Positions 1-64,000 of a DNA stretch of 64,000 nt are shown piece after piece. The position numbers and the translations under genes are program-made. Below the pieces are notes generated by a model, which did not search any database, was not told where the DNA came from, and was given only the letters and a program-made list of their open reading frames with translations. Numbering within the stretch: position 1 is the stretch's first letter; every line of letters starts with the position of its first letter. Source of the DNA: Gimesia aquarii. GTDB taxonomy: Bacteria > Planctomycetota > Planctomycetia > Planctomycetales > Planctomycetaceae. The stretch is from the NCBI RefSeq assembly GCF_007748175.1, contig NZ_CP037422.1, positions 620,001 to 684,000 on the forward strand, written 5' to 3'.

Positions 1-163
1 AATAAGGATTCTAATCAAATAGATTTTTTAATGGGTAAGGCTTTTAGAAGAATTTACAGGACTACTATGCAATCCGCAAATGAGACTACTATGAGGCCTG
101 ATCTATAGATGTGGAATAATCAAATCTAAACTGTAAACAAGAACAACCTAAAAACAAAGAAAA

Positions 164-188
164 CCGAGGAGCATTCTCTGCTCCTCGG
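164..188 (-). terminator. Rho-independent terminator of the Fe-S carrier gene
   Basis: A perfect 10-bp inverted repeat (arms 164-173 and 179-188, 5-nt loop) is G+C-rich. Read on the minus strand it is followed by a T-rich run (complement of the A-rich 151-163). It lies 58 bp past the stop of the minus-strand Fe-S carrier gene, so it most likely ends that transcript. Confidence 0.8.
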
Positions 189-245
189 CAAAATTTATGA
201 AGATTTCAGGTACTGTTATAAAATGGGGAGAAAAACATCTCTCAA

Positions 246-578
246 TTACGCAGAGAAGCTGCTTCCACACCCGCAAGATTTGACTGCATTCGGATTTTCA
301 AAGGTAAATCCGCGTTTTTCCAGGCTTTCGTAGAAATCTACGGTTGTACCATCTAAGTAAAGACCGCTTTTTTTGTCTACAACCACTTTGACACCGTGTT
401 GTTCAGACACCGTATCATTTTCTTCATCGATTTCATCGACAAAGCGGAAATCATATTGGAATCCACTGCAACCACCAGAAACGATTCCGATTCTCAATAA
501 AGAACCATCGCCCATCTTCTGGTCTTCCATAAATCGCTTCAATTCTTTGGAAGCATTTTCAGTAATTGTGACAGCCAT
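246..578 (-). CDS. erpA: Iron-sulfur cluster carrier/insertion protein, ErpA/IscA (HesB) family
   Basis: This 110-aa protein is a full-length A-type Fe-S carrier, which accepts clusters from the assembly machinery and hands them to apo-enzymes in the cytoplasm. The three family cysteines are present: C37 in GGCSGF, and C102 and C104 in the C-terminal SCGCGSSF motif. The ending NPNA[11 protein letters not shown] is closer to ErpA than to IscA or SufA as I recall them, so the symbol is a best guess. The ATG at 578 has a GGAG about 10 nt upstream. The gene stands alone, with no isc or suf genes nearby, and is followed by a clear terminator. Confidence 0.85.
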
Positions 579-1001
579 GGAAAAAAGTCTCCAGTTTAAA
601 AATTGTTTGGTAGATTAACTTTTTGGTGATACTTATTAATTAATAGAAAGTGGCCCCAATTCAAACTTTGATTTGGGAAAAAGCGAGCCTCTCACTCTAT
701 TTCAACCTCTCTCTATTATAGCAGAAGTTTTATATTTTCCGAGATGCTTTTATTATCTAAGATATTTTATCTAAGTGTTTTTTGTAAGTATCATACTAAT
801 ATCATTTTATGTCAATATTTCCATAATGAATATACCTGAACTTATTCGGAATCTGTGCAGCAGATGAGGCCCCATAATTGGACTTAAATGTCTGTTATGA
901 GGTTGCTTCTAATGCTAGTGCCTTTTGCACTAATTACATCACGGCTTTAGAATGGAAGCTCCTCCTACTTTTATTGTTTATAAGTTGCTGAGACAGGATG
1001 C
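579..1001. other. Intergenic region between divergent genes
   Basis: This 423-bp A+T-rich stretch separates the minus-strand Fe-S carrier gene from the plus-strand OB-HD nuclease gene, so promoters for both should lie here. I saw no convincing coding frame, tRNA, repeat or strong hairpin. Confidence 0.5.
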
Positions 1002-2021
1002 ATGAATTCACCGCACCAAGTAATGTTGCTGAGCGAAATGAAGCCAGGACAGTTTGCAGACAGCTTTGTTCTACTGGTTTCCAAAGAGCGATCTATAACC
1101 AGAGATGGTAAACCGTACTTTCGCGCTCATTTCCGAGATAACAGTATTACAGCAACAGCAATGATTTGGAGTGACACCACCTGGTTTGAAGATTGTGAGT
1201 CGAATTGGACAGAAGGAGAATTTTACAAAGTTCGTGCTCGGTATGATGAGAGTAAGTATGGTCCTCAATTAGACATTGATCGAATTCGTTTGGCTAATGC
1301 GGACGATGAGGCGGATGGTTTTGATCCTGGTTTCTATTTTAAAAGATCTCGCTTTTCGAGTGAGGAAATGTTCCAGGAACTGACTGAAATCACAAATACA
1401 GAAATCAGTGATGTGCCTTTGAGAAATTTAGTGTTGGATATTCTTTCGGCTTACGAAGAACAAATCAAGACAATCGCGGCAGCAAGCAAAAACCATCATG
1501 CATTTACAGGAGGCTTTCTTGAACATGTTTTGTCAGTAACGAAAACCGCTTGCTATTTGGCAGATAAGTATCTGGCATACTATCAGAAGATGCAGCCACC
1601 TTTGAATAAATCATTAGTTGTTGCAGGTGCTATTTTGCATGACATTGGGAAATTGAGGGAGTTGGAATATAAGCCGCATGGTTCTCAGTATACACCGGCT
1701 GGACGCCTGGTTGGTCATATTTTATTAGGACGCGATTTGGTTCGCGAACATGCTGTAAAAATAGAAGGACTCAATCCCGAAATGTTATTACGTCTAGAGC
1801 ATCTCATAGTAGCACATCAGAATTTACCCGAATGGGGATCTCCGATTGCTCCTCACACTCCAGAAGCTTTGTTGGTACATTATGCTGATGATGTCGATGC
1901 GAAATTCCATATGATGGCGACGACGCTGGAAAATGTTTTGCCCGGAAGCCAAGAAGAGTTTTCAAGTCGCGATAATGCATTACGACGAAGCATTTTTGTT
2001 GGTTTGAAGTCAAACGAATAA
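1002..2021 (+). CDS. OB-fold/HD-domain 3'-5' exoribonuclease, YhaM-like
   Basis: The 339-aa protein has an N-terminal OB-fold-like nucleic-acid-binding part (about residues 10-110) and a C-terminal HD phosphohydrolase domain. HD-type metal ligands are visible: H175 in GFLEHVLSV, H213-D214 in ILHDIGK, and a late D in HYADDVD (293-299). This two-domain order and length match the YhaM family of 3'-5' exoribonucleases (B. subtilis YhaM is of similar size). The role is therefore probably RNA turnover in the cytoplasm. It precedes dapF by 55 bp and could be co-transcribed with it. Another HD-type nuclease or phosphohydrolase activity cannot be excluded. Confidence 0.8.
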   Translation: MNSPHQVMLLSEMKPGQFADSFVLLVSKERSITRDGKPYFRAHFRDNSITATAMIWSDTTWFEDCESNWTEGEFYKVRARYDESKYGPQLDIDRIRLANADDEADGFDPGFYFKRSRFSSEEMFQELTEITNTEISDVPLRNLVLDILSAYEEQIKTIAAASKNHHAFTGGFLEHVLSVTKTACYLADKYLAYYQKMQPPLNKSLVVAGAILHDIGKLRELEYKPHGSQYTPAGRLVGHILLGRDLVREHAVKIEGLNPEMLLRLEHLIVAHQNLPEWGSPIAPHTPEALLVHYADDVDAKFHMMATTLENVLPGSQEEFSSRDNALRRSIFVGLKSNE

Positions 2022-2076
2022 ACATTTCTTCGTTTCATCAATCACAAGTTTTTTTGTTCAAAAATAGAAATCTACA

Positions 2077-2916
2077 ATGAAATTCACCAAGATGCAGGGA
2101 GCAGGAAACGACTACGTCTATGTTAACTGTTTTAAAGAAATCCTTCCTCAAGACATTCCGAATTTGGCAAAACAGGTCAGTGATCGACATAAGGGGATCG
2201 GCTCCGATGGTTTAATTTTGATTTGTCCTTCTGAAAAAGCAGATGCGCAGATGCGAATGTTCAATGCCGATGGTAGTGAATCAGAAATGTGTGGTAATGG
2301 AATTCGTTGTGTTGCGAAGTACGTTTATGATCATGGCATTGTACAGTCTCAGACACTAAAGATTGAGACGGGTGCAGGCATTCTGAGCCTCGATCTCGAC
2401 ATCATTGATCAAAGAGTCAGCCAGGTTCGCGTGAATATGGGGAGACCGATTTTAAACAGCTCTGAAATTCCGACACTGCTCACCGGAGATCCTCCCGTGA
2501 ATGCGGATTTGCAGGTGGGGGATCAGACAATTCAGGTTACTTGTGTTTCAATGGGGAACCCGCATTGTGTGTCTTTCGTGGATGAGATTACCGATTATTG
2601 GGTGCATGAAATAGGTCCTCAGGTGGAAGTCCATCCGATGTTTCCCAAGCGAATCAATGCTGAATTCATCGAAATTATTTCACAGAACGAGATGATAATG
2701 CGCGTTTGGGAACGGGGTTCAGGAGAAACCCAGGCTTGTGGGACTGGTGCGTGTGCCTCAGCTGTTGCAGGAGTCTTAACAGGACGTACCGAACGCAATG
2801 TGCTTATCCATTTACCTGGTGGTGACTTACGATTAGAGTGGTCTGAATCAGATGAAGTGTTTATGACGGGACCTGCGGTAGAAGTTTACGAAGGAGTTTG
2901 GACAGGTCCCCAATAA
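2077..2916 (+). CDS. dapF: Diaminopimelate epimerase
   Basis: This 279-aa cytoplasmic enzyme interconverts LL- and meso-diaminopimelate for lysine and peptidoglycan synthesis. Both catalytic cysteines are in their family contexts: C72 in [10 protein letters not shown] and C221 in [10 protein letters not shown]. The N-terminal [14 protein letters not shown] and the GNPHCV motif are also typical. The length is normal. Its presence fits the view that planctomycetes make DAP-containing peptidoglycan. It follows the OB-HD nuclease gene on the same strand, with no dap or lys neighbours. Confidence 0.97.
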
Positions 2917-3037
2917 TAAAGGTAGGGATTCAGCAGTGAGGCTGTGTATTTGTCTTGATTCAGGGATGACATTTTTTTGAAATGGTCTTGCAGTAAAATA
3001 AGAGAACTGTTAAACATCGGCCTCTCTCAATCTCATA

Positions 3038-3529
3038 ATGAATTTCGACCTAAAACCTGCAACAAACAATACAGGCAATGAACGATTATCGGCTGTTCTT
3101 GCATCTGATTCGGGAAAACGAATTGGATGGAGACTTCAGATGCTGTTAATTGGTTGGAGTCTGTTTTTGATTGCCGGATTTAGCCTTGCAGTTCAAATAA
3201 AGCCGGACTCACGTGGGTTCGGTACCCATCAAAAACTTGGTTTTGCACCTTGTGTCATACGAAATCGATTATCCATTCCCTGTCCCAGTTGTGGGATGAC
3301 AACTTCCTTTTCACATTTTGTTCGAGGTCAGATCCGTCAGTCTGCTCAGGCCAATACTTCTGGTTTGGTTCTGGCAGTCGTTTGTCTTGTGATGATCCCC
3401 TGGTCCTGGATCAGTGTTTATCATAAGCGACTCTGGTTGGTCTCAAACCCTGAAAGTTGCTTACTCTGGTTGATGTGTGGTTTAGTCACTATCACCCTGA
3501 TGGAGTGGTTTTTTCGGCTGGCCTTTTAA
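3038..3529 (+). CDS. DUF2752 family membrane protein
   Basis: The 163-aa protein carries the DUF2752 signature: a CPSCGMTTSF motif (about residues 84-93) followed by a hydrophobic helix. It has three predicted membrane spans (about 35-52, 108-128, 142-160). The CPxCGxT motif suggests a metal- or redox-active cysteine pair near the membrane, but no function is established for the family to my knowledge. It lies 121 bp after dapF on the same strand. The 40-residue polar N-terminus is longer than the minimal domain. Confidence 0.75.
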   Translation: MNFDLKPATNNTGNERLSAVLASDSGKRIGWRLQMLLIGWSLFLIAGFSLAVQIKPDSRGFGTHQKLGFAPCVIRNRLSIPCPSCGMTTSFSHFVRGQIRQSAQANTSGLVLAVVCLVMIPWSWISVYHKRLWLVSNPESCLLWLMCGLVTITLMEWFFRLAF

Positions 3530-3615
3530 AATAATATATTTTCCGGATTCCCGGTGACAATTAAGTTCCTCTCGCGTTTAATCCAAAATCATTTCTTGAG
3601 TAGCTATTTCGGTTT

Positions 3616-4329
3616 ATGCCAAGGACGGCAGAAAATATGCGGAATTCAATACAGATAAAAAAAACAGGTTCATTGAACCAGTACTGTTTGTCAGTCTTCT
3701 TGCTAGCACTGGTTTGCTTGGGGGCCAGTGGGTGCTCTTTATACGTCATGGCGGGCAAAATGTTTTTTGGCGATCCGCTCCAAACTTGTGAGTTCAGTAG
3801 AACCACCAAGGTTGATCTGTCTGAAGAAGATAAAAAAGTTCTCGTCATCTGTTCGACACCGGAATCCATTCGTTCGGATTATCCCTCTTTAAATTACGAT
3901 TTGCTGGAACAGATTACTTATCGTTTACGTCGCAATGATGTGAATGTGATGGATACTGGTAAGGTTGCTACCTGGCTGGATGACAATGGCGGCGTTTGGA
4001 ACAACGTTGATGAATTAGCAGAAAATTTTGATGCCGACTATATTATTCATGTCGACATAGATGAATTTGATTACCGAGAGCCAAACAGCCCCAACTTACT
4101 ACGAGGAAAAGCATTTGGGACTGTTTCAGCATATGAAGTCCGCGAGATAGACGGAATCAAACGAGCCTTGGAAGTGTTTGCCAGTGAATATACTTCCGAG
4201 TATCCCAGTCACTTACCTGTGTCTATTGAGTCAGAATCACCAAAAGTATTCAGGAAAAAATACTTGGATCGCATTGCAGATCAGATTGGTCGTTTCTTCT
4301 ATAACTATCGGACAGGAGCTGATATCTAG
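3616..4329 (+). CDS. Lipoprotein of unknown function, first of a tandem paralogous pair
   Basis: The 237-aa protein has a signal peptide ending in a lipobox (GASGC, Cys at about residue 41), so it is probably an exported lipoprotein. The mature part is a soluble alpha/beta domain with recognisable segments AWLDDNGG-like, DADYIIHVDIDEF and RIADQIGRFFYNY. These segments recur in the next gene, so the two form a tandem duplication. I do not recognise a named family. The start could also be the ATG at 3637. The spacing of 64 bp to the next gene and the same strand suggest co-transcription. Confidence 0.7.
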   Translation: MPRTAENMRNSIQIKKTGSLNQYCLSVFLLALVCLGASGCSLYVMAGKMFFGDPLQTCEFSRTTKVDLSEEDKKVLVICSTPESIRSDYPSLNYDLLEQITYRLRRNDVNVMDTGKVATWLDDNGGVWNNVDELAENFDADYIIHVDIDEFDYREPNSPNLLRGKAFGTVSAYEVREIDGIKRALEVFASEYTSEYPSHLPVSIESESPKVFRKKYLDRIADQIGRFFYNYRTGADI

Positions 4330-4393
4330 TTTTTCCTGTAATCATCCAAAGATTGCGTCCAAAACTTATTTCGGAGTTGTGAAGGATCACACG

Positions 4394-5089
4394 ATGACAT
4401 TTTTTTCGTTCGGACAACGATTTCATAAACAGTTTTTTAATACGATCACCAAACTTGTGATGGTATTGGTGTTATGTACGACCATGTCTGGTTGTAATTA
4501 TTTCATCCTGTTGGGGTACTTGATTGGTGGCCCGCCCTCTATTGAGCCAGACTTCGATGCTCAGACACAAAAATCAATGACGGATAAGGATGTGACCGTT
4601 GCCATTGTTTGTTATGCCCCTTTGGAACTGCAGTATAACTTCGATGGTCTTCACAATGACTTGGCCAAATACACCACATTTCGCTTACATAGTCATGGAG
4701 TGAAAGTGGTCAATCCAGATCGTATTCGGGCTTGGTTGGATGAAAATCCTGATTGGGATAAGCCCGAAGAAATCGGCGAAGCTTTTGATGTGACTTATGT
4801 GATTCATGTCGAATTACATGAATACAGTTTGTATGAGGAAAACAGCTCTGATCTGTATCGTGGTCACGCGGAAGGAATGGTGACCGTTTATGAAATGGAC
4901 GAGGACGGGGAAGGTGAAAAACTTTACAGCAAGGAAATTACTTCTACTTATCCGCTCCGTGCTCCCAGAGCAACTTCGGAAGTTACCTTTTCCAAGTTCA
5001 AGAAAGAATATCTCTCTCGTTTGAGTGATGAAATTGGTCGACTGTTTTACGAATATTATCGTGGCGACGATTTCACTCATGCGATTTAG
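4394..5089 (+). CDS. Lipoprotein of unknown function, second paralogue
   Basis: The 231-aa protein has a signal peptide with an MSGC lipobox (Cys near residue 35). Its mature sequence aligns by eye with the preceding gene: RAWLDENPDW, VTYVIHVELHEY, and a C-terminal LSDEIGRLFYEYYRGDD. The frame stays open upstream into the preceding gene (to 4178). I chose the ATG at 4394 because it puts the hydrophobic signal at the N-terminus and avoids a long overlap. Function is unknown; a cell-envelope location is inferred. Confidence 0.72.
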   Translation: MTFFSFGQRFHKQFFNTITKLVMVLVLCTTMSGCNYFILLGYLIGGPPSIEPDFDAQTQKSMTDKDVTVAIVCYAPLELQYNFDGLHNDLAKYTTFRLHSHGVKVVNPDRIRAWLDENPDWDKPEEIGEAFDVTYVIHVELHEYSLYEENSSDLYRGHAEGMVTVYEMDEDGEGEKLYSKEITSTYPLRAPRATSEVTFSKFKKEYLSRLSDEIGRLFYEYYRGDDFTHAI

Positions 5090-5332
5090 TCTGTATCCAG
5101 GTTTATTGTAGCGTCTCCAGGCCTGTTTGGATTTCGTATCATCGCTTTGAAGCCGCTATGGTTAAATTGGATGTGCGATTGTATTTTATGCTGATAGACC
5201 GATCAGCTTCATTCGACTTGGAATGTCGGTGTACCCGACTACAATAATATATTGATTGTTTCGGAGCCCCAGTAACTCGCAAGTGTATGTCACAGAATAG
5301 TTGATGCTCGAATTAAAGATACCTCTACGTTA

Positions 5333-5680
5333 ATGTCCTATAGCAAGCAAGAAGTTGTTGATCGTTGTCAGATTTTATTGGCTCATGCCTGGATGGTACG
5401 TACTTTCGTCAAACATAGTGACGAGATCGATGATTTTCCGGAGCTGATGAATATCACTCGTGCTGTGTTCGATACATCAAGGGCTTTGGAAACGCGTGTA
5501 GATGATCTTGACGCCTATCTTAAAATGCTGCGAAAAAAAATGAGGAAGCTGCGTCAGGCGACTGATCAATTTGCAGTGGACGCTCCTAACGCTTCATTGC
5601 ATACTAATTTTCAACAGGCTGTCATTTCAATGAAAGCTTGCACAAAAGAATTGGAAGAATTACTCGAGCAGGTTGAATAA
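5333..5680 (+). CDS. Small helical cytoplasmic protein, unknown function
   Basis: This 115-aa protein has no signal peptide or membrane segment. It looks almost wholly alpha-helical, with charged heptad-like stretches at about 45-75 (DDLDAYLKMLRKKMRKLR) and 95-115 (MKACTKELEELLEQVE), suggesting a small coiled-coil or helical bundle. I do not recognise the family. It stands between the paralogous lipoproteins and the convergent lepA, with a 243-bp upstream gap. No clear ribosome-binding site precedes the ATG, so the start is uncertain, but codon use looks genuine. Confidence 0.65.
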   Translation: MSYSKQEVVDRCQILLAHAWMVRTFVKHSDEIDDFPELMNITRAVFDTSRALETRVDDLDAYLKMLRKKMRKLRQATDQFAVDAPNASLHTNFQQAVISMKACTKELEELLEQVE

Positions 5681-5743
5681 CACACGACAATAGTGTTGCT
5701 TGCTTTTTGTTCCCACATACTTTTGAGCAACATTAGGTCTTAG

Positions 5744-7552
5744 TTACTCATCCTTAGTCGCATCGAGGACTGCCAGGAATGCTTTCTGTGGAATCTCGAC
5801 TTGACCAAATTGTTTAAGACGTTTTTTACCTTCTTTCTGCTTCTCCCACAGTTTTCGTTTTCTGGTAATATCGCCACCATAGCATTTCGCAGTGACATTT
5901 TTACGCAATGCTTTAATGGTTTCTCGCGCAATAATCTTTCCACCGATGGCTGCCTGAACCGGGATTTCAAATTGATGTTTCGAGATTTCTTCTTTCAGAC
6001 GTTTTACTAAAGCACGACCTCTGCGTTCCGATTGTGTGCGGTGGACAATTGTGGAAAGAGCATCGACCTTTTCCGATTTTACGAGGATATCCATTTTCAC
6101 CAGATCTGCTGGGCGGAATCCAATGATTTCATAATCCATTGTTCCATAACCGCGCGTGGCGCTTTTGAGTCGGTCATACATGTCATACACAATTTCCGCC
6201 AAAGGTAATTCATAAACCAGTTGTGCACGATTAGTACCCAGGTACTCCGTATTTTTATAAATTCCTCGGCGGTCTGCGCATAACTGCATAATGGTGCCGA
6301 TACTTTCTGCTGGCAAGATGAATGTCACCAGAGCGATTGGCTCACGGAATTCCTCAATCCTACTGGCATCGGGAACTGTTTGTGGGTTATCGATATGTAA
6401 AATGTCACCATTTCGTTCTAAGATTTCATAGGTTACGTTTGGCGCAGTTTGCAACAGATCAATATTAAATTCCTGTTCCAGTCTTTGCTGAATAATTTCC
6501 ATATGCAGCATCCCCAGAAAACCACAGCGGAAGCCAAAACCCAGGGCATCACTCGTTTCAGGAACAAAACTGAAGCTGGCGTCATTTAAACTGAGCTTTT
6601 GTAACTCTTCACGCAACTTTTCGAAGTCTGTAGCTTCAATTGGATACATACCACAGAAAACCATTTGCTGTGGTTTTTGGTATCCCGGTAACGGTTCTGG
6701 TGGCAGGTCTTTCGGATTAGCAATTGTGTCGCCCACATGTACGTGGCTCAGTTCTTTGGCACCACTGACCAGGTAACCTACTTGCCCGGGGCCAAGTGAT
6801 TTCGCGGCCGTCATCTGAGGTGTAAATTGACCAATTTCTATAATGTCGAGCTTTGCACCACCACGCATTAAGACAACGGTTTGTCCTTTTTCAATTGTGC
6901 CCTCTATGATACGAACGTAGGTAACAACACCGCGATAGTGGTCGTATTTACTATCGAAGACAAGTGCCCGCAGGGGGGCGTCGGCTTTACCTTTGGGAGG
7001 TTCAATACGTTCAACAATCGCGTCTAGTACTTCTTCAATACCGATTCCATTTTTCGCACTGACCATCAAGGCTTCGGTCGGATCCAGACCGATAACCGTT
7101 TCGACTTCTTCGAGAACTTCATCAATGCGCGTTACTGGTAAATCAATTTTGTTAACAACGGGGATGATTGCCAAATCTGAATTAATGGCTGCATAAGCAT
7201 TCGCGACGGTTTGTGCCTGCACCCCTTGAAAGGCATCGACTAATAACAGAGCGCCTTCACAGGCTGCCAGACTACGGGAAACCTCATAATGAAAATCCAC
7301 ATGTCCGGGAGTATCAATGAGATTTAATTCGTAGGTTTCTCCCTTGTACTCATGATAAATGGCGACCGTACGGGCTTTGACAGTAATACCACGCTCTTGT
7401 TCAATTTGTAAATCGTCCAGAATTTGGGCTTTGAATTCTCTGGCAGTGATTGCACCAGTCTTCAGAAGTAATTGATCAGCGAGTGTACTCTTTCCGTGAT
7501 CGATGTGTGCTACGATCGAAAAGTTACGAATCAAACGTGTCTCGGTAGCCAT
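5744..7552 (-). CDS. lepA: Elongation factor 4 (LepA), ribosome-associated GTPase
   Basis: The 602-aa protein is a full-length EF-4: an N-terminal GTPase with AHIDHGKSTLADQ (P-loop, about residues 15-27), ERGITVKA (switch I), DTPGHVDF (G3) and NKIDLP (G4), then the EF-G-like domains and the LepA C-terminal domain (GGDITRKRKLWEKQKEGKKR near the end). It acts on translating ribosomes and back-translocates or remodels stalled elongation complexes. It lies 63 bp downstream of the ROK kinase gene on the same strand, so read-through is possible. No obvious terminator follows in the 63-bp convergent gap. Confidence 0.98.
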   Translation of the reverse strand: MATETRLIRNFSIVAHIDHGKSTLADQLLLKTGAITAREFKAQILDDLQIEQERGITVKARTVAIYHEYKGETYELNLIDTPGHVDFHYEVSRSLAACEGALLLVDAFQGVQAQTVANAYAAINSDLAIIPVVNKIDLPVTRIDEVLEEVETVIGLDPTEALMVSAKNGIGIEEVLDAIVERIEPPKGKADAPLRALVFDSKYDHYRGVVTYVRIIEGTIEKGQTVVLMRGGAKLDIIEIGQFTPQMTAAKSLGPGQVGYLVSGAKELSHVHVGDTIANPKDLPPEPLPGYQKPQQMVFCGMYPIEATDFEKLREELQKLSLNDASFSFVPETSDALGFGFRCGFLGMLHMEIIQQRLEQEFNIDLLQTAPNVTYEILERNGDILHIDNPQTVPDASRIEEFREPIALVTFILPAESIGTIMQLCADRRGIYKNTEYLGTNRAQLVYELPLAEIVYDMYDRLKSATRGYGTMDYEIIGFRPADLVKMDILVKSEKVDALSTIVHRTQSERRGRALVKRLKEEISKHQFEIPVQAAIGGKIIARETIKALRKNVTAKCYGGDITRKRKLWEKQKEGKKRLKQFGQVEIPQKAFLAVLDATKDE

Positions 7553-7615
7553 TGAGTGGATCTCATTATTCTTATTTAAAAAAGTCCGGGCAATATCGCC
7601 TGGGAATATTGACGT

Positions 7616-8635
7616 TTATTGTGAATCAGTTTTCAGGCTGGCTCGTCGAGCACAACCGGCTGCGCCGATATAACCAGCGTCAGATCCGAGAGTTGCAAAG
7701 TCAATGATGGTATTTTCATATGGAACTCTAAACGCTCTTATTTTTACTTCTTCACGGATCCGGTCCATAAAGCGTTGTCCCAATACGGAATCCTTACCTC
7801 CAAATGTGGCAGCACCTCCAAATAGAACCATGTCCGGGTCAATGGTATGCATTAGTGTGGTTGTCCCCACTCCCAGATACATGGCGGAATCCATAATCAG
7901 TTCGTTGGATAGCTCATCATTTTGTTCTGCTTCCTGCGCAATTAATAGTGGTGTCAGTTTGATTCCTTCTTGCAATCGTTCGTTCAAGCTGGAAGCACAT
8001 CCTGAATCGAGTTGCTCCTGACAACGACGTACCAGAGACTTAGCTCCTGCATATGCCTCGAGTGTTCCATATTGGCCCGAATCACACAAGCGTCCATTTG
8101 TCATTTGAATAATCATATGGCCGCATTCACCTCCATGTGAATGTCGACCTTCAATGATCATTTCATCGATAATGATACCACAGCCGATTCCTGTACCCAA
8201 CGTCCAGAAAACCAGGCTCTGTGCTTTCTGTGCACCGCCTACCCAATATTCTCCGTAAGCAGCTGCATTGGCATCGTTTTGAAGTATCGTTTTTTTCCCT
8301 GAGTAATGATCGCAGATGACCTGCCGAATCGGAAAATCTTTCCAGGTTGGTAGATTAGGAGGATTTACCAGTTTTCCACCAGGTATATCCATCGTGCCTG
8401 GTGTAGCAATGCCAATTGCTTTGACGTCGTCCATCGTAAATTTACAGTCTGACAAAACGTCTTGGATCGCGTGATAAAGATTTTGTATGCCAGTATCAAC
8501 TCCTTTGACTACTTCGGTTTTAGTTTTGCAAAACGAGAGAGTTTGTCCTGAGTCATCTACAATGCCAACCTTGATGTTTGTGCCACCAATATCAACACCG
8601 ACAAAATATGGTCCATTGTGTTTTGTCGGTTTCAT
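7616..8635 (-). CDS. ROK-family sugar kinase (glucokinase-like)
   Basis: The 339-aa protein has the ROK ATP-binding signature DIGGTNIKVGIVD (about 15-27), the catalytic loop NDANAAAYGEYW and the GTGIGCGIIID phosphate loop. It should phosphorylate glucose or a related hexose or amino sugar with ATP; the substrate cannot be read from sequence. The usual ROK zinc motif C-x-CG-x-x-GC-x-E is degenerate here: only the first cysteine remains in LCDSGQYGTLEAY, with S and T replacing the other two. Other zinc-lacking ROK kinases exist. The ATG at 8635 has a good AGGAA upstream. No sugar transporter is adjacent. Confidence 0.88.
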   Translation of the reverse strand: MKPTKHNGPYFVGVDIGGTNIKVGIVDDSGQTLSFCKTKTEVVKGVDTGIQNLYHAIQDVLSDCKFTMDDVKAIGIATPGTMDIPGGKLVNPPNLPTWKDFPIRQVICDHYSGKKTILQNDANAAAYGEYWVGGAQKAQSLVFWTLGTGIGCGIIIDEMIIEGRHSHGGECGHMIIQMTNGRLCDSGQYGTLEAYAGAKSLVRRCQEQLDSGCASSLNERLQEGIKLTPLLIAQEAEQNDELSNELIMDSAMYLGVGTTTLMHTIDPDMVLFGGAATFGGKDSVLGQRFMDRIREEVKIRAFRVPYENTIIDFATLGSDAGYIGAAGCARRASLKTDSQ

Positions 8636-9105
8636 TTCGCAATTCGTTCCTCTGATGTAATTTGCTGTACTGATTTTTTGAAATTGAAAATCATGTGTAG
8701 CGTGATTGACATTCGGATAGAGTGATTCCTCTATTTTTGTGTGAAGCCGTTATGCTTTTGGTAGCTCAAAAGCAGTCAATCGACGTCAGCCCAGAGGAAG
8801 GTCAAGCTGTTATGCAGAAGTATAGCCGAGCAGGTGAGATCGATGCAATCAAGTAGCAAACAAAACAGAAACTGCTTTAGAGCATTTTGTACTGAGGTTA
8901 AGCTGTTTTTAATCAAAACTGGCCTGGAGTAAAACATAAACTTCGTATGAACTTTCAGCAATCTATTAAATAATATGAAAGAACTTTCTGGAAAATCGAT
9001 ATGGGAGGGTGAAATTCCTTGGCGCCTCCTTCAAATTGGAACAGGATAGAGCAGATCTCCTATATGGTTATTTCTCACTGATGTCTTTCAAATCAGAGGC
9101 ATGAT
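8636..9105. other. Intergenic region between divergent ROK kinase and sulfatase genes
   Basis: This 470-bp stretch must hold the divergent promoters. The only coding-like signal is a plus-strand frame at 8752-8856 (34 codons from ATG, with plausible codon use and the ending AGEIDAIK). It has only a weak ribosome-binding site and no recognised homologue, so it may be a remnant or chance. No tRNA, strong hairpin or repeat was found. Confidence 0.4.
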
Positions 9106-10584
9106 ATGAATTTTCATGGTAGAGTTTTTATCGTCATTTTGTTTTGTTGTTTTTGCATAAGCAGTGCCACACATTCTGTAGGTGCGGTTCAAAAGCCAGC
9201 CAGCCGTCCGAATATCATTCTTTGTATGACCGACGATCAAGGTTGGGGCGAAACTAGTTTCAATGGTCATTCGATCCTCAAAACTCCCCATCTTGATGAT
9301 ATGGCTGCCAGTGGGCTTCGCTTTGATCGGTTTTATGCCGCGGCTCCTGTCTGTTCGCCAACACGAGGGAGCTTTCTCACAGGAAGACATCCCAATCGAT
9401 TTGCTTGTTTCAGTTGGGGGCACACACTCAGGCCACAGGAAGTGACAGTTGCGGAAGCCGTCAAGTCGGCGGGATATACGACAGGGCACTTTGGCAAGTG
9501 GCATCTGGGATCAGTGCAGGCAAATAGTCCCGTGTCCCCTGGAAACAGTGGTTTTGATGAGTGGGTTTCAAGTCCAAATTTTTATGAAAACGACCCTTAT
9601 ATGAGTCACAATGGAACTGTGATTCAGTTGAAAGGGGAGAGTTCACGTGTAACCGTTGATGCCGCACTTGAGTTTATCAAACAATCAAAGATGAAGGAGA
9701 AGCCATTCCTTGCTGTAATCTGGTTTGGAAATCCTCATACACCTCATGAAGCGACTTCCGAATTAAAAGATCTTTATCAGAACCAGTCAGCAGATTTTCA
9801 AAACTATTTTGGCGAGATTACCGGCGTCGATCGAGCCATGGGGCATTTACGTCGACAGTTAAGAGATTTAGGGTTAGCAGAAAACACACTTCTCTGGTTT
9901 ACCAGTGACAATGGACCTCGTCCTCCTCGATTTAAAAAAGAAGACTCTCGTTCACAGGCTACGGGAGGACTTGCCGGGTGGAAAGGGAATCTCTGGGAGG
10001 GCGGCATTCGTGTGCCTTCAATCATCGAGTGGCCTGCCCAAATTCAAAAACCGGAAGTTACCAATGTACCCTGTGGGACTATCGATATTTATCCAACTGT
10101 TCTGGCTGTTACCGGAGCGAAAGTTTCACATCAACCTCATTTGGATGGTGTCAGCCTTTTGCCGCTGATAGAAGGACAAATGACTTCACGTTCCAAGCCA
10201 ATGGGATTCTGGACCTATCCTGCTAAAGGGCATCCCAAACGTAGTACAGAAATATTGCTTAATCTAAAACAACAACAGACGCCAGAAAAGCCGAATCCTG
10301 AAGGCCCAGTTCCCGATGCGGAGGCTGCCAGTCTAAAAACAAAGTACTCAAAGGACGACTTACCGGGAGCAGCAGCTTGGATTGATGGTGATTATAAATT
10401 ATTAAAAATGATTTCTAAAAAGAATCAGTCTCAATATACGCTTTATAATCTTGCTCAAGACCATTCTGAGAAAAAAGATCTTTCCAAAGTTGACCCCAAG
10501 CGATTTCGGAAGATGAAAGCAGGTCTGCTTGATTGGCAGCACTCAGTAGTTGATAGTCTGAATGGGAAGGATTACTCAGATTGA
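9106..10584 (+). CDS. Exported arylsulfatase (type I, formylglycine-dependent)
   Basis: This 492-aa protein has a Sec signal peptide (about 1-28) and a complete sulfatase domain. The metal-binding start RPNIILCMTDDQGWG is followed by the FGly motif CSPTRGSFLTGR, with C83 as the residue to be oxidised, and by GHFGKWHLG and TSDNGPR. It should hydrolyse sulfate esters, probably on algal or animal polysaccharides, in the periplasm or outside. The ATG has a GAGG six nt upstream. It stands alone, with flanking gaps of 470 and 324 bp. The substrate cannot be assigned. Confidence 0.93.
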   Translation: MNFHGRVFIVILFCCFCISSATHSVGAVQKPASRPNIILCMTDDQGWGETSFNGHSILKTPHLDDMAASGLRFDRFYAAAPVCSPTRGSFLTGRHPNRFACFSWGHTLRPQEVTVAEAVKSAGYTTGHFGKWHLGSVQANSPVSPGNSGFDEWVSSPNFYENDPYMSHNGTVIQLKGESSRVTVDAALEFIKQSKMKEKPFLAVIWFGNPHTPHEATSELKDLYQNQSADFQNYFGEITGVDRAMGHLRRQLRDLGLAENTLLWFTSDNGPRPPRFKKEDSRSQATGGLAGWKGNLWEGGIRVPSIIEWPAQIQKPEVTNVPCGTIDIYPTVLAVTGAKVSHQPHLDGVSLLPLIEGQMTSRSKPMGFWTYPAKGHPKRSTEILLNLKQQQTPEKPNPEGPVPDAEAASLKTKYSKDDLPGAAAWIDGDYKLLKMISKKNQSQYTLYNLAQDHSEKKDLSKVDPKRFRKMKAGLLDWQHSVVDSLNGKDYSD

Positions 10585-10908
10585 TGTTGAACAAGTAGCT
10601 TCAATTGAAACAAGAACTCCCTATTACATATTTTTTGATGTGATTTCTTTTAATCTTTTATTGAATTAAACGTCTCAAGTCGTTTTTTAGTAAGACTTTT
10701 AGCGATGGTTCAAATTTTTTTACTCTCGGTTACTCGAAATTTCAGACTCAAAGCCTTTGTTTGATTGCATTTCGTAATCGGAGTTTGCAATAATCGAATT
10801 TATAAACATTCATAAGGAAACCAAAGCGATTCTACTATTGTTTAAAGGGTATTGCTTTTCCTGCCAGTTTCCTGCTTGCTTACCTGTCACACTTGATTGA
10901 GGATCATT
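10585..10908. other. Intergenic region before the Gfo/Idh-DUF1080 gene
   Basis: The 324-bp A+T-rich gap lies between two plus-strand genes. A good ribosome-binding site (GAGG, 10899-10902) for the next gene is at its end. I saw no clear terminator for the sulfatase, no coding frame and no repeat. Confidence 0.4.
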
Positions 10909-12603
10909 ATGAACTCGGGACTTTTGAAACGGCTATTCAGCCTGACAACTCTTTCGTTATTGGTACTGTCAGTGGCGTTTAACAGTTCTTTGATGGCTGC
11001 AGAGGCTAAAAAAGAATTAAAGGCAGGCATTATTGGGCTCGATACTTCCCATGCAATCGCTTTCACGAAAATGCTTAATACTGGAACTCCCGAGGGAGAA
11101 CTGGCCGGTGTGCGGATAGTCGCTGCCTACCCGAAGGGAAGCCCCGATATTGAGTCCAGCGTATCTCGTGTTCCAAAATATACGGAAGACGTCAAAAAAA
11201 TGGGGGTCGAGATTGTTGATTCCATTGACGACCTACTTAAGAAAGTAGACGTAGTTTTTCTGGAAACTAACGACGGGCGTCCCCATTTAGAGCAAGCGAT
11301 TCCTGTATTTCAAGCGGGTAAACCAGTTTTTATTGATAAGCCCATTGCCGGTTCACTTACTGATGCCGTTGCACTGTTTGAGCTTTCGCGCAAATATAAC
11401 ACTCCCATGTTTTCCTCGTCTTCTCTTCGTTTTTCGAAAGGGGCACAGCGTCTGAGAAATGGTGAAGAGGGAAAGATTACTAAATGCAGTACGCATAGCC
11501 CTTGTTCTTTAGAGAAAACACATCCCAGTCTCTTCTGGTATGGAATTCATGGTGTAGAAACTCTGTTTACTGTGATGGGGCCAGGCTGCCAATCAGTTAA
11601 AAGGACAGTCAGCAATGCTGATCGTGATGAAGTCGTCGGACGATGGGCTGGGGGAAGGGTGGGACAATTCTCTGGTGTACGCAAGGGAACTCCCAAAGGG
11701 TATGGCGGAACTGCTGTTGGCGAGAACGGGGAAGTGGCAGTCGGTGGCTACGATGGCTACAAGCCTCTGCTGGTCGAAATTGTCAAATTTTTCCGTTCGG
11801 GTAAACCACCTGTGAGTGAAGAGGAAACACTGGAAATCTATAGCTTCATGGAAGCCGCCGACGAAAGTAAGCGTCAGGGAGGAGCTGAGGTCACGCTTGC
11901 GAGTGTTCTCGAAAAAGCAGAAAGAGCAGCAAATAAGAAACTCGCGAAACTGGATTTGGCAGGTGATAGTGTTTCTGCCACTGATAATAAACTTTCTGCT
12001 ACTGAGAAAGCCGCTGGTTGGAAGTTGCTGTTTAACGGGAAAAACTATGCAGGATGGAAATGTAATAACGGCAAGCCGATTGCGGCTCCCATCGAAGATG
12101 GGGCTCTGGTTCCTTATAAATCAGGTGGTTATCTAATCGTTTACGACAAGCCGTTTAGTGATTTTAAATTCAAATGTGATGTAAAAATGCCGAAAGAATG
12201 CAACTCAGGAATTTTCTTTCGCATTGGTAATTTGAAAGACCCGGTTCAGACTGGGTTTGAGGCTCAGATTCTGAGTGGGAAAGGGACTGGTATGCATGAT
12301 TTTGGAGCGATTTATGACCTTGTTGCTCCAGCAGAGAACCGGGCAAGCGCACCCGGTGAATGGACCAATATTGAGATTACCTGCCAGGGGCCACATATTA
12401 GTGTCGCTGTGAATGGAAAAGTTGTTGCCAGTCTGGATGCGGACGAGTGGACTCAACCAGGAAAAAGGCTGGACGGTTCAAAGCATAAGTTTAAGGCTGC
12501 TGTGAAAGACTTTCCTAGAAAGGGATATCTTGGATTTCAGGATCACGGTCATAAAGTTTGGTATAAAAATGTGAAGCTGCTGGATCTCTCAGAGAAGAAA
12601 TGA
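10909..12603 (+). CDS. Secreted Gfo/Idh/MocA-like oxidoreductase fused to a DUF1080 (3-keto-disaccharide hydrolase) domain
   Basis: The 564-aa protein has a signal peptide (about 1-28), a Gfo/Idh/MocA-like region (about 35-340) and a C-terminal DUF1080 domain (about 370-560, opening GWKLLFNGKNYAGWK), a concanavalin-like beta sandwich found in 3-keto-glycoside hydrolases. The dinucleotide-fold glycine motif is altered to GIIGLDTSHA. The EKP-type motif appears as D143-K144-P145. Oxidation of a sugar to its 3-keto form followed by glycosidic cleavage would suit such a fusion, but export and the altered motif make redox activity uncertain. I chose the ATG at 10909 because GAGG lies 6 nt upstream. 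Confidence 0.85.
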   Translation: MNSGLLKRLFSLTTLSLLVLSVAFNSSLMAAEAKKELKAGIIGLDTSHAIAFTKMLNTGTPEGELAGVRIVAAYPKGSPDIESSVSRVPKYTEDVKKMGVEIVDSIDDLLKKVDVVFLETNDGRPHLEQAIPVFQAGKPVFIDKPIAGSLTDAVALFELSRKYNTPMFSSSSLRFSKGAQRLRNGEEGKITKCSTHSPCSLEKTHPSLFWYGIHGVETLFTVMGPGCQSVKRTVSNADRDEVVGRWAGGRVGQFSGVRKGTPKGYGGTAVGENGEVAVGGYDGYKPLLVEIVKFFRSGKPPVSEEETLEIYSFMEAADESKRQGGAEVTLASVLEKAERAANKKLAKLDLAGDSVSATDNKLSATEKAAGWKLLFNGKNYAGWKCNNGKPIAAPIEDGALVPYKSGGYLIVYDKPFSDFKFKCDVKMPKECNSGIFFRIGNLKDPVQTGFEAQILSGKGTGMHDFGAIYDLVAPAENRASAPGEWTNIEITCQGPHISVAVNGKVVASLDADEWTQPGKRLDGSKHKFKAAVKDFPRKGYLGFQDHGHKVWYKNVKLLDLSEKK

Positions 12604-12624
12604 GTTCTGGATCCCAAGTCATTG

Positions 12625-12664
12625 AGCCACCTGAAAGGCATTTCCTCTTCAGGTGGCTTTTTTT
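12625..12664 (+). terminator. Rho-independent terminator after the Gfo/Idh-DUF1080 gene
   Basis: A perfect 11-bp inverted repeat (12625-12635 and 12648-12658, 12-nt loop) with G+C-rich arms is followed directly by a run of T up to 12664. It starts 21 bp after the stop codon and is a textbook intrinsic terminator. Confidence 0.9.
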
Positions 12665-13004
12665 CATTGGTACTAGTATTTGAATGATCGCATGGGAGCA
12701 GAGGGGGAATCATGGCAACGTTAAAGAGGTAATTCCTTCTTGGGGAAATCGATAAGGTTATGCTACTATACTGGGAATACAAGATCATTAATTTTTGAAT
12801 GATTAAGTCATTGGTGGTGCGAAGCCTTTTTTTTGAAACAGAATGGAAAATGATTCAATTTGTGCCTCGCTTTGACTACAAAAAAAGGGGAATCTGTGTA
12901 AAATATCCGCGAAATCTTGGGTATTTGTGCTTCCATGCCTAAAATGAAATAACAAGGATGTGTGTACTGCGGGCAGCATCCAGATGGCTTAATAAACCTC
13001 TTCA

Positions 13005-13029
13005 AACGAGTTTTTCTGAAAAACTCGTT
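13005..13029 (+). promoter_or_regulatory. Leader hairpin immediately upstream of nqrA
   Basis: A perfect 11-bp inverted repeat, AACGAGTTTTT / AAAAACTCGTT (13005-13015 and 13019-13029), encloses a 3-nt loop. It is followed by ATTTTC and ends 20 nt before the nqrA start codon. It must lie in the 5' leader of the sodium-pump operon if transcription starts upstream. It could be an attenuator, an mRNA-stabilising stem or a repressor site; the sequence does not decide between these. Confidence 0.5.
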
Positions 13030-13049
13030 ATTTTCAGGTTCATAATTCA

Positions 13050-14396
13050 ATGATTACAATTAAAAAAGGGTTGGATCTGCCTATTTCGGGTGAGCCTTCC
13101 GCTCTGATCGAACAGGGGCCAGAAATTCGATCGATTGCTCTGATTGGTCCTGATTATATTGGCATGAAGCCCACATTGGCTGTTGAAATTGGTGATACGG
13201 TCAAAAAAGGTCAGATGCTTTTCAGCGATAAAAAGACGGAAGGTGTGATATATACTTCTCCAGTTGCTGGGAAAGTAACGGAAATCAATCGAGGGGCCAA
13301 ACGCGCCTTTCAGAGTATGGTGATTGAAGTAGGGGGAGAAGATGAAGAAACATTTGCCTCTTATGGAGATGAAGAGCTAGCGAATCTGACGCGTGAGCAA
13401 GTTCAAGAGAACTTGTTGAACTCTGGTTTGTGGTCAAGTTTGCGGACGCGTCCGTATAGTCGTGTGCCAGTTCCAGGAGCCACACCACATTCTATTTTTG
13501 TAACTGCGATCGATACAAACCCCTTAGCACCACCTCCAGAAGTGATTCTTAGCGAAGAACCTCGGGCTTTCGCACAAGGGCTCCAGTTATTGAAAACTCT
13601 CACCGACGGAAAACTGTTTCTTTGCAAGGCGCCGGGAACAAATTTACCTGGCTGCGATCTTGATTTTGTCACCGTAGAAGAATTTGGTGGGCCACATCCC
13701 GCCGGGCTTGTTGGGACACACGTTCATTTTCTTGATCCGGTCAGTGAGAAGAAAACGATTTGGAATATCAATTATCAAGATGTCATTGCCATCGGTAAGT
13801 TGTTTACCACAGGCAAGCTTTCTGTAGAGCGTGTTATTTCCATAGCAGGTCCTACAGTGAAAAATCCAAAATTAGTGAAAACGATTCTGGGGGCCAGTCT
13901 CACTGATCTGACGGATGGAAATCTCGAAGATGGTGAAAATCGGTTGGTTTCGGGTTCAGCACTTTCCGGCCGGACTGGCGAAGGTCCTTTTGCATATTTG
14001 GGCCGTTATGCTTTACAGGTAACAGGACTTAAAGAGGGCAATCATAGAGACTTTCTGGGATGGATGGGGCCTGGATTCAATAAGTTCTCTGTTGTTCCCG
14101 TTTTTATTTCTTCATGGCTGGGACAGGGTAAAAAATTCTCTTTTACCACTTCGACAGAAGGAAGCAAGCGGGCCATGATTCCGATTGGGACTTATGAAAA
14201 AGTCATGCCATTGGACATTTTGCCCACGTTCCTGTTGCGTGCCTTGATTACGGAGGATACAGAACAGGCAAAAGAACTGGGATGCCTGGAGCTTGATGAA
14301 GAAGACTTGTCTTTATGCACCTTTGTGTGTCCCGGGAAATATAATTACGGAGCATTATTACGTAAGAACCTGACAAAGATAGAAATTGAAGGTTGA
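13050..14396 (+). CDS. nqrA: Na+-translocating NADH:quinone reductase subunit A
   Basis: The 448-aa protein matches full-length NqrA, the membrane-peripheral subunit of the six-subunit Na+-NQR that couples NADH oxidation by quinone to sodium export. The N-terminus [16 protein letters not shown] and the segments [28 protein letters not shown] and [16 protein letters not shown] are typical. It heads an operon ordered exactly like the classical nqrABCDEF. No strong ribosome-binding site is visible and a perfect hairpin lies 20 nt upstream. A 216-bp gap separates it from nqrB, unusually long for this operon. Confidence 0.97.
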
Positions 14397-14612
14397 TTTT
14401 AATAGATGTTCTCCCTTTGTGATATGGGGAGATTTTAAATTTAAGATGCGTTCAACTGTGCTGTCATTAGCCTGATAGATAAAAGTTGTTAGCCCTGATT
14501 ATCATCTTCAAACATATTTGTTTTTAGATGATAACCGATTTAAGTCAAAGTCAGCTGAAGTTTGACTTGCTCTGTATCGGAAGGGCATCACACAAGAAAG
14601 ATAAACTACGAA

Positions 14613-15857
14613 ATGAAGCCGTTACGAAATCTTCTTGATAAGGTGCACCCTCTTTTTGATAAAGGAGGGAAGTTCGAGAAGCTTTACCCACTTTATGAGG
14701 CGAATGACACATTCCTCTATACCCCGGGTGAAGTGACAAATGAAGCTTCTCATGTGCGTGACTCGATTGACCTGAAACGCATGATGAGCATGGTGATCGT
14801 GGCTTTGCTTCCCTGCGTGTTCATGGCTCTTTATAATACCGGTTATCAAGCCAACGCTGCGATGAGTACCATGGGTATAGAATCTGTTCCTGGTTGGCGC
14901 GGAACTGTAATGGCTTCTCTGGGAGTCATCCCGGATGCGAATAGTTTGCTTTCTAATCTGTTACACGGCGCCCTTTACTTCTTCCCAGTCTACATCGTGT
15001 GCATGGCCGTTGGTGGGATGTGGGAAGGTCTGTTTTGTATTATCCGACGTCATGAAATCAATGAAGGCTTCCTGGTGACTGGGATGCTGTTTCCCTTATC
15101 TCTACCACCCACGATTCCACTTTGGCAAGTCGCCATAGGAATCTCGTTTGGCGTTGTGGTTGGTAAAGAAATATTTGGGGGAACAGGGAAAAACTTTTTG
15201 AACCCAGCTTTAACCGCTCGTGCATTTCTTTATTTTGCTTATCCCGCTCAGATTGTGGGTGATACTGTCTGGACTGCCGTGGATGGCTTCAGTGGTGCTA
15301 CTTCACTCGGTCAGTTAGCGGTTGCAAATCCTGAAGTTGGTATGAAATCCATAACAAACCCTGTTGCTGACGGTGGCTTAGGGATTAGCTGGATGCAGGC
15401 CTTTATGGGCCAGATTCAAGGATCGATGGGAGAAACCTCGACCTTTGCTTGCTTGTTAGGCGCTATATTCCTGATTCTGGCAGGTATTGGTTCCTGGCGG
15501 GTGATGGCAGGGGTTTTGGCAGGCTCAATGGGTCTTTCTGTGCTGCTTTGGTTAATTGGCAGTAATACAAATGCGATGTTCTCGATGCCACCTCAATGGC
15601 ATTTAGTTGTAGGAGGGCTGGCCTTTGGTCTGGTATATATGGCCACAGATCCGGTTTCAGCAGCGATGACTGATACAGGGCGATGGGTCTATGGAATTTT
15701 AATTGGTGGAATGACGATCCTGATTCGGGTCATCAATCCAGCGTACCCAGAGGGGATTATGTTGGCAATTTTGTTTGGAAATGTCTTCGCGCCTCTGATT
15801 GACTTCTACGTAGTTCAAGCAAACATTAAAAGAAGGTTGGCGCGAAATGTCGCGTGA
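14613..15857 (+). CDS. nqrB: Na+-translocating NADH:quinone reductase subunit B
   Basis: The 414-aa polytopic membrane protein carries the covalent FMN motif SGAT in [11 protein letters not shown], with T230 as the flavinylated threonine, and the usual cluster of transmembrane helices. NqrB forms part of the sodium channel and hands electrons to quinone. The open frame extends to a TTG at 14562, but the ATG at 14613 ([10 protein letters not shown]) is the family start. It overlaps nqrC by 11 bp, indicating tight co-translation. Confidence 0.96.
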
Positions 15858-16650
15858 TTCAATTGGTTTCACATTTATGGTATCGGCTGCTTTGTGCGTG
15901 GCCTGTTCAATTCTCGTTTCCGGAGCTGCCGTCGGTTTACGCAGTCGCCAGGATGCAAATAAAGAGAATGAGCGTAAAAAAAATATCCTTTCTGCAGCTG
16001 GATTAATCAAACCGGATGCGAGTGCTAAGGAGATCAGTGATGTTTACGATGAGCGAGTCAAGGGGATCATCGTCGATCTTAATACAGGAAATGTCGTAAC
16101 CGACGATAAGGAGTTATTTCCTAATCCTCAGGAGTACGATCAAAAGGCGGCTGCTGATAACCCGAAAATGAGCATGGAAATACCATCCTCTGAAGATTTG
16201 GCAGGAATCAAACGTCGCGAAAATTATTCCTGGGTTTATCTAATCAACGACGAAAATGGTAAGTTATCTCAGTATGTACTACCAGTCAGAGGTAAAGGGC
16301 TCTGGTCGACGCTCTGGGGGTTCCTGGCACTCGATACTGATTTGACCACGATTGCAGGTTTAACGTTTTATGAGCATGGAGAAACACCTGGTTTGGGTGG
16401 TGAAGTCGATAACCCCAAATGGAAAGCGCAGTGGAAGGGCAAAGAAGCATATAATCAGGAATTTGAACCTGAAATTGAAGTCATCAAAGGGACTGTGAAT
16501 CCGGAATCTCCCGACGCCATTCATGAAGTTGATGGGCTCTCTGGAGCAACAATTACATCTCGCGGTGTGACTCACCTACTAGATTTCTGGCTTGGAAATT
16601 TGGGATTTAGACCTTATCTCGAAAAGGTTCGAGAGCAGAGAGAAAAATAG
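15847..16650 (+). CDS. nqrC: Na+-translocating NADH:quinone reductase subunit C
   Basis: The 267-aa protein has one N-terminal membrane helix (about 8-32) and a periplasmic FMN-binding domain. The covalent flavin motif is DGLSGATIT, with T235 as the likely phosphoester-linked threonine. Electrons pass from NqrF through this FMN towards NqrB. The start overlaps the nqrB end, and nqrD starts directly after its stop. Attachment of its FMN should be performed by the ApbE encoded further down the same operon. Confidence 0.96.
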
Positions 16651-16651
16651 A

Positions 16652-17275
16652 ATGAATTCAAAACAAAAAGAGGTTCTGACAGGACCGATTTTCAATAATA
16701 ATCCCATTGCATTACAAATTCTGGGAATTTGTTCTGCTTTGGCCGTGACCACCAAAATGGAGACTGCGCTCGTGATGAGTATTGCGGTGATCTTAGTCAC
16801 TGCCTGCTCTAATGCTGCGGTGGCTTCTATTAGATTGCAGATTCCCAGCAGTATTCGAATTATCGTCCAAATGACAATTATTGCTTCGTTGGTGATTCTG
16901 GTGGATCAGTTTCTGAAAGCGTTTGCTTTTGGAATCAGTAAGCAACTTTCAGTGTTTGTCGGATTGATTATCACCAACTGTATCGTGATGGGGCGTGCAG
17001 AAGGTTTTGCGATGAAAAATGAGCCCGGTATCAGTTTTCTCGATGGATTGGGAAATGGTTTAGGCTATAGCCTCATTTTAATGATCGTAGCCTTCTTTCG
17101 AGAGTTGTTTGGATCAGGCAGCTTATTTGGAATCCAGCTATTAAAATTAAGTCGCGATGGTGGTTGGTATGAGGCCAATGGTTTGATGTTATTACCTCCG
17201 AGCGCGTTTTTTATTATCGGTATTTTCATTTGGATTTTAAGAGTTTGGAAAACCGATCAAATGGAGGAAGCATAA
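16652..17275 (+). CDS. nqrD: Na+-translocating NADH:quinone reductase subunit D
   Basis: The 207-aa integral membrane protein has about six hydrophobic helices and typical NqrD/RnfE features: [24 protein letters not shown] at the N-terminus and [13 protein letters not shown] in the middle. NqrD and NqrE form the inverted pair that coordinates an intramembrane Fe-S centre; the conserved cysteines in GICSAL and NCIVMGR are present. The frame is open from 16592 inside nqrC, but the ATG at 16652 is the family start. The next gene begins 1 bp after its stop. Confidence 0.96.
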
Positions 17276-17276
17276 C

Positions 17277-17888
17277 ATGTTTGAACATTATTTGAGCCTG
17301 TTTATAAAATGTTTGTTCATTGAGAATCTGGCTTTGGCTTTCTTTTTGGGAATGTGTACCTTTTTGGCCGTTTCCAAGAATGTTAAAACCGCCATTGGTT
17401 TGGGGATTGCAGTCATCGTAATTCAGACGATTACGGTTCCCGTGAATAATGTGATCTACCAACACCTTTTGAAAAAAGGAGCATTAGCCTGGGCTGGATA
17501 TCCCAATGTGGATCTGACATTTGTTGGATTGATCTGCTATATCGGCGTGATTGCCGCCATGGTTCAAATTCTGGAAATGACTCTGGATCGGTTCTTTCCT
17601 GCGTTATATAACACGCTGGGTATTTTTCTACCCTTGATTACCGTGAACTGTGCGATTTTGGGAGGCACCTTGTTCATGGTGGAACGCGATTATAATTTCC
17701 CCGAAAGTTGTGTATTTGGTTTTGGATCGGGAGTTGGTTGGGCACTGGCGATTATGGCTTTGGCTGGAATTCGAGAAAAAATGAAGTACAGCGATGTACC
17801 ACTTGGATTGCGAGGACTGGGCATCACGTTTATCACTGTTGGATTAATGGCGATGGCCTTCATGGCGTTTTCTGGAATCCAATTATAA
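17277..17888 (+). CDS. nqrE: Na+-translocating NADH:quinone reductase subunit E
   Basis: The 203-aa membrane protein opens with [31 protein letters not shown], the NqrE signature, and has about six helices with the conserved cysteine in TVNCAILGG. It pairs with NqrD around the intramembrane iron centre and the sodium path. A strong GGAGG precedes the ATG, placed within the end of nqrD. Confidence 0.97.
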
Positions 17889-17930
17889 GACTTCAATACA
17901 TTCTATTTTTAGAGCGGTCAACGTTTTATC

Positions 17931-19154
17931 ATGATTATAGAAATTCTGTTCGGCGTTATCATGTTTACGGCCATCGTGTTAGCATTGGTCGCCATTATCT
18001 TGATTGCAAAATCAAAGCTGGTAGCCTCTGGTAATGTCACGATTACTGTCAATGAACAAAAAGAAATCGAAGTTCCCGTCGGTGGTAAATTATTAAGTGC
18101 GCTCGCAGAAAATCAGATTTTTGTTTCTTCAGCTTGTGGTGGTGGCGGAACCTGTGCCCAATGCGAAGTCAAAGTGCTCGAAGGCGGGGGAGACATTTTA
18201 CCAACGGAACGCTCCCATTTTAATAACCGGGAAGTACGCGAAGGCTGCCGTTTATCCTGTCAGGTGCCGGTGAAGAGCAACATGGAAATCGAAGTTCCAC
18301 CAGAGGTCTTTGAAACTAAGAAGTGGGTTTGTAAAGTCAGGTCTAATGACAACGTTGCTACGTTCATCAAAGAGCTTATTCTTGAATTGCCTGCTGGTGA
18401 GGATGTGGACTTCAAGGCCGGTGGGTTTATTCAGATTGAAGCACCACCACATCATATTAAATATAGTGATTTTGATATCCCCGACGAATACAAGGAAGAC
18501 TGGGATAATTTCAACTTATGGCGATTTGAATCTAAAGTAGATGAAGAAGTGATTCGCGCCTATTCCATGGCCAATTACCCGGGGGAAAAGGGGATCATCA
18601 TGCTGAATGTGCGTGTTGCGTCTCCACCTCCTCGTTCACCAGAAGGCACACCTCCCGGTAAAATGTCTTCCTATATCTTCGACTTAAAACCGGGTGATGA
18701 AGTTACGATCTCTGGTCCGTATGGAGAATTTTTCATCCAGGAAACAGAGGCGGAGATGATTTATATCGGTGGGGGGGCTGGTATGGCTCCTCTACGATCA
18801 CATATCTACGAGCTCTTCAAAGAACGTGAAACGAACCGAAAAGTGTCGTATTGGTACGGTGCTCGTAGCTTACGGGAAATGTTTTATGAAGATGAGTTCC
18901 GAGCTCTCGAAGAGAAGTTCCCCAATTTCAAAATGCACGTTGCCTTGTCTGACCCGGTTCCAGAAGACAATTGGGATGGTCTGCAAGGTTTTATTCACCA
19001 AGTGTTGCTAGATGAGTACTTAAGTAAACATCCTGCACCTGAGGACTGTGAATACTATATCTGTGGACCTCCAATGATGTTGTCCGCTGTTCGGAATATG
19101 CTGGATGACTTAGGAGTCGAACCTGAGAATATCCGCTATGATGACTTTGGCTAG
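17931..19154 (+). CDS. nqrF: Na+-translocating NADH:quinone reductase subunit F (NADH-oxidising flavoprotein)
   Basis: The 407-aa subunit has one N-terminal membrane helix (about 3-25), a 2Fe-2S ferredoxin domain with cysteines C69, C75, C78 and C110, and a ferredoxin-reductase-like half with the FAD motif RAYSMANYP, the NADH site [12 protein letters not shown] and the C-terminal YICGPPMM. It is the NADH entry point of the pump. Its last 17 bp overlap the start of apbE, so translation of the maturation enzyme is probably coupled to it. Confidence 0.97.
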
Positions 19155-20220
19155 TCGCTGTCACAAACCGTTTCTGCGCGTTGCCGTTTTACTGCTGTTG
19201 ATCTTTCCTGTCACGGCATGTCAAACTGATCAGTCTGGTTCTCATACAGGCTCCGCAGGTAAGCTGCAGATTCAGGGTTCCACTATGGGGACGTCTTACC
19301 ATATTACGATCTGCACTTCGCCTTCGAATCTGGTTGACTCCGATCTGCTTAAACAAGAAGTGGATCAACTGTTAGAAAACATCAACGCTCAGATGTCAAC
19401 TTACATCGAGACATCTGAGTTATCCCGATTTAATCAATCGCAATCCGATCAATGGTTTGAAGTCTCTCCATCAGTATTAAAAGTCGTTGAAGCGGGGCTC
19501 AACCTAAGTAAAGCGAGTACAGGCGCATTTGATATGACGGTAGGCCCCCTGGTCAACTTATGGCACTTTGGTCCCGATCCAGGTAAAAGAACATTACCAG
19601 AATCTAGTCAGATAGAAGCGGCGAGAAAGAATGTTGGTTACCAGCATATTGAATTACAGCATGTTTCACCTGCGTTGAAGAAGTTAATTCCCAAAGTCTA
19701 CCTCGACCTGTCAGCGATTGCTAAGGGATATGCTGTGGATCGCGTCACTTCATACCTTGATTCAAAATCGATCGAAAACTATCTGGTCGAAATCGGTGGA
19801 GAGATGCGCGCAAAAGGCACCAATCAAAGTCAGGTCCCCTGGAAAGTGGGAATAGAAAAACCAATTAGTGAGACACGCAAAATCCAAAAAGTCGTTCCAC
19901 TTTCCAATCTGTCGATGGCTACTTCAGGCAATTATCGCAATTTTTTTGAAGTGAATGGCAAAACATATTCTCACACCATTGATCCTCGTACAGGTTATCC
20001 AGTGGATCATTCTCTGGCATCAGTCACGGTTGTCGGAGAAACTTGTATGAACTGTGATGCACTTGCAACATGCCTGATGGTATTAGGTCCTGATGAGGGG
20101 TATAATTGGGCTAAAGAGCGGGAGATCGCTGCTTACTTTATTGTAAAAGAGGAAAATGGTTTTACAGAACGATATTCCCCACGCTGGCAGAAATTGTTGG
20201 GAGAGGAAAACGAATCATGA
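19138..20220 (+). CDS. apbE: FAD:protein FMN transferase (flavin attachment for NqrB/NqrC), lipoprotein
   Basis: The 360-aa protein has a lipoprotein signal peptide (lipobox VTAC, Cys at residue 28) and a complete ApbE domain: [38 protein letters not shown] and the C-terminal [12 protein letters not shown]. ApbE transfers FMN from FAD to threonine in SGAT-type motifs, the modification needed by NqrB and NqrC encoded upstream. It overlaps nqrF by 17 bp and nqrM by 4 bp. ATGs at 19138 and 19141 are both possible starts. Confidence 0.96.
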
Positions 20221-20450
20221 TGGCCACAATCTTGCTTGCACTTGGTATTTTTGTCCTTGCTTTCCTGGGAATGGCAGTGGGTGTCATCGTCAGTAATCGT
20301 TGTATCAAAGGGTCCTGTGGGGGCTTGTCTAATCTTGAAGGAGTTGAAGGTTGCTCACAGTGTGGCGGTTGCTCTGTTTCTGATCAACAACAGAGACAAG
20401 GTGATGAAGTGACTGCAGCTAATTCATGCTCTGTTGACCAAGAAAATTAG
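20217..20450 (+). CDS. nqrM: Na+-NQR maturation protein NqrM
   Basis: The 77-aa protein has one N-terminal hydrophobic helix (about 3-25) and then clustered cysteines in NRCIKGSCGGLSNL and CSQCGGCSV. This matches NqrM (DUF539), a small membrane protein thought to deliver iron to the NqrD/NqrE centre. It overlaps apbE by 4 bp and closes the operon. The extra C-terminal tail after the cysteine cluster is polar and probably unstructured. Confidence 0.92.
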   Translation: MMATILLALGIFVLAFLGMAVGVIVSNRCIKGSCGGLSNLEGVEGCSQCGGCSVSDQQQRQGDEVTAANSCSVDQEN

Positions 20451-20463
20451 TCTCTTGGACGAA

Positions 20464-20486
20464 ACCGGAAAATACTATTTTTCGGT
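20464..20486 (+). terminator. Possible terminator of the nqr operon
   Basis: An inverted repeat of 10 bp with one G-T pair (20464-20473 and 20477-20486) and a 3-nt loop lies 13 bp after the nqrM stop. The downstream T tract is short and interrupted (CAGTCTTTTG), so termination efficiency is uncertain. Confidence 0.45.
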
Positions 20487-20740
20487 CAGTCTTTTGTTAT
20501 CATCAAATGATCAATTGCCATCGATCTTACCTGTAGCTTTTTCGAGAGAATTCATTCTGATGATGTTTCGATGTTGAAAAGTTGGCCAGAAATTTTCAAT
20601 ATTTCTGCTGGTAGTTCGAATAAGATATGAGACAATGAAGGCGGTATATTATTCTTCAAGAGTGAAGAAACTTGTGAAAGAATAGCACCAACATTTAAGC
20701 TCTAATTTTCAGTGCATTCGCTATCAAGAGGAGATTTGTG

Positions 20741-21310
20741 ATGGAATCAGATGAGAATCAAGCCGAACCAGTTCATGTTTCTACCGAAGAGGAAACAGGG
20801 GAACAGCCGCGGGCTGAGCATGATAAAAAAAGTGATTCATCAGGAGTGAATACTTCGATTGAGCGATTACGATCCGAATTCGACAAATTGCTGGGAGTTG
20901 CCGTTGAACAAGGGGAACGCGCATTGGATAAGCTCGGTTTATTTGGAAGTGAGTCAGTTTGGATACCCCGCGTAGATATTCTCGAACTAGAAGAGCAAAT
21001 TCAAGTTCAGTTTGATTTACCAGGTGTAGCAGCTGAGGAAATCAATATCACTCTGGCTGGAAATATGCTAACGATTGCGGGTACACGAAATACGGGAACA
21101 ATCACGACGTCCGGCCAAACCGTTCGATTGAGTGAACGACCTGCAGGGCAGTTTCAACGATCTGTTCCCATGCCTGTTGCCGTCGATCCAGATAAGGTTA
21201 CCGCGTCGGTACAGAACGGAATCTTGAACGTTTTACTAGATAAGTCTGCTACAGAAAAGCCTCGGCAGATTCCGATCAAAACTGGCTCCGAAGCTGGTGT
21301 TTCCTCTTAG
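20741..21310 (+). CDS. Small heat shock protein, Hsp20/alpha-crystallin family
   Basis: The 189-aa protein has a polar N-terminal arm (about 1-80) and an alpha-crystallin domain (about 82-180), with VDILELEEQIQVQFDLPGV, the NGILNV motif and a C-terminal I-P-I tail. It should act as an ATP-independent holdase for unfolding proteins in the cytoplasm. The ATG at 20741 has AGGAG at 20729-20733, a better distance than the GTG just before. I saw no CIRCE element upstream. The N-terminal arm is acidic and longer than in many bacterial Hsp20s. Confidence 0.92.
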   Translation: MESDENQAEPVHVSTEEETGEQPRAEHDKKSDSSGVNTSIERLRSEFDKLLGVAVEQGERALDKLGLFGSESVWIPRVDILELEEQIQVQFDLPGVAAEEINITLAGNMLTIAGTRNTGTITTSGQTVRLSERPAGQFQRSVPMPVAVDPDKVTASVQNGILNVLLDKSATEKPRQIPIKTGSEAGVSS

Positions 21311-21595
21311 CTTGCAGGTTTTTGTCCTGGTAATCGCTCTAAAAATTCTACTGATGTAACGGCGACTCGAATTTTTCTGTTTTCTCGTTTCAGTCACTAT
21401 TGGCCTCTATTACGAGCATAAATCGGACATAGAGGTTGCTATTGACCTATTTTGAGAGATCGGCGATATTTGCCTCTCACAAAAGAGAGCCGGGGATTTC
21501 CATTGATGCGATTAGCGTTTATGCACCATTTCTAGCCTCTTTCAACGGTTTTTTGAATTTCTGATCTCATTGTTAAGCCAGGGAAGGCTACTCTG

Positions 21596-22264
21596 ATGCG
21601 ATTATTCAAACGTGGATTAGCATGTCTAACCATTATCGGTTATCTGGGTGTTTTAATGTTTGGCATCTTTTGCCATACCTTCTCCTATAGAACAGCCCAG
21701 CATCCCGCTATGTATTATATTGTCTGGGATATGTTCTGTGGCTGGTCTGCTTATTCGATTCGCACCCACATCGTTGGGGAAGGGGTAAGCGGGAAATATT
21801 ATGAATTGTCACCGGGGCCGTGGGGAGATTATAAACCCTATGGTGATTTGGGGCGACGGCATTACGATACGACCGGTGATGCCTGGTTGAGAATGGCAAT
21901 GAATACACTCGATAAAACCGAGCATGAGCCCATGCTTCGAATTTTGTGTATTGAGGAAGCCTGGTGTAAGAAATATAACTTACCAGATTCTGTCTGGGAC
22001 AAGCGTTATGAAGAACCCAAGGATTTTAAAAATTATTATCGTTTACGCAAAGTAATTACACCGGAGGGCATTGTCGCACAAACTTATGTGCCCTGGCTGA
22101 CCAGACAGCGATTTTTACAAATCAATGATAATCCTCGGTTGACTGCAGATATGAGTCGAGGGCGTCCTTTTTTTGCTGGAACAGTGGGTAGTCGTATTGA
22201 GCCCCAGGGACCGCAACATGATCCCGACGTTCCCATTCATCTCGCTTCGCCCGTGGGAAATTAA
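21596..22264 (+). CDS. Single-helix membrane protein paired with the HTTM gene
   Basis: The 222-aa protein has one N-terminal hydrophobic helix (about 8-28) and then a soluble, tryptophan- and tyrosine-rich domain (WDMFCGWSAY, GPWGDYKPYG). I do not recognise the family. It lies 76 bp upstream of the HTTM gene on the same strand. Its position and topology suggest a partner of the HTTM protein in the membrane, but this is inference from context only. An AAGG precedes the ATG. Confidence 0.7.
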   Translation: MRLFKRGLACLTIIGYLGVLMFGIFCHTFSYRTAQHPAMYYIVWDMFCGWSAYSIRTHIVGEGVSGKYYELSPGPWGDYKPYGDLGRRHYDTTGDAWLRMAMNTLDKTEHEPMLRILCIEEAWCKKYNLPDSVWDKRYEEPKDFKNYYRLRKVITPEGIVAQTYVPWLTRQRFLQINDNPRLTADMSRGRPFFAGTVGSRIEPQGPQHDPDVPIHLASPVGN

Positions 22265-22340
22265 GAACGATTTACTCTCAGTTTGTTGTTTTACAACTTC
22301 AGTTGGTTTTTGAATCGTCAGATCAAACAGGATTTCAAGC

Positions 22341-23876
22341 ATGGATGCTAAAGAATTGATTCCAACGCAACAAAATTCCATTCGTAATCGCTTTCATCGA
22401 TTCTTTTTTGCAAAAGAAATACCCTTTGGATTGGCCATTGTACGCATATTAGTTCCTCTCATCTTATTTGGAACTGTGTGTACCAGATGGAGGTATTCAA
22501 GAGAATTGTTTTCAAGCGATGGAGCTCCAGCTCCCCTGGCAGATATCTTTCGCTATTATGATTTTCTTCCAGTTCTTCCGGGCAGTGTTGTTGTTGGACT
22601 ATTTGCAGCACTGGGATTTTTTCTGATTTGTAGCAGCATTGGCTGGATGACCCGATTTTCCCTGATCGCTTCTGTCGTGCTATATACATATTTCTGTTTC
22701 ATGGATTGTATTAGTATGGCAACGAAGTACTCTGTCATTGCTTCACATGTCTTGTTTTTACTTTCCCTATCCAATTGTGGTGCGATCTGGTCAGTTGATC
22801 GTTGGTTGAAAGGGAGGCGACAAAACCGATCGTTACCACAGTATACCAAATATGAACTTCCTCGGTTTGAGATATGGCCACAAAGACTGATGCAGATTCT
22901 TATTGGGGTGGTTTATTTTGGAGCTGCTATGACAAAGCTTCATACTCCTGGATATCTCGAAGGAGACCAAATCAGTTATTGGGCAATGTCACGGTATAAT
23001 AATCCACATCCTATGGGGGATTTCCTGACGATGTATCCCATCGTCTTCTCAGTCATGTCTTACGTTGCCCTTGTCTGGGAAATCGTGTTTGTGTTTATCG
23101 TCTGGCAAAAGTGGGGCCGAATTGTTGGATTAGGTTTGGGAGCGGCTTTTCACATTGGAACGCTGTTTTCACTTGGATTATATATCTTCCCTATGATTTC
23201 GATTTCAATTTATTTTTGTTTTCTTACGGAAAAGGATGTTCGATGGTTATCGGCTCAGTTCCGTCGTTTCTATCGCCAAGGTGTTTGGTTGGCACAGTAT
23301 TTCTTTAAGTTGAATGCCAGGATTGAACGTTTACGTCCGCACCATGTTACAGCTTGGAAGTCATCGGCTGCTTGGGGAGCAGGGATTGTTGTTGTTCTGT
23401 TCCTGAGTATTTATGTGGAAGACCGACTGGACTTATATGGCCTTAGACGAGCTGAAGGCCGAATGACGTTGCATGAAGTTGCCCCTGAATTAATAGAAGA
23501 AATGTTGGTACCAGAACAAGTGATGAGACAAAAAGACAAATTTCTCAGTGTTGATGTCGGAACACGGATGGTGGGCGGATGGCTCACGGATCGTAAATCG
23601 GAATTCATGGTTGGAGATTTAATACTCGTGCAATGCTGTCTGAATCCTCCTCACGAAGACATCTGGATTGATTGTCATTTCTGTGAAGAGAATGGACGAA
23701 TTATTACCCGAGTTGGACAAATCGTTCCGCGCGAGAACTTACGATATACTTTTCAGATTTACGCGCCTGAGATCTTAGCTCCAGGTAACTACTATGTTTC
23801 CATCAAATCAAAAGGCAAAGAAATGATGCGGCGTTCAATTACGTTGCTTCCCAAACTTTCGGCAGTCGCAAACTGA
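22341..23876 (+). CDS. HTTM-domain membrane protein (vitamin K-dependent gamma-carboxylase-related)
   Basis: The 511-aa protein opens with an HTTM domain (about 20-320): multiple transmembrane helices with PFGLAIVRILVPLILF, FMDCISMATKYSVIASHVLFLLSLSNCG, YFGAAMTKLHTPGYLEGDQISYW and FHIGTLFSLGLYIFPMI. This is the family related to the membrane part of gamma-glutamyl carboxylase; bacterial members have no settled activity. A further helix (about 338-356) and a soluble C-terminal beta-rich tail of about 150 residues follow. It has a good AGGA site and directly follows the one-helix membrane protein gene. Confidence 0.85.
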   Translation: MDAKELIPTQQNSIRNRFHRFFFAKEIPFGLAIVRILVPLILFGTVCTRWRYSRELFSSDGAPAPLADIFRYYDFLPVLPGSVVVGLFAALGFFLICSSIGWMTRFSLIASVVLYTYFCFMDCISMATKYSVIASHVLFLLSLSNCGAIWSVDRWLKGRRQNRSLPQYTKYELPRFEIWPQRLMQILIGVVYFGAAMTKLHTPGYLEGDQISYWAMSRYNNPHPMGDFLTMYPIVFSVMSYVALVWEIVFVFIVWQKWGRIVGLGLGAAFHIGTLFSLGLYIFPMISISIYFCFLTEKDVRWLSAQFRRFYRQGVWLAQYFFKLNARIERLRPHHVTAWKSSAAWGAGIVVVLFLSIYVEDRLDLYGLRRAEGRMTLHEVAPELIEEMLVPEQVMRQKDKFLSVDVGTRMVGGWLTDRKSEFMVGDLILVQCCLNPPHEDIWIDCHFCEENGRIITRVGQIVPRENLRYTFQIYAPEILAPGNYYVSIKSKGKEMMRRSITLLPKLSAVAN

Positions 23877-24124
23877 TCAGGCGATATCATTCTGATCCAG
23901 ATTGGAAAGATATGTGGATTATAACGACAGGCAAATTAAAACCGACATATATTTGCCAAGCTACCAAAAGTCCTTAATAGCCATAACAGTTTTCACTGAT
24001 AATATGCGGCGTGAATATGTACTACTCATATTGATTCCAGCATTCTAAATGGTAGTTCAGTCAATCACTTTGTCGATATCCTGAGTAAGCTATTTTACGT
24101 ATCAGGAATTTGCAAAGGACTGCA

Positions 24125-25753
24125 ATGGCGATGCTGTATTACGATTTTTTCGGTGTTTTGAGTGAAAGAAGTCGTCAGAAGCAAGTTAGATTTGCTGATT
24201 TTGCCGTTAAGCTAATTTTTTTTGCTTGTTTACTCTTCCCTTTTTCAAGTTGTTCACATTTCGAGCAATATGCAGAAAAAGAATCAGGCATCGTATCTCC
24301 CCAGCCTCCGCTCGCCGCAAAAACCACCGCAAGAAAAACAAAAGCTTCTAATTATTCTGGTAAACTGCCAGCAATTGAACTGGTGGAATCTGAATGGCAG
24401 GAATTCGACGAAACCCAGGATATACGGTCGTCAGAGTCGCAAATTGAGCGAGTTGCTTTGAATACCCCTTTAGTCCCGCCTGCTCCTACAAAAGAAAAAG
24501 GAACAACCTGGAGTTCGGGGAAGAAAAGTTACTCACTAACACAGTTGGAATTGATGGCCAGCGAATATAATCCAACGTTGGCTCAGGCATCTGCTGTCGT
24601 CGGTAAAGCATGTGGTATTCAAACGCAAGTTGGTAAACGACCTAATCCAATTGTGGGATATTTTGGTGACGAAATTGGTGATCAGGGTACTGCGGGTCGA
24701 CAGGGAGCTTTTATCTCCCAGACGTTCATTACAGGTGATAAACTCAGACTAAATGAACTCGTTGCAGAAAAAGACGTTCAGGAAACGTCGTGGCAGTATG
24801 AAGCTCAGCGGATGCGAGTTAAGAACGATGTCAGTTCACGCTATTACGAAACCTTAGGCGCGCAACGAAGAATTGAACTAGCGAACGAATTGCTCAAAGT
24901 TGCTGAAGACGGACTAAAAGTGACTCAGCAACTATTTAAAGCACAACAGGCGAGTCGGGCAGATATCTTACAATCGAAAATTCAACTAAATGAAGTGCAG
25001 ATCATTCAGCAAAATGCGGTTTTGGCTTTTGAAGCATCCTGGAAACGATTGGTGAATATCATCGGACTCCCTGATCTGGTGCAGGGCCGATTAACAGGAG
25101 ACCTGGAAGAACAGTTTGCTCCCATTTCAGACTGGGACATTGTTTATAACGAATTAGTGAGCAAGAGCCCGGAGTTGCAGGCAGCCTACTATCGTGTTCA
25201 ACGTGCATGGTCTCAAATCGAAAGACAACAAGTACAGGCAAAACCAAATCTACAAACACAAGTAGGAGTCGGGCACGATTATCAAACAGGGAGTGAAATC
25301 GTAAATGCACAATTAGGTGTGTTTTTGCCGATATTTAATCGGAATGAAGGTAACATTGCAATTGCATCTTCTGACTATCATCGTGCACTAAAAGATGCAG
25401 AACGGATCGAGTTAAACTTACGTGATCGATTGACATCAGTTTATCGAAATCATCAGCAGGCTGCCCAGCAGGTTAACCGTTTTCAGAAAGAGATCTTACC
25501 TTCCGCAAAAGAAAATCTGGAATTAACAAATGAAGGTTATCGCCAGGGAGAATTTGAATTCTTGCGCGTTCTGACAGCACGTCGTACTTTTTTTGAGGCA
25601 ACACAGTCATATGTCTCGTCACTCATTGCACTGCGGCAGGCAGAGATAGGAATCTCCGGTCTTCTTCTTACAGGTGGACTCAATGCAGTACCTGATATAA
25701 GCCAGGGAGCAGGTGGAACAACCCAACGTGGACAAGCTTTGAATGGTCAGTAA
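24125..25753 (+). CDS. Outer-membrane efflux factor (TolC/CusC family) lipoprotein
   Basis: The 542-aa protein has a long N-terminal segment ending in a lipobox (FSSC, Cys at residue 43), then a low-complexity linker to about residue 140, and the paired helical repeats of the outer-membrane efflux family (for example RVKNDVSSRYYETLGAQRR and the second-half LRDRLTSVYRNHQQAAQQVNRF). It should form a trimeric outer-membrane duct for efflux or type I secretion. No RND pump or membrane-fusion protein gene is adjacent. The frame opens at a TTG (24110), but AGGA then ATG at 24125 is the better start. Confidence 0.9.
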   Translation: MAMLYYDFFGVLSERSRQKQVRFADFAVKLIFFACLLFPFSSCSHFEQYAEKESGIVSPQPPLAAKTTARKTKASNYSGKLPAIELVESEWQEFDETQDIRSSESQIERVALNTPLVPPAPTKEKGTTWSSGKKSYSLTQLELMASEYNPTLAQASAVVGKACGIQTQVGKRPNPIVGYFGDEIGDQGTAGRQGAFISQTFITGDKLRLNELVAEKDVQETSWQYEAQRMRVKNDVSSRYYETLGAQRRIELANELLKVAEDGLKVTQQLFKAQQASRADILQSKIQLNEVQIIQQNAVLAFEASWKRLVNIIGLPDLVQGRLTGDLEEQFAPISDWDIVYNELVSKSPELQAAYYRVQRAWSQIERQQVQAKPNLQTQVGVGHDYQTGSEIVNAQLGVFLPIFNRNEGNIAIASSDYHRALKDAERIELNLRDRLTSVYRNHQQAAQQVNRFQKEILPSAKENLELTNEGYRQGEFEFLRVLTARRTFFEATQSYVSSLIALRQAEIGISGLLLTGGLNAVPDISQGAGGTTQRGQALNGQ

Positions 25754-26427
25754 CCCCAAGTTGATTAATCTTGTGGTAACAAGTGTCTACTTTTTTGTGA
25801 TGAACAGACCAGCTTTTCGCGCCTTTTAGTAAGTGCAGCTTCCAATTCTTGATCTACAAGACTCGCGCAAGGATCCCCATCATATTCCCTTGTGAAAAAG
25901 CAGTCTTGGTACAAACGAGCCCAAGGTTATCGATAGCATAAATTCTGCTATGAATACGATATTTATAGCATGGACTCTCGAGATTTCTTCATAAATCCTA
26001 AGTACATAGATAATTTAATCTGTATACCCGCTCCTTCTAATTAGAGGTAATACTGCCCGTGGTGCGGAGTCACATCTAAGTAGTACTAATTCTTCTGAAA
26101 ACATTCAATTACAAATTTGTGCACAGAATCTGGAAAAGCGATTCGATCCGTTTTGAGTCGTTCGAGAATTGTCCTTCAATCGTCTTCTTACTGTGGGCAA
26201 AGGACGAGACTCGAAGAACCCTGTTTGAAATACGGATTGACAGAAATTTTTATTTTTTTCGCAATTTCCCCAGTCTCACTTACGTCCAATCTTTCAGACA
26301 ATGAACGAAAAAAACTATACTGTTTTCTATAAACTCTGAATTTAACGCTTTTTACGCGATTGCCCTGTTTGCCATCTATTCTCAACCAGATAACAGGGTA
26401 TTGGACAATGTACAAAAGGTGGGTAGT
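25754..26427. other. Long intergenic region before the giant-protein genes
   Basis: The largest gap in the window (674 bp) is A+T-rich with frequent stops in all frames. I found no convincing gene, tRNA, repeat or strong hairpin. A good ribosome-binding site (AAGGTGGG) for the next gene lies at its 3' end. It should contain that gene's promoter and could hide a small RNA I cannot recognise. Confidence 0.4.
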
Positions 26428-29400
26428 ATGCAATATCTAAGATTGGCACCTCGTTTTTCCCTTTTTTTGTTTGTAGCAACTACCTTACTTGGACTACCTG
26501 AATTCACGCGTGGTCAGACACCAGTTGATGCTGGTAAGCCTGTTCTCAGTACGAAAGACAAAGTACCCGAAAAGGAAAATGAATGGGACCATCTGATATA
26601 TATCCCCTTTAAAAACATTAAGGACGTTCTCAACAAGTCTGAAGCGACCATTTTTATGCCGTATTTGGAGTATTTAAAACTCTGGTCCCAGTCGGCAGGC
26701 ATTGGCACTGAGGGTGGTATCAACTTTCCTGTCAAAGCAGTCGTAACAAGTTCTTCTTACACTGGCACGGTTGAAGAAAACGTGGCGCGTATTCAATGTG
26801 ATTTAACGATTCAAGTGATAGGGGATCCTTGGGTAGAAGTTCCATTACGTTTTGGAAAAGCTGCAATTGGAAAGGTCAGCTCTACGAATTCGAAAGTTTT
26901 TTTGCGGGGCACTGGAAATGGAAGTTATGCACTATTGCTCTCTGAAAAAGGAGAGCATCGGGTGCAGATTGAACTATTAACGCGTGTAAAAAATTCCCCC
27001 GAAGGACACATTTTTCAGTTTGAATGTCCAACGGTTGGGGTTACAACCTTGGAACTAAAGATTCCTGAAGCAGATCAAACTGTGAAGATTACCCCCCAAC
27101 TGGTGCGGCTGCCAATTAAGTCACCTCAAGATGCCACTTTGGTTAAGTCGACATTGGGAGCAACCAATCAGATTACAGTGCTCTGGTATCCTCGTGAAAG
27201 CACAAAGCCAGAAATGGACTTGCTGGCGAGTGTCGAGAATTCTACATTGGTTTCAATTCGAGATGGTTTAGTCAATACACAATCATTATTAAAATATGAG
27301 GTCCTCAGAGGGGATATGCAAAGTGCACGGATTGCAGTTCCTCTCAAAGATCGTATTTTGGATCTTTCTTCCTCCAACACCAAAATCAAAAGCTGGGAAA
27401 TAGAGAAAACAGATAACAAACAAATCATTGCAGTTGAATTCCTCAATAAGTTGCAAAATGGTGCGCTGATTCAAGTGAATACAGAAAAAGATATTCCAGA
27501 TGAGCCATTTAACATCCTTGGCTTATCGGAGACAGCAACGAGTGGAATTCATGCACTCGATGTTATCAGAGAGAGCGGCCAGATTGCTATTGTCCCCGGA
27601 GAAAGTATGACGTTTTCTGTTACTAATACAGAAGGTGTCACTCGCAGTGAAGTTGCAAGTATTCCCAAGAGTATTCAAAGGCCCAACGCCGTTTATTATC
27701 GTTTTTTCAATCCCTCAGCAAAACTGCAGATCAGTATACAGCCACTCAAACCTCGTATTTTTGTAAATCAGTTGACCGAGTTTTTTTTCGGTGAAGATGA
27801 AATTCGAGTGCGAGCACAACTAGACTATGACATTCAACGAGCGGGTATTTTTTCGTTTCAGTTAAAAGTTCCAGAAAAACTGGTCATTGATTCTGTAAAT
27901 GTGGCTGGCCTGAAAGAATATAATTTTGATAAGAAAACGCGGCAGTTAACGGTTGCTTTGCTGCAAAAATATCAGGGGAAATTGAAACTACAGATTCGTG
28001 CGCATCAGGATTTCAATAAAGGATCGCAAGAATCAAAAGTCAATGTTCCATTACCGGAGCCAATCAACGTTGAGCGGGAGACAGGTCAAGTTGCCATTTA
28101 TGCTCCCGAGTCAATGGAGTTGATTATTAGAAATCAGGATGTCGTTGGTGCGCAGCCTGCCACGTATTCGAACCCAAGAATTACCAAGACTTCATTAGCT
28201 TCTGCTTGGGATTATAATCGCCGTCCAGTTGAGATTCCGGTTCAGATTCAAATTAAGCCGACACGACTGGTCGCAGATGTTGCAACCAGTATCGAAGTCA
28301 AAGAGCAAATTGCCGAAGTACTCAGCAGAATTGATTATCAGGTTCAATATGCCGGAGTGGATACTTTTCGTTTCGCTGTTCCTGAAGCAATTGCTGATCT
28401 GATCCAGATTCGATCTTTATCACCGGCTCCAGCACCATCCATCAAGCAGAAAAGTCGTGCTGAAAAAGCGGTTGAAGGTTGGGTTGTCTGGACTGTAACA
28501 ACGCAGAGAAATGTCCAAGGCCGTTATTCACTCGAAGTACGTTATGACATTACATCAGGTTTGTTAGCTTCTGCGGCAAAGCCAGATTCTGAAGCAGAGA
28601 ATACAGACAAAGAAAAGAATGAGGCATCAAAATCGGAAACAGGAGATATCTTGCTGGATAAGATCTCTTTACAACCATTGAAAGTATTAGGGTTAGAAAA
28701 AACGAATGAAAATCAGCGTTCGCGTGATGTTCCACTGGCAAGGGTTTACGGTGAAATTGCAGTTCGGAAGTCGAGAACGCTTTCTGTTTCAACTTCAAAT
28801 CTGGAAGAGCAACTGGATCCAATTGACATCCGCGAATTGAAATTATTACCGAAGGAAGGTTTTTTAGCATTTCGTTATTTTAGTCAACCGGTAAGTCTGG
28901 AACTCATATCTACGAGACACAAAATTCAGGAAGTCATAGAAACGATTATTATGAAATCTCTAGTTGAGGTCGTTGTGACTAAAGAGGGACGTTCAACTTA
29001 TCGCTGTCGTTATTTGATCAAATCAAGTGAAAGGCAACAGTTAAAAGTGGCTTTGCCAGAAAATATGGAACCGTTAAGTATTACTGTAGCCGGTCAACCA
29101 GTTCCTTTGGAAAAAGATGAGCAAAGTCAAAGCGAAGATGGTTGGTCAACGTTTTTTATTAACGTTGCCCGAGACCAGTCTTCAGATCAACCGTTTTTGA
29201 TCACCTTATTATTTACAAAATCTGTTCCCAGGATTACAGAATCATTTGGTGGTAATTTAAAGTTGCCCTTGCCGCTTTTTGGTGGAATCGATGGTGAAAA
29301 TGTTGTCGTTCAGCAATTGAAAACAGCAATTTGGGTACCTGATCAGTATACCTTGGTTGGTGTGGCTGATGAATTTGAGCCTGATGATCAGGTTTTTATA

Positions 29401-29928
29401 TCTGGGATCATTCCTGGGAGGGGAGGGATTCAGGCATCAGGAACCGATTTTGATTCTTGGATTGGGGCTTCTGCTGGAGCCTTGGTGGACTTTCCCACTG
29501 AAGGCCGTGTGTTTTCTTATTCGCGATTGGGAGACAGTCCGGAAATCAGTGTTTCATGGTGGAAACTTTCCTTTTCTACCTGGGTCTTGAGTAGTGCCCT
29601 AATTGCGATTGCCTTCGTCATGCGAAAAAAGACTTGGGAAAATAAGCTCACTCTGTTGATCTTTTTGATATTTATACTTGCGATTTACTCACTAACTGAT
29701 GCAGACAAAGTGCTGGTTGGTGTTTATGCCGCGCGTTTTGGAATTGTCGCAATGCTTAGTCTCTGGATTTTGTATGCTTTCGCAGGATTGCGAGCTGGAA
29801 AGAAACTTTCGTCAGATGCAGTAATCCAACATCGTTCCAATATAGATGGCGGTGGTCATTCAGCCGCTGTGATTCCACCTCCGGGTATATTTGATGAATT
29901 TATGCAAAATCAATCTGGCAAAAAATAG
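26428..29928 (+). CDS. Large exported membrane-anchored beta-rich protein, unknown function (module copy A)
   Basis: The 1,166-aa protein has an N-terminal signal peptide (about 1-30), a long beta-rich exported part and a C-terminal membrane region with three hydrophobic spans (about 1048-1126), ending in a polar tail. The exported part starts with a module (about 45-260) opening LIYIPFKNIKDV and FMPYLEYLKLW, which recurs twice in the next gene. A Glu/Lys-rich linker lies near 718-735. I recognise no enzyme motif. The ATG at 26428 has AAGGTGGG just upstream; the TTG at 26401 is less likely. Spacing of 97 bp to the next, related gene suggests an operon. Confidence 0.8.
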   Translation: MQYLRLAPRFSLFLFVATTLLGLPEFTRGQTPVDAGKPVLSTKDKVPEKENEWDHLIYIPFKNIKDVLNKSEATIFMPYLEYLKLWSQSAGIGTEGGINFPVKAVVTSSSYTGTVEENVARIQCDLTIQVIGDPWVEVPLRFGKAAIGKVSSTNSKVFLRGTGNGSYALLLSEKGEHRVQIELLTRVKNSPEGHIFQFECPTVGVTTLELKIPEADQTVKITPQLVRLPIKSPQDATLVKSTLGATNQITVLWYPRESTKPEMDLLASVENSTLVSIRDGLVNTQSLLKYEVLRGDMQSARIAVPLKDRILDLSSSNTKIKSWEIEKTDNKQIIAVEFLNKLQNGALIQVNTEKDIPDEPFNILGLSETATSGIHALDVIRESGQIAIVPGESMTFSVTNTEGVTRSEVASIPKSIQRPNAVYYRFFNPSAKLQISIQPLKPRIFVNQLTEFFFGEDEIRVRAQLDYDIQRAGIFSFQLKVPEKLVIDSVNVAGLKEYNFDKKTRQLTVALLQKYQGKLKLQIRAHQDFNKGSQESKVNVPLPEPINVERETGQVAIYAPESMELIIRNQDVVGAQPATYSNPRITKTSLASAWDYNRRPVEIPVQIQIKPTRLVADVATSIEVKEQIAEVLSRIDYQVQYAGVDTFRFAVPEAIADLIQIRSLSPAPAPSIKQKSRAEKAVEGWVVWTVTTQRNVQGRYSLEVRYDITSGLLASAAKPDSEAENTDKEKNEASKSETGDILLDKISLQPLKVLGLEKTNENQRSRDVPLARVYGEIAVRKSRTLSVSTSNLEEQLDPIDIRELKLLPKEGFLAFRYFSQPVSLELISTRHKIQEVIETIIMKSLVEVVVTKEGRSTYRCRYLIKSSERQQLKVALPENMEPLSITVAGQPVPLEKDEQSQSEDGWSTFFINVARDQSSDQPFLITLLFTKSVPRITESFGGNLKLPLPLFGGIDGENVVVQQLKTAIWVPDQYTLVGVADEFEPDDQVFISGIIPGRGGIQASGTDFDSWIGASAGALVDFPTEGRVFSYSRLGDSPEISVSWWKLSFSTWVLSSALIAIAFVMRKKTWENKLTLLIFLIFILAIYSLTDADKVLVGVYAARFGIVAMLSLWILYAFAGLRAGKKLSSDAVIQHRSNIDGGGHSAAVIPPPGIFDEFMQNQSGKK

Positions 29929-30025
29929 TCCAGTAAATATTGGTAAGACCTGACCTTGCATATATGTGGCGTTGTTGACTTTTTAAGAGACTAACTGTGA
30001 GCGACTAACTTCAATGGAGTTCGCC

Positions 30026-33000
30026 ATGATTTCGAATTCGACAAATTCTTCAGAACATATAACGGTTCCCCGGCAACGTATTCGGTATAAAAGAGGTTTG
30101 CTGTTCTGGTCAGTCTGTTGGTTGAGTATGTCTGTCTGCATGAATTCCGTTCTGCAGCAGACTGTGTTGGCGCAGAAGCCTGTTGCTCACAAAGAAGCCT
30201 CCAGTTCTGATCAGAAAAAATGGCCGAAGACGGCTGTTTATATTCCCGTCGATGAGTTAGATGCATTATTGATGCGCGATCGTAGTGGTGTGCTCTTACC
30301 GCGGACCCAATATGAGGCATTAAAAAAACAAGCTAAAGTTAACTCTGATGGTAATGTTCTCCCGAATTCGAACATCATCATTCATGACGCTACTTATCAA
30401 GCAACGGTCTCTGATCGCCAATTAATGATCGAAGCAACGATTTCAATTCAACAGTTTCAGCAAAAAATGACTGTAGTCAATCTACCCTTACATGGTTTGG
30501 CGGTGGAATCTGCTATGTTAGATCAACAGCCAGCAATGATCGCACGTTCGTCAGGAAAAATTGATTTACTTCAGTTATTCAGTCAACAACAAGGTGAACA
30601 TCAATTTGTAATAAAATTGTCGGCTCCACTGAATACTGTTGGCAGCGATCAAGTTGCGCAGTTTCGACTCTTGCCAAACGTAGCCAGCCGCTTCAAATTA
30701 GAAATTCCTTCAAATCAATATTTGATCGTAAATGATTTAAGGTTGAAACCATCTACTAAGAACAAAAAAACGGGTTATGAATTTCCAATTGGTGGTACTG
30801 GACAAGTCAATTTAAAGATAACAGAACAAACACATGAACAGACTAACGATTCGCTGGTTTTTGCCCGAAGTGCAATTGGTGTGTCGGTGAGTCCAGGGAA
30901 AGTTGCCTGGCAGGCGCAGACGGCATTGAGTATCTATGGGCAATCACTTGATCAAATCATTCTTAGTGTTCCTCAGTCTCTAGAAATTGTGAGTGTGGAA
31001 TCAACGGGACTGGAATCTTGGGAATTAAACGATAGTGTCAAAGACCAGCAGAGAACCGAAATCACTTTGAACTATCGCCAACCGATTGAAGGTGAGCTGC
31101 AAATTATCTGTCGTGGAGTCATGACCACAAAAGCGGATCAAGCGTGGAACGTTCCAGACCTCCATATTGAAAAAGTGAATTCCCATGTTGGTTCAGTTTT
31201 AATTCGATATCCTTATGGAGTTCGTTTACAAGTTGAAAATACCGATAGTGTAAGACGCCGTGTTATTAAAAATTCAGCAAATATGAAAAAGGCAACTGAA
31301 CGTTCGGTGAATAGCCCAGGGATGGACTTTGATTTCTGGCAGCAGATGTTTGACATAACCTTAGTGACACAGGAAAAAAGGTCCGAAGTTCAGATGGCGG
31401 CTTCAACAATTGTTGAAATCAATGAGCAGGGTATGAATTTGCAATTAGTGACGACTGTGGAAAGTTTGTTTGCGCCACTCTTCGAATTTCAAATGCATAT
31501 CCCCGCTGAATGGACAATTCTCGGAGCGACCATACAAAACCAAAATGCCAATTGGAAAGAATCATCCAGAGAAGCAGGTAGCAAATTGATTCGGCTACCA
31601 TTCGTCAAAGTATTACCTGCGAATACTGAAGCTAAAGTTGTGATTCTCGCTCATCGTGATCTGGAAAACTGGCCTCCTGATTCTGGTAGTCAATTACTGG
31701 AATTACCCAAAATTGAATTACCCCAGGCGAAAATATTGGAAGGGTCTATCATCATTAATGCCGACAGTGATTGGGATCTGGTTCCCAGCGGATTGACGAA
31801 TTTAGAGCCGATGCAGGAACGAATTTCTAAAATGCGTTTTGGGTATCAGTATCAGGACAATAACTATAAAGGGAGTTTGACAGTTTCTCGAAAGCCGCTT
31901 CAGTTAGCTGCACGTCACTTACAATATGTAAGACTAGACCAAACTACCTTTTTCTCTCATTTTGAAACGACTCTCAATGTGGAGCGGGGTAGCTATCGAA
32001 AATTAATGGTAGCACTTCCGGAGAGTGTCGGAACCGATCTTCAGTTTCGACTTATGAAAACAGACGGAAAAATCATCGAACAAGTGGCTGATAAACCACA
32101 GAATGGCCTGCTCGTCTGGACTCTCAAAATGGACCGACGTTTAAGCGGGAAGCAAATTTTAGTTGTCACAATAGAACAGCCTCGAAAAGAAGGCGAGATT
32201 GTCACTATCCCTCAATTACAAATCATGTCCGCCGATAGACAATATGGTGAAGTCGCTTTTGAAGCTGAAGGGGATCAGCGTTTGAGAATTCAAACAATGG
32301 GCCTGCGAGGACAACCTTTAACGTCAATTGATGCAGCTGAACTACAATTACCTGTAACGTATCGGCCTCGGGAACGGATTGTGGCAGCGTATCGATTTGT
32401 TGGAGTTGGTCATCAAATTAAAGCTGAAGAAACTCGCTTCAAACAAACGGTTGTACCTACAGCAATAGCACATCAGCTTGCTCTAAAAAGTTTATTGGGA
32501 CATGCAGGTGAAGTCCAAAACGAAGTATTACTCTCATTTTCTGCTGTTGGGATCCAATCTTTGAAAGTCGCTTTGCCAGATCAGGCTCTCTTATTGTCTG
32601 CTCTGGTAGATGGAATTCCTGTGGAAGTTCGTAATACGGGAAAGGCTTTTATCATTCCGGTTGCCTCCGGTAGTCAAAGTGCTGGAACTCGTACTTTGAA
32701 GTTATTGTATGATGTGAATCAAAGGCCTTTAGATCAAACACAACAGTTTTCTCAGTCACCACCTCAGGTTGCTGTTGTAGATGGAGCGGGACAGACTCAA
32801 CCTTTGGAAATTTTAAATCAATCATGGTCTGTACTTTATCCAGATGAGCTTTTAATTACAGAAAGTAAAGGAGACTTTATACCTGCCAAACCGTTACTCC
32901 GACCTGGCATGCTGGAGAGTATCCGTCGGCAACTTTCCCTTCTCTCGCCGCGCCAAATGGTAGGCAGGCTTTTCATGCTCTTCTTTATTTGCATTGCGAT

Positions 33001-36000
33001 TTTGATTTGTACCTACTGTTTTCGTAGAGGGGGTATCTCTGGTATAGCATTTCTGATCGGCGGGTTCTGTGTGTTGTTTCTGATGATTTTATTATTAATG
33101 CCGGTATTAAATTCGAAACGTGCATTGGTTAGAATCTCTTCATCACGAAATCTGCAGGAGCAACCAGGGCAAGCCGTCGCTGCATATAGTTCTGATGATG
33201 GCTCAGAAACCGATGGTTATTATCTTAAAGACAAAATGGAAATGATTCCGAATGTTCAAGATGGGATCGAAACCGAGAGTATGGGCCGATCGCGAGTTAG
33301 TGGAGTGGCGGAAAGAGCTGAAAAAGCGCTGGGGCTTCAGCGGGATCAATCACAATTGGCAGTACCAATGGACCAACCTGCTCTGGCAAAAAGTCCACAG
33401 GGTGTGAGAAGTCATACCATTATTCGTAATGCTCCTAAATCACAACATCCAGAACCATCTGCGTCTATTGAGATAGAGGGGAAACTCGGTGGACTTGGTG
33501 GGGGTGCATTACCTGCTGCAGAGACTCCTGCTGCACCAAAAGAGCAGTCGAAAAATGACTTCGTTGCCGGATTTGAATCACCGTTGCCTGCAAGAACATT
33601 GGGCGGGCGTTTGTCTGTTGTTGCGCCATTACCAGAACCAGTTGGGTTCCACTCATTGGCTTTCCAATACTATGGAGCACCTCGGCAAGAACCACTGTCT
33701 CTTAGCATTTCATTACAGCAGTCACAACGAAGTAGGCGATTTTTCCTGGCTGTGGTTGCAGGTCTGCTTTGGTTGAGTTGGTTATTTCGAGGGATTTCCT
33801 GCAGACGAAAGCTGGCACTGGTAATCTTTGGGATTTTACTTCCTGTTACCTGTAGCGCGCTTGTCTCAGCCCAGTATCAATCGTTACTGGATGGTGTCTT
33901 TTGGGGATCAATCCTTACTAGTATTTTGTGGAGCCTCGAGTGGTTCTATCAGCGGCTTCGGTCTGAGATTAAAGCGCTCCTACATTCGACTGATAAACAG
34001 GCAACCGTTACATCGTTGATTTTGTTGGGATCTTTCTTATGTAGTCCAGAAGCTGTTTTTGCACAGAAGAAACCTGTAGTAGAGCCCAAACTGCCTCAGA
34101 ACCTAGTGATTCCCTATGAAGTGGGGAAAGATCCCTTGAGTTCGCAGCGGATCTTTCTCTCACGTGAAGAGTTTATTAAGCTCTGGAATAAAGCCCACCC
34201 TGATCAACGGGTGAATCAAGAGTCTGAATCAGGCGGTGTTATTAGCCAGGCACTTTACTCGGCTAAGGTTAAAGCGGGAGCAGAAGCGGGACAAGCAATT
34301 GTGCATGTGAAGGGCCGACTGGTAATCCACACAATTGGTAATCAACCGGCGACGCTACCACTTCCTCTGGGAGAAGCAGCAATCAGTAGCGCACTTCTGG
34401 ACGGGAAATCGGCGACAATTTTAGTTCGTCAAGCCAAAACCAAAAAAACAAGGTTAGAAAACGTTTACTCTATCGTGATCTCTAAGCCAGGTTTACATCT
34501 GTTGGACCTGGAATTTGATCTTCCTGCACGGCAGACGGGAGTCACTGGCAGCTTCCGAATTAGTTTGCAACCGGTTGCCAGCGGAAGATTCACTCTGGAA
34601 CTTTCTGACAAAGACTCACAAATCAGCATCACAGGTTCGAGAGCCTCTTATCGAAAGCAGACGCTTTCAGGAAAAACAACATTGGAACTTCCCATCGATC
34701 AGGGAGGTACAATCCAATTTGCTTGGAGACCTGCGGAAGAACGTGGAGCAATTCAAGGGATTGTGCAGTGCAAGTCGACTCAGGCAACTGTCGTTCAAGA
34801 TGCTGGTCTGGTGTTGCGCAACGAATATGATTACCGCGTTCGTCAAGGAGAAATAAATCAGGCCAGCTTGAAGATTTCTGAAGGTTTACGCATCCAGTCA
34901 ATCGATGGGCCAGATGTCGGAGGCTGGGAAATGGTTGGCACCGGAGAAGAACGCCGCGTTAAGGTTTTTTTACGACGAGATATTAAGGATTCAACGAAAA
35001 TCAATATCGTCGCCTTTCATCCGTTGTCAGTTAGCAAACAATCCCGTGTTGTTAATATACCTCAAATTGCACCTGAAAATATTACCAATGAAACAGGCAC
35101 TGTCGGCGTGTATGCGGAATCACAATTTCAAATTCGTCCAGAGGAAATCGCTGGTGCAATTCAAATTGATGTTGGACAATTTAAAAACCCTGCGACGTCT
35201 TCACCTGCTTTGAAGGTTGCCAGTCAGGTCTTAAGACCGCAATGGGCTTATCGTTTTTCTCGACGTCCATTGATTTTTCGCTTTTCTGTTTTTCGTCGAC
35301 AGCCTGAAAAACTGGCAGTGGCCGAACATGCGGTTTTAGTTTCTCCTCGAAAAATGAGCCTTTCCAGTCGAGTGAAGTATCAATTAAAGGGAACGCCTGA
35401 GTCAACATTTGTAATTGAACTCCCAGAAACGTACCTGATTTTAAACGTGAATGCTAAAGAATTGGATGACTGGTATATCATTGAACAGAACGCTGATGAT
35501 ATGCGGGTTTTGATTCTTGAATTTAAAGAATTGAAAACAAATCAAGTAGAAGTGGTTTTTGATGGCGTAATCTCTCGAAATGCAAACAAACTTGAAGCAG
35601 AAGTGATGATGCCGACACCCTTGGAAGTTTCATCTGTACGTAGCGATCTCGCTATCTGGTGTGATGATTCTTTACTGGCAAGTGCGCCGGAATTAAAAGA
35701 TTGGCGATCGATTTCACCTGAAGATTTATCAGCCGAACTAAAAGAGCAGCAACCTCGATTGCCTCAGTTTGCTTTCCGTTCTACAGCTGAATTACCAGAG
35801 TGGATCAATTTGGAATTGTCACCCGCTCAGCCGATAGTCACTGCTAATTCGCTGGTTATGACGACTGTAGGTAATGTTTCAGTGAGTTATACAGTAGGAA
35901 TACGTTGGACGATTCAGGGCGCTGCCACTGATGTATTCTCGTTTTCAACTCCCGCATGGCTGGGGGAACAGCTTGACTTTCGAGGAGAATCCATTCGTCA

Positions 36001-38110
36001 GGTAGATAAGAAAGTGATTGGCGGCGCAGTCGTCCAATGGACGATCTATTTGCAGGATTCCGTAGAAGGTTCGTACTTCATTACGGCCGAATCGACTTTG
36101 TCTCCCCCTGATTCCGGTAAAATTGAGATCCCACAAGTACGCGTAATGGATACCAGAGGCAATGTTGATCCTCAAACAACGGAATTAGAAACTCAACAAC
36201 ATTTTCTAATGCTCGTAAATCACTCATGGGCACGACTTTCTTTATTGAATCAAGAAAGTATTGCTCCAGTTGAGCGTCAGGAAATGCCCTTAGTGATCAA
36301 TGATTCTCTAGCGAATCAGGCGATGGAGTTAGCACGCATTATTCGCAACCGTAAACCACCGATTTATCAGATACAACAGTTTCAGGCAGATCAGGGAGCT
36401 GCCGCTGCAGTAAATCTGGCAGATTTGACCACTGTTTTGGCCAATGACGGAAGCTGGAAGACTCAGGCTGATTATCGAATACGAAATCGTTCGCGACAAT
36501 TCTTGGCGATTCGACTTCCTGAAAAAACACAGGTTTTGAGTGCTTTTGTCAAAGGCAGACCAACGGCTCCCGTCCTGTTAAAACCTGATCCACAAAACAA
36601 TGAGATTAAAAAAAATCTCATTTATCTAGTTGCCTTACCTAAGGCAAGTGCGGCTGATCTATCGTTTTCGGTGAAGTTGATTATAGCGGGCCGTTTAGCA
36701 CAACCATTGTCCCAAAGCACATTCCGATGGCAGGCACAACTAGTTGATATGCAGCCTCCACAGGTTGTGATCCCATCCGAAAATGCAGACTATGGAATTC
36801 CTGTGGCGCAGACCAAATGGACTGTTTATGTTCCCAGTGATTATACTGCTACAGCATTGCTGGATGATCCGCGTACCAATATGACTCCTGTCAGGGATAG
36901 TCGCTCTTACTCTTCTGGTAGTCTCGATATTTCCAATCTTGCCAAAGACGTTGACAATTTATACTCCGTCTATAGTGGCAGTAAGAGTAGTCGTGTTCGA
37001 AGTCGAGTGATCAAAAATCTCAAACGACTGGAAGAGGGACTGAAAAATACTCCGAATTCGAATGAAATGAGACAAGGACAACAAGGCCAGCAAATCAAGC
37101 AGAAGATTGGTGAAATTCAATTGAGAGAACAACAGCGTCAGGCACAGCAGGAAAAATTATTTGGTAATTCCAGAGATATGAATGGCGATGGGCAAGTTGA
37201 TTTTGATTCCGATGAAACATTTAACCAGTTAGTGATTGGTAATAATGCAGCTTTATTTGAAGCGAATAAGGGAGTTACTTTTCAGGAAAATGTGAAGGGT
37301 AAAACAAAACCTTCCGCAGGGACTCTCTCCAGAAAGTCAAGACTTTCAAAAGAAAAAGCTGAATTAAGAGGCTTTTCTTTTCAAAGGGAATTAGACAAAA
37401 AAGGTACCAAGAAGAAAGCCACCAGTAAGCCTGTTGACAGTCGCGCACTCAGGCGAAAGCAAAGTTTTGAAAATGCCGCTGGGCAAATCCAGTCCCCATT
37501 TGGTCTTCCTCAACAGCAAAGTGCAGAACCCAATGCTTCAACTCCCCGGTTCAATGATCAAGTTCGTTCTGGAAAATTGTCTCAAAAAGGAAAAAATGAT
37601 CTTTGGATGCAGCTAAATGAGGTGGAAGAATCATTGACAGATGCGAAATCTCCAAATCTGAGCTTTGGTAGTAATTTTTCTGGTTTAGAGCGTGAAGATA
37701 TTCTTAACCAATCAGTGGATACCGAAAGCCGTGGACAACAAGCAGATTGGACTCAGGCAGGGGGAATTTCTCTGAAGTTTAATCTCCCCATTCACGGTCG
37801 CAAACTTGAGTTCACAAAAATCAACGGGCAGCCTAAGTTGGCACTTAGTTTACGATCTGAAAATACGTATGAAATTGGTTCTGCTGTACTTTGGACTTTG
37901 ATTTGGGGGCTGATTTCGCTTGCATTGATCTGGTACGGATTTCGATTTTCTCAGTCAGAGATTGCACAAGTTCGGCTAGGTGCCATACTGATTCTGATCG
38001 GTTTAGCTGGTTGGTTATTCCTCTCCGGAGCATTAGCAATTTTCGGCATGGTATTCTTTCTCACTGGCTCAATTTGTCTTGCCTACCGGTATGTGAGGCG
38101 AGCTACTTGA
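30026..38110 (+). CDS. Giant exported membrane protein with two fused beta-module halves (copies B and C)
   Basis: This protein of about 2,694 aa starts with a signal peptide (about 14-48). The first half (to about 1030) is beta-rich and opens TAVYIPVDELDALL and LLPRTQYEAL. Membrane spans follow at about 981-1030 and 1235-1311. At about 1328-1350 an internal signal-like segment (VTSLILLGSFLCSPEAVFAQ) leads into a second half that restarts with NLVIPYEVG and FLSREEFIKLW. A Gln-rich stretch (2340-2385), an EF-hand/dockerin-like loop DMNGDGQVDFDSDE (2384-2397) and C-terminal helices (2615-2690) complete it. The ATG at 30026 has GGAG 6 nt upstream; 30014 is possible. Function is unknown; an envelope location is inferred. 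Confidence 0.8.
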   Translation: MISNSTNSSEHITVPRQRIRYKRGLLFWSVCWLSMSVCMNSVLQQTVLAQKPVAHKEASSSDQKKWPKTAVYIPVDELDALLMRDRSGVLLPRTQYEALKKQAKVNSDGNVLPNSNIIIHDATYQATVSDRQLMIEATISIQQFQQKMTVVNLPLHGLAVESAMLDQQPAMIARSSGKIDLLQLFSQQQGEHQFVIKLSAPLNTVGSDQVAQFRLLPNVASRFKLEIPSNQYLIVNDLRLKPSTKNKKTGYEFPIGGTGQVNLKITEQTHEQTNDSLVFARSAIGVSVSPGKVAWQAQTALSIYGQSLDQIILSVPQSLEIVSVESTGLESWELNDSVKDQQRTEITLNYRQPIEGELQIICRGVMTTKADQAWNVPDLHIEKVNSHVGSVLIRYPYGVRLQVENTDSVRRRVIKNSANMKKATERSVNSPGMDFDFWQQMFDITLVTQEKRSEVQMAASTIVEINEQGMNLQLVTTVESLFAPLFEFQMHIPAEWTILGATIQNQNANWKESSREAGSKLIRLPFVKVLPANTEAKVVILAHRDLENWPPDSGSQLLELPKIELPQAKILEGSIIINADSDWDLVPSGLTNLEPMQERISKMRFGYQYQDNNYKGSLTVSRKPLQLAARHLQYVRLDQTTFFSHFETTLNVERGSYRKLMVALPESVGTDLQFRLMKTDGKIIEQVADKPQNGLLVWTLKMDRRLSGKQILVVTIEQPRKEGEIVTIPQLQIMSADRQYGEVAFEAEGDQRLRIQTMGLRGQPLTSIDAAELQLPVTYRPRERIVAAYRFVGVGHQIKAEETRFKQTVVPTAIAHQLALKSLLGHAGEVQNEVLLSFSAVGIQSLKVALPDQALLLSALVDGIPVEVRNTGKAFIIPVASGSQSAGTRTLKLLYDVNQRPLDQTQQFSQSPPQVAVVDGAGQTQPLEILNQSWSVLYPDELLITESKGDFIPAKPLLRPGMLESIRRQLSLLSPRQMVGRLFMLFFICIAILICTYCFRRGGISGIAFLIGGFCVLFLMILLLMPVLNSKRALVRISSSRNLQEQPGQAVAAYSSDDGSETDGYYLKDKMEMIPNVQDGIETESMGRSRVSGVAERAEKALGLQRDQSQLAVPMDQPALAKSPQGVRSHTIIRNAPKSQHPEPSASIEIEGKLGGLGGGALPAAETPAAPKEQSKNDFVAGFESPLPARTLGGRLSVVAPLPEPVGFHSLAFQYYGAPRQEPLSLSISLQQSQRSRRFFLAVVAGLLWLSWLFRGISCRRKLALVIFGILLPVTCSALVSAQYQSLLDGVFWGSILTSILWSLEWFYQRLRSEIKALLHSTDKQATVTSLILLGSFLCSPEAVFAQKKPVVEPKLPQNLVIPYEVGKDPLSSQRIFLSREEFIKLWNKAHPDQRVNQESESGGVISQALYSAKVKAGAEAGQAIVHVKGRLVIHTIGNQPATLPLPLGEAAISSALLDGKSATILVRQAKTKKTRLENVYSIVISKPGLHLLDLEFDLPARQTGVTGSFRISLQPVASGRFTLELSDKDSQISITGSRASYRKQTLSGKTTLELPIDQGGTIQFAWRPAEERGAIQGIVQCKSTQATVVQDAGLVLRNEYDYRVRQGEINQASLKISEGLRIQSIDGPDVGGWEMVGTGEERRVKVFLRRDIKDSTKINIVAFHPLSVSKQSRVVNIPQIAPENITNETGTVGVYAESQFQIRPEEIAGAIQIDVGQFKNPATSSPALKVASQVLRPQWAYRFSRRPLIFRFSVFRRQPEKLAVAEHAVLVSPRKMSLSSRVKYQLKGTPESTFVIELPETYLILNVNAKELDDWYIIEQNADDMRVLILEFKELKTNQVEVVFDGVISRNANKLEAEVMMPTPLEVSSVRSDLAIWCDDSLLASAPELKDWRSISPEDLSAELKEQQPRLPQFAFRSTAELPEWINLELSPAQPIVTANSLVMTTVGNVSVSYTVGIRWTIQGAATDVFSFSTPAWLGEQLDFRGESIRQVDKKVIGGAVVQWTIYLQDSVEGSYFITAESTLSPPDSGKIEIPQVRVMDTRGNVDPQTTELETQQHFLMLVNHSWARLSLLNQESIAPVERQEMPLVINDSLANQAMELARIIRNRKPPIYQIQQFQADQGAAAAVNLADLTTVLANDGSWKTQADYRIRNRSRQFLAIRLPEKTQVLSAFVKGRPTAPVLLKPDPQNNEIKKNLIYLVALPKASAADLSFSVKLIIAGRLAQPLSQSTFRWQAQLVDMQPPQVVIPSENADYGIPVAQTKWTVYVPSDYTATALLDDPRTNMTPVRDSRSYSSGSLDISNLAKDVDNLYSVYSGSKSSRVRSRVIKNLKRLEEGLKNTPNSNEMRQGQQGQQIKQKIGEIQLREQQRQAQQEKLFGNSRDMNGDGQVDFDSDETFNQLVIGNNAALFEANKGVTFQENVKGKTKPSAGTLSRKSRLSKEKAELRGFSFQRELDKKGTKKKATSKPVDSRALRRKQSFENAAGQIQSPFGLPQQQSAEPNASTPRFNDQVRSGKLSQKGKNDLWMQLNEVEESLTDAKSPNLSFGSNFSGLEREDILNQSVDTESRGQQADWTQAGGISLKFNLPIHGRKLEFTKINGQPKLALSLRSENTYEIGSAVLWTLIWGLISLALIWYGFRFSQSEIAQVRLGAILILIGLAGWLFLSGALAIFGMVFFLTGSICLAYRYVRRAT

Positions 38111-38186
38111 AATCGATGATGATTCTGTTGTATCTTGCAGCAATGAATTTCAAGTAACTTTCTCGTTTCAATTGTTAGAGGCCATT

Positions 38187-38870
38187 ATGGGAACTAAAGT
38201 CACCTGGCTGGGACATGCCACTTATCAAATTGAAACTGCTGGTAAAACGATTTTGCTGGACCCCTTTCTGACCGGCAATCCAAGCGCCACGATCTCAGCA
38301 GATAGCTTATCAGCAGAGGCCATTATTGTAAGCCACGGCCACGGCGATCATGTTGGTGATACTGTCGAGATTGCGAAGCGGACAAGTGCTCTTGTGATCG
38401 CTAACTTTGAAATCGCAGAGTGGATGCAAAAACAAGGTGTGGAAAATGTGCATCCCCAGCATATTGGTGGAGCGCATCAATACGATTTTGGAACCATTAA
38501 ACTTACGATTGCACATCACGGCTCCATGTTACCTGATGGGAGTAATGGCGGCAGCCCTTGCGGAATTTTATTGAAATTAGCGGAGGGGACAATTTATTTT
38601 GCTGCTGACACTGGCTTATTTTATGATATGACTTTGATTGGTGAGGAAGGTGTAGATCTGGCGATCTTACCCATAGGTGATAATTTTACAATGGGACCGG
38701 AGGAATCAGTAAAGGCAACTAAATTCATTTCCCCAAAACGAGTAACTCCAATGCACTACAACACATGGCCGCTCATTGAACAGGATGCAGTGGCCTGGGC
38801 CGAGCAGATAAAAGCCCAGACAACAGCAGAACCGGTTGTATTAGAGCCGGGGGAATCTTTCGAATTATGA
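38187..38870 (+). CDS. Metal-dependent hydrolase, MBL fold (UPF0173 family)
   Basis: The 227-aa protein is a compact metallo-beta-lactamase-fold hydrolase of the UPF0173 type: VTWLGHATYQIE at the N-terminus, the metal motif SHGHGDHVGD (about 51-60), IAHHGS, AADTGLF and a late MHYNTWP. It lacks a signal peptide, so it is cytoplasmic. The substrate is unknown; related proteins are annotated only as metal-dependent hydrolases. The frame opens at a TTG (38172), but AGAGG precedes the ATG at 38187. It ends 4 bp from the convergent Rieske gene. Confidence 0.9.
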   Translation: MGTKVTWLGHATYQIETAGKTILLDPFLTGNPSATISADSLSAEAIIVSHGHGDHVGDTVEIAKRTSALVIANFEIAEWMQKQGVENVHPQHIGGAHQYDFGTIKLTIAHHGSMLPDGSNGGSPCGILLKLAEGTIYFAADTGLFYDMTLIGEEGVDLAILPIGDNFTMGPEESVKATKFISPKRVTPMHYNTWPLIEQDAVAWAEQIKAQTTAEPVVLEPGESFEL

Positions 38871-38874
38871 GAGT

Positions 38875-39219
38875 TCACTGAGCTTCAGTCTCTTCTGGCG
38901 GAAGCTCTAGTCCCACTTGTATTTCATCTCCCTCAATACGAACAGGATATGTGGGAACTTGAAGTTTGGATTTAGGATTATCAAGCCACGTTCCGTCTTT
39001 GATACAGAATCGCCATGCGTGCCAGGGACAAGTTACGGCTCCCTCTTCGTCGACGTACCCTGTAGAAAGTGGGGCTCCCTGGTGAGGACAAAAGTCATTT
39101 ATAGCAGTGTAGTTCCCTTCTTTTAGGAAAACAGCAATCATCTGTCCTTCCAAGTGAAAGGCGCGGCCTTCACCTTCAGGAATATCTTTGACTTTGGCAA
39201 TAGAATAATATGTGGTCAC
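38875..39219 (-). CDS. Rieske [2Fe-2S] ferredoxin-like protein
   Basis: The 114-aa protein is a complete small Rieske domain: the cluster ligands are in CPHQGAPLS (Cys and His about residues 44-46) and CPWHAWRF (about 64-69). It resembles NirD- or dioxygenase-ferredoxin-type subunits, which pass electrons to an oxygenase or reductase. No such partner is nearby. It starts with GTG (39219) behind a GGAA and lies 26 bp downstream of the DUF4350 gene on the same strand, so it is probably the last gene of that operon. Confidence 0.9.
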   Translation of the reverse strand: MTTYYSIAKVKDIPEGEGRAFHLEGQMIAVFLKEGNYTAINDFCPHQGAPLSTGYVDEEGAVTCPWHAWRFCIKDGTWLDNPKSKLQVPTYPVRIEGDEIQVGLELPPEETEAQ

Positions 39220-39245
39220 AAAAACAATTCCGGTTATTTAATGAG

Positions 39246-40478
39246 TCAACGTCCAGGCTGAGCCGCTCGACGAATTTTCGATAGTTTGCGGATCAGACTA
39301 CCCATTTGGTGACGTGTGATAGATTTTGAATTCGAAAGTTTAGCTGCTTTCATTAACAAAGCTTTGACTTTTTCCGGATCTTGTTTGAGACGTCTTGCGA
39401 TTGGATCAATCACGCGGTGCTCTTCTCCGCGAAAGTGCCTGAGGTGTAGCTCCGTAAAGAGTTGCTTGACATACGCACGAAATAATGCATGTGCATTACC
39501 ATTTTTAAAGTGTAAATTTCCTACGTTATCAGTATGCGAGACAATGTTATGACGTGCAAGAATGTGAGATGAAAGAAAAGGACCAAAACGGATACTGTGC
39601 CACCATCCATACAGCAGCAGTGCTATCAATATTTGTATGGTTAAAGGTCGAAAAGTGGGATTGATCAATAAAGCCACGACTTTTGAAGTTCCTGAAGCAT
39701 TCAGAGATTCATCGACGACTACATAATCAAGCATTCCCGCTGATTCGATCAGTCGAAAGGCAGCAACGCTTCCGCCATCAATCATAGACTGATTGGAAAA
39801 AATATCGGAGGACGCGGCTACAACGATGTCGCCAAACCCGTGTTTCAGTCGAACTGCTTGTTTGGTCTCTCCTAATGAAATCAGTGTCTGGCCTGATTTA
39901 GAATTCACTTGGGCATTCGTTTCCCAGATAATCGATTTCGCGTCGGGAAATACCGTTGTTGCTTTACCAGCCAGAAGACTATGCTTGTCATCGAAAGAGA
40001 AAGTAATTCGGCTTTCCTTGTTCTTCTGTTTTTCAATATTATCTAAAGGAATATTTTCGCGTTCTGTTTCATCAAGATAACTTACACTGATTTCCAATGG
40101 ATCGATTTCCAACTCTGGGTGTTTATCACTTGCTGAGATGATCAGCCGCCCTCCTTCATTGACCCAGTCAAGTAAGATAGACCATTCTAAAGGACTGGGA
40201 TATCTGGCTGGCCCCAAAATGCAGAGCGTGTCATTATAATCCAGAGACTGATTCAGCATTGATAATGGAACACGATTGCGTTCCGTATAGTTGGTTTCGT
40301 ATTCCAACAACAGAAAGAAAGCTTTTTTCCCACTGCCTGATGAACTGTATGTATCATCCATTGCTCCTGTGCCGAATTCCGGAAACCAGAAATGGAGACT
40401 AAGTAGGGTGCAAAGGAAGAGCAGCCAGATCCAGCCGACGTTCCTGCGTTCACGCTTTTTTCTGGAAGGCTGCTTCAT
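39246..40478 (-). CDS. DUF4350 domain membrane protein
   Basis: The 410-aa protein has an N-terminal membrane helix (about 14-34), a DUF4350-type region (GSGKKAFFLLLEYET, then LCILGPARYPSPLEWSILLDWVNEGGRLIISA) and a second membrane helix (about 275-295), followed by a cytoplasmic charged tail. In other bacteria DUF4350 proteins sit in operons with MoxR ATPases, DUF58 and DUF4129 proteins. It overlaps the DUF4129 gene by 29 bp. Function in the complex is unknown; a sensor-like or scaffold role is only inferred. Confidence 0.8.
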   Translation of the reverse strand: MKQPSRKKRERRNVGWIWLLFLCTLLSLHFWFPEFGTGAMDDTYSSSGSGKKAFFLLLEYETNYTERNRVPLSMLNQSLDYNDTLCILGPARYPSPLEWSILLDWVNEGGRLIISASDKHPELEIDPLEISVSYLDETERENIPLDNIEKQKNKESRITFSFDDKHSLLAGKATTVFPDAKSIIWETNAQVNSKSGQTLISLGETKQAVRLKHGFGDIVVAASSDIFSNQSMIDGGSVAAFRLIESAGMLDYVVVDESLNASGTSKVVALLINPTFRPLTIQILIALLLYGWWHSIRFGPFLSSHILARHNIVSHTDNVGNLHFKNGNAHALFRAYVKQLFTELHLRHFRGEEHRVIDPIARRLKQDPEKVKALLMKAAKLSNSKSITRHQMGSLIRKLSKIRRAAQPGR

Positions 40479-41250
40479 AACTGTTTAAGGTACTTTCAAA
40501 ATGTTCTTTGGTGGCTTCTCGTCGACCAAATCCTAAAGGCTCATATGTACGAATTATTTTGCGAAATGAATCACCGGGTAAGCCGTGAGGTCGCGCCGCT
40601 CGAAGGTAATCTCGATAAGTCAATCCTTTGCGGAAACGAATCCAGCCTGATCGTTCAATGAAACTCATTGAGCCGTATAGCAATTGTACGATGGCATTGT
40701 GGTAATCGCCGGATTTGGCGAATTTTTTTGCTCGTTGTAGATAGATGGACGCTTCATTTTCTGCAGGCGAAACAATCTGTTCTATAATTACTTCACCTTG
40801 TAGTTGTGTTCCTTTTGGCTCATCACTCTTTTTTCGTGCGTAATCGATTCCTTTAAAGGATCGATAGAGCAAATACAAAATCAAACAGCAGATAGAAAAG
40901 ATAAACGCATAAGATAGAATCAATAGAAATAGTCCTCCGAAGGCAAAGAAGAAGGGTTCGGCCGCATTAGCTTCTTGCTCCTGGGACTCTTTTAAAAATG
41001 CTTCCCAATCAAAGGGTAAATCGGAAGCTGTCTCACGTTGTTGGGTTAGATGGCGAAATTCGGGCCGACTGAGGATTTGTCTCGTATCTTGTTCGATGAT
41101 TGTTCGGTCAGGCGATAAAGCTTTGGAATAGTCGTTCTCAATCGTCTGAGAAAATATTGTGGTTGTATCTAATAGAAAGCAAGTTATTAAAACAAAACTT
41201 AATACAAATCTCCTTACTGGTCCATAATTCCATGGGAGGTGATAAATCAT
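40450..41250 (-). CDS. DUF4129 domain membrane protein
   Basis: The 266-aa protein has a signal-like N-terminal helix (about 12-34), a second membrane helix (about 103-130) and a C-terminal DUF4129 region with GLTYRDYLRAA and a final YEPLGFGRREATKEHFE. The start ATG overlaps the stop of the upstream gene in an ATGA arrangement, which is tight translational coupling. DUF4129 proteins commonly accompany MoxR/DUF58 systems and transglutaminase-like proteins; neither is present here. Confidence 0.82.
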   Translation of the reverse strand: MIYHLPWNYGPVRRFVLSFVLITCFLLDTTTIFSQTIENDYSKALSPDRTIIEQDTRQILSRPEFRHLTQQRETASDLPFDWEAFLKESQEQEANAAEPFFFAFGGLFLLILSYAFIFSICCLILYLLYRSFKGIDYARKKSDEPKGTQLQGEVIIEQIVSPAENEASIYLQRAKKFAKSGDYHNAIVQLLYGSMSFIERSGWIRFRKGLTYRDYLRAARPHGLPGDSFRKIIRTYEPLGFGRREATKEHFESTLNSYEAAFQKKA

Positions 41251-42164
41251 AATAATGCCTCCCCCTTTTTGAGGTTCTGAGAAACTTCTGCCATACGTAA
41301 TTCCATATCCCAGCAGTCACGATGAACCCTCAGATCTATGTATGTGAAGAACCAGGCTAGACGACCAATCGGATAAACGAGCAGGATGAATCCTGTCAAT
41401 ACAGCTAAAACTCGTGGATCGGATGTCATCAATAGCAGAATATTAGACAAGGACTGATCGATTGCATCAATATCAAATAGATATGGGATTTTCCCCATGA
41501 CGATTGGAAATTCTAATAATTTATAAGATAGATAATCGAACGTAACAAAAAATATCAAAGTCAGGACGTAACAGAAAAAGAACGACCAGAGACCACGAAA
41601 AAATAGTGCCCCAAAATCATGTGAGATCAGATTTTTCGTTCGATGATCATGTGAAATCCCTGACTGTGAAGCAATCCCGGCATAACGGAGTGAAGATTGT
41701 TCTGCACGAAAACTGCTTCGTAGTGTCAACCAGATTCCAGGAATAAAAATGTATATAAAACCTACTAAAATCAATATGTTATCAGAGAAAAATATCAAAG
41801 CGGGGCCGATAAAAATAATCGCTCGGTCGAACAGACAGCGGAAGATTAAGGAGATCAATTGTGGGTTAAATTGATTCCTCAAAGCACGAAAGCCTTGTTG
41901 ATTTCCAAAAGTATATAAAGCAGTATTCCAGGTGAGAATCACACCCAACGGTGAAGTTGCGAAGTAGGCAACTGTAATAGCAGTGCTAAGATTGACCAGA
42001 AAATAGTAGCTGAGAAGATAGACTAACGTGCAAGCAGGTATGGCAAACAAAGCCCAAATTTTTAAAAGAGGGATTAGAAAACGTCCATAAAACATAATTG
42101 CCAGATCCAAACATTTGACTGCCTTACGGGGAACGAGAGCAATATTGACATGATCAAATCTCAT
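41247..42164 (-). CDS. Polytopic membrane protein of the RDD/SpoIIM operon
   Basis: The 305-aa protein has about five or six hydrophobic helices (near 28-60, 64-84, 112-145, 186-210, 246-265) and no recognisable catalytic motif. I do not assign a family. It is locked between SpoIIM and DUF4129 genes by 4-bp overlaps at both ends, so it is almost certainly a component of the same membrane assembly. Its layout suggests a channel- or scaffold-like protein, which is inference. Confidence 0.75.
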   Translation of the reverse strand: MRFDHVNIALVPRKAVKCLDLAIMFYGRFLIPLLKIWALFAIPACTLVYLLSYYFLVNLSTAITVAYFATSPLGVILTWNTALYTFGNQQGFRALRNQFNPQLISLIFRCLFDRAIIFIGPALIFFSDNILILVGFIYIFIPGIWLTLRSSFRAEQSSLRYAGIASQSGISHDHRTKNLISHDFGALFFRGLWSFFFCYVLTLIFFVTFDYLSYKLLEFPIVMGKIPYLFDIDAIDQSLSNILLLMTSDPRVLAVLTGFILLVYPIGRLAWFFTYIDLRVHRDCWDMELRMAEVSQNLKKGEALL

Positions 42165-43261
42165 GACTGCTGTCCCCTATTGAAACCAACTTCACTGGAT
42201 TTACTTCGTTCCCTTTTTTTAACTGGTAATGGAATTGTATCTGCCTGTCGTCCTGCAAATCCCAGATAAATGAAAACAAGTATCCAAAGGCCGCTACCAA
42301 CTACATATTTGACAAGGTTCGATATTCCAGAAGGAGACCAGAACGCTTCAATCAAGGCAGCCACAACCAGCATGACGGCAGCTCCTCCTGCGATTTGAAC
42401 CGCCTCGAGTCCACGGACTTGTAATGATTGAAAACGTGTTCTTTGACCAGGATGAATGAGGGCGTCACCCAAAATCAATCCCGCTCCTCCGGCAACGGCT
42501 ATCGCCGTCAATTCAAATGAGCCATGCGAGATGACAAAACTCAAAAATCGCTCTCCATTTCCCTGGCTGACAATATAACCTGAAACAGCTCCCAGAAAGA
42601 TGCCATTGAATAACAAGGTGTAGATCGTCCCAACTCCCAGTAGAATCCCCAGTGCAAAACACTGTAACGCAATTCCTACATTATGATTAATATAAAATCC
42701 CGCCATTGATGCCCTTTGATCTCCGAATGTGGATTCCTCAGATAGAAAACTGTCTTTCTCATCTGTTCTATCTGTTGTTTTTTCCTCTTCATTATTTAAG
42801 GGGCTCTCTTCACCATACATCAGATCGAAGTTAGCCATCATCTCTTCTGGAATGATGCGAGTTGCCAGGCTGGGATTATTCTGCACAACATACCAACTGA
42901 TACCCAGGGGTAAAAAAAACAAGAGGCATGCAGTAAGAAAGTAACCAATATTGGCTCGAAAGAGGCGAGGAAAACCAACAGCGAGATAATGGAATACACC
43001 TGATAAATTTGCAGGTGGTGCACCATAAAACAGGTTATGTCCGCGGGCCACCAGATCGTTCAAGTAGGAAGTTAAATCATGTCCCCAGCCACGAGAACGA
43101 ATCGTGGCCAAATCATTGGAGACTTCTCGTAAGAGTTGAGAATATTTCGAAATTTCTTCTGCAGGTAGTTTGGTAAACGATTCCCTTCGTATACTCATCA
43201 GAAATTCTTCAAACTGTTTCCAATGTGGTTGGCGCTGTTGAATAAATTTGTGTTTATCCAA
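42161..43261 (-). CDS. Stage II sporulation protein M (SpoIIM)-like membrane protein
   Basis: The 366-aa protein is a SpoIIM-superfamily membrane protein: an N-terminal cytoplasmic helical part ending in DLVARGHNLFYG, a first helix (about 110-130), an acidic insertion (about 150-180, rich in Glu, Asp and Ser), then several helices including NHNVGIALQCFALGILLGVGTIYTLLFNGIFLG and SHGSFELTAIAVAGGAGLILG. In non-sporulating bacteria this family sits in RDD/MoxR operons. The start is a TTG at 43261 with GGAGG 6 nt upstream, overlapping the RDD gene by 8 bp. It does not imply sporulation here. Confidence 0.87.
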   Translation of the reverse strand: MDKHKFIQQRQPHWKQFEEFLMSIRRESFTKLPAEEISKYSQLLREVSNDLATIRSRGWGHDLTSYLNDLVARGHNLFYGAPPANLSGVFHYLAVGFPRLFRANIGYFLTACLLFFLPLGISWYVVQNNPSLATRIIPEEMMANFDLMYGEESPLNNEEEKTTDRTDEKDSFLSEESTFGDQRASMAGFYINHNVGIALQCFALGILLGVGTIYTLLFNGIFLGAVSGYIVSQGNGERFLSFVISHGSFELTAIAVAGGAGLILGDALIHPGQRTRFQSLQVRGLEAVQIAGGAAVMLVVAALIEAFWSPSGISNLVKYVVGSGLWILVFIYLGFAGRQADTIPLPVKKRERSKSSEVGFNRGQQS

Positions 43262-44144
43262 GACTCACCTCCCTATTTCGAATTCGACTTTGGTTAGAAA
43301 CCGTGAACTCATCTTCTTCCTGATGATTGGAAAGACTAAATGTTTGATAAACTGAAGCAAGAAACGCCATGGGGTATTGTTCCACTTTTTGGGGATCGCC
43401 AGAATATTTTAACCGTTCTGCCAAACTTGTAGCTAAAATACCAGCCAATGCGTGTCCACGTTCGTAAGTGAGCACATGTCGGCGTCCCATAAATTCATCA
43501 ATGAGGGAGAGGACTTCATCGCGTGGTACAAAACTACCGATGTCATTTTTATTCAGTGGTTGAATTTTCTTGAGTATCACTGGCTTTCTAGGCAGCTTCA
43601 ACGAACGTTCCTGGATCACTACAGTTCCCGCTACAAGGTCACCCAGTCTTTGAAAGCGTCTTGTCAGCAGCATGGATGTGATGCCGATACCATAGAAAAT
43701 AATTGCGTCTGCACTACGCGCGAGGTTGCGCAACAATGCCGGCCAGAAAGTTATAGGATATCCACCATCACGAATTACACGTAAACCACAAATATGCTTA
43801 CCAATAGATTGTCCTTTGAAGAAGCCTTCCGAAATAGTGTAGTAGCCCCAGGTATTTAAAAACATGATAACCAGGAAGATCCCAATGGCTGTCCCCGGTA
43901 ACACTATGCCAATCATGTTTATAACCATCATCGCTCCGAACAAAATTGCTAAGCGAATTGCCAGATCGATTATATAGGCGATGTATCGTTGAGCAGGACC
44001 AGCAAGTTGATATGTCAGAACAACATTCTCAGGTGTTTCAATTTTCATTTCCAAGCTGAGAACTTCACGCTGAGCTGTAAAATTCTGCTGAGGAAAATTA
44101 GCTGAAGTGGGGACCATTTCGTCGCTGGTTATTGTAGATATCAT
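43254..44144 (-). CDS. RDD family membrane protein
   Basis: The 296-aa protein has an RDD domain (about 48-180): RYIAYIIDLAIRLAILFGAMMV, YYTISEGFFKGQSIGKHICGLRVI and RRFQRLGDLVAGTVV, with about three membrane spans, followed by a cytoplasmic C-terminal region of about 110 residues. RDD proteins are linked to transport or stress at the membrane, without one fixed role. It is the first gene of a six-gene minus-strand operon. No clear ribosome-binding site precedes the ATG at 44144; ATGs at 44117 or 44051 are alternatives, the last starting MKIETPENVVL. Confidence 0.87.
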   Translation of the reverse strand: MISTITSDEMVPTSANFPQQNFTAQREVLSLEMKIETPENVVLTYQLAGPAQRYIAYIIDLAIRLAILFGAMMVINMIGIVLPGTAIGIFLVIMFLNTWGYYTISEGFFKGQSIGKHICGLRVIRDGGYPITFWPALLRNLARSADAIIFYGIGITSMLLTRRFQRLGDLVAGTVVIQERSLKLPRKPVILKKIQPLNKNDIGSFVPRDEVLSLIDEFMGRRHVLTYERGHALAGILATSLAERLKYSGDPQKVEQYPMAFLASVYQTFSLSNHQEEDEFTVSNQSRIRNREVSLG

Positions 44145-44473
44145 GAAACGCTAATGTTTGAGCATACAGGGATGTTTAAGTTCACAAAGCACAGAAAGTA
44201 CTGGTGTTTATACTACTTATTATAGACCAACTGTCGTTTTCGTATCTATACTCACATGTTTTTTTACTGAAATCTCGATTTCATCGTTTTCTGACAACCG
44301 CATAACTGGCTATAATTATTAAGTACCCGCCGGCAAATCAATGAAGTATCTTTCAGATCAATAGCCACTATCGATCACATGATGTATTTATATGGCAAGT
44401 TCTGCATGTTCCTGAATTTCGATGATACTTTTTACGATACCAAACAGAATAAACTGAGAGTAAGGATGACCTG
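44145..44473. other. Divergent intergenic region between the RDD operon and the prenyltransferase-repeat gene
   Basis: The 329-bp A+T-rich gap should hold both divergent promoters. I saw no coding frame, tRNA or notable repeat. A ribosome-binding site (AAGGA) for the plus-strand gene is at its right end. Confidence 0.4.
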
Positions 44474-45604
44474 ATGCGAATTAATCGACGAATATTGAAC
44501 ATTACCAGCCTGTGCGCCTTTATTCTGACAAGTCTCTTTTCAATTGCTTCTGCAGAAGAACCAGCTAAAGATGAGATCAACTTGCAAAAGTTGAAAAAAA
44601 CACAGATGAAGGGGATCAATTTTCTGAAGAATAGTCAATTAGAGGACGGACTGTGGACGACAGAAACTGTGCCTGGAATAAGTGCATTAGTAACAACTGC
44701 ATTATTAGAAAGTGGAGTTCCAGCAAGTGATCCTGTTGTTGCTAAAGCACTCAAGCGTTTAGAGGGTTTTATAAAGAAGGATGGCGGCATCTATTATGCG
44801 AAAAGTAATCATCGGAATTACGAAACCTGTATTTCAATCATGGCATTTAGTGCTGCTAATCAGAATGGGCGTTACACTACAATCATTAAAAATGCAGAAA
44901 AGTTTTTGCGTGGGTTACAATGGGATGAAGGAGAAGGAATAGAATCTTCGGATACTGCCTTTGGTGGTGCTGGTTATGGAAGTCATCAGCGACCTGATCT
45001 TTCAAATACACAATACCTCATTGAAGCATTACGAAAAGCCGGTGTCAAATCTGATGACCCGGCAATCCAGAAGGCTTTAGTTTTTGTTTCACGCACACAA
45101 AATTTGGAATCGGAACATAATACAACTCCTTTTTCATCCAAAGTGAATGATGGAGGTTTCTATTACACTCCAGCTGCCGGTGGAACTTCACAAGCAGGCA
45201 AGACACCCGACGGAGGTCTGCGGTCTTATGGTAGTATGACATACGCTGGTCTTAAAAGCATGATCTACGCCGGTGTGGATAAAGACGATAAAAGGGTCAA
45301 GGCAGCAAAAGAGTGGATTCGTCGTCACTATTCTCTGAAAGAAAATCCGGGCATGGGGCAGATGGGGCTTTATTATTACTTTCATACTTTTGCCAAAGCT
45401 TTAGACACAATGCAGGTCAATCTATTTAAGGATGCGGAAGGCCACGTCCATAATTGGCGGGCAGAATTAATTACTCGATTAGAGAAACTTCAGCAGCCAA
45501 ATGGAAGTTGGACCAACAAGACAGAACGTTGGTACGAAGCTGACCCCAATCTGGCAACTGCTTATGCATTACTGGCACTGGCGTATTGCCAACCTACTAA
45601 ATAA
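44474..45604 (+). CDS. Secreted prenyltransferase/squalene-oxidase-repeat protein
   Basis: The 376-aa protein has a signal peptide (about 1-27) and an alpha/alpha-toroid built from repeats of the terpene-cyclase/prenyltransferase type: [48 protein letters not shown], and a final [31 protein letters not shown]. The catalytic Asp motifs of true squalene-hopene cyclases (DxDD) are not seen, so enzymatic cyclisation is unlikely. Such exported proteins are common in planctomycetes with no assigned function. It converges on the creatininase gene with only 18 bp between stops. Confidence 0.82.
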
Positions 45605-45622
45605 GAATTAAATGCCGCTTCC

Positions 45623-46351
45623 TTAGGTGTGGAAAGGGGGGATCTCCACGAGATTCGTTCCATCAATCATTCCGACCACATATTGAGAGACTTGATTGAT
45701 GATTTCATCAATCATAATTTGACCCACTTCAGCTGTAGCCTCTAAAGGCTCTCGATCTTCTTGATCACGCATGGCATCCTGACGCACATTTTCTGGAAAT
45801 GCCGCAAGAGCAAATGCTGTTTCAAATTCTTGCGCATGCCCTGGAAAGCGTTTTGTTTTTAGATTTGCAGTCGCTACTTCTTCAGGTAACAGGTTCCAAT
45901 ACGATTCAAAATGTAGATTGATCTCAAGTCGTTGTTGAAATTGCCCCCACATACCTAAACAGGGGGCAATATTTCCACCATGACCGTTCAGAACAAGAAT
46001 GTGATTGAACCCAGCTTGATGCATACTGCGAATGGTATCAAATAAGACGCTGAGCCAACTACCAGGAAGTGCAGACAGTGTGCCAGGGTGTCGCATGTGG
46101 TGCTCGCTGATACCGATATTCATTGAAGGTGCTACAATGACGTGCGGCGAAAGCCTTTTAGCAACTTCGGTTGCGATGAGCATGACGCTCCTCCAATCAT
46201 GTTCCATTGCTAGGTGTTCCAGATGTTGTTCCGTTGCTGCGACAGGAATAATACATGCCTTCAATTCACCTGATTGCATCCGTTCACGAAATTCTCGCCT
46301 GGTATGTTTGTGGAGAAGAATTTCCGAGTTATGATCATTTGATTCAGACAT
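45623..46351 (-). CDS. Creatininase-family amidohydrolase
   Basis: The 242-aa protein follows the creatininase fold (MftE/creatinine amidohydrolase group). Family motifs are ATEQHLEHLAMEHD (metal ligands E and H), APSMNIGISEHHMRHPGTLS, LVLNGHGGN and a late FPGHAQEFETAFAL with the catalytic Glu/His set. It hydrolyses small amide bonds with a divalent metal in the cytoplasm; the substrate is not clear and no mycofactocin or creatine genes are near. The open frame extends to 46402, but the ATG at 46351 has AGGAA at a good distance and is taken as the start. Confidence 0.86.
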   Translation of the reverse strand: MSESNDHNSEILLHKHTRREFRERMQSGELKACIIPVAATEQHLEHLAMEHDWRSVMLIATEVAKRLSPHVIVAPSMNIGISEHHMRHPGTLSALPGSWLSVLFDTIRSMHQAGFNHILVLNGHGGNIAPCLGMWGQFQQRLEINLHFESYWNLLPEEVATANLKTKRFPGHAQEFETAFALAAFPENVRQDAMRDQEDREPLEATAEVGQIMIDEIINQVSQYVVGMIDGTNLVEIPPFHT

Positions 46352-46443
46352 GCATTTCGTTCCTGAAGTTTGTTTTGAGGTTGTAACTAATAATGAAAGC
46401 AATCAGAGCATTCTAATGATATTTAACGAACGGCTAATAGATG

Positions 46444-46905
46444 TCAACGTTCCAGCATCTTTTCCATTACATGATATCCTGGTAGCTTAAATCCGAGTTC
46501 TTGATATGTCGATTGCGCACGTCCGTTCTCTTTTTCAACATAAAGTCGTAGACCTACAACATCTGAATTGGATTGGGCCAGATTTTCGATATGCTGAGAC
46601 AGCTTCTGAAAAACTCCTTGTCTTCGATAATCGGGATGTACGTATACACTTTGAAACCACCAAAACTCACCGTTCCTCCAATCGCTCCATTCGCGAGTGT
46701 ACATGACCTGACCTATTACGTTTGATTGATAACGGGCAACATAGTATTGACAGCCGCGTGTATTACTGAGTGATTCAACAACACCAGCTCTGACTAACTT
46801 TTGATCCAGAGATTTGGACTCTGTCTCCTGGGCTAAACGAATGTTAAATTCGGTAATAATGTCACAGTCTTCCAACGTTGCTTGATCGATTTGGATATCG
46901 AGCAT
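46444..46905 (-). CDS. GNAT-family N-acetyltransferase
   Basis: The 153-aa protein is a single GNAT domain, with the acetyl-CoA-binding motif A at VYVHPDYRRQGVFQKLSQHI (about 93-112) and the C-terminal VEKENGRAQSTYQELGFKLPGYHVMEK. It transfers an acetyl group from acetyl-CoA to an amine; the acceptor is unknown. The frame opens at a TTG (46938); the ATG at 46905 with AAGG upstream is preferred. It lies 92 bp upstream of the creatininase gene on the same strand. Confidence 0.87.
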   Translation of the reverse strand: MLDIQIDQATLEDCDIITEFNIRLAQETESKSLDQKLVRAGVVESLSNTRGCQYYVARYQSNVIGQVMYTREWSDWRNGEFWWFQSVYVHPDYRRQGVFQKLSQHIENLAQSNSDVVGLRLYVEKENGRAQSTYQELGFKLPGYHVMEKMLER

Positions 46906-47188
46906 GAAAGAGCCCTTCAAGAAAAAAATAGAATTCAAACTTCAATCTAACAGTTCAGAGCTTCCATTGTCTTTGCCATGGAATAAGTTGTGTAAAATTT
47001 TTGTAAACGATCACTTGAGGGAAATGTATGTAAGCAAAGCAAATTTTTTTGATTTTTGGGTTTTTAGTGAAGAATGGAGAAACTTTTAAAGTGAATATGG
47101 CGATATTAGGTAAAACAGCATAAATGGTTTTGCAAGGATGCATGGTCAAAATTTTTAGGAAGCGCCATTTTTACGTCCGAGTTAAATC

Positions 47189-48460
47189 ATGACGCTGGGA
47201 GATAGAGCCTTGAGAAGTTCAGGGGAACGACAATATCGATTAGATACCAATGCGCGTTTATCAACGATGCATACTAATTGGACCAAGATGTTCATTGGTG
47301 TGACTGCTGGCGTATTGAGCATGTATTTCATGGTGGCTCGGCCGATGTTGAATCAGATCGGTCAACTGCAGGCAGAATTAGTTATTGTACAAAATGATAT
47401 GGACAAACTGGTTGGAGCAAAGACCAGTGCCTGGCAGGTTAATAATCTGTTGTCGGTCTTAAATTCGCAGGCCCAACAAATCACAAACGCCCAAGCTACT
47501 GTAGCAGAAATTCGAGATTTGCGAGTGTTACTCGATGAAGAGTCTGAGCAGACAGATCAGGCTTTGGCTTCTTTTCAGAAGATCGATGATTTTCAGAAAC
47601 ATGTGATTCAACAAAAAGATTTGACTTCAAAAGCGCGGTTGACTTTGGATGAAATGCTGGCGATGCAGGACCAGCTGGCTTCTCAAAAAGCGCAAACTGC
47701 AGTCACGCTTTCTACGTTAGAAGAAATGATCGAGCTTCAAAAAATGGCGTTAGATCAATCTTCCGGGATTAAAGACGCACAGGTTGCCTTTGGTGAGTTT
47801 ATTGAATTCAAAAAGCAGATTGTTGATCAGTCTGGGAAGTTGGAAGTTGCTCGTAAAAACAGTCAGAAAATGATTGCTCTGCAAGATAGTATGGTGGCTC
47901 AGACAGAATCACTTACTGCTGCAGAAAAAAGTGCGCGACAACTTGTATCACTACAAAAAGTTCTGACTAATGACAGATTAAAGATTACAGAAGCTGATAC
48001 GAATTTGCAGTCACTGATGGCGATTCAGACTAAGCTACTGGCAGAGACAGGACGCGTTGTTGATGCTATTGAGACGTTAGAAGTGCTTTCGGATTTACAA
48101 GATCGACTGAAAGAGCAAGTTGCATCCATGAACGGTATGAGGCGTGAGCTGCTTGACATTGTTCTGATGGAGAGCACTGTCGCAAAAGCGACTCGAATCC
48201 TGGAACCATTGGTAGAGTTAGGCAATCTGAGTCGGTTGAGTGATGCAGAAGTTCGAGAAGCAGCACGTGTGATCATGGATCAGCGAGATACACGGATGGG
48301 TAAACTTTCCTCACCAAAGTATCGCCGAACTCATCACGGTCCAGTGCCTTCACGGACATCACAACTGACCTCAGATGAGAACACGTCATTAGAAGCAGAA
48401 GATAGTAGCAGCGGTGTTGAAGATAAGCTCGTTCCTACACCACCTGCTGATGAAGAGTAA
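47189..48460 (+). CDS. Membrane-anchored coiled-coil protein with 24-residue repeats
   Basis: The 423-aa protein has one membrane helix near the N-terminus (about 33-52, MFIGVTAGVLSMYFMVA) and then a long helical rod made of about ten tandem 24-residue units (84-320). A helical region follows (322-375), and the tail is polar and unstructured (Ser/Thr/Glu/Pro). No catalytic motif is seen. Topology suggests a rod projecting from the inner membrane, possibly a spacer or tether, but this is inference. The start could be the internal ATG at 47267. It ends at a strong hairpin shared with the convergent gene. Confidence 0.78.
   Translation: MTLGDRALRSSGERQYRLDTNARLSTMHTNWTKMFIGVTAGVLSMYFMVARPMLNQIGQLQAELVIVQNDMDKLVGAKTSAWQVNNLLSVLNSQAQQITNAQATVAEIRDLRVLLDEESEQTDQALASFQKIDDFQKHVIQQKDLTSKARLTLDEMLAMQDQLASQKAQTAVTLSTLEEMIELQKMALDQSSGIKDAQVAFGEFIEFKKQIVDQSGKLEVARKNSQKMIALQDSMVAQTESLTAAEKSARQLVSLQKVLTNDRLKITEADTNLQSLMAIQTKLLAETGRVVDAIETLEVLSDLQDRLKEQVASMNGMRRELLDIVLMESTVAKATRILEPLVELGNLSRLSDAEVREAARVIMDQRDTRMGKLSSPKYRRTHHGPVPSRTSQLTSDENTSLEAEDSSSGVEDKLVPTPPADEE
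47438..48148 (+). repeat. Ten tandem 24-codon units within the coiled-coil gene
   Basis: Residues 84-320 fall into units beginning VNNLL, IRDLR (21 residues), FQKID, LDEML, LEEMI, FGEFI, SQKMI, ARQLV, LQSLM and LEVLS. All but the second are exactly 24 residues. Shared positions are hydrophobic-x-x-hydrophobic-hydrophobic-x-hydrophobic-Q, then a Gln or Asn about six residues later and Ala near position 21. The DNA has diverged, so this is an old protein-level repeat. Confidence 0.75.
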
Positions 48461-48494
48461 AGAGAAAACAGTCTCCTGGGCTGAAAGTGGCTTG

Positions 48495-48535
48495 AATTAA
48501 AACAAGGCATGGGTGTTCCATGCCTTGTTTTAATT
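48495..48535. terminator. Bidirectional terminator between convergent genes
   Basis: A perfect 18-bp inverted repeat (48495-48512 and 48518-48535) with a 5-nt loop has a G+C-rich apex and A/T-rich base, so either strand reads a stem ending in T residues. It lies between the plus-strand coiled-coil gene and the minus-strand thioredoxin-like lipoprotein gene and can serve both. Confidence 0.88.
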
Positions 48536-48565
48536 TGGTGAAGAACCATGTGAAAGAAGCTGTAA

Positions 48566-50809
48566 TTACTGTTCTTTTTTCTCAGGCTTTATTTCTGGTT
48601 TTCCTGCTTTTTCTTTTGATTTCTCAGCTGGCTTTGGTGCCGTAGCAGGTTTTTCCTTTTCAGATTTTGATTTTGGCCCGGTAGTCTTGTAGGTAATTTT
48701 CCCTGATACCGGGACTGAAGCAACCTGAAAGACATCTTTGGAAAGTTCCCCTTGGACAAAAACGACTAAGTGTAGTTTTTCCAAAGCCAAAGGGGCACCG
48801 GTGAAGTTTGCTCCTGATTTTTCTTCAAAGGCTGATAGATAATCTGTGAGACGGCCTTTGAAATCATTCAGTGGCAACGTTTTATTCAGAGATAATTTAC
48901 CATCAACGGCGGGAAAGCCATTTGGCTCGCTTAACATTGATCGCACAATCATGTCATGTACATTGATTCCGTTAGGAGCTTGAAATTGCAGTTCGTCTTC
49001 GGCGAGTACTGCGACGAGGCGCAGTGGCTCTTTGATTTTCTCTGTCCCAGACACAGTTGCTTTTAATTCCAGATTGTCATCTTTGGCAATTGCAGACAGA
49101 TCGATTTTGACATTGGTATTTTCTGAAAGAGTCGGGATCAATGCTTCCAGAATTTGTTTATAAGATGAATCAACCTGCTCAACTCCACCAGCGACACCGG
49201 AGATCGGCTGACCATTCAAATTCGTCGATGGTGTTCCACGGTGATTATAAAGAATGAATCGCGCTTCAGAGTCAGTATTCGTAAGCGGGTCTGGAGCAGG
49301 AATATGTTGATGATATCTTAAGACAATGACTTTGGAGTCCGGGAAAGATGCTTCAATCACACCCGTTGCCAAGTCGGCGGCAACACAGGGGGGACAGGAT
49401 GCCCCTGTAAACAACTCAATTAGTGAGACGCGGTTCCCCTTCTTTAAATCAACTTCTTTAGCTTCTTTAGAAACAAAGCTTTGAAGAAAACGTTTGAATG
49501 ATTTTGTGAGATATTCATCAAGGCCATCTGTCGAACCATGTTTCTCTTTCCAGAGTGTCGTGAGTGTATCCATAGGATGTTCATATTTGACAGCCTCAGG
49601 ATTTTGTTTTGAGACAGCAATGAGTTGTTGTTCCCGACCTGTCAGAGGAGAACCTGCTAAAACTCCCAGGTAATCAATCGCCTTATCAATGCTACCGTGC
49701 GATTTCTCGTAGGTCACGAGCTCTGTTAAAAGTTGACGATTGTTAGGATGTTCTTTCAATTCGTCCTGAAGTAGCTTTCCAGCTGCCTGAATCTGTTCGG
49801 GTTTATCAGACTTTAATCCAGCACGTGCTCTGGCTAAGGCCATTTCTAATTTCCAGCCACTAAGTGGCGCTACCCCGTCTTTGATCAATTTGTCTGCCTG
49901 ATCCAAATACTTTACAGCCAGATCAGAGTCGGAATCACTCCTCGCCAACATAGAACCAACACTGATTAAAGAATTCGCTTCCTGTCGTGTCCCCCAAAGT
50001 TTCGCCGTTTCCAGATAACGACTGATAATTTCTTCAATCGTTTTTTTATCTTTCTTCTGGCTGAGGGCGATCGCCATTAATGTGGGATAAGCATCCATGA
50101 TCAGCGGAACGGATTTCATTTTGAGAGTGAACTCGTTCAGTTGTTTAAATGGATCGGGAGATTGCATTGCCTGCATTAATTCCTGTGCACCAGGTGAAGG
50201 CATTGGGCCTTTAATTTTGCTAAAATCCGTTTCCATAGTTGGCAATAAGAGTGCGGGTGTGCAGTTTTCATTGTTAAAGGAAATATTTCCCAGGATCACT
50301 CCCTGGTCCAATTGTAGTTTTCCTTGAAAACTCAAACGGAGAAATTCTTTTCCATCGTTTAACAGGCTTTCGTTAAATTCCACTGTAGTATCACTGACTT
50401 TAGATGACACGATTTTTGCTGGTGCGACATCTGCTCCTTTAGCAAGAATTTTGACTGCTTGTGCTTCGGTTTTTTCTTCGGATTTGTTTTTATCTTCGTT
50501 CGTAGTCGCATTTAGAGTAATCTTATAAAGGTACAATGGCATCATCTGCTCACGCTGTGGTAGCATCAAAACCCAGTTGCCTTGAACCGTTTTGGGAAGT
50601 TCCGGAATCTTGGATTTTTCGTTTTCCTTTTCAGAAGGTCCTTCAGTTTCTGCTGACGAAGATGCGGGATCACCTGTGGTTTTTTGAGCGGTTTGCTCGG
50701 TTGACGAGGATGGTTGATTGTCACTGCTTGGTTCTGAGCCTTTCTGCTGGCAGCCGACAGTGATCATCAGCAAGCAGAGTAGTAGGCGAACTCGAGAAAT
50801 CGAAAGCAT
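48566..50809 (-). CDS. Large exported lipoprotein with a thioredoxin-like CxxC domain
   Basis: The 747-aa protein has a lipoprotein signal (lipobox TVGC, Cys near residue 20), a Ser/Glu-rich linker, a helical repeat-like region (about 190-410, TPR-like), then a thioredoxin-like segment with SLIELFTGASCPPCVAADLA (C472 and C475) that resembles DUF1223/TlpA proteins. A beta domain and a Lys/Glu/Pro-rich tail (last 50 residues) follow. It probably performs thiol-disulfide chemistry or binds partners in the periplasm. The ATG at 50809 has GAGGA just upstream; the TTG at 50821 is unlikely. No cytochrome-maturation genes are near. Confidence 0.75.
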   Translation of the reverse strand: MLSISRVRLLLCLLMITVGCQQKGSEPSSDNQPSSSTEQTAQKTTGDPASSSAETEGPSEKENEKSKIPELPKTVQGNWVLMLPQREQMMPLYLYKITLNATTNEDKNKSEEKTEAQAVKILAKGADVAPAKIVSSKVSDTTVEFNESLLNDGKEFLRLSFQGKLQLDQGVILGNISFNNENCTPALLLPTMETDFSKIKGPMPSPGAQELMQAMQSPDPFKQLNEFTLKMKSVPLIMDAYPTLMAIALSQKKDKKTIEEIISRYLETAKLWGTRQEANSLISVGSMLARSDSDSDLAVKYLDQADKLIKDGVAPLSGWKLEMALARARAGLKSDKPEQIQAAGKLLQDELKEHPNNRQLLTELVTYEKSHGSIDKAIDYLGVLAGSPLTGREQQLIAVSKQNPEAVKYEHPMDTLTTLWKEKHGSTDGLDEYLTKSFKRFLQSFVSKEAKEVDLKKGNRVSLIELFTGASCPPCVAADLATGVIEASFPDSKVIVLRYHQHIPAPDPLTNTDSEARFILYNHRGTPSTNLNGQPISGVAGGVEQVDSSYKQILEALIPTLSENTNVKIDLSAIAKDDNLELKATVSGTEKIKEPLRLVAVLAEDELQFQAPNGINVHDMIVRSMLSEPNGFPAVDGKLSLNKTLPLNDFKGRLTDYLSAFEEKSGANFTGAPLALEKLHLVVFVQGELSKDVFQVASVPVSGKITYKTTGPKSKSEKEKPATAPKPAEKSKEKAGKPEIKPEKKEQ

Positions 50810-51041
50810 TTTTGTCCTCAAAAAAATTTAAGTGAAATTTATTCGAAAGTGGTTCTTATCCTGGTTTTATACGAATTCAGTACAAATGTTGATGGATATT
50901 AAATAAAAAAGGTCAATCTTCTCAAAATTGGACAGCGATTGACTTATTCCTGTATTTGTAGACAGGTATTTGTTGTTAGATTCGCGAAGTGTTTCTTTAG
51001 TTGATTTCTCCTCATTTATACTCTGCATTGTGTAGATTTTT

Positions 51042-51809
51042 TTATACGCTACCGAGTTCCTGCTTTAGTTCTGTCAATTGTTGGCTTAACACTTGAACGG
51101 ATTCTGTCAGCATTTCAATCTGTTGTTTCATGGATTGATTTTCAGTCTGGAGTTGTTCAATCATCTGTAGCAAGCTGCTCTCATCACTCGAAGAGGTATT
51201 TACGGCAGGCTGATTGTGGGGGCCGCTTTCGTCTTTAGCCGATTCACTTTCGAGTGAAGATTCAAACCCCAGTTTTTTCCCTTCGCTTTCTTTATACCAG
51301 TTGTGATCAACCTCAATGCCACGACGTTCGATGCTTCCATTAGATTGTACATAGTTTTGGTCAAGAAGGCCCTTAAATTCTGCTCGCAGTTGCTCTAAAG
51401 ATTCAATTGGTACCATTCGACTGGCTCGACCGCGGAGTTCGCCCATCGTTTGACGGCCACGCAACCACAGTTCTGTTAATATCGCAAGTTGAGGTTCTGT
51501 AAAATTGAATCGATGGCGCATGTAATGCCTGTAACGTTCAGTGCGACCACTTTCTGAGTGAACAACAGCCACAATACCGGTTTCACGAAGTGTCTCCAGC
51601 GTTTCAAAGACTTGTGATTCGCTGTAATGTGAGATTGGATCCCTATTACTTTTTTGATTGCAACCTGTTGTGATTGCCTTTAATGTAAGAGGGTATTGAT
51701 CGGGAGTGGTAAATGCTTTCTCCAGTAAAACACCTAGCACGCGGCGTTGTGGTTTTGAAAGTTCTGTGATCTTCAGGAGTTCTTTTTCTTCTTGAGTTGT
51801 ATCATTCAT
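51042..51809 (-). CDS. YceH-family (DUF480) protein
   Basis: The 255-aa protein has two winged-helix-like parts (about 15-170), with LSKPQRRVLGVLLEKAFTTPDQYPLTLKAITTGCNQKSNRDP and LTELWLRGRQTMGELRGRASRM, the DUF480/YceH signature. A variable acidic linker follows, then a C-terminal coiled coil (about 215-252). Winged helices suggest nucleic-acid or protein binding, but no function is settled. It lies 53 bp downstream of the M28 peptidase gene on the same strand. Confidence 0.88.
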   Translation of the reverse strand: MNDTTQEEKELLKITELSKPQRRVLGVLLEKAFTTPDQYPLTLKAITTGCNQKSNRDPISHYSESQVFETLETLRETGIVAVVHSESGRTERYRHYMRHRFNFTEPQLAILTELWLRGRQTMGELRGRASRMVPIESLEQLRAEFKGLLDQNYVQSNGSIERRGIEVDHNWYKESEGKKLGFESSLESESAKDESGPHNQPAVNTSSSDESSLLQMIEQLQTENQSMKQQIEMLTESVQVLSQQLTELKQELGSV

Positions 51810-51862
51810 CTTAATTTCTATTTTCTTTATCGAGTAGAATGCTTAAGCTAGGGAAAGAGAAT

Positions 51863-52750
51863 TTAATATCCACGGTGAAGTATCGATTTTGTCGCTTCCA
51901 AACTACCTTGAGCCACCTTCGTAAGGAACTCAAAGTCGAGTGTGTCCACAGTGTCCGTAGGTTGATGATAATGTGGATTTCGCAGAAAACTGGTGTCGGT
52001 GATCATCAAAGCTGGGTAACCAGCGTCCCAGAACGGACTATGGTCACTCAATCGAGTTGCTTGCAGCATTTCACCATTTTGAGGAACTTGTAGTGTCTCT
52101 ACAGGTAACTCTACCACCTTTTCCAAGCCATGCTGGAATGCGGCAATCAGTGCTGTTGAGTTTTGGTTTCCAACGACAGCGATGAAATCTCCGGTGTCCG
52201 GGTAAAGCCCTACCAATTCTCTGGGTAATGTCTGACTTCCTGGGGTAGAATCACAATAACCCAGCATTTCCAGAGAAACCATGCCTCGTAAATCGGTTTG
52301 TCGTTGTTGATGCAGACTGGCATGTTCTGCGCCACCCAACATTCCATTTTCTTCTAAGTCAAACGCAACCAGTTCAACGCTCCAATTGCAGGAAAGCTCT
52401 TTAAATAAAGGCAATAGTCTCCCTAGTTCTAACAACGTTGCAATAGCGCTGGTGTTATCGTCTGCTCCGGGAGATTCAGGCCGCGTATCAAGATGAGCAC
52501 CAATACAAAATTGTGGTTTGTTTTGCGAACTGAGTTGGGGATGTCGGGCAATCAGATTTTGCCCTTCAAGTGTCGTCAGCATTGCGTCCTGAGCTTGAAA
52601 GTGATGGCGCTCGACTTTCCATCCTGATGTTTCAAGTTCCTGAGTCACATACTGTCGAGCTGATTCCAATTCTGTACTTTCGGCAGGCCGTATGGATCTA
52701 CAGAGTAGTTCACAGTGCTCTTTCAATCGACTTTGTTGTACGTCCTTCAT
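51863..52750 (-). CDS. M28-family zinc aminopeptidase
   Basis: The 295-aa protein is an M28 peptidase domain with its metal ligands: H86 and D88 in GAHLDTRPES, D97/D98 in PGADDNTSA, E133-E134 in FDLEENGMLGGAEH, and the C-terminal HYHQPTDTVDTLD. It should release N-terminal amino acids with two zinc ions. No signal peptide is seen, so it is cytoplasmic, unlike many M28 enzymes. It is followed on the same strand by the YceH gene. Confidence 0.9.
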   Translation of the reverse strand: MKDVQQSRLKEHCELLCRSIRPAESTELESARQYVTQELETSGWKVERHHFQAQDAMLTTLEGQNLIARHPQLSSQNKPQFCIGAHLDTRPESPGADDNTSAIATLLELGRLLPLFKELSCNWSVELVAFDLEENGMLGGAEHASLHQQRQTDLRGMVSLEMLGYCDSTPGSQTLPRELVGLYPDTGDFIAVVGNQNSTALIAAFQHGLEKVVELPVETLQVPQNGEMLQATRLSDHSPFWDAGYPALMITDTSFLRNPHYHQPTDTVDTLDFEFLTKVAQGSLEATKSILHRGY

Positions 52751-52848
52751 TGTGGCTTTCGATCCCTTGAACTGCCAGAATAAAAGTGGGTTTGTTTTCG
52801 AGTCACTACTAAATCACTGAGACAATTAGAACTGTTGAGACGACTCTG

Positions 52849-53385
52849 TTATGAATTTTGTGATGTTTTATCTCCAGCAGATTCTACAACGAATTTGAAA
52901 TCTTTGTCACTGCGTAGTGAATCGAAGTCAGATTCTTCTTCAATTAATTTTATCAGTTTTGGTTCCATTCGTAATGAACGGCCCAGCCAGGAAAGGGCAT
53001 TGGTTTTGTCACCGGCTAACGCAAAATAGCAGGACAAATTGTAAAGCACAACGGCTTCATCGGAGTGGTTTTGATAAGCCTCTTCCATGATCGAGATAGC
53101 CAGAGGTAATTGATCAGTCCTTTTATGACACCAAGCCATTCCCATCAGAGTCGTCAGGTTTTCTGGGGATTTTTCATAGGCGCGCTGATATGCATCTAGT
53201 GCTTCTTTATACCGCTTAGCGAGTTGCTGAGCCTGGCCCAGCAGACAATAGTATTTTTCTGAATCTTTTTCAGTAGAGCCAATACGGGAAAGTTCTCGCA
53301 AAGCTTGTTCGGGCATCTCAAGCAGCAGATAACCTTCTGCGGCATTAAAATGTCGTTTTTGTCGCGAAGCAGGCAGTAGTACCAT
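52849..53385 (-). CDS. Tetratricopeptide-repeat protein
   Basis: The 178-aa protein consists of TPR units: FNAAEGYLLLEMPEQALREL, CLLGQAQQLAKRYKEALDAYQRAYEKSP, MGMAWCHKRTDQLPLAISIMEEAY and LYNLSCYFALAGDKTNALSWLGRSL. The C-terminal part LIEEESDFDSLRSDKDFKFVV is a common TPR-protein ending. It likely mediates protein-protein contacts in the cytoplasm. The frame extends to a GTG at 53421, but the ATG at 53385 with a weak GGA site is preferred; the choice is uncertain. It lies 103 bp after the sulfur operon on the same strand. Confidence 0.8.
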   Translation of the reverse strand: MVLLPASRQKRHFNAAEGYLLLEMPEQALRELSRIGSTEKDSEKYYCLLGQAQQLAKRYKEALDAYQRAYEKSPENLTTLMGMAWCHKRTDQLPLAISIMEEAYQNHSDEAVVLYNLSCYFALAGDKTNALSWLGRSLRMEPKLIKLIEEESDFDSLRSDKDFKFVVESAGDKTSQNS

Positions 53386-53488
53386 TTGAAAATCCGTTAA
53401 TAAACAGAAAAGCTTTGCCACCTATTTTAATAGATCTGGCAAAGACTTTTCTATTCATCATGGAACGTTATTTTTGTCGTTCATCAAA

Positions 53489-54868
53489 TTAGGTTGCAAC
53501 GGTTGTGAGCCAGGCTTTATAACCACCTATGAGATCGACGACATTTTCAAACCCCTGCTTTTCGAGTAGACTGGCGGCAATTGCAGAGCGATAACCACCC
53601 TGGCAATGGACTACAACAGTTTCATCACGGGGGATTTCATTAAATCGTTCCTGTAGTTGATTTAATGGGATATTGATACTGTTTGAAATGTGTCCCGATT
53701 CCCACTCTGATTGAGAGCGAATATCGATGACTGTAATTTTTTCGTCCCACTCATGCAGCGCTTGTGCAGAAATTCGCTTTGTTTGTGAGACCAGTTCAGG
53801 GTTCTCGTTGAGGCTGTTCAAGCCATCTTTTAGAAATCCTTTGACCTGATCAAAGCCAATCCGTCCCAGTCGCATCATTGCTTCTTCAATCTGTTCCTCA
53901 TCTTCAGCAATCACCAAAATCGGCAATTGTTTTCTGAGGACTGTTCCTGCCCAAGTCGCATAGCGGCCATCCAGTCCAATGTTGATCGTTCCTTTGAGAT
54001 GTGCTCCAGCAAATTCCGTGGCATCTCTGACATCGATAACTTGAACACTGTTGTTTAGCATTTTCAGGGTTTCATCCAGTGAAAACGCGTGCCATGCGGC
54101 ACTGATTGATTCATTGAGTGTTTGTCTGTCTTTTCGATTCAGGATGGCATCATGTACAAAATAATGTGGTGCTTCGGGGAGGTCGGCAGTGACCATTTCA
54201 ACGAAAGCTGGTTTACTCATTGGCTGTAGTGCGTAATTGTACTTCCGCTGTTCTCCCAATGTGGTAACGGACTCACTGCTTAACTGTTTGCCACACATCG
54301 AACCAGCGCCATGTGCCGGATAGACCAGTGTTTCGTCTGGAAGTTTCAGGATTTTTTCATGCAATGAGTCGTAAAGCATGCTGGCTAATTCTTCTGCCGT
54401 GACTCCAATTGATGCTAATAGATCAGGTCGGCCTACATCTCCCAAAAACAAAGTATCTCCGGTAAGCACCATTTTCGGCTGATCCGGATTTTCATTCAGA
54501 TTATATACTAGAATAGAGATCCCTTCAGGAGTATGCCCGGGTGTTTCCAGGATGGATAATTTCACCGACCCCAGAATAAGTTCGTCTCCTTCTGACAGTG
54601 GGTGAAAACGAAATTCGGCATCTGCTTTATTTCCCAGATGAATTTGTGCACCGACTGCTTCTCGTAATTCAATATGACCTGAGATGAAGTCAGCATGGAA
54701 GTGAGTCAAAATGACGTGTTCAATCTGAAACCCATGCTCCTTCGCATCGTTCAGGTAGATCTCGATATCTCGTTGTGGATCAATCACTACAGCTTTTCCC
54801 GTTTGTTTATCAGCAATCAGATAGGACGCAAGTGATAAACAATCCAGATAATAGCGTTGAAAATACAT
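53489..54868 (-). CDS. MBL-fold sulfur dioxygenase fused to two rhodanese domains
   Basis: The 459-aa protein has an N-terminal persulfide-dioxygenase-type metallo-beta-lactamase domain (about 1-235) with the ligand motif THFHADFISGH (H56, H58, D60, H65). Two rhodanese domains follow (about 260-355 and 365-455). The first lacks the active-site cysteine (VIAEDEEQ at that position); the second has it at C422 in VVHCQGGYRS. The enzyme should oxidise glutathione or other low-molecular-weight persulfides and handle sulfane sulfur. It follows the rhodanese-DUF2892 gene by 25 bp. The ATG at 54868 with AGGGAG upstream is preferred to the frame start at 54991. Confidence 0.9.
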   Translation of the reverse strand: MYFQRYYLDCLSLASYLIADKQTGKAVVIDPQRDIEIYLNDAKEHGFQIEHVILTHFHADFISGHIELREAVGAQIHLGNKADAEFRFHPLSEGDELILGSVKLSILETPGHTPEGISILVYNLNENPDQPKMVLTGDTLFLGDVGRPDLLASIGVTAEELASMLYDSLHEKILKLPDETLVYPAHGAGSMCGKQLSSESVTTLGEQRKYNYALQPMSKPAFVEMVTADLPEAPHYFVHDAILNRKDRQTLNESISAAWHAFSLDETLKMLNNSVQVIDVRDATEFAGAHLKGTINIGLDGRYATWAGTVLRKQLPILVIAEDEEQIEEAMMRLGRIGFDQVKGFLKDGLNSLNENPELVSQTKRISAQALHEWDEKITVIDIRSQSEWESGHISNSINIPLNQLQERFNEIPRDETVVVHCQGGYRSAIAASLLEKQGFENVVDLIGGYKAWLTTVAT

Positions 54869-54893
54869 CGCAAACTCCCTTACTTTTTGAGTT

Positions 54894-55454
54894 TCATACG
54901 TGGCATTGTTTTTGTTTATTGTCGGAAACCTGATTCCAAGGCATTTTCGCAAGCAACAGAGCCATGCCACAGGTATCTGTAATACCGGCAAACATTAATC
55001 CGGCACCTACAAAAGCGGAAAGCCCACTGAACCAGGGATTGACGAACATTCCTAACAACGCTCCTGTGAGAACCAGAAAGCCAGCGGCAATTCGGACTTG
55101 CCTTTCCAGTGAAATTGTCTTTTTTCCACGGTTCACCGGCAGTCCCAATTGATCCCAGGCACTTGTACCCCCTTCGACACTGACTACATTCGTAATGCCA
55201 GCTTCGATCAATTTCTGGCATGCTCGTGTAGAGCGGTTTCCACTTTGACAAATTACATAGACAGGCTCTGCACCATTTCCGTTTTGCCGTTCTTGAATAT
55301 GCTTTGCGTCCAATTTGTCAAGCGGAATATTCACGGCGATGGGCGCATGGATTTCCCGAAATTCTGCTGGCGTACGGACGTCAATTAATTTAACGCCTTG
55401 CTTCTCATGGATTTTTGCTAACTCTTTTGGTTTGATCGTTTTAACATCTGACAT
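54894..55454 (-). CDS. Rhodanese-like protein with a DUF2892 membrane domain
   Basis: The 186-aa protein has a rhodanese domain (about 5-105) with the active-site cysteine C69 in YVICQSGNRST, followed by a DUF2892 membrane domain (about 115-175, two hydrophobic helices). It should bind or transfer sulfane sulfur at the membrane face. It lies 25 bp upstream of the MBL-rhodanese gene and 50 bp downstream of the arsR stop, with its own operator and a GAGGTG ribosome-binding site just before the ATG. Confidence 0.9.
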   Translation of the reverse strand: MSDVKTIKPKELAKIHEKQGVKLIDVRTPAEFREIHAPIAVNIPLDKLDAKHIQERQNGNGAEPVYVICQSGNRSTRACQKLIEAGITNVVSVEGGTSAWDQLGLPVNRGKKTISLERQVRIAAGFLVLTGALLGMFVNPWFSGLSAFVGAGLMFAGITDTCGMALLLAKMPWNQVSDNKQKQCHV

Positions 55455-55466
55455 TTTGACACCTCG

Positions 55467-55490
55467 ATATATCGCAATTTTACGATATAT
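55467..55490 (-). promoter_or_regulatory. ArsR-type operator before the rhodanese gene
   Basis: A perfect inverted repeat of 8-bp arms, ATATATCG / CGATATAT (55467-55474 and 55483-55490), has an 8-nt spacer. Its inner 20 bp (55469-55488) match 16 of 20 positions with the site before arsR. On the minus strand it overlaps a -35-like AAGACA (55490-55495) and a -10-like GATATA (55468-55473) separated by 16 nt. The rhodanese ribosome-binding site and ATG follow within about 15 nt, so bound repressor would block this promoter. Confidence 0.75.
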
Positions 55491-55504
55491 GTCTTAAAAA
55501 AATA

Positions 55505-55813
55505 CTAATTCTGAAAAAAGCGTCCTTCAATACAATCCATTATTTTATTTAAATGTGGTTCTGCAACTTGATAATAGACACTTCTTCCTTCTCGCTCACT
55601 GACAAAGAACCCACAGCGTTGCATCAATCTTAAATGCTCTGAAGCGACATTACTGGGAATGCCACAATCTCCCGCAAGCTCACCAACTGTATAACGACCC
55701 CGTAAAAGCAATTGAACAATGCGAATCCGAGCCGGATGTGCCAGAACTTTGAGGCATTCAGCGGCCTCTTCCAGCGCTGGTCCATTATACTCCGGGGTTT
55801 CTTTTAATTTCAT
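55505..55813 (-). CDS. ArsR-family transcriptional repressor, probable persulfide sensor
   Basis: The 102-aa protein is a winged-helix ArsR/SmtB repressor: HPARIRIVQLLLRGRYTVGELAGDCGIPSNVASEHLRLMQRCGFFVSEREGRSVYYQV. It lacks the classical ELCVCDL arsenic motif. Cysteines are C20, C50 (start of the recognition-helix region), C67 and C94 (last helix). A pair such as C50/C94 recalls the two-cysteine BigR/SqrR persulfide sensors, which fits the sulfur-oxidation genes it precedes; the pairing is inferred. The ATG at 55813 with AGGAG upstream gives a family-length protein; longer starts to 55861 would run into the operator. Confidence 0.88.
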   Translation of the reverse strand: MKLKETPEYNGPALEEAAECLKVLAHPARIRIVQLLLRGRYTVGELAGDCGIPSNVASEHLRLMQRCGFFVSEREGRSVYYQVAEPHLNKIMDCIEGRFFQN

Positions 55814-55833
55814 ATTGTTAACTCCTCGCATAT

Positions 55834-55861
55834 ATAATATCGTGATATAACGATATGTCAA
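55834..55861 (-). promoter_or_regulatory. Promoter and operator of the arsR-sulfur operon
   Basis: On the minus strand a perfect -35 TTGACA (55856-55861) and a -10 TATTAT (55834-55839) are 16 nt apart. Between and over them lies a perfect inverted repeat with 7-bp arms, ATATCGT / ACGATAT on the plus strand (55837-55843 and 55850-55856). The same 20-bp site recurs before the rhodanese gene. The layout indicates autorepression by the encoded ArsR protein. Confidence 0.8.
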
Positions 55862-55996
55862 TTCAATATATTTTCATTTTTTCAACATAATATCAAATTG
55901 GGAATTTATTGTTTCGACATTGAATATTCATAAATGTCTGCCAAAATTATAACTTAACGCACTAAACTGGGTTTATGTTTGACAGGGATATTATTG

Positions 55997-56914
55997 ATGA
56001 AAAAACAGCCTTTATTTCCGACAGAGTCGCTGGGAAGACGTGCTTTTCTGAAAAATGGGGCTTTGATTCTGGCAGGGCTTTCATCAAACACATATGGATT
56101 GTTATCAACCCGGGCAGCTGAAGCCAGTCAAAGAGGTGTCGTACGAATTGGTTTGGTAACTGATCTTCACTATGCTGATAAACCCGCGGCCGGCACTCGT
56201 CACTATCGAGAAACCATTGCCAAGCTAAATGAGGTCATTACGCGATTTAAGACGGAGCGACCTGAATTTGTCGTCTTCCATGGAGATCTGATCGATTCAG
56301 GAAAGTCGTTGGAGCAGGAAAAGGGGCATTTGCGGACGGTGGTCAAAGCCATCTCTGCGATACCTTTTCCTAAGCATTATGTCCTGGGTAACCACTGTGT
56401 TGACCTTTTAAAGAAAGTGGAATTTCTGGAGGGAGTAGGGCAGAACGCTTCATATTATTCTTTTGATCAGAATGGCTTTCATTTTGTGGTATTAGACTCT
56501 TGTTTTAAAAGTGATGGTACTCCTTACGGTCGTCGAAATTTTAAATGGACCGATGCCAATATCCCAGAACCAGAGTTGGAGTGGTTACGTGCTGAGTTAA
56601 AGCAAACGGAACATCCCACAATCGTGTTTGCGCATCAACCGCTCGACCTGAAAGATTCTGATGCGCATGCTGTCAAAAATTCGTCAGTTGTACGAAAAAT
56701 TCTGGAAGAGTCGGACAAGGTCGCGGCCGTGTTTCAAGGTCATAGCCACCACAATAAATATTCAGAAATCGGTGGCATTCACTACTGTACGATGGTTGCA
56801 ATGGTAGAAGGGTCAGGCCTGCAAAATAATGGCTATAGCACATTGGATCTTTTCGAAGATGGTTCTCTCGTTCTGAATGGATTCAGAAAGCAGAAGGACT
56901 ATCGCTGGACTTGA
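55997..56914 (+). CDS. Tat-exported metallophosphatase
   Basis: The 305-aa protein has a twin-arginine signal (GRRAFLKNG, about 12-20, then a hydrophobic stretch) and a calcineurin-like metallophosphoesterase domain: GLVTDLHYAD, VVFHGDLIDSG, VLGNHCVDLL, FAHQPLD and VFQGHSHHN. The usual GNHD/E is GNHC here, with the His kept. It should hydrolyse phosphate esters or diesters with a two-metal centre outside the cytoplasm. The frame opens at a TTG (55979); the ATG at 55997 has AGGG upstream. It is divergent from the arsR operon. Confidence 0.88.
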   Translation: MKKQPLFPTESLGRRAFLKNGALILAGLSSNTYGLLSTRAAEASQRGVVRIGLVTDLHYADKPAAGTRHYRETIAKLNEVITRFKTERPEFVVFHGDLIDSGKSLEQEKGHLRTVVKAISAIPFPKHYVLGNHCVDLLKKVEFLEGVGQNASYYSFDQNGFHFVVLDSCFKSDGTPYGRRNFKWTDANIPEPELEWLRAELKQTEHPTIVFAHQPLDLKDSDAHAVKNSSVVRKILEESDKVAAVFQGHSHHNKYSEIGGIHYCTMVAMVEGSGLQNNGYSTLDLFEDGSLVLNGFRKQKDYRWT

Positions 56915-57034
56915 AATAATAGCCGGTTGATCTAATAAGATGAATCACTCTTTCTTGCAGTTGATAAGCGGGGCTGTATAAGATGTATTTTTACTTACTA
57001 TCCAAAGTCAGACCGACTCGATGAGGAGCCACTT

Positions 57035-58507
57035 ATGACCCGCTTTGTCAAATTGATCTTATGTGCCCTTTTGTTGCTTTGTGTTTTACTCACGAGTACC
57101 TCCGACACTGAAGCAGCTTCAAAACAGTTGCCTAATATTGTTTTCATTATCGCCGATGATTTAGGATATAAAGAGTTAGGTTGTTACGGGCAAAAATGGA
57201 TTCAAACACCAAACATAGACAAGATTGCCAAGAACGGGATTCGGTTTACCCAGTTCTACTCAGGAAATGCCGTCTGCGCGCCTTCGCGCTGCAATCTACT
57301 GACGGGAAAACATCCCGGACATGCTTACATTCGCGATAATCGCAATCCCAAGCACCTGCAACATATGAAGGAAAAAGAGGGCTGGGAATTTCCCGGCCAA
57401 TATCCAATTCCTGATGCGGAAGTGACGATCGCAGAAATGTTAAAGCAGAAGAATTTTGCCACGGGAGCAATGGGCAAGTGGGGGCTGGGGCACTTCGGAA
57501 CAACGGGAGATCCCAATCGACAGGGATTTGATCTGTTTTATGGATTCAATTGTCAGGTGCATGCTCACAATCATTACCCGAAATTTCTGTGGCGCAATAA
57601 CACGAAAGAAACATTGCCCGGTAATGATCGAACATTATATGGCGATACCCATTCACAAGATAAGTTTGTAGAAAACGGATTGGCTTTTATCCGAGAGCAT
57701 CAAGAACAGCCATTCTTTTTGTATCTTCCTTTTGCGATACCACATTTGTCAATTCAAACTACTGAAGCATCATTGGCCAAATATCGAGGGAAAATTCCAG
57801 AAGAAGAATACAAACATCGTGGTTACATCAAACATCCCCACCCACGGGCTGGTTATGCTGGCATGATTACTCAAATGGATGATGGTGTCGGTCAGATTAT
57901 AGCCTTATTGAAGGAGCTGAAACTGGAAGATAACACAATTGTTTTTTTTACTTCTGATAATGGCCCTACTTATAATCGACTAGGAGGCTCTGATTCTAAA
58001 TTTTTTGAATCCGCCGGACCTTACCGTGGATTTAAAGGAAGCTTATATGAAGGAGGAATTCGCGTTCCTTTGGTTGTACAGTGGCCAGGGCATATTCAAC
58101 CGGGAGAAGTCACCGATCATCTATCAGCATTTTGGGATGTGATGCCAACACTCGCTGATTTGACAGGCACAAAAGCACCAGCGGACATTGATGGAATCAG
58201 TTTCCTGCCCATATTATTAGGCAAAGAACAGCAGCAGAAACAGCATGAATATCTCTATTGGGAGTTTCCGTCCTATACGGGGCAACAATCCGTTCATATG
58301 GGAGACTGGAAAGGCGTTCGTCAGAAGCTGATGAGAAAAAAGAACCCGCAAATGAAGATAGAGCTTTACAATCTCAAGGATGATCCTGGTGAAAAGCATA
58401 ATGTTGCCGATCAACATCCGGAAGTTGTGGCCCGTATTAAAGAAATTATGAAAACAGGTCGTACTCCTTCCGAAATGTTTCCATTTCCCGCGTTGGATCA
58501 GCAGTAA
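57035..58507 (+). CDS. Exported arylsulfatase (formylglycine-dependent)
   Basis: The 490-aa protein has a Sec signal (about 1-28) and a full sulfatase domain: [19 protein letters not shown], the FGly motif [12 protein letters not shown] with C81 as the residue to be oxidised, [10 protein letters not shown] and [11 protein letters not shown]. It belongs to the arylsulfatase A-like group often annotated as acting on algal polysaccharides or glycosaminoglycans; the substrate is not determinable. AGGAG precedes the ATG. It lies 120 bp after the metallophosphatase on the same strand. Confidence 0.94.
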
Positions 58508-58546
58508 CGAACGAGTTTTGTAAGTGCTGGTTTCAAATCTAGCAGT

Positions 58547-59737
58547 CTATTTCGAGATTTCTTTCAACCAGCTGAACACAGTGTCACCGATTTGAAGATA
58601 TCCATTGGTAGCAGGATGCACTGCGTTATTCTGGCGTAGAATTTTCTCAGAATTACGTGCGTTTAAGGGTTCTTCTCTGGCTGGGTAATTGTGTGCGCAG
58701 TCCAGATTCAAATTAGTAGGTACTACATAAATTTGCTGATTCTGCTTGTTCTGGTAAATTTTTGATATTTGTTCTACGACATATTGCTGATTTCGTTTGT
58801 ATTGCCAGCGGGTTTGACGACGTCCATTCGTAGTGCCAAACGCATTTTGAGTCGCTGCCGGCGGTACGGGCAGCATGAGGCCAATTTTTGTTTGATTACT
58901 GTAACTCTGAATCATCTTTACCAGAATATCCAGATTTGTGAGCATCGTGTCTGTTTTCTCTTTGATTGTCTCATCTGTAGCAGAATAGACATCATTTGGG
59001 CCAAGAAAGATGGTGACCACGTCCGGAGCTTTTCCGTCGTTAAATTCTTTACAGTAGCGTGGAAAATCAAGTTTGGGTTTGCCACTTTCATCTGCATATA
59101 AAAAAGGGCTTCCCCTTTCTCGATAATTTCCAGTTCTGGCTGTTTCTTTGAAGTGTGTTGCAAATCGAAAAGCAGTCCAACCACCATAGCCTTCGTGTTT
59201 GACTTCGGGGTCATTTTTCGGGTTATGAGAGCCGACAAACTTGAGGGAAGGTCCTTGGAATTTTTTACTTAGTTCTAGTACATGTTGGGGATAAATTGAA
59301 TTATGTGTCAAACTATCACCAATCATGAGTAAGCTTACAGGTTTTTCTTTGCCCGCACTCTGTGGAACCACACGAAGTTTCGATTTTTGTGAGGCGATGA
59401 TCTGATTATTCTGGTCAAGAATATTCAACTCGAAAGCATAATCACCAACTTCCTTTTCCACTGGGGTGTACGTCCAACGATCATCTTGTAAATGTCCTCT
59501 GTTGCAGTGCACATCAAAAACATAATTCGCGGGATTAACGACAAGACAGACATTATCAAAATACACATTCGTTTCAATGCTAGGGACAGCATAGATGATG
59601 GGTGGAAGAATTAACCTCAGTGAGTTGTTTGGTTCAGACTTGGCTTCGGTTTTTGTCGTTTCTCCTCCAAGCGAAGTAACGTTGTAAGTGAAGAAGATTA
59701 GATTGAAGAGCAGAATTAATTGCAGTGCAAATTTCAT
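58547..59737 (-). CDS. Exported SGNH/GDSL-type esterase
   Basis: The 396-aa protein has a signal peptide (about 1-25), a beta-rich N-terminal region (about 40-135) and an SGNH hydrolase domain: GDSLTHNS with the nucleophile Ser (block I), YGGWTAFRF (block II Gly), FLGPNDVYS (block III Asn) and the C-terminal HPATNGYLQIGD with the catalytic His. It probably removes acyl or acetyl groups from polysaccharides. It is convergent with the sulfatase (39 bp between stops). AGGAA precedes the ATG. Confidence 0.87.
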   Translation of the reverse strand: MKFALQLILLFNLIFFTYNVTSLGGETTKTEAKSEPNNSLRLILPPIIYAVPSIETNVYFDNVCLVVNPANYVFDVHCNRGHLQDDRWTYTPVEKEVGDYAFELNILDQNNQIIASQKSKLRVVPQSAGKEKPVSLLMIGDSLTHNSIYPQHVLELSKKFQGPSLKFVGSHNPKNDPEVKHEGYGGWTAFRFATHFKETARTGNYRERGSPFLYADESGKPKLDFPRYCKEFNDGKAPDVVTIFLGPNDVYSATDETIKEKTDTMLTNLDILVKMIQSYSNQTKIGLMLPVPPAATQNAFGTTNGRRQTRWQYKRNQQYVVEQISKIYQNKQNQQIYVVPTNLNLDCAHNYPAREEPLNARNSEKILRQNNAVHPATNGYLQIGDTVFSWLKEISK

Positions 59738-59798
59738 GCTGGTTCCTATAAGAATATGATATTTCGGAAGTATGAATCATTCAGAAATTGTCAGGGAG

Positions 59799-61391
59799 TT
59801 ATCCTACCCAAATCGGGCTGGACCAAGCCAATTGTCCGTTAGACTGTGTGACACGAACGTAATACCAATCCGTTGTCTGAGTGTCACTACATTGATCTTG
59901 CCAACGAATTTGTGCCGAATATTCACTTTGTCCCACGAGTCGATGGAGAATGTAACTTTCACTGGTAAAGACACCCGTAAACTCAACCACATTATCATCA
60001 ATCAGATCTTGCAGCCGGGCACTGATGGTTTCTTCATAAGGTTTGCGTACGTGCAAAGTGAGCGTTGTGTCCGCTGTTCCCTCAATTTCACAGACAATGG
60101 ATTTAGTCGGATCCTCGCCATAGCATTTCACACGCGTCGTATTTGAATCTAGGCTTAGTTCTTGATTGGAGATGATTTTGAGCTTATCTCGCAATTTTTC
60201 ACTGAACGGAGCTGACTGAAAACAGGGAATAGCACGAGTGAACTTTCCGTTATCAAGTTTAACTGTCATGTCCCACAAACAAGTGCGGCCCATGGCCAGA
60301 TCGGCCCAGGGGCCCCAACCATATTGAATGCGGCATTTAACTTTACCTGGTAACATTGGTTTGTCACCTAAATGGTCTTCTGGAAAATGACGCTCAATGA
60401 CTTGCCCATTACGAATGAGTTCGATCATCGAAATCGCGTCTTCACCTTGGACACGCACATCAATCTGGCGGTCTGAAGTTGCTGGAATATCACTGCCCAT
60501 CGGCTGACCATTGAGTGAAACTTCCAAAGCGATTCGATCGCCGGTGGCGGCATAAGTTCTGCGAGCGCGGACTGCTTCCATAAGGGATTTAGAAGACAAG
60601 TCTTCTGCCCAGACTCCGACCACTCCTTCACCGTAGGCGCCAGGATATCCCAAGTGATCATCAGTTGAAGCGACAAAACCGAACCGCATCCCTTTTTGCA
60701 ACTGTGGAACAATCATATTCGACGCGGAACGACCGCCATTGCTATGTCGAATCATCGGAAAAGGAGAGCGATCTGTTTCCGTGCACCCATGCTCTGAAAA
60801 AACTTCCACAACAGGAGAGGCTGAGGGACGATAGTGTTTGAAGTTCGCACCGCGCCAGCCGATCTTGTAACCTACATGATGTGGAATTGCCAGGGCATGT
60901 TTGTCTTCTGCAAAGTCGAGTAATTTTTCGACATGATTGGGTAAGAACAATTCGGGTTGGTCTTCGGGGAATATCATGCAGTAGTCACCAAATTGACTGG
61001 AATGCCACTCATAACCGAGAAAAGCAACGAATTGATCTGAACTTGCATCCTGCATCAATTGACGCGTTTTGGACCAATGTTTGGAATGGACTTCAAATCC
61101 ATTAACCCATTTCATGTGGCGGTTACCAGGCATCTTGGGCATATCATGCCAGGATGCGTGTCCTGTGAATGCAAAAAAATCGAGATGCTCTTTAGCTAGA
61201 TCAATGGAACGTTCCAGTGAGCCTTTGGCATACCCAACGGCATTATGATTATGTAAGTCACCCCAGAAGAGTTGGAACTGTTTTTTGTCTTCACCACCAT
61301 ACAACTCTGAATTGACACGAATCCCTGATAGGACTGTCGCTGCCATTGATTCGCCCAGAAATTTTCGTCGATTGATTTTTTGAGAATCCAT
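59799..61391 (-). CDS. Tat-exported DUF3604 (PHP-like) metal-dependent protein
   Basis: The 530-aa protein has a twin-arginine signal (NRRKFLGES, about 7-15) and a DUF3604/PHP-type domain: FWGDLHNHNAVG near the mature N-terminus, LDFFAFTGHASWHD, FVAFLGYEWHSS, ALAIPHHVGY, and STDDHLGYPGAYGEG, all with metal-ligand His/Asp. A C-terminal beta part with IELIRNGQVIE and a W-rich ending follows. PHP-type domains hydrolyse phosphoesters, but activity of DUF3604 is not established to my knowledge. It lies upstream of the SGNH esterase on the same strand (61 bp). Confidence 0.85.
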   Translation of the reverse strand: MDSQKINRRKFLGESMAATVLSGIRVNSELYGGEDKKQFQLFWGDLHNHNAVGYAKGSLERSIDLAKEHLDFFAFTGHASWHDMPKMPGNRHMKWVNGFEVHSKHWSKTRQLMQDASSDQFVAFLGYEWHSSQFGDYCMIFPEDQPELFLPNHVEKLLDFAEDKHALAIPHHVGYKIGWRGANFKHYRPSASPVVEVFSEHGCTETDRSPFPMIRHSNGGRSASNMIVPQLQKGMRFGFVASTDDHLGYPGAYGEGVVGVWAEDLSSKSLMEAVRARRTYAATGDRIALEVSLNGQPMGSDIPATSDRQIDVRVQGEDAISMIELIRNGQVIERHFPEDHLGDKPMLPGKVKCRIQYGWGPWADLAMGRTCLWDMTVKLDNGKFTRAIPCFQSAPFSEKLRDKLKIISNQELSLDSNTTRVKCYGEDPTKSIVCEIEGTADTTLTLHVRKPYEETISARLQDLIDDNVVEFTGVFTSESYILHRLVGQSEYSAQIRWQDQCSDTQTTDWYYVRVTQSNGQLAWSSPIWVG

Positions 61392-61435
61392 GTTGACTTT
61401 CTTAGGTTCATTAAGACATAAATGAGTTCGAAAAA

Positions 61436-61464
61436 AGAGGGACAGGTTGATTGCCTGTCCCTCT
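61436..61464 (-). terminator. Terminator after the PQQ-propeller gene
   Basis: A perfect 11-bp inverted repeat (61436-61446 and 61454-61464, 7-nt loop) is G+C-rich. On the minus strand it is followed by T residues (complement of the A run at 61431-61436), 20 bp past the stop of the PQQ-like gene. A T run also follows on the plus strand, but no plus-strand gene ends here. Confidence 0.88.
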
Positions 61465-61483
61465 GATTTTTTTCAACTACTGG

Positions 61484-62743
61484 TTATTTCTTTCCAATAC
61501 AGTATAGCTTGTCTGTCATTTTTAGATAGATTTTCCCATCTGAGAAGATGGGAGTTGCCAAAGCAAAACCTTCGAGCGGATTTTCTGATTCCACCTTGAA
61601 TTGGTCTCCTTGATCCAAAACAATGGTCGTACCATCTTCTCTGGTAACATAAATATGACCATCGGCGAGAATCGGTGAAGAGCTAAACTTGTGACGGCTA
61701 CGAGGCAGACGGCCTCCCCAGATTTTTTTTCCGGTCTTGATATCAAAGCAGAGAACCTCGCCTTTGTCTGCACAAATATAGAAACGGCCATTGATGGCAG
61801 CTGGTGTAGGGACATCCGAAAATTCCCCTTTCGCTTCGTTGGTCCAGGCTACATTCGACTTTGTGATATCTCCTGTTCCACCTAACTTGATTCCTGTGAT
61901 TGAGCCACCGCGTGCATAAGGGGCAATCAGATAGCCATCGCTGACAACAGGAGAGGAAATAGAGCGAAAGTATTTATGTTGAGTGGGATTCAGGCCACCG
62001 ACTCTCCAGATTTCTTTGCCGGTCTGTGCATCATGAGCCGTCACATGGTCTGCTCCGAGGACATAAATGATTTCTTTACCATCGCGGCTGACGACAACGG
62101 GAGTCGAATAACTCTGATTGGCTTCTTCCGGAGCATTGAGGTTACGAGTTTGTTTCCAGACTTCTTTGCCAGTGGCTTTATCAAAAGCAACAAGATATGA
62201 GTTATCACTCTGCATGCAGGCAATGACGACCAAATCGTTTGTCAGAACAGGAGATGTTCCCAAGTCCCACCAAAGTGTGTCTTCTCCATAAATCTTCTGC
62301 AGGTTTTTTTCCCAGAGGATTTTTCCGTCACGATTAATACAGGCTAAGTCCCCACTTTTGAAGTAGGTGAAAAGGTAATCGTCATCGACGGCCGGAGAAG
62401 GGCTACTACCACTTCCTTTTTTGTGTTTACCCGCTCGCTCTGTCCCGAAGTCAACATGCCATTTTTCCTTACCGGAATTTTTATTCAGACAAATGACTCG
62501 GTTTTTTCCACCAGTGGTGGTTGTCAGGAACAGGTCGTCTCCCCAGATTACGGGAGTCGAACCACTGACACCAGGAAAGTCGACTTCCCAGAGAATGTTT
62601 TTTGAACTATTCCAGGAAACAGGATATCCGCTTCCCTGAGCGACGCCGTTTGAAGTTGGCCCTCGCCAACCAGGCCAGTTTCCGGCAATTGCGGTAGAAG
62701 CGATGAACAGAGTTAGAGTGGCTGCTGCTATTAAAGCTTTCAT
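61484..62743 (-). CDS. Exported PQQ-like beta-propeller protein
   Basis: The 419-aa protein has a signal peptide (about 1-20), then NWPGWRGPTSNGVA and a series of propeller blades with the PQQ-repeat pattern (for example VICLNKNSGKEKWHVDFG, LVAFDKATGKEVWKQTRNL, HDAQTGKEIWRVGGL, CFDIKTGKKIWGGRLP). No quinoprotein dehydrogenase catalytic motif was identified, so it is more likely a binding or scaffold propeller, a very common planctomycete export. GAGGAA precedes the ATG, and a strong terminator follows. Confidence 0.9.
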   Translation of the reverse strand: MKALIAAATLTLFIASTAIAGNWPGWRGPTSNGVAQGSGYPVSWNSSKNILWEVDFPGVSGSTPVIWGDDLFLTTTTGGKNRVICLNKNSGKEKWHVDFGTERAGKHKKGSGSSPSPAVDDDYLFTYFKSGDLACINRDGKILWEKNLQKIYGEDTLWWDLGTSPVLTNDLVVIACMQSDNSYLVAFDKATGKEVWKQTRNLNAPEEANQSYSTPVVVSRDGKEIIYVLGADHVTAHDAQTGKEIWRVGGLNPTQHKYFRSISSPVVSDGYLIAPYARGGSITGIKLGGTGDITKSNVAWTNEAKGEFSDVPTPAAINGRFYICADKGEVLCFDIKTGKKIWGGRLPRSRHKFSSSPILADGHIYVTREDGTTIVLDQGDQFKVESENPLEGFALATPIFSDGKIYLKMTDKLYCIGKK

Positions 62744-62863
62744 GTCGTTCCTCAGACTGTGTTAAACTTTGTTTGAGTTTGTATTGAGATTAAATTCATT
62801 GTTTGTGGATGGAAAACATTTCTCGGTAAGAACCCTGATTATAGCATGAGCTGAAACCGGATT

Positions 62864-64000
62864 TCATTCAGAATCGAAGTATTTTTCTATGATCCAGCGA
62901 GGTTGATGTTGGTCTGGTTTGCGCTTTCGTCCTGTTAAATCAATGGTTTCAGACTTGGGATGGTCGGATGTGAGGGGTTGTTTGTCGTCCGTTTTTTGCT
63001 GCCAGGTTTTCAGTAGCGCCAGCATGTTCTGAACACGTTTTTTCTCCCTTGGTTTTTGGGAAAGATCATGTAATTCCTGCGGATCATTTTTAAGATCAAA
63101 TAACTGTGTTTTATTGATTTGCGGATAGCGAATCAATTTCCAGCGATCGTCTCTGACAGCCCGCATTAAGTCTTCATAGGTAGTGAAGAGGGAATCACGG
63201 ACTCGGTCTGTATCCCCTCTCCAGATCGGAGCCAGGTCAGAACCTTCCACTCCTGCGGGAACGGGCGTGTGAGTTAAATCGCAGACTGTTGGAAAAATAT
63301 CGTACAAATACACGAGTGCTTCACTGGATTTGTTTTGGGGTATACCCGGTCCTGAAAAAATCAGCGGAGATTTCATGCTGTGTTCATACAAATTTTGTTT
63401 TCCAAGTAAACCATGACTGCCGACTGCCAGTCCGTGATCGGATGAAAAAATGATGATTGTGTTTTTATCGAAACCATTTTTTTTGATGACGTTCAGGATA
63501 CGACCTATTTGCGTATCCATATCAGTGATCATCCCATAATACTCTGCCAGTTGTTCTTGCACGATTTTGGGATCTCGAGGCCAACCGGTTAACGATTCGT
63601 CTCGACCTGTCATCCAGCCATTATTAAAGGGATGTTGTGGCATGAAATTTTTAGGTAGCGGAGGGGGATTTTTTTTGTAAGCTTTCATTGCCGCAGCAGG
63701 AGGCATTCGTGGATCATGCGGGGCTGTGAACGCAACGTAGGCATAGAATGGTTTCTCTTTTGGATGCTGGTTCAAAAAGTCAACGGTCGCATCGACGAAC
63801 AGCTCACTCGAAAATTTATCACCAGTGCGTTTGTTTTGAAACTGACCTTCTTTCAAGTCCATCACGGGAACTTTTAAATGGTTGGACATACCTCCAATGA
63901 AGGCAGCTGTTCCTGTTGTAAAACTTTTTTGAAACGAATCGCGGTGATTGTGCCATTTACCTGTTCCAAATGTAGTGTAACCCGACTGCTTCAACAATTG
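62864..64000 (-). CDS. Sulfatase, N-terminal part beyond the window edge
   Basis: The visible C-terminal 379 codons are a sulfatase: GYTTFGTGKWHNH at the truncated end, FYAYVAFTAPHDPRMPP, IIIFSSDHGLAVGSHGLLGKQNLYEHSMKSPL and a C-terminal LFDLKNDPQELHDLS. The frame continues past position 64000 (the apparent start at 63997 is only a TTG), so the FGly motif and signal peptide, usually the first 100 or so residues, are outside. The domain resembles iduronate-2-sulfatase-type enzymes. Its 120-bp downstream gap to the PQQ gene on the same strand contains no clear terminator. Confidence 0.93.
   Translation of the reverse strand, partial: QLLKQSGYTTFGTGKWHNHRDSFQKSFTTGTAAFIGGMSNHLKVPVMDLKEGQFQNKRTGDKFSSELFVDATVDFLNQHPKEKPFYAYVAFTAPHDPRMPPAAAMKAYKKNPPPLPKNFMPQHPFNNGWMTGRDESLTGWPRDPKIVQEQLAEYYGMITDMDTQIGRILNVIKKNGFDKNTIIIFSSDHGLAVGSHGLLGKQNLYEHSMKSPLIFSGPGIPQNKSSEALVYLYDIFPTVCDLTHTPVPAGVEGSDLAPIWRGDTDRVRDSLFTTYEDLMRAVRDDRWKLIRYPQINKTQLFDLKNDPQELHDLSQKPREKKRVQNMLALLKTWQQKTDDKQPLTSDHPKSETIDLTGRKRKPDQHQPRWIIEKYFDSE

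Follow-up and report, generated by a model that had tools for sequence, protein, structure and literature searches.

Two adjacent giant genes of Gimesia aquarii encode three copies of one exported beta-sandwich module, one in the first protein (P1) and two in the second (P2; modules A and B), and a conserved internal signal peptide directly before module B means that P2 may be a polyprotein cut in two. We regard the presence of three homologous exported modules at this locus as virtually certain. Planctomycetes are bacteria known for unusual membranes. The family is large and has no Pfam or NCBIfam match over cut-off, yet it occurs in 55 of 61 genomes sampled from the order and in at least 55 of 149 sampled from the phylum. 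If the internal signal peptide is cut, P2 would be a bacterial polyprotein that yields paired envelope parts in a fixed ratio, and the linkage of module genes to VWA and sigma factor genes in some relatives offers a concrete route to testing what the family senses.

Three homologous modules in two neighbouring genes

The window, the whole stretch of 64,000 nucleotides analysed here, is C1:620001-684000 of a single-contig genome of 7.2 Mb. P1 and P2 are encoded in the same direction (+), separated by 85 bases (Table 1). The original prediction, made from the sequence, was that one beta module appears three times across the two genes, each time behind a short recognisable opening. These openings lie where they had been placed, at P1 residues 66-73 and P2 residues 75-82 and 1365-1371, and comparison of family profiles with hhalign bore out the repetition. 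P1 aligned with module A over 916 columns (E 1.6e-49) and with module B over 870 columns (E 8.7e-52), and A aligned with B over 856 columns (E 1.7e-42). Plain BLAST matched P1 to the second half of P2 as well (19% identity, E 8e-11). What did not stand was the short-motif scale of the repeat: the unit is an ectodomain of about 900 residues, built of about five beta-sandwich domains and followed by a C-terminal anchor.

The P1 profile (alignment A3) comprised 38 rows, the window and 37 of 74 named loci, and the P2 alignment 37 rows, the window plus 36 loci in which the P2 open reading frame (ORF) is long. From the latter, alignments of 34 rows each were taken for module A (P2 residues 52-1050; A4) and module B (1335-2425; A5). 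In profiles of single segments (domains and cassettes), rows covering under half of the segment were dropped, which removed none in the cassette comparison.

Table 1 Features of the P1-P2 locus, in window coordinates
Feature	Position	Strand	Size or basis
P1, single-module protein	26401..29928	+	1,175 aa; 1,166 aa from ATG at 26428
P1 N-terminal signal peptide, cleavage-like site G38/Q39	26428..26514	+	hydropathy, conserved site
P1 ectodomain module, about five tandem beta-sandwich domains	26578..29505	+	AlphaFold; profile matches to A and B
P1 C-terminal cassette, juxtamembrane strands and three membrane helices	29482..29796	+	AlphaFold, hydropathy
P2, double-module protein	30014..38110	+	2,698 aa; 2,694 aa from second ATG at 30026
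P2 N-terminal signal peptide, A53/Q54	30086..30172	+	conserved site
P2 module A ectodomain	30221..32923	+	profile matches to P1 and B
Membrane hairpin after module A	32957..33100	+	hydropathy, also in mean of 37 sequences
Module A C-terminal cassette, juxtamembrane strands and membrane helices	33587..33949	+	hydropathy, cassette profiles
P2 internal signal peptide, cleavage-like A1350/Q1351	33971..34063	+	37-sequence alignment
P2 module B ectodomain	34064..36913	+	AlphaFold; profile matches to P1 and A
Module B C-terminal cassette with membrane helices	37745..38104	+	hydropathy, cassette profiles

AlphaFold models of P1 (mean pLDDT 78.8, pTM 0.39) and module B (mean pLDDT 81.7, pTM 0.38) have the same order of strands when compared by eye, module A being placed by profile only. 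Both begin with a short helix that corresponds to the 'YLKLW'/'FIKLW' opening. Unrelated folds, which would have spoken against a common module, were not what structure prediction returned for these two modules. With pTM values of 0.38-0.39, the single domains are well predicted and the arrangement of the domains, including any rod shape, is not.

When the modules were cut into five domains, counterpart domains of P1 and B matched each other throughout (E 2e-16, 7e-12, 1e-13, 3e-11 and 1e-12 for d1 to d5). The best single match paired P1 d3 with d2 of module B (E 5e-18), as expected if the domains are themselves repeats. Within P1, d2 matched d3 (E 9e-10) and d3 matched d4 (E 2e-7), so that part of the module itself looks like repeats; the match of d2 to d4 reached only E 3e-4, and d1 and d5 had no clear match to other P1 domains.

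Behind module B, a helical tail was placed by eye at window positions 36974-37048 (P2 residues 2321-2345). The corresponding segment of relatives, again located on the window's P2 by eye, resembles the start of DUF1559/SBP_bac_10. A calcium-loop-like stretch, DMNGDGQVDFDSDE, lies at 37175-37216 (P2 residues 2388-2401) in a poorly conserved linker after the module.

An exported, membrane-anchored family outside known profiles

The claim that the locus encodes one expanded, unrecognised family of exported proteins with C-terminal membrane spans also held. At the N-terminal site of P1, the -1 residue is alanine (25), glycine (10) or serine (3) in all 38 rows, and +1 is glutamine in 37 of 38; at that of P2, the alanine is conserved in 32 and the glutamine in 29 of 37. 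Predictions place membrane helices at the C-terminus of P1 and of each half of P2, and the cassettes that carry them are related to one another (E 1e-6 for P1-A, 3e-6 for P1-B and 1e-4 for A-B, vs 3e-3 for a control hairpin).

Neither protein matched a Pfam or NCBIfam family over cut-off. Across 38 P1-type members, 15 Pfam families appeared at E<=0.1, each in a single member; across 34 B-type members there were 10, and only SBP_bac_10 (DUF1559) occurred in more than three (8 of 34; best E 3.6e-6). Membership in that family was not accepted, as a re-scan of eight members gave one match, over 24 residues (E 0.009). Against PDB sequences, the profiles of A and B found nothing at E<=1 and the P1-type profile nothing convincing (best E 0.015). 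In Foldseek, the two models resembled tandem beta-sandwich proteins broadly, with ribophorin I/Ost1 and integrin alpha chains at the head of the hits; those of module B also included M1 aminopeptidases and inter-alpha-inhibitor. Because the TM-scores are low, we take this likeness to indicate the fold class only. Two other readings of the locus were discarded: a defence system (no PADLOC match) and an RNA element (no Rfam match across 25700-38300). No title or abstract opening that we found describes the family, and P1/P2-type proteins were not recognised in the passages of PMC8567305 examined.

An internal signal peptide in P2

P2 contains a feature absent from the original prediction, which had anticipated its membrane spans. 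Around residues 1320-1350, a charged stretch is followed by a hydrophobic stretch and then by AXA/Q, directly before module B. Among 37 family sequences, -1 is alanine in 35, the site is of the AXA type in 36, and +1 is glutamine, glutamate or alanine in all 37. The -1 alanine is the most conserved column within residues 1318-1363, and the site as a whole is about as conserved as the genuine N-terminal sites of P1 and P2.

A plain membrane helix has no need of a fixed alanine at the signal-peptidase position, and for this reason we infer cutting by signal peptidase I. In addition, module B occurs as a separate ORF preceded by a signal sequence in three loci (L166, L111 and L115); in a fourth (L169), membrane helices stand first. 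In L166 the three parts are three ORFs, with the P2 halves in different frames, and in L169, L111 and L115 a single in-frame stop parts the halves. L166 and L169 have three separate ORFs in the same order as the window. Outside the family alignment, inspection by eye showed a clear site before module B in 8 of the 17 long first-pair proteins and in 8 of 9 long proteins of the second pair described below. The exceptions (L174, L177-L181, L198, L218 and L219 in the first pair, L212 in the second) have no clear site or only other membrane segments before module B.

The main rival is that P2 stays whole, with the internal hydrophobic segment serving as the last membrane helix and returning the chain to the periplasm, so that a double-module protein would stand beside P1. 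By hydropathy this topology works without any cut, and the fusion is retained in most loci seen among the matches listed at identity >= 26%, as if the covalent link mattered. The nine of 17 distant long proteins without a clear site point the same way. Evidence against an uncut P2 comes from an alanine that tops the conservation of the segment in the family, from an AXA/Q site resembling real N-terminal ones and from the loci in which B is its own ORF with a signal sequence. We give the uncut protein a considerable probability, somewhat short of an even chance. That P2 is a polyprotein cut by signal peptidase I at the internal site seems slightly better than an even bet, our confidence being lowered by the fact that no more than 8 of the 17 distant proteins have a clear site.

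Distribution and pairing of the modules

To describe the distribution, genomes were drawn from the family, the order and the phylum. A P1 search found a match in at least 75 of 81 family genomes, with only weak matches in four (G016, G039, G049 and G058; best E 6e-13 to 3e-9), two of which (G049 and G058) turned out to carry the second pair. Module B was the feature found in the 55 order genomes, and P1 and P2 queries each matched the at least 55 phylum genomes, 48 of them outside the family. The closest P1 among named records, from a Planctomycetaceae bacterium (L096), is 87% identical, and records labelled Gimesia reach 73-77%. A weak match at 7,179,602 of the window's own genome (E 0.28; L195) was set aside, the module profiles giving no match there.

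The gene pair is itself conserved, the point on which the original prediction had asked to be checked. A P2-type ORF directly follows P1 in 61 of the 63 named loci (of 74) that have at least 700 bases beyond P1; in the other two (L129 and L154) there was no P2-type ORF next to P1. Some draft genomes, G046 and G079 among them, have P1 on one contig and P2 on another.

We built a tree of 87 hand-picked modules, whose borders are rough because long proteins were cut at fixed fractions. All 21 P1 types formed one group (support 0.98) and a second contained 18 of the 24 A types (0.94), whereas 19 of 24 B types grouped with a support of just 0.24. Modules of seven loci (L178, L179, L180, L181, L218, L219 and L215) fell outside the expected groups. 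As the P1 and A groups both include distant lineages, at least these two types are older than the lineages. In L178, an extra module gene (1600-5460; 1,287 aa) stands beside a normal pair, and in the tree the L178 and L180 modules are separate from the common A and B types.

The window's own genome also carries a second, divergent one-plus-two pair (1,181 and 2,239 aa; L197:1197-11419), and pairs similar to it are found in other families of the class. The L197 pair adjoins an inositol monophosphatase gene and is near a type IV leader peptidase gene. Among 31 second-pair loci compared, an inositol monophosphatase-type gene was nearby in 10 (one member scanned), and a gene cluster, N1, with a PMT_2-type member (one scanned) in 5 (L205, L207, L211, L212 and L213).

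Neighbouring genes and linkage to VWA and sigma factor genes

The original prediction had also left open which genes travel with the pair, and here the answer was divided: the window's own neighbours seldom do, and sigma and VWA genes do in some distant relatives. Genes for OEP, HTTM, metallo-beta-lactamase and DUF4350 proteins were dropped as partners because they occur at only 2-3 of the 74 named loci, counts that are limited by the shortness of many of these loci. The HTTM-domain gene (E 7e-18; 22341-23876, +) is preceded by a 222-aa gene without a Pfam match, and both are common to 3 of the 74 loci. Elsewhere in the window are genes for a Na+-translocating NADH:quinone reductase (13050-20220, +; NqrA, NqrB/RnfD type, FMN-binding, two Rnf-Nqr and NAD/FAD/2Fe-2S), followed by an ApbE gene, and a series on the minus strand (39246-44144) that reads DUF4350, DUF4129, one gene without a match, SpoIIM and RDD family. 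A squalene-hopene-cyclase-like repeat protein is encoded at 44474-45604 (+), and a gene 58-60% identical to it sits upstream of P1 in L133 and L151.

Of the 48 genomes with modules that lie outside the family, 13 have a YfbK_C/VWA gene immediately upstream of, and co-oriented with, a module gene (G084, G089, G097, G115, G116, G142, G154, G156, G190, G193, G208, G218 and G222). YfbK_C (PF12034) is present in at least 82 of the 149 phylum genomes, and by a hand estimate about 0.2 such adjacencies would be expected by chance, against the 13 observed. All 13 linked genes score in the weaker YfbK_C range (E 1e-15 to 9e-35). A sigma-type gene stands just before the VWA gene in 8 of the 13 loci; in the other five, the contig or fetched stretch stops inside the VWA gene, leaving its upstream side out of view. 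The sigma and VWA helper profiles were built from L172, L173, L175, L177, L181 and L140, which therefore match by construction, and these loci also have their own Pfam hits. Pfam found zf-HC2 in two of four YfbK_C/VWA proteins scanned. Across the 13 linked proteins, several of which are cut at their start, a zinc-finger pattern was present in 3, a strict metal-site pattern in 6 and one strong hydrophobic helix in 10.

The linked module genes are mostly of the two-module subtype. A P1-type gene comes next in only 5 of the 13 loci (G116, G142, G193, G208 and G222); in seven (G084, G097, G115, G154, G156, G190 and G218) a long two-module ORF is next, with no P1-type gene seen, and in G089 a 1,399-aa module ORF adjoins the VWA gene, followed by a weakly matching ORF. 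Among the other 35 distant genomes, those inspected had no VWA link except G108, where a gene for a finger-VIT-VWA protein is the divergent neighbour and is accompanied by a sigma gene. Within the window's family, P1 is directly preceded by a VIT-VWA gene in L106, L123 and L129; in L105, L107, L140 and L161, sigma-type genes are found about 1-4.3 kb upstream (of 74 loci). The window's own genome has no YfbK_C gene. Its single VIT-VWA gene, at 1,271,154, is far from P1 and P2, is 30-33% identical to the neighbours in L106, L123 and L129, and lies in 19.9 kb of sequence that gave no match of the sigma type.

A tentative model and its alternatives

We propose that P1 and P2 are exported by Sec, P1 as a separate protein and P2 as a precursor. 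The internal signal peptide of P2 would re-enter the translocon and be cut by signal peptidase I between A1350 and Q1351, so that A and B arise as two anchored products in a one-to-one ratio. In each of the three parts, about five beta-sandwich domains would follow one another in a chain, held by a helical anchor in the membrane, and the three paralogous exported proteins would most likely work together as one periplasmic scaffold anchored in the inner membrane. The chances that P1, A and B form one complex appear evenly balanced. Such a complex would probably be bound in the periplasm by a membrane-anchored VWA protein. In some distant relatives, where the VWA protein has an anti-sigma zinc finger and its gene is accompanied by that of a sigma factor, the complex would relay the condition of the envelope to transcription. 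This coupling to VWA and sigma factors is doubtful, all the more so as no clear P1-type gene stands beside the VWA gene in 8 of the 13 VWA-linked loci.

Sequence underlies the first steps of this model; the last depends on genes being linked in a minority of the genomes, chiefly with the two-module subtype. Taken whole, with its periplasmic scaffold, cut P2 and VWA sensor, the model is plausible with less than even odds, lowered by the distant proteins in which the internal site is unclear and the VWA-linked loci that lack a clear P1. More speculative, and in our judgement unlikely, is an old planctomycete envelope machine in which three paralogous periplasmic rods, two of them freed by signal peptidase I, would have their tension or occupancy read by a VWA-type anti-sigma factor controlling a sigma factor, the one-plus-two set having been duplicated into a divergent second pair kept in several families of the class. 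The description of the locus as an undescribed envelope system is reasonable, because the pair is conserved and some distant relatives are linked to sigma and VWA genes.

Other functions can be imagined for anchored beta-sandwich chains. Ribophorin I/Ost1 leads the Foldseek hits of P1 (E 3e-9) and ranks 7-9 for module B, and the N1 cluster with its PMT_2-type member (one scanned) lies near 5 of 31 second pairs; the modules could accordingly be Ost1-like accessory proteins that hold exported proteins near a membrane glycosyltransferase. We consider this very unlikely, given TM-scores to Ost1 of at most 0.32, with integrins and other beta arrays scoring alike, the absence of Ribophorin I from the Pfam families matched at E<=0.1 by the 38 P1-type or the 34 B-type members, and no PMT family in the 18 neighbouring window genes scanned. 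The dominance of integrin alpha chains among the hits of both models would instead suit surface adhesion rods of integrin-leg-like build that bind a ligand outside the cell, but TM-scores of 0.08-0.17 indicate tandem beta-sandwiches in general, the predicted C-terminal helices would fix the proteins in the membrane, and Pfam finds no adhesion domain in the window proteins, which together make this highly improbable. BatD with BatA/BatB is a model for a helper in VWA-protein assembly, and the beta-rich, anchored modules with their VWA neighbours in some relatives might play such a part without any sensing role. To this, too, we assign little probability, as Pfam gives no BatD match and a role in regulation is suggested by the sigma-type genes that 8 of the 13 linked loci contain.

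Comparison with known systems

Among proteins of known structure, Ost1 (PDB 6s7o_E and 6s7t_E) resembles the modules in having an exported, membrane-anchored lumenal part of tandem beta domains. It differs in having fewer domains and in being a subunit of the eukaryotic oligosaccharyltransferase, and we found no sequence similarity to the modules; for Ribophorin I, module A was scanned within the window's P2. Integrin alpha, alpha-2-macroglobulin and complement proteins share the tandem beta-sandwich build by Foldseek only (TM 0.05-0.17), with no sequence link. Inter-alpha-inhibitor heavy chain 1, a VIT-VWA protein (PDB 6fpy_B), was matched by module B (E 1.5e-4), but P1 and P2 have no Pfam match to a VIT or VWA domain, and a VIT origin of the beta domains was rejected after hhalign of P1 domains with neighbouring VIT domains gave a probability of at most 0.8%. 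M1 aminopeptidase structures resemble only part of the module B model. Neither Peptidase_M1 nor BatD gave a Pfam match in the window proteins or in the 38 P1-type and 34 B-type members.

Two bacterial systems offer parallels in organization. Pairs of an ECF sigma factor and a membrane anti-sigma factor with zf-HC2 bear comparison with several distant loci that read sigma, VWA/YfbK_C (some with a finger) and module gene; they differ in that the window's own genome lacks a YfbK_C member and the modules themselves are not anti-sigma factors. The cytochrome b/c1 precursor of Bradyrhizobium is a bacterial protein that signal peptidase cleaves at an internal signal peptide. It parallels the cut proposed for P2, but the proteins are unrelated, and the products of P2 would be paralogues.
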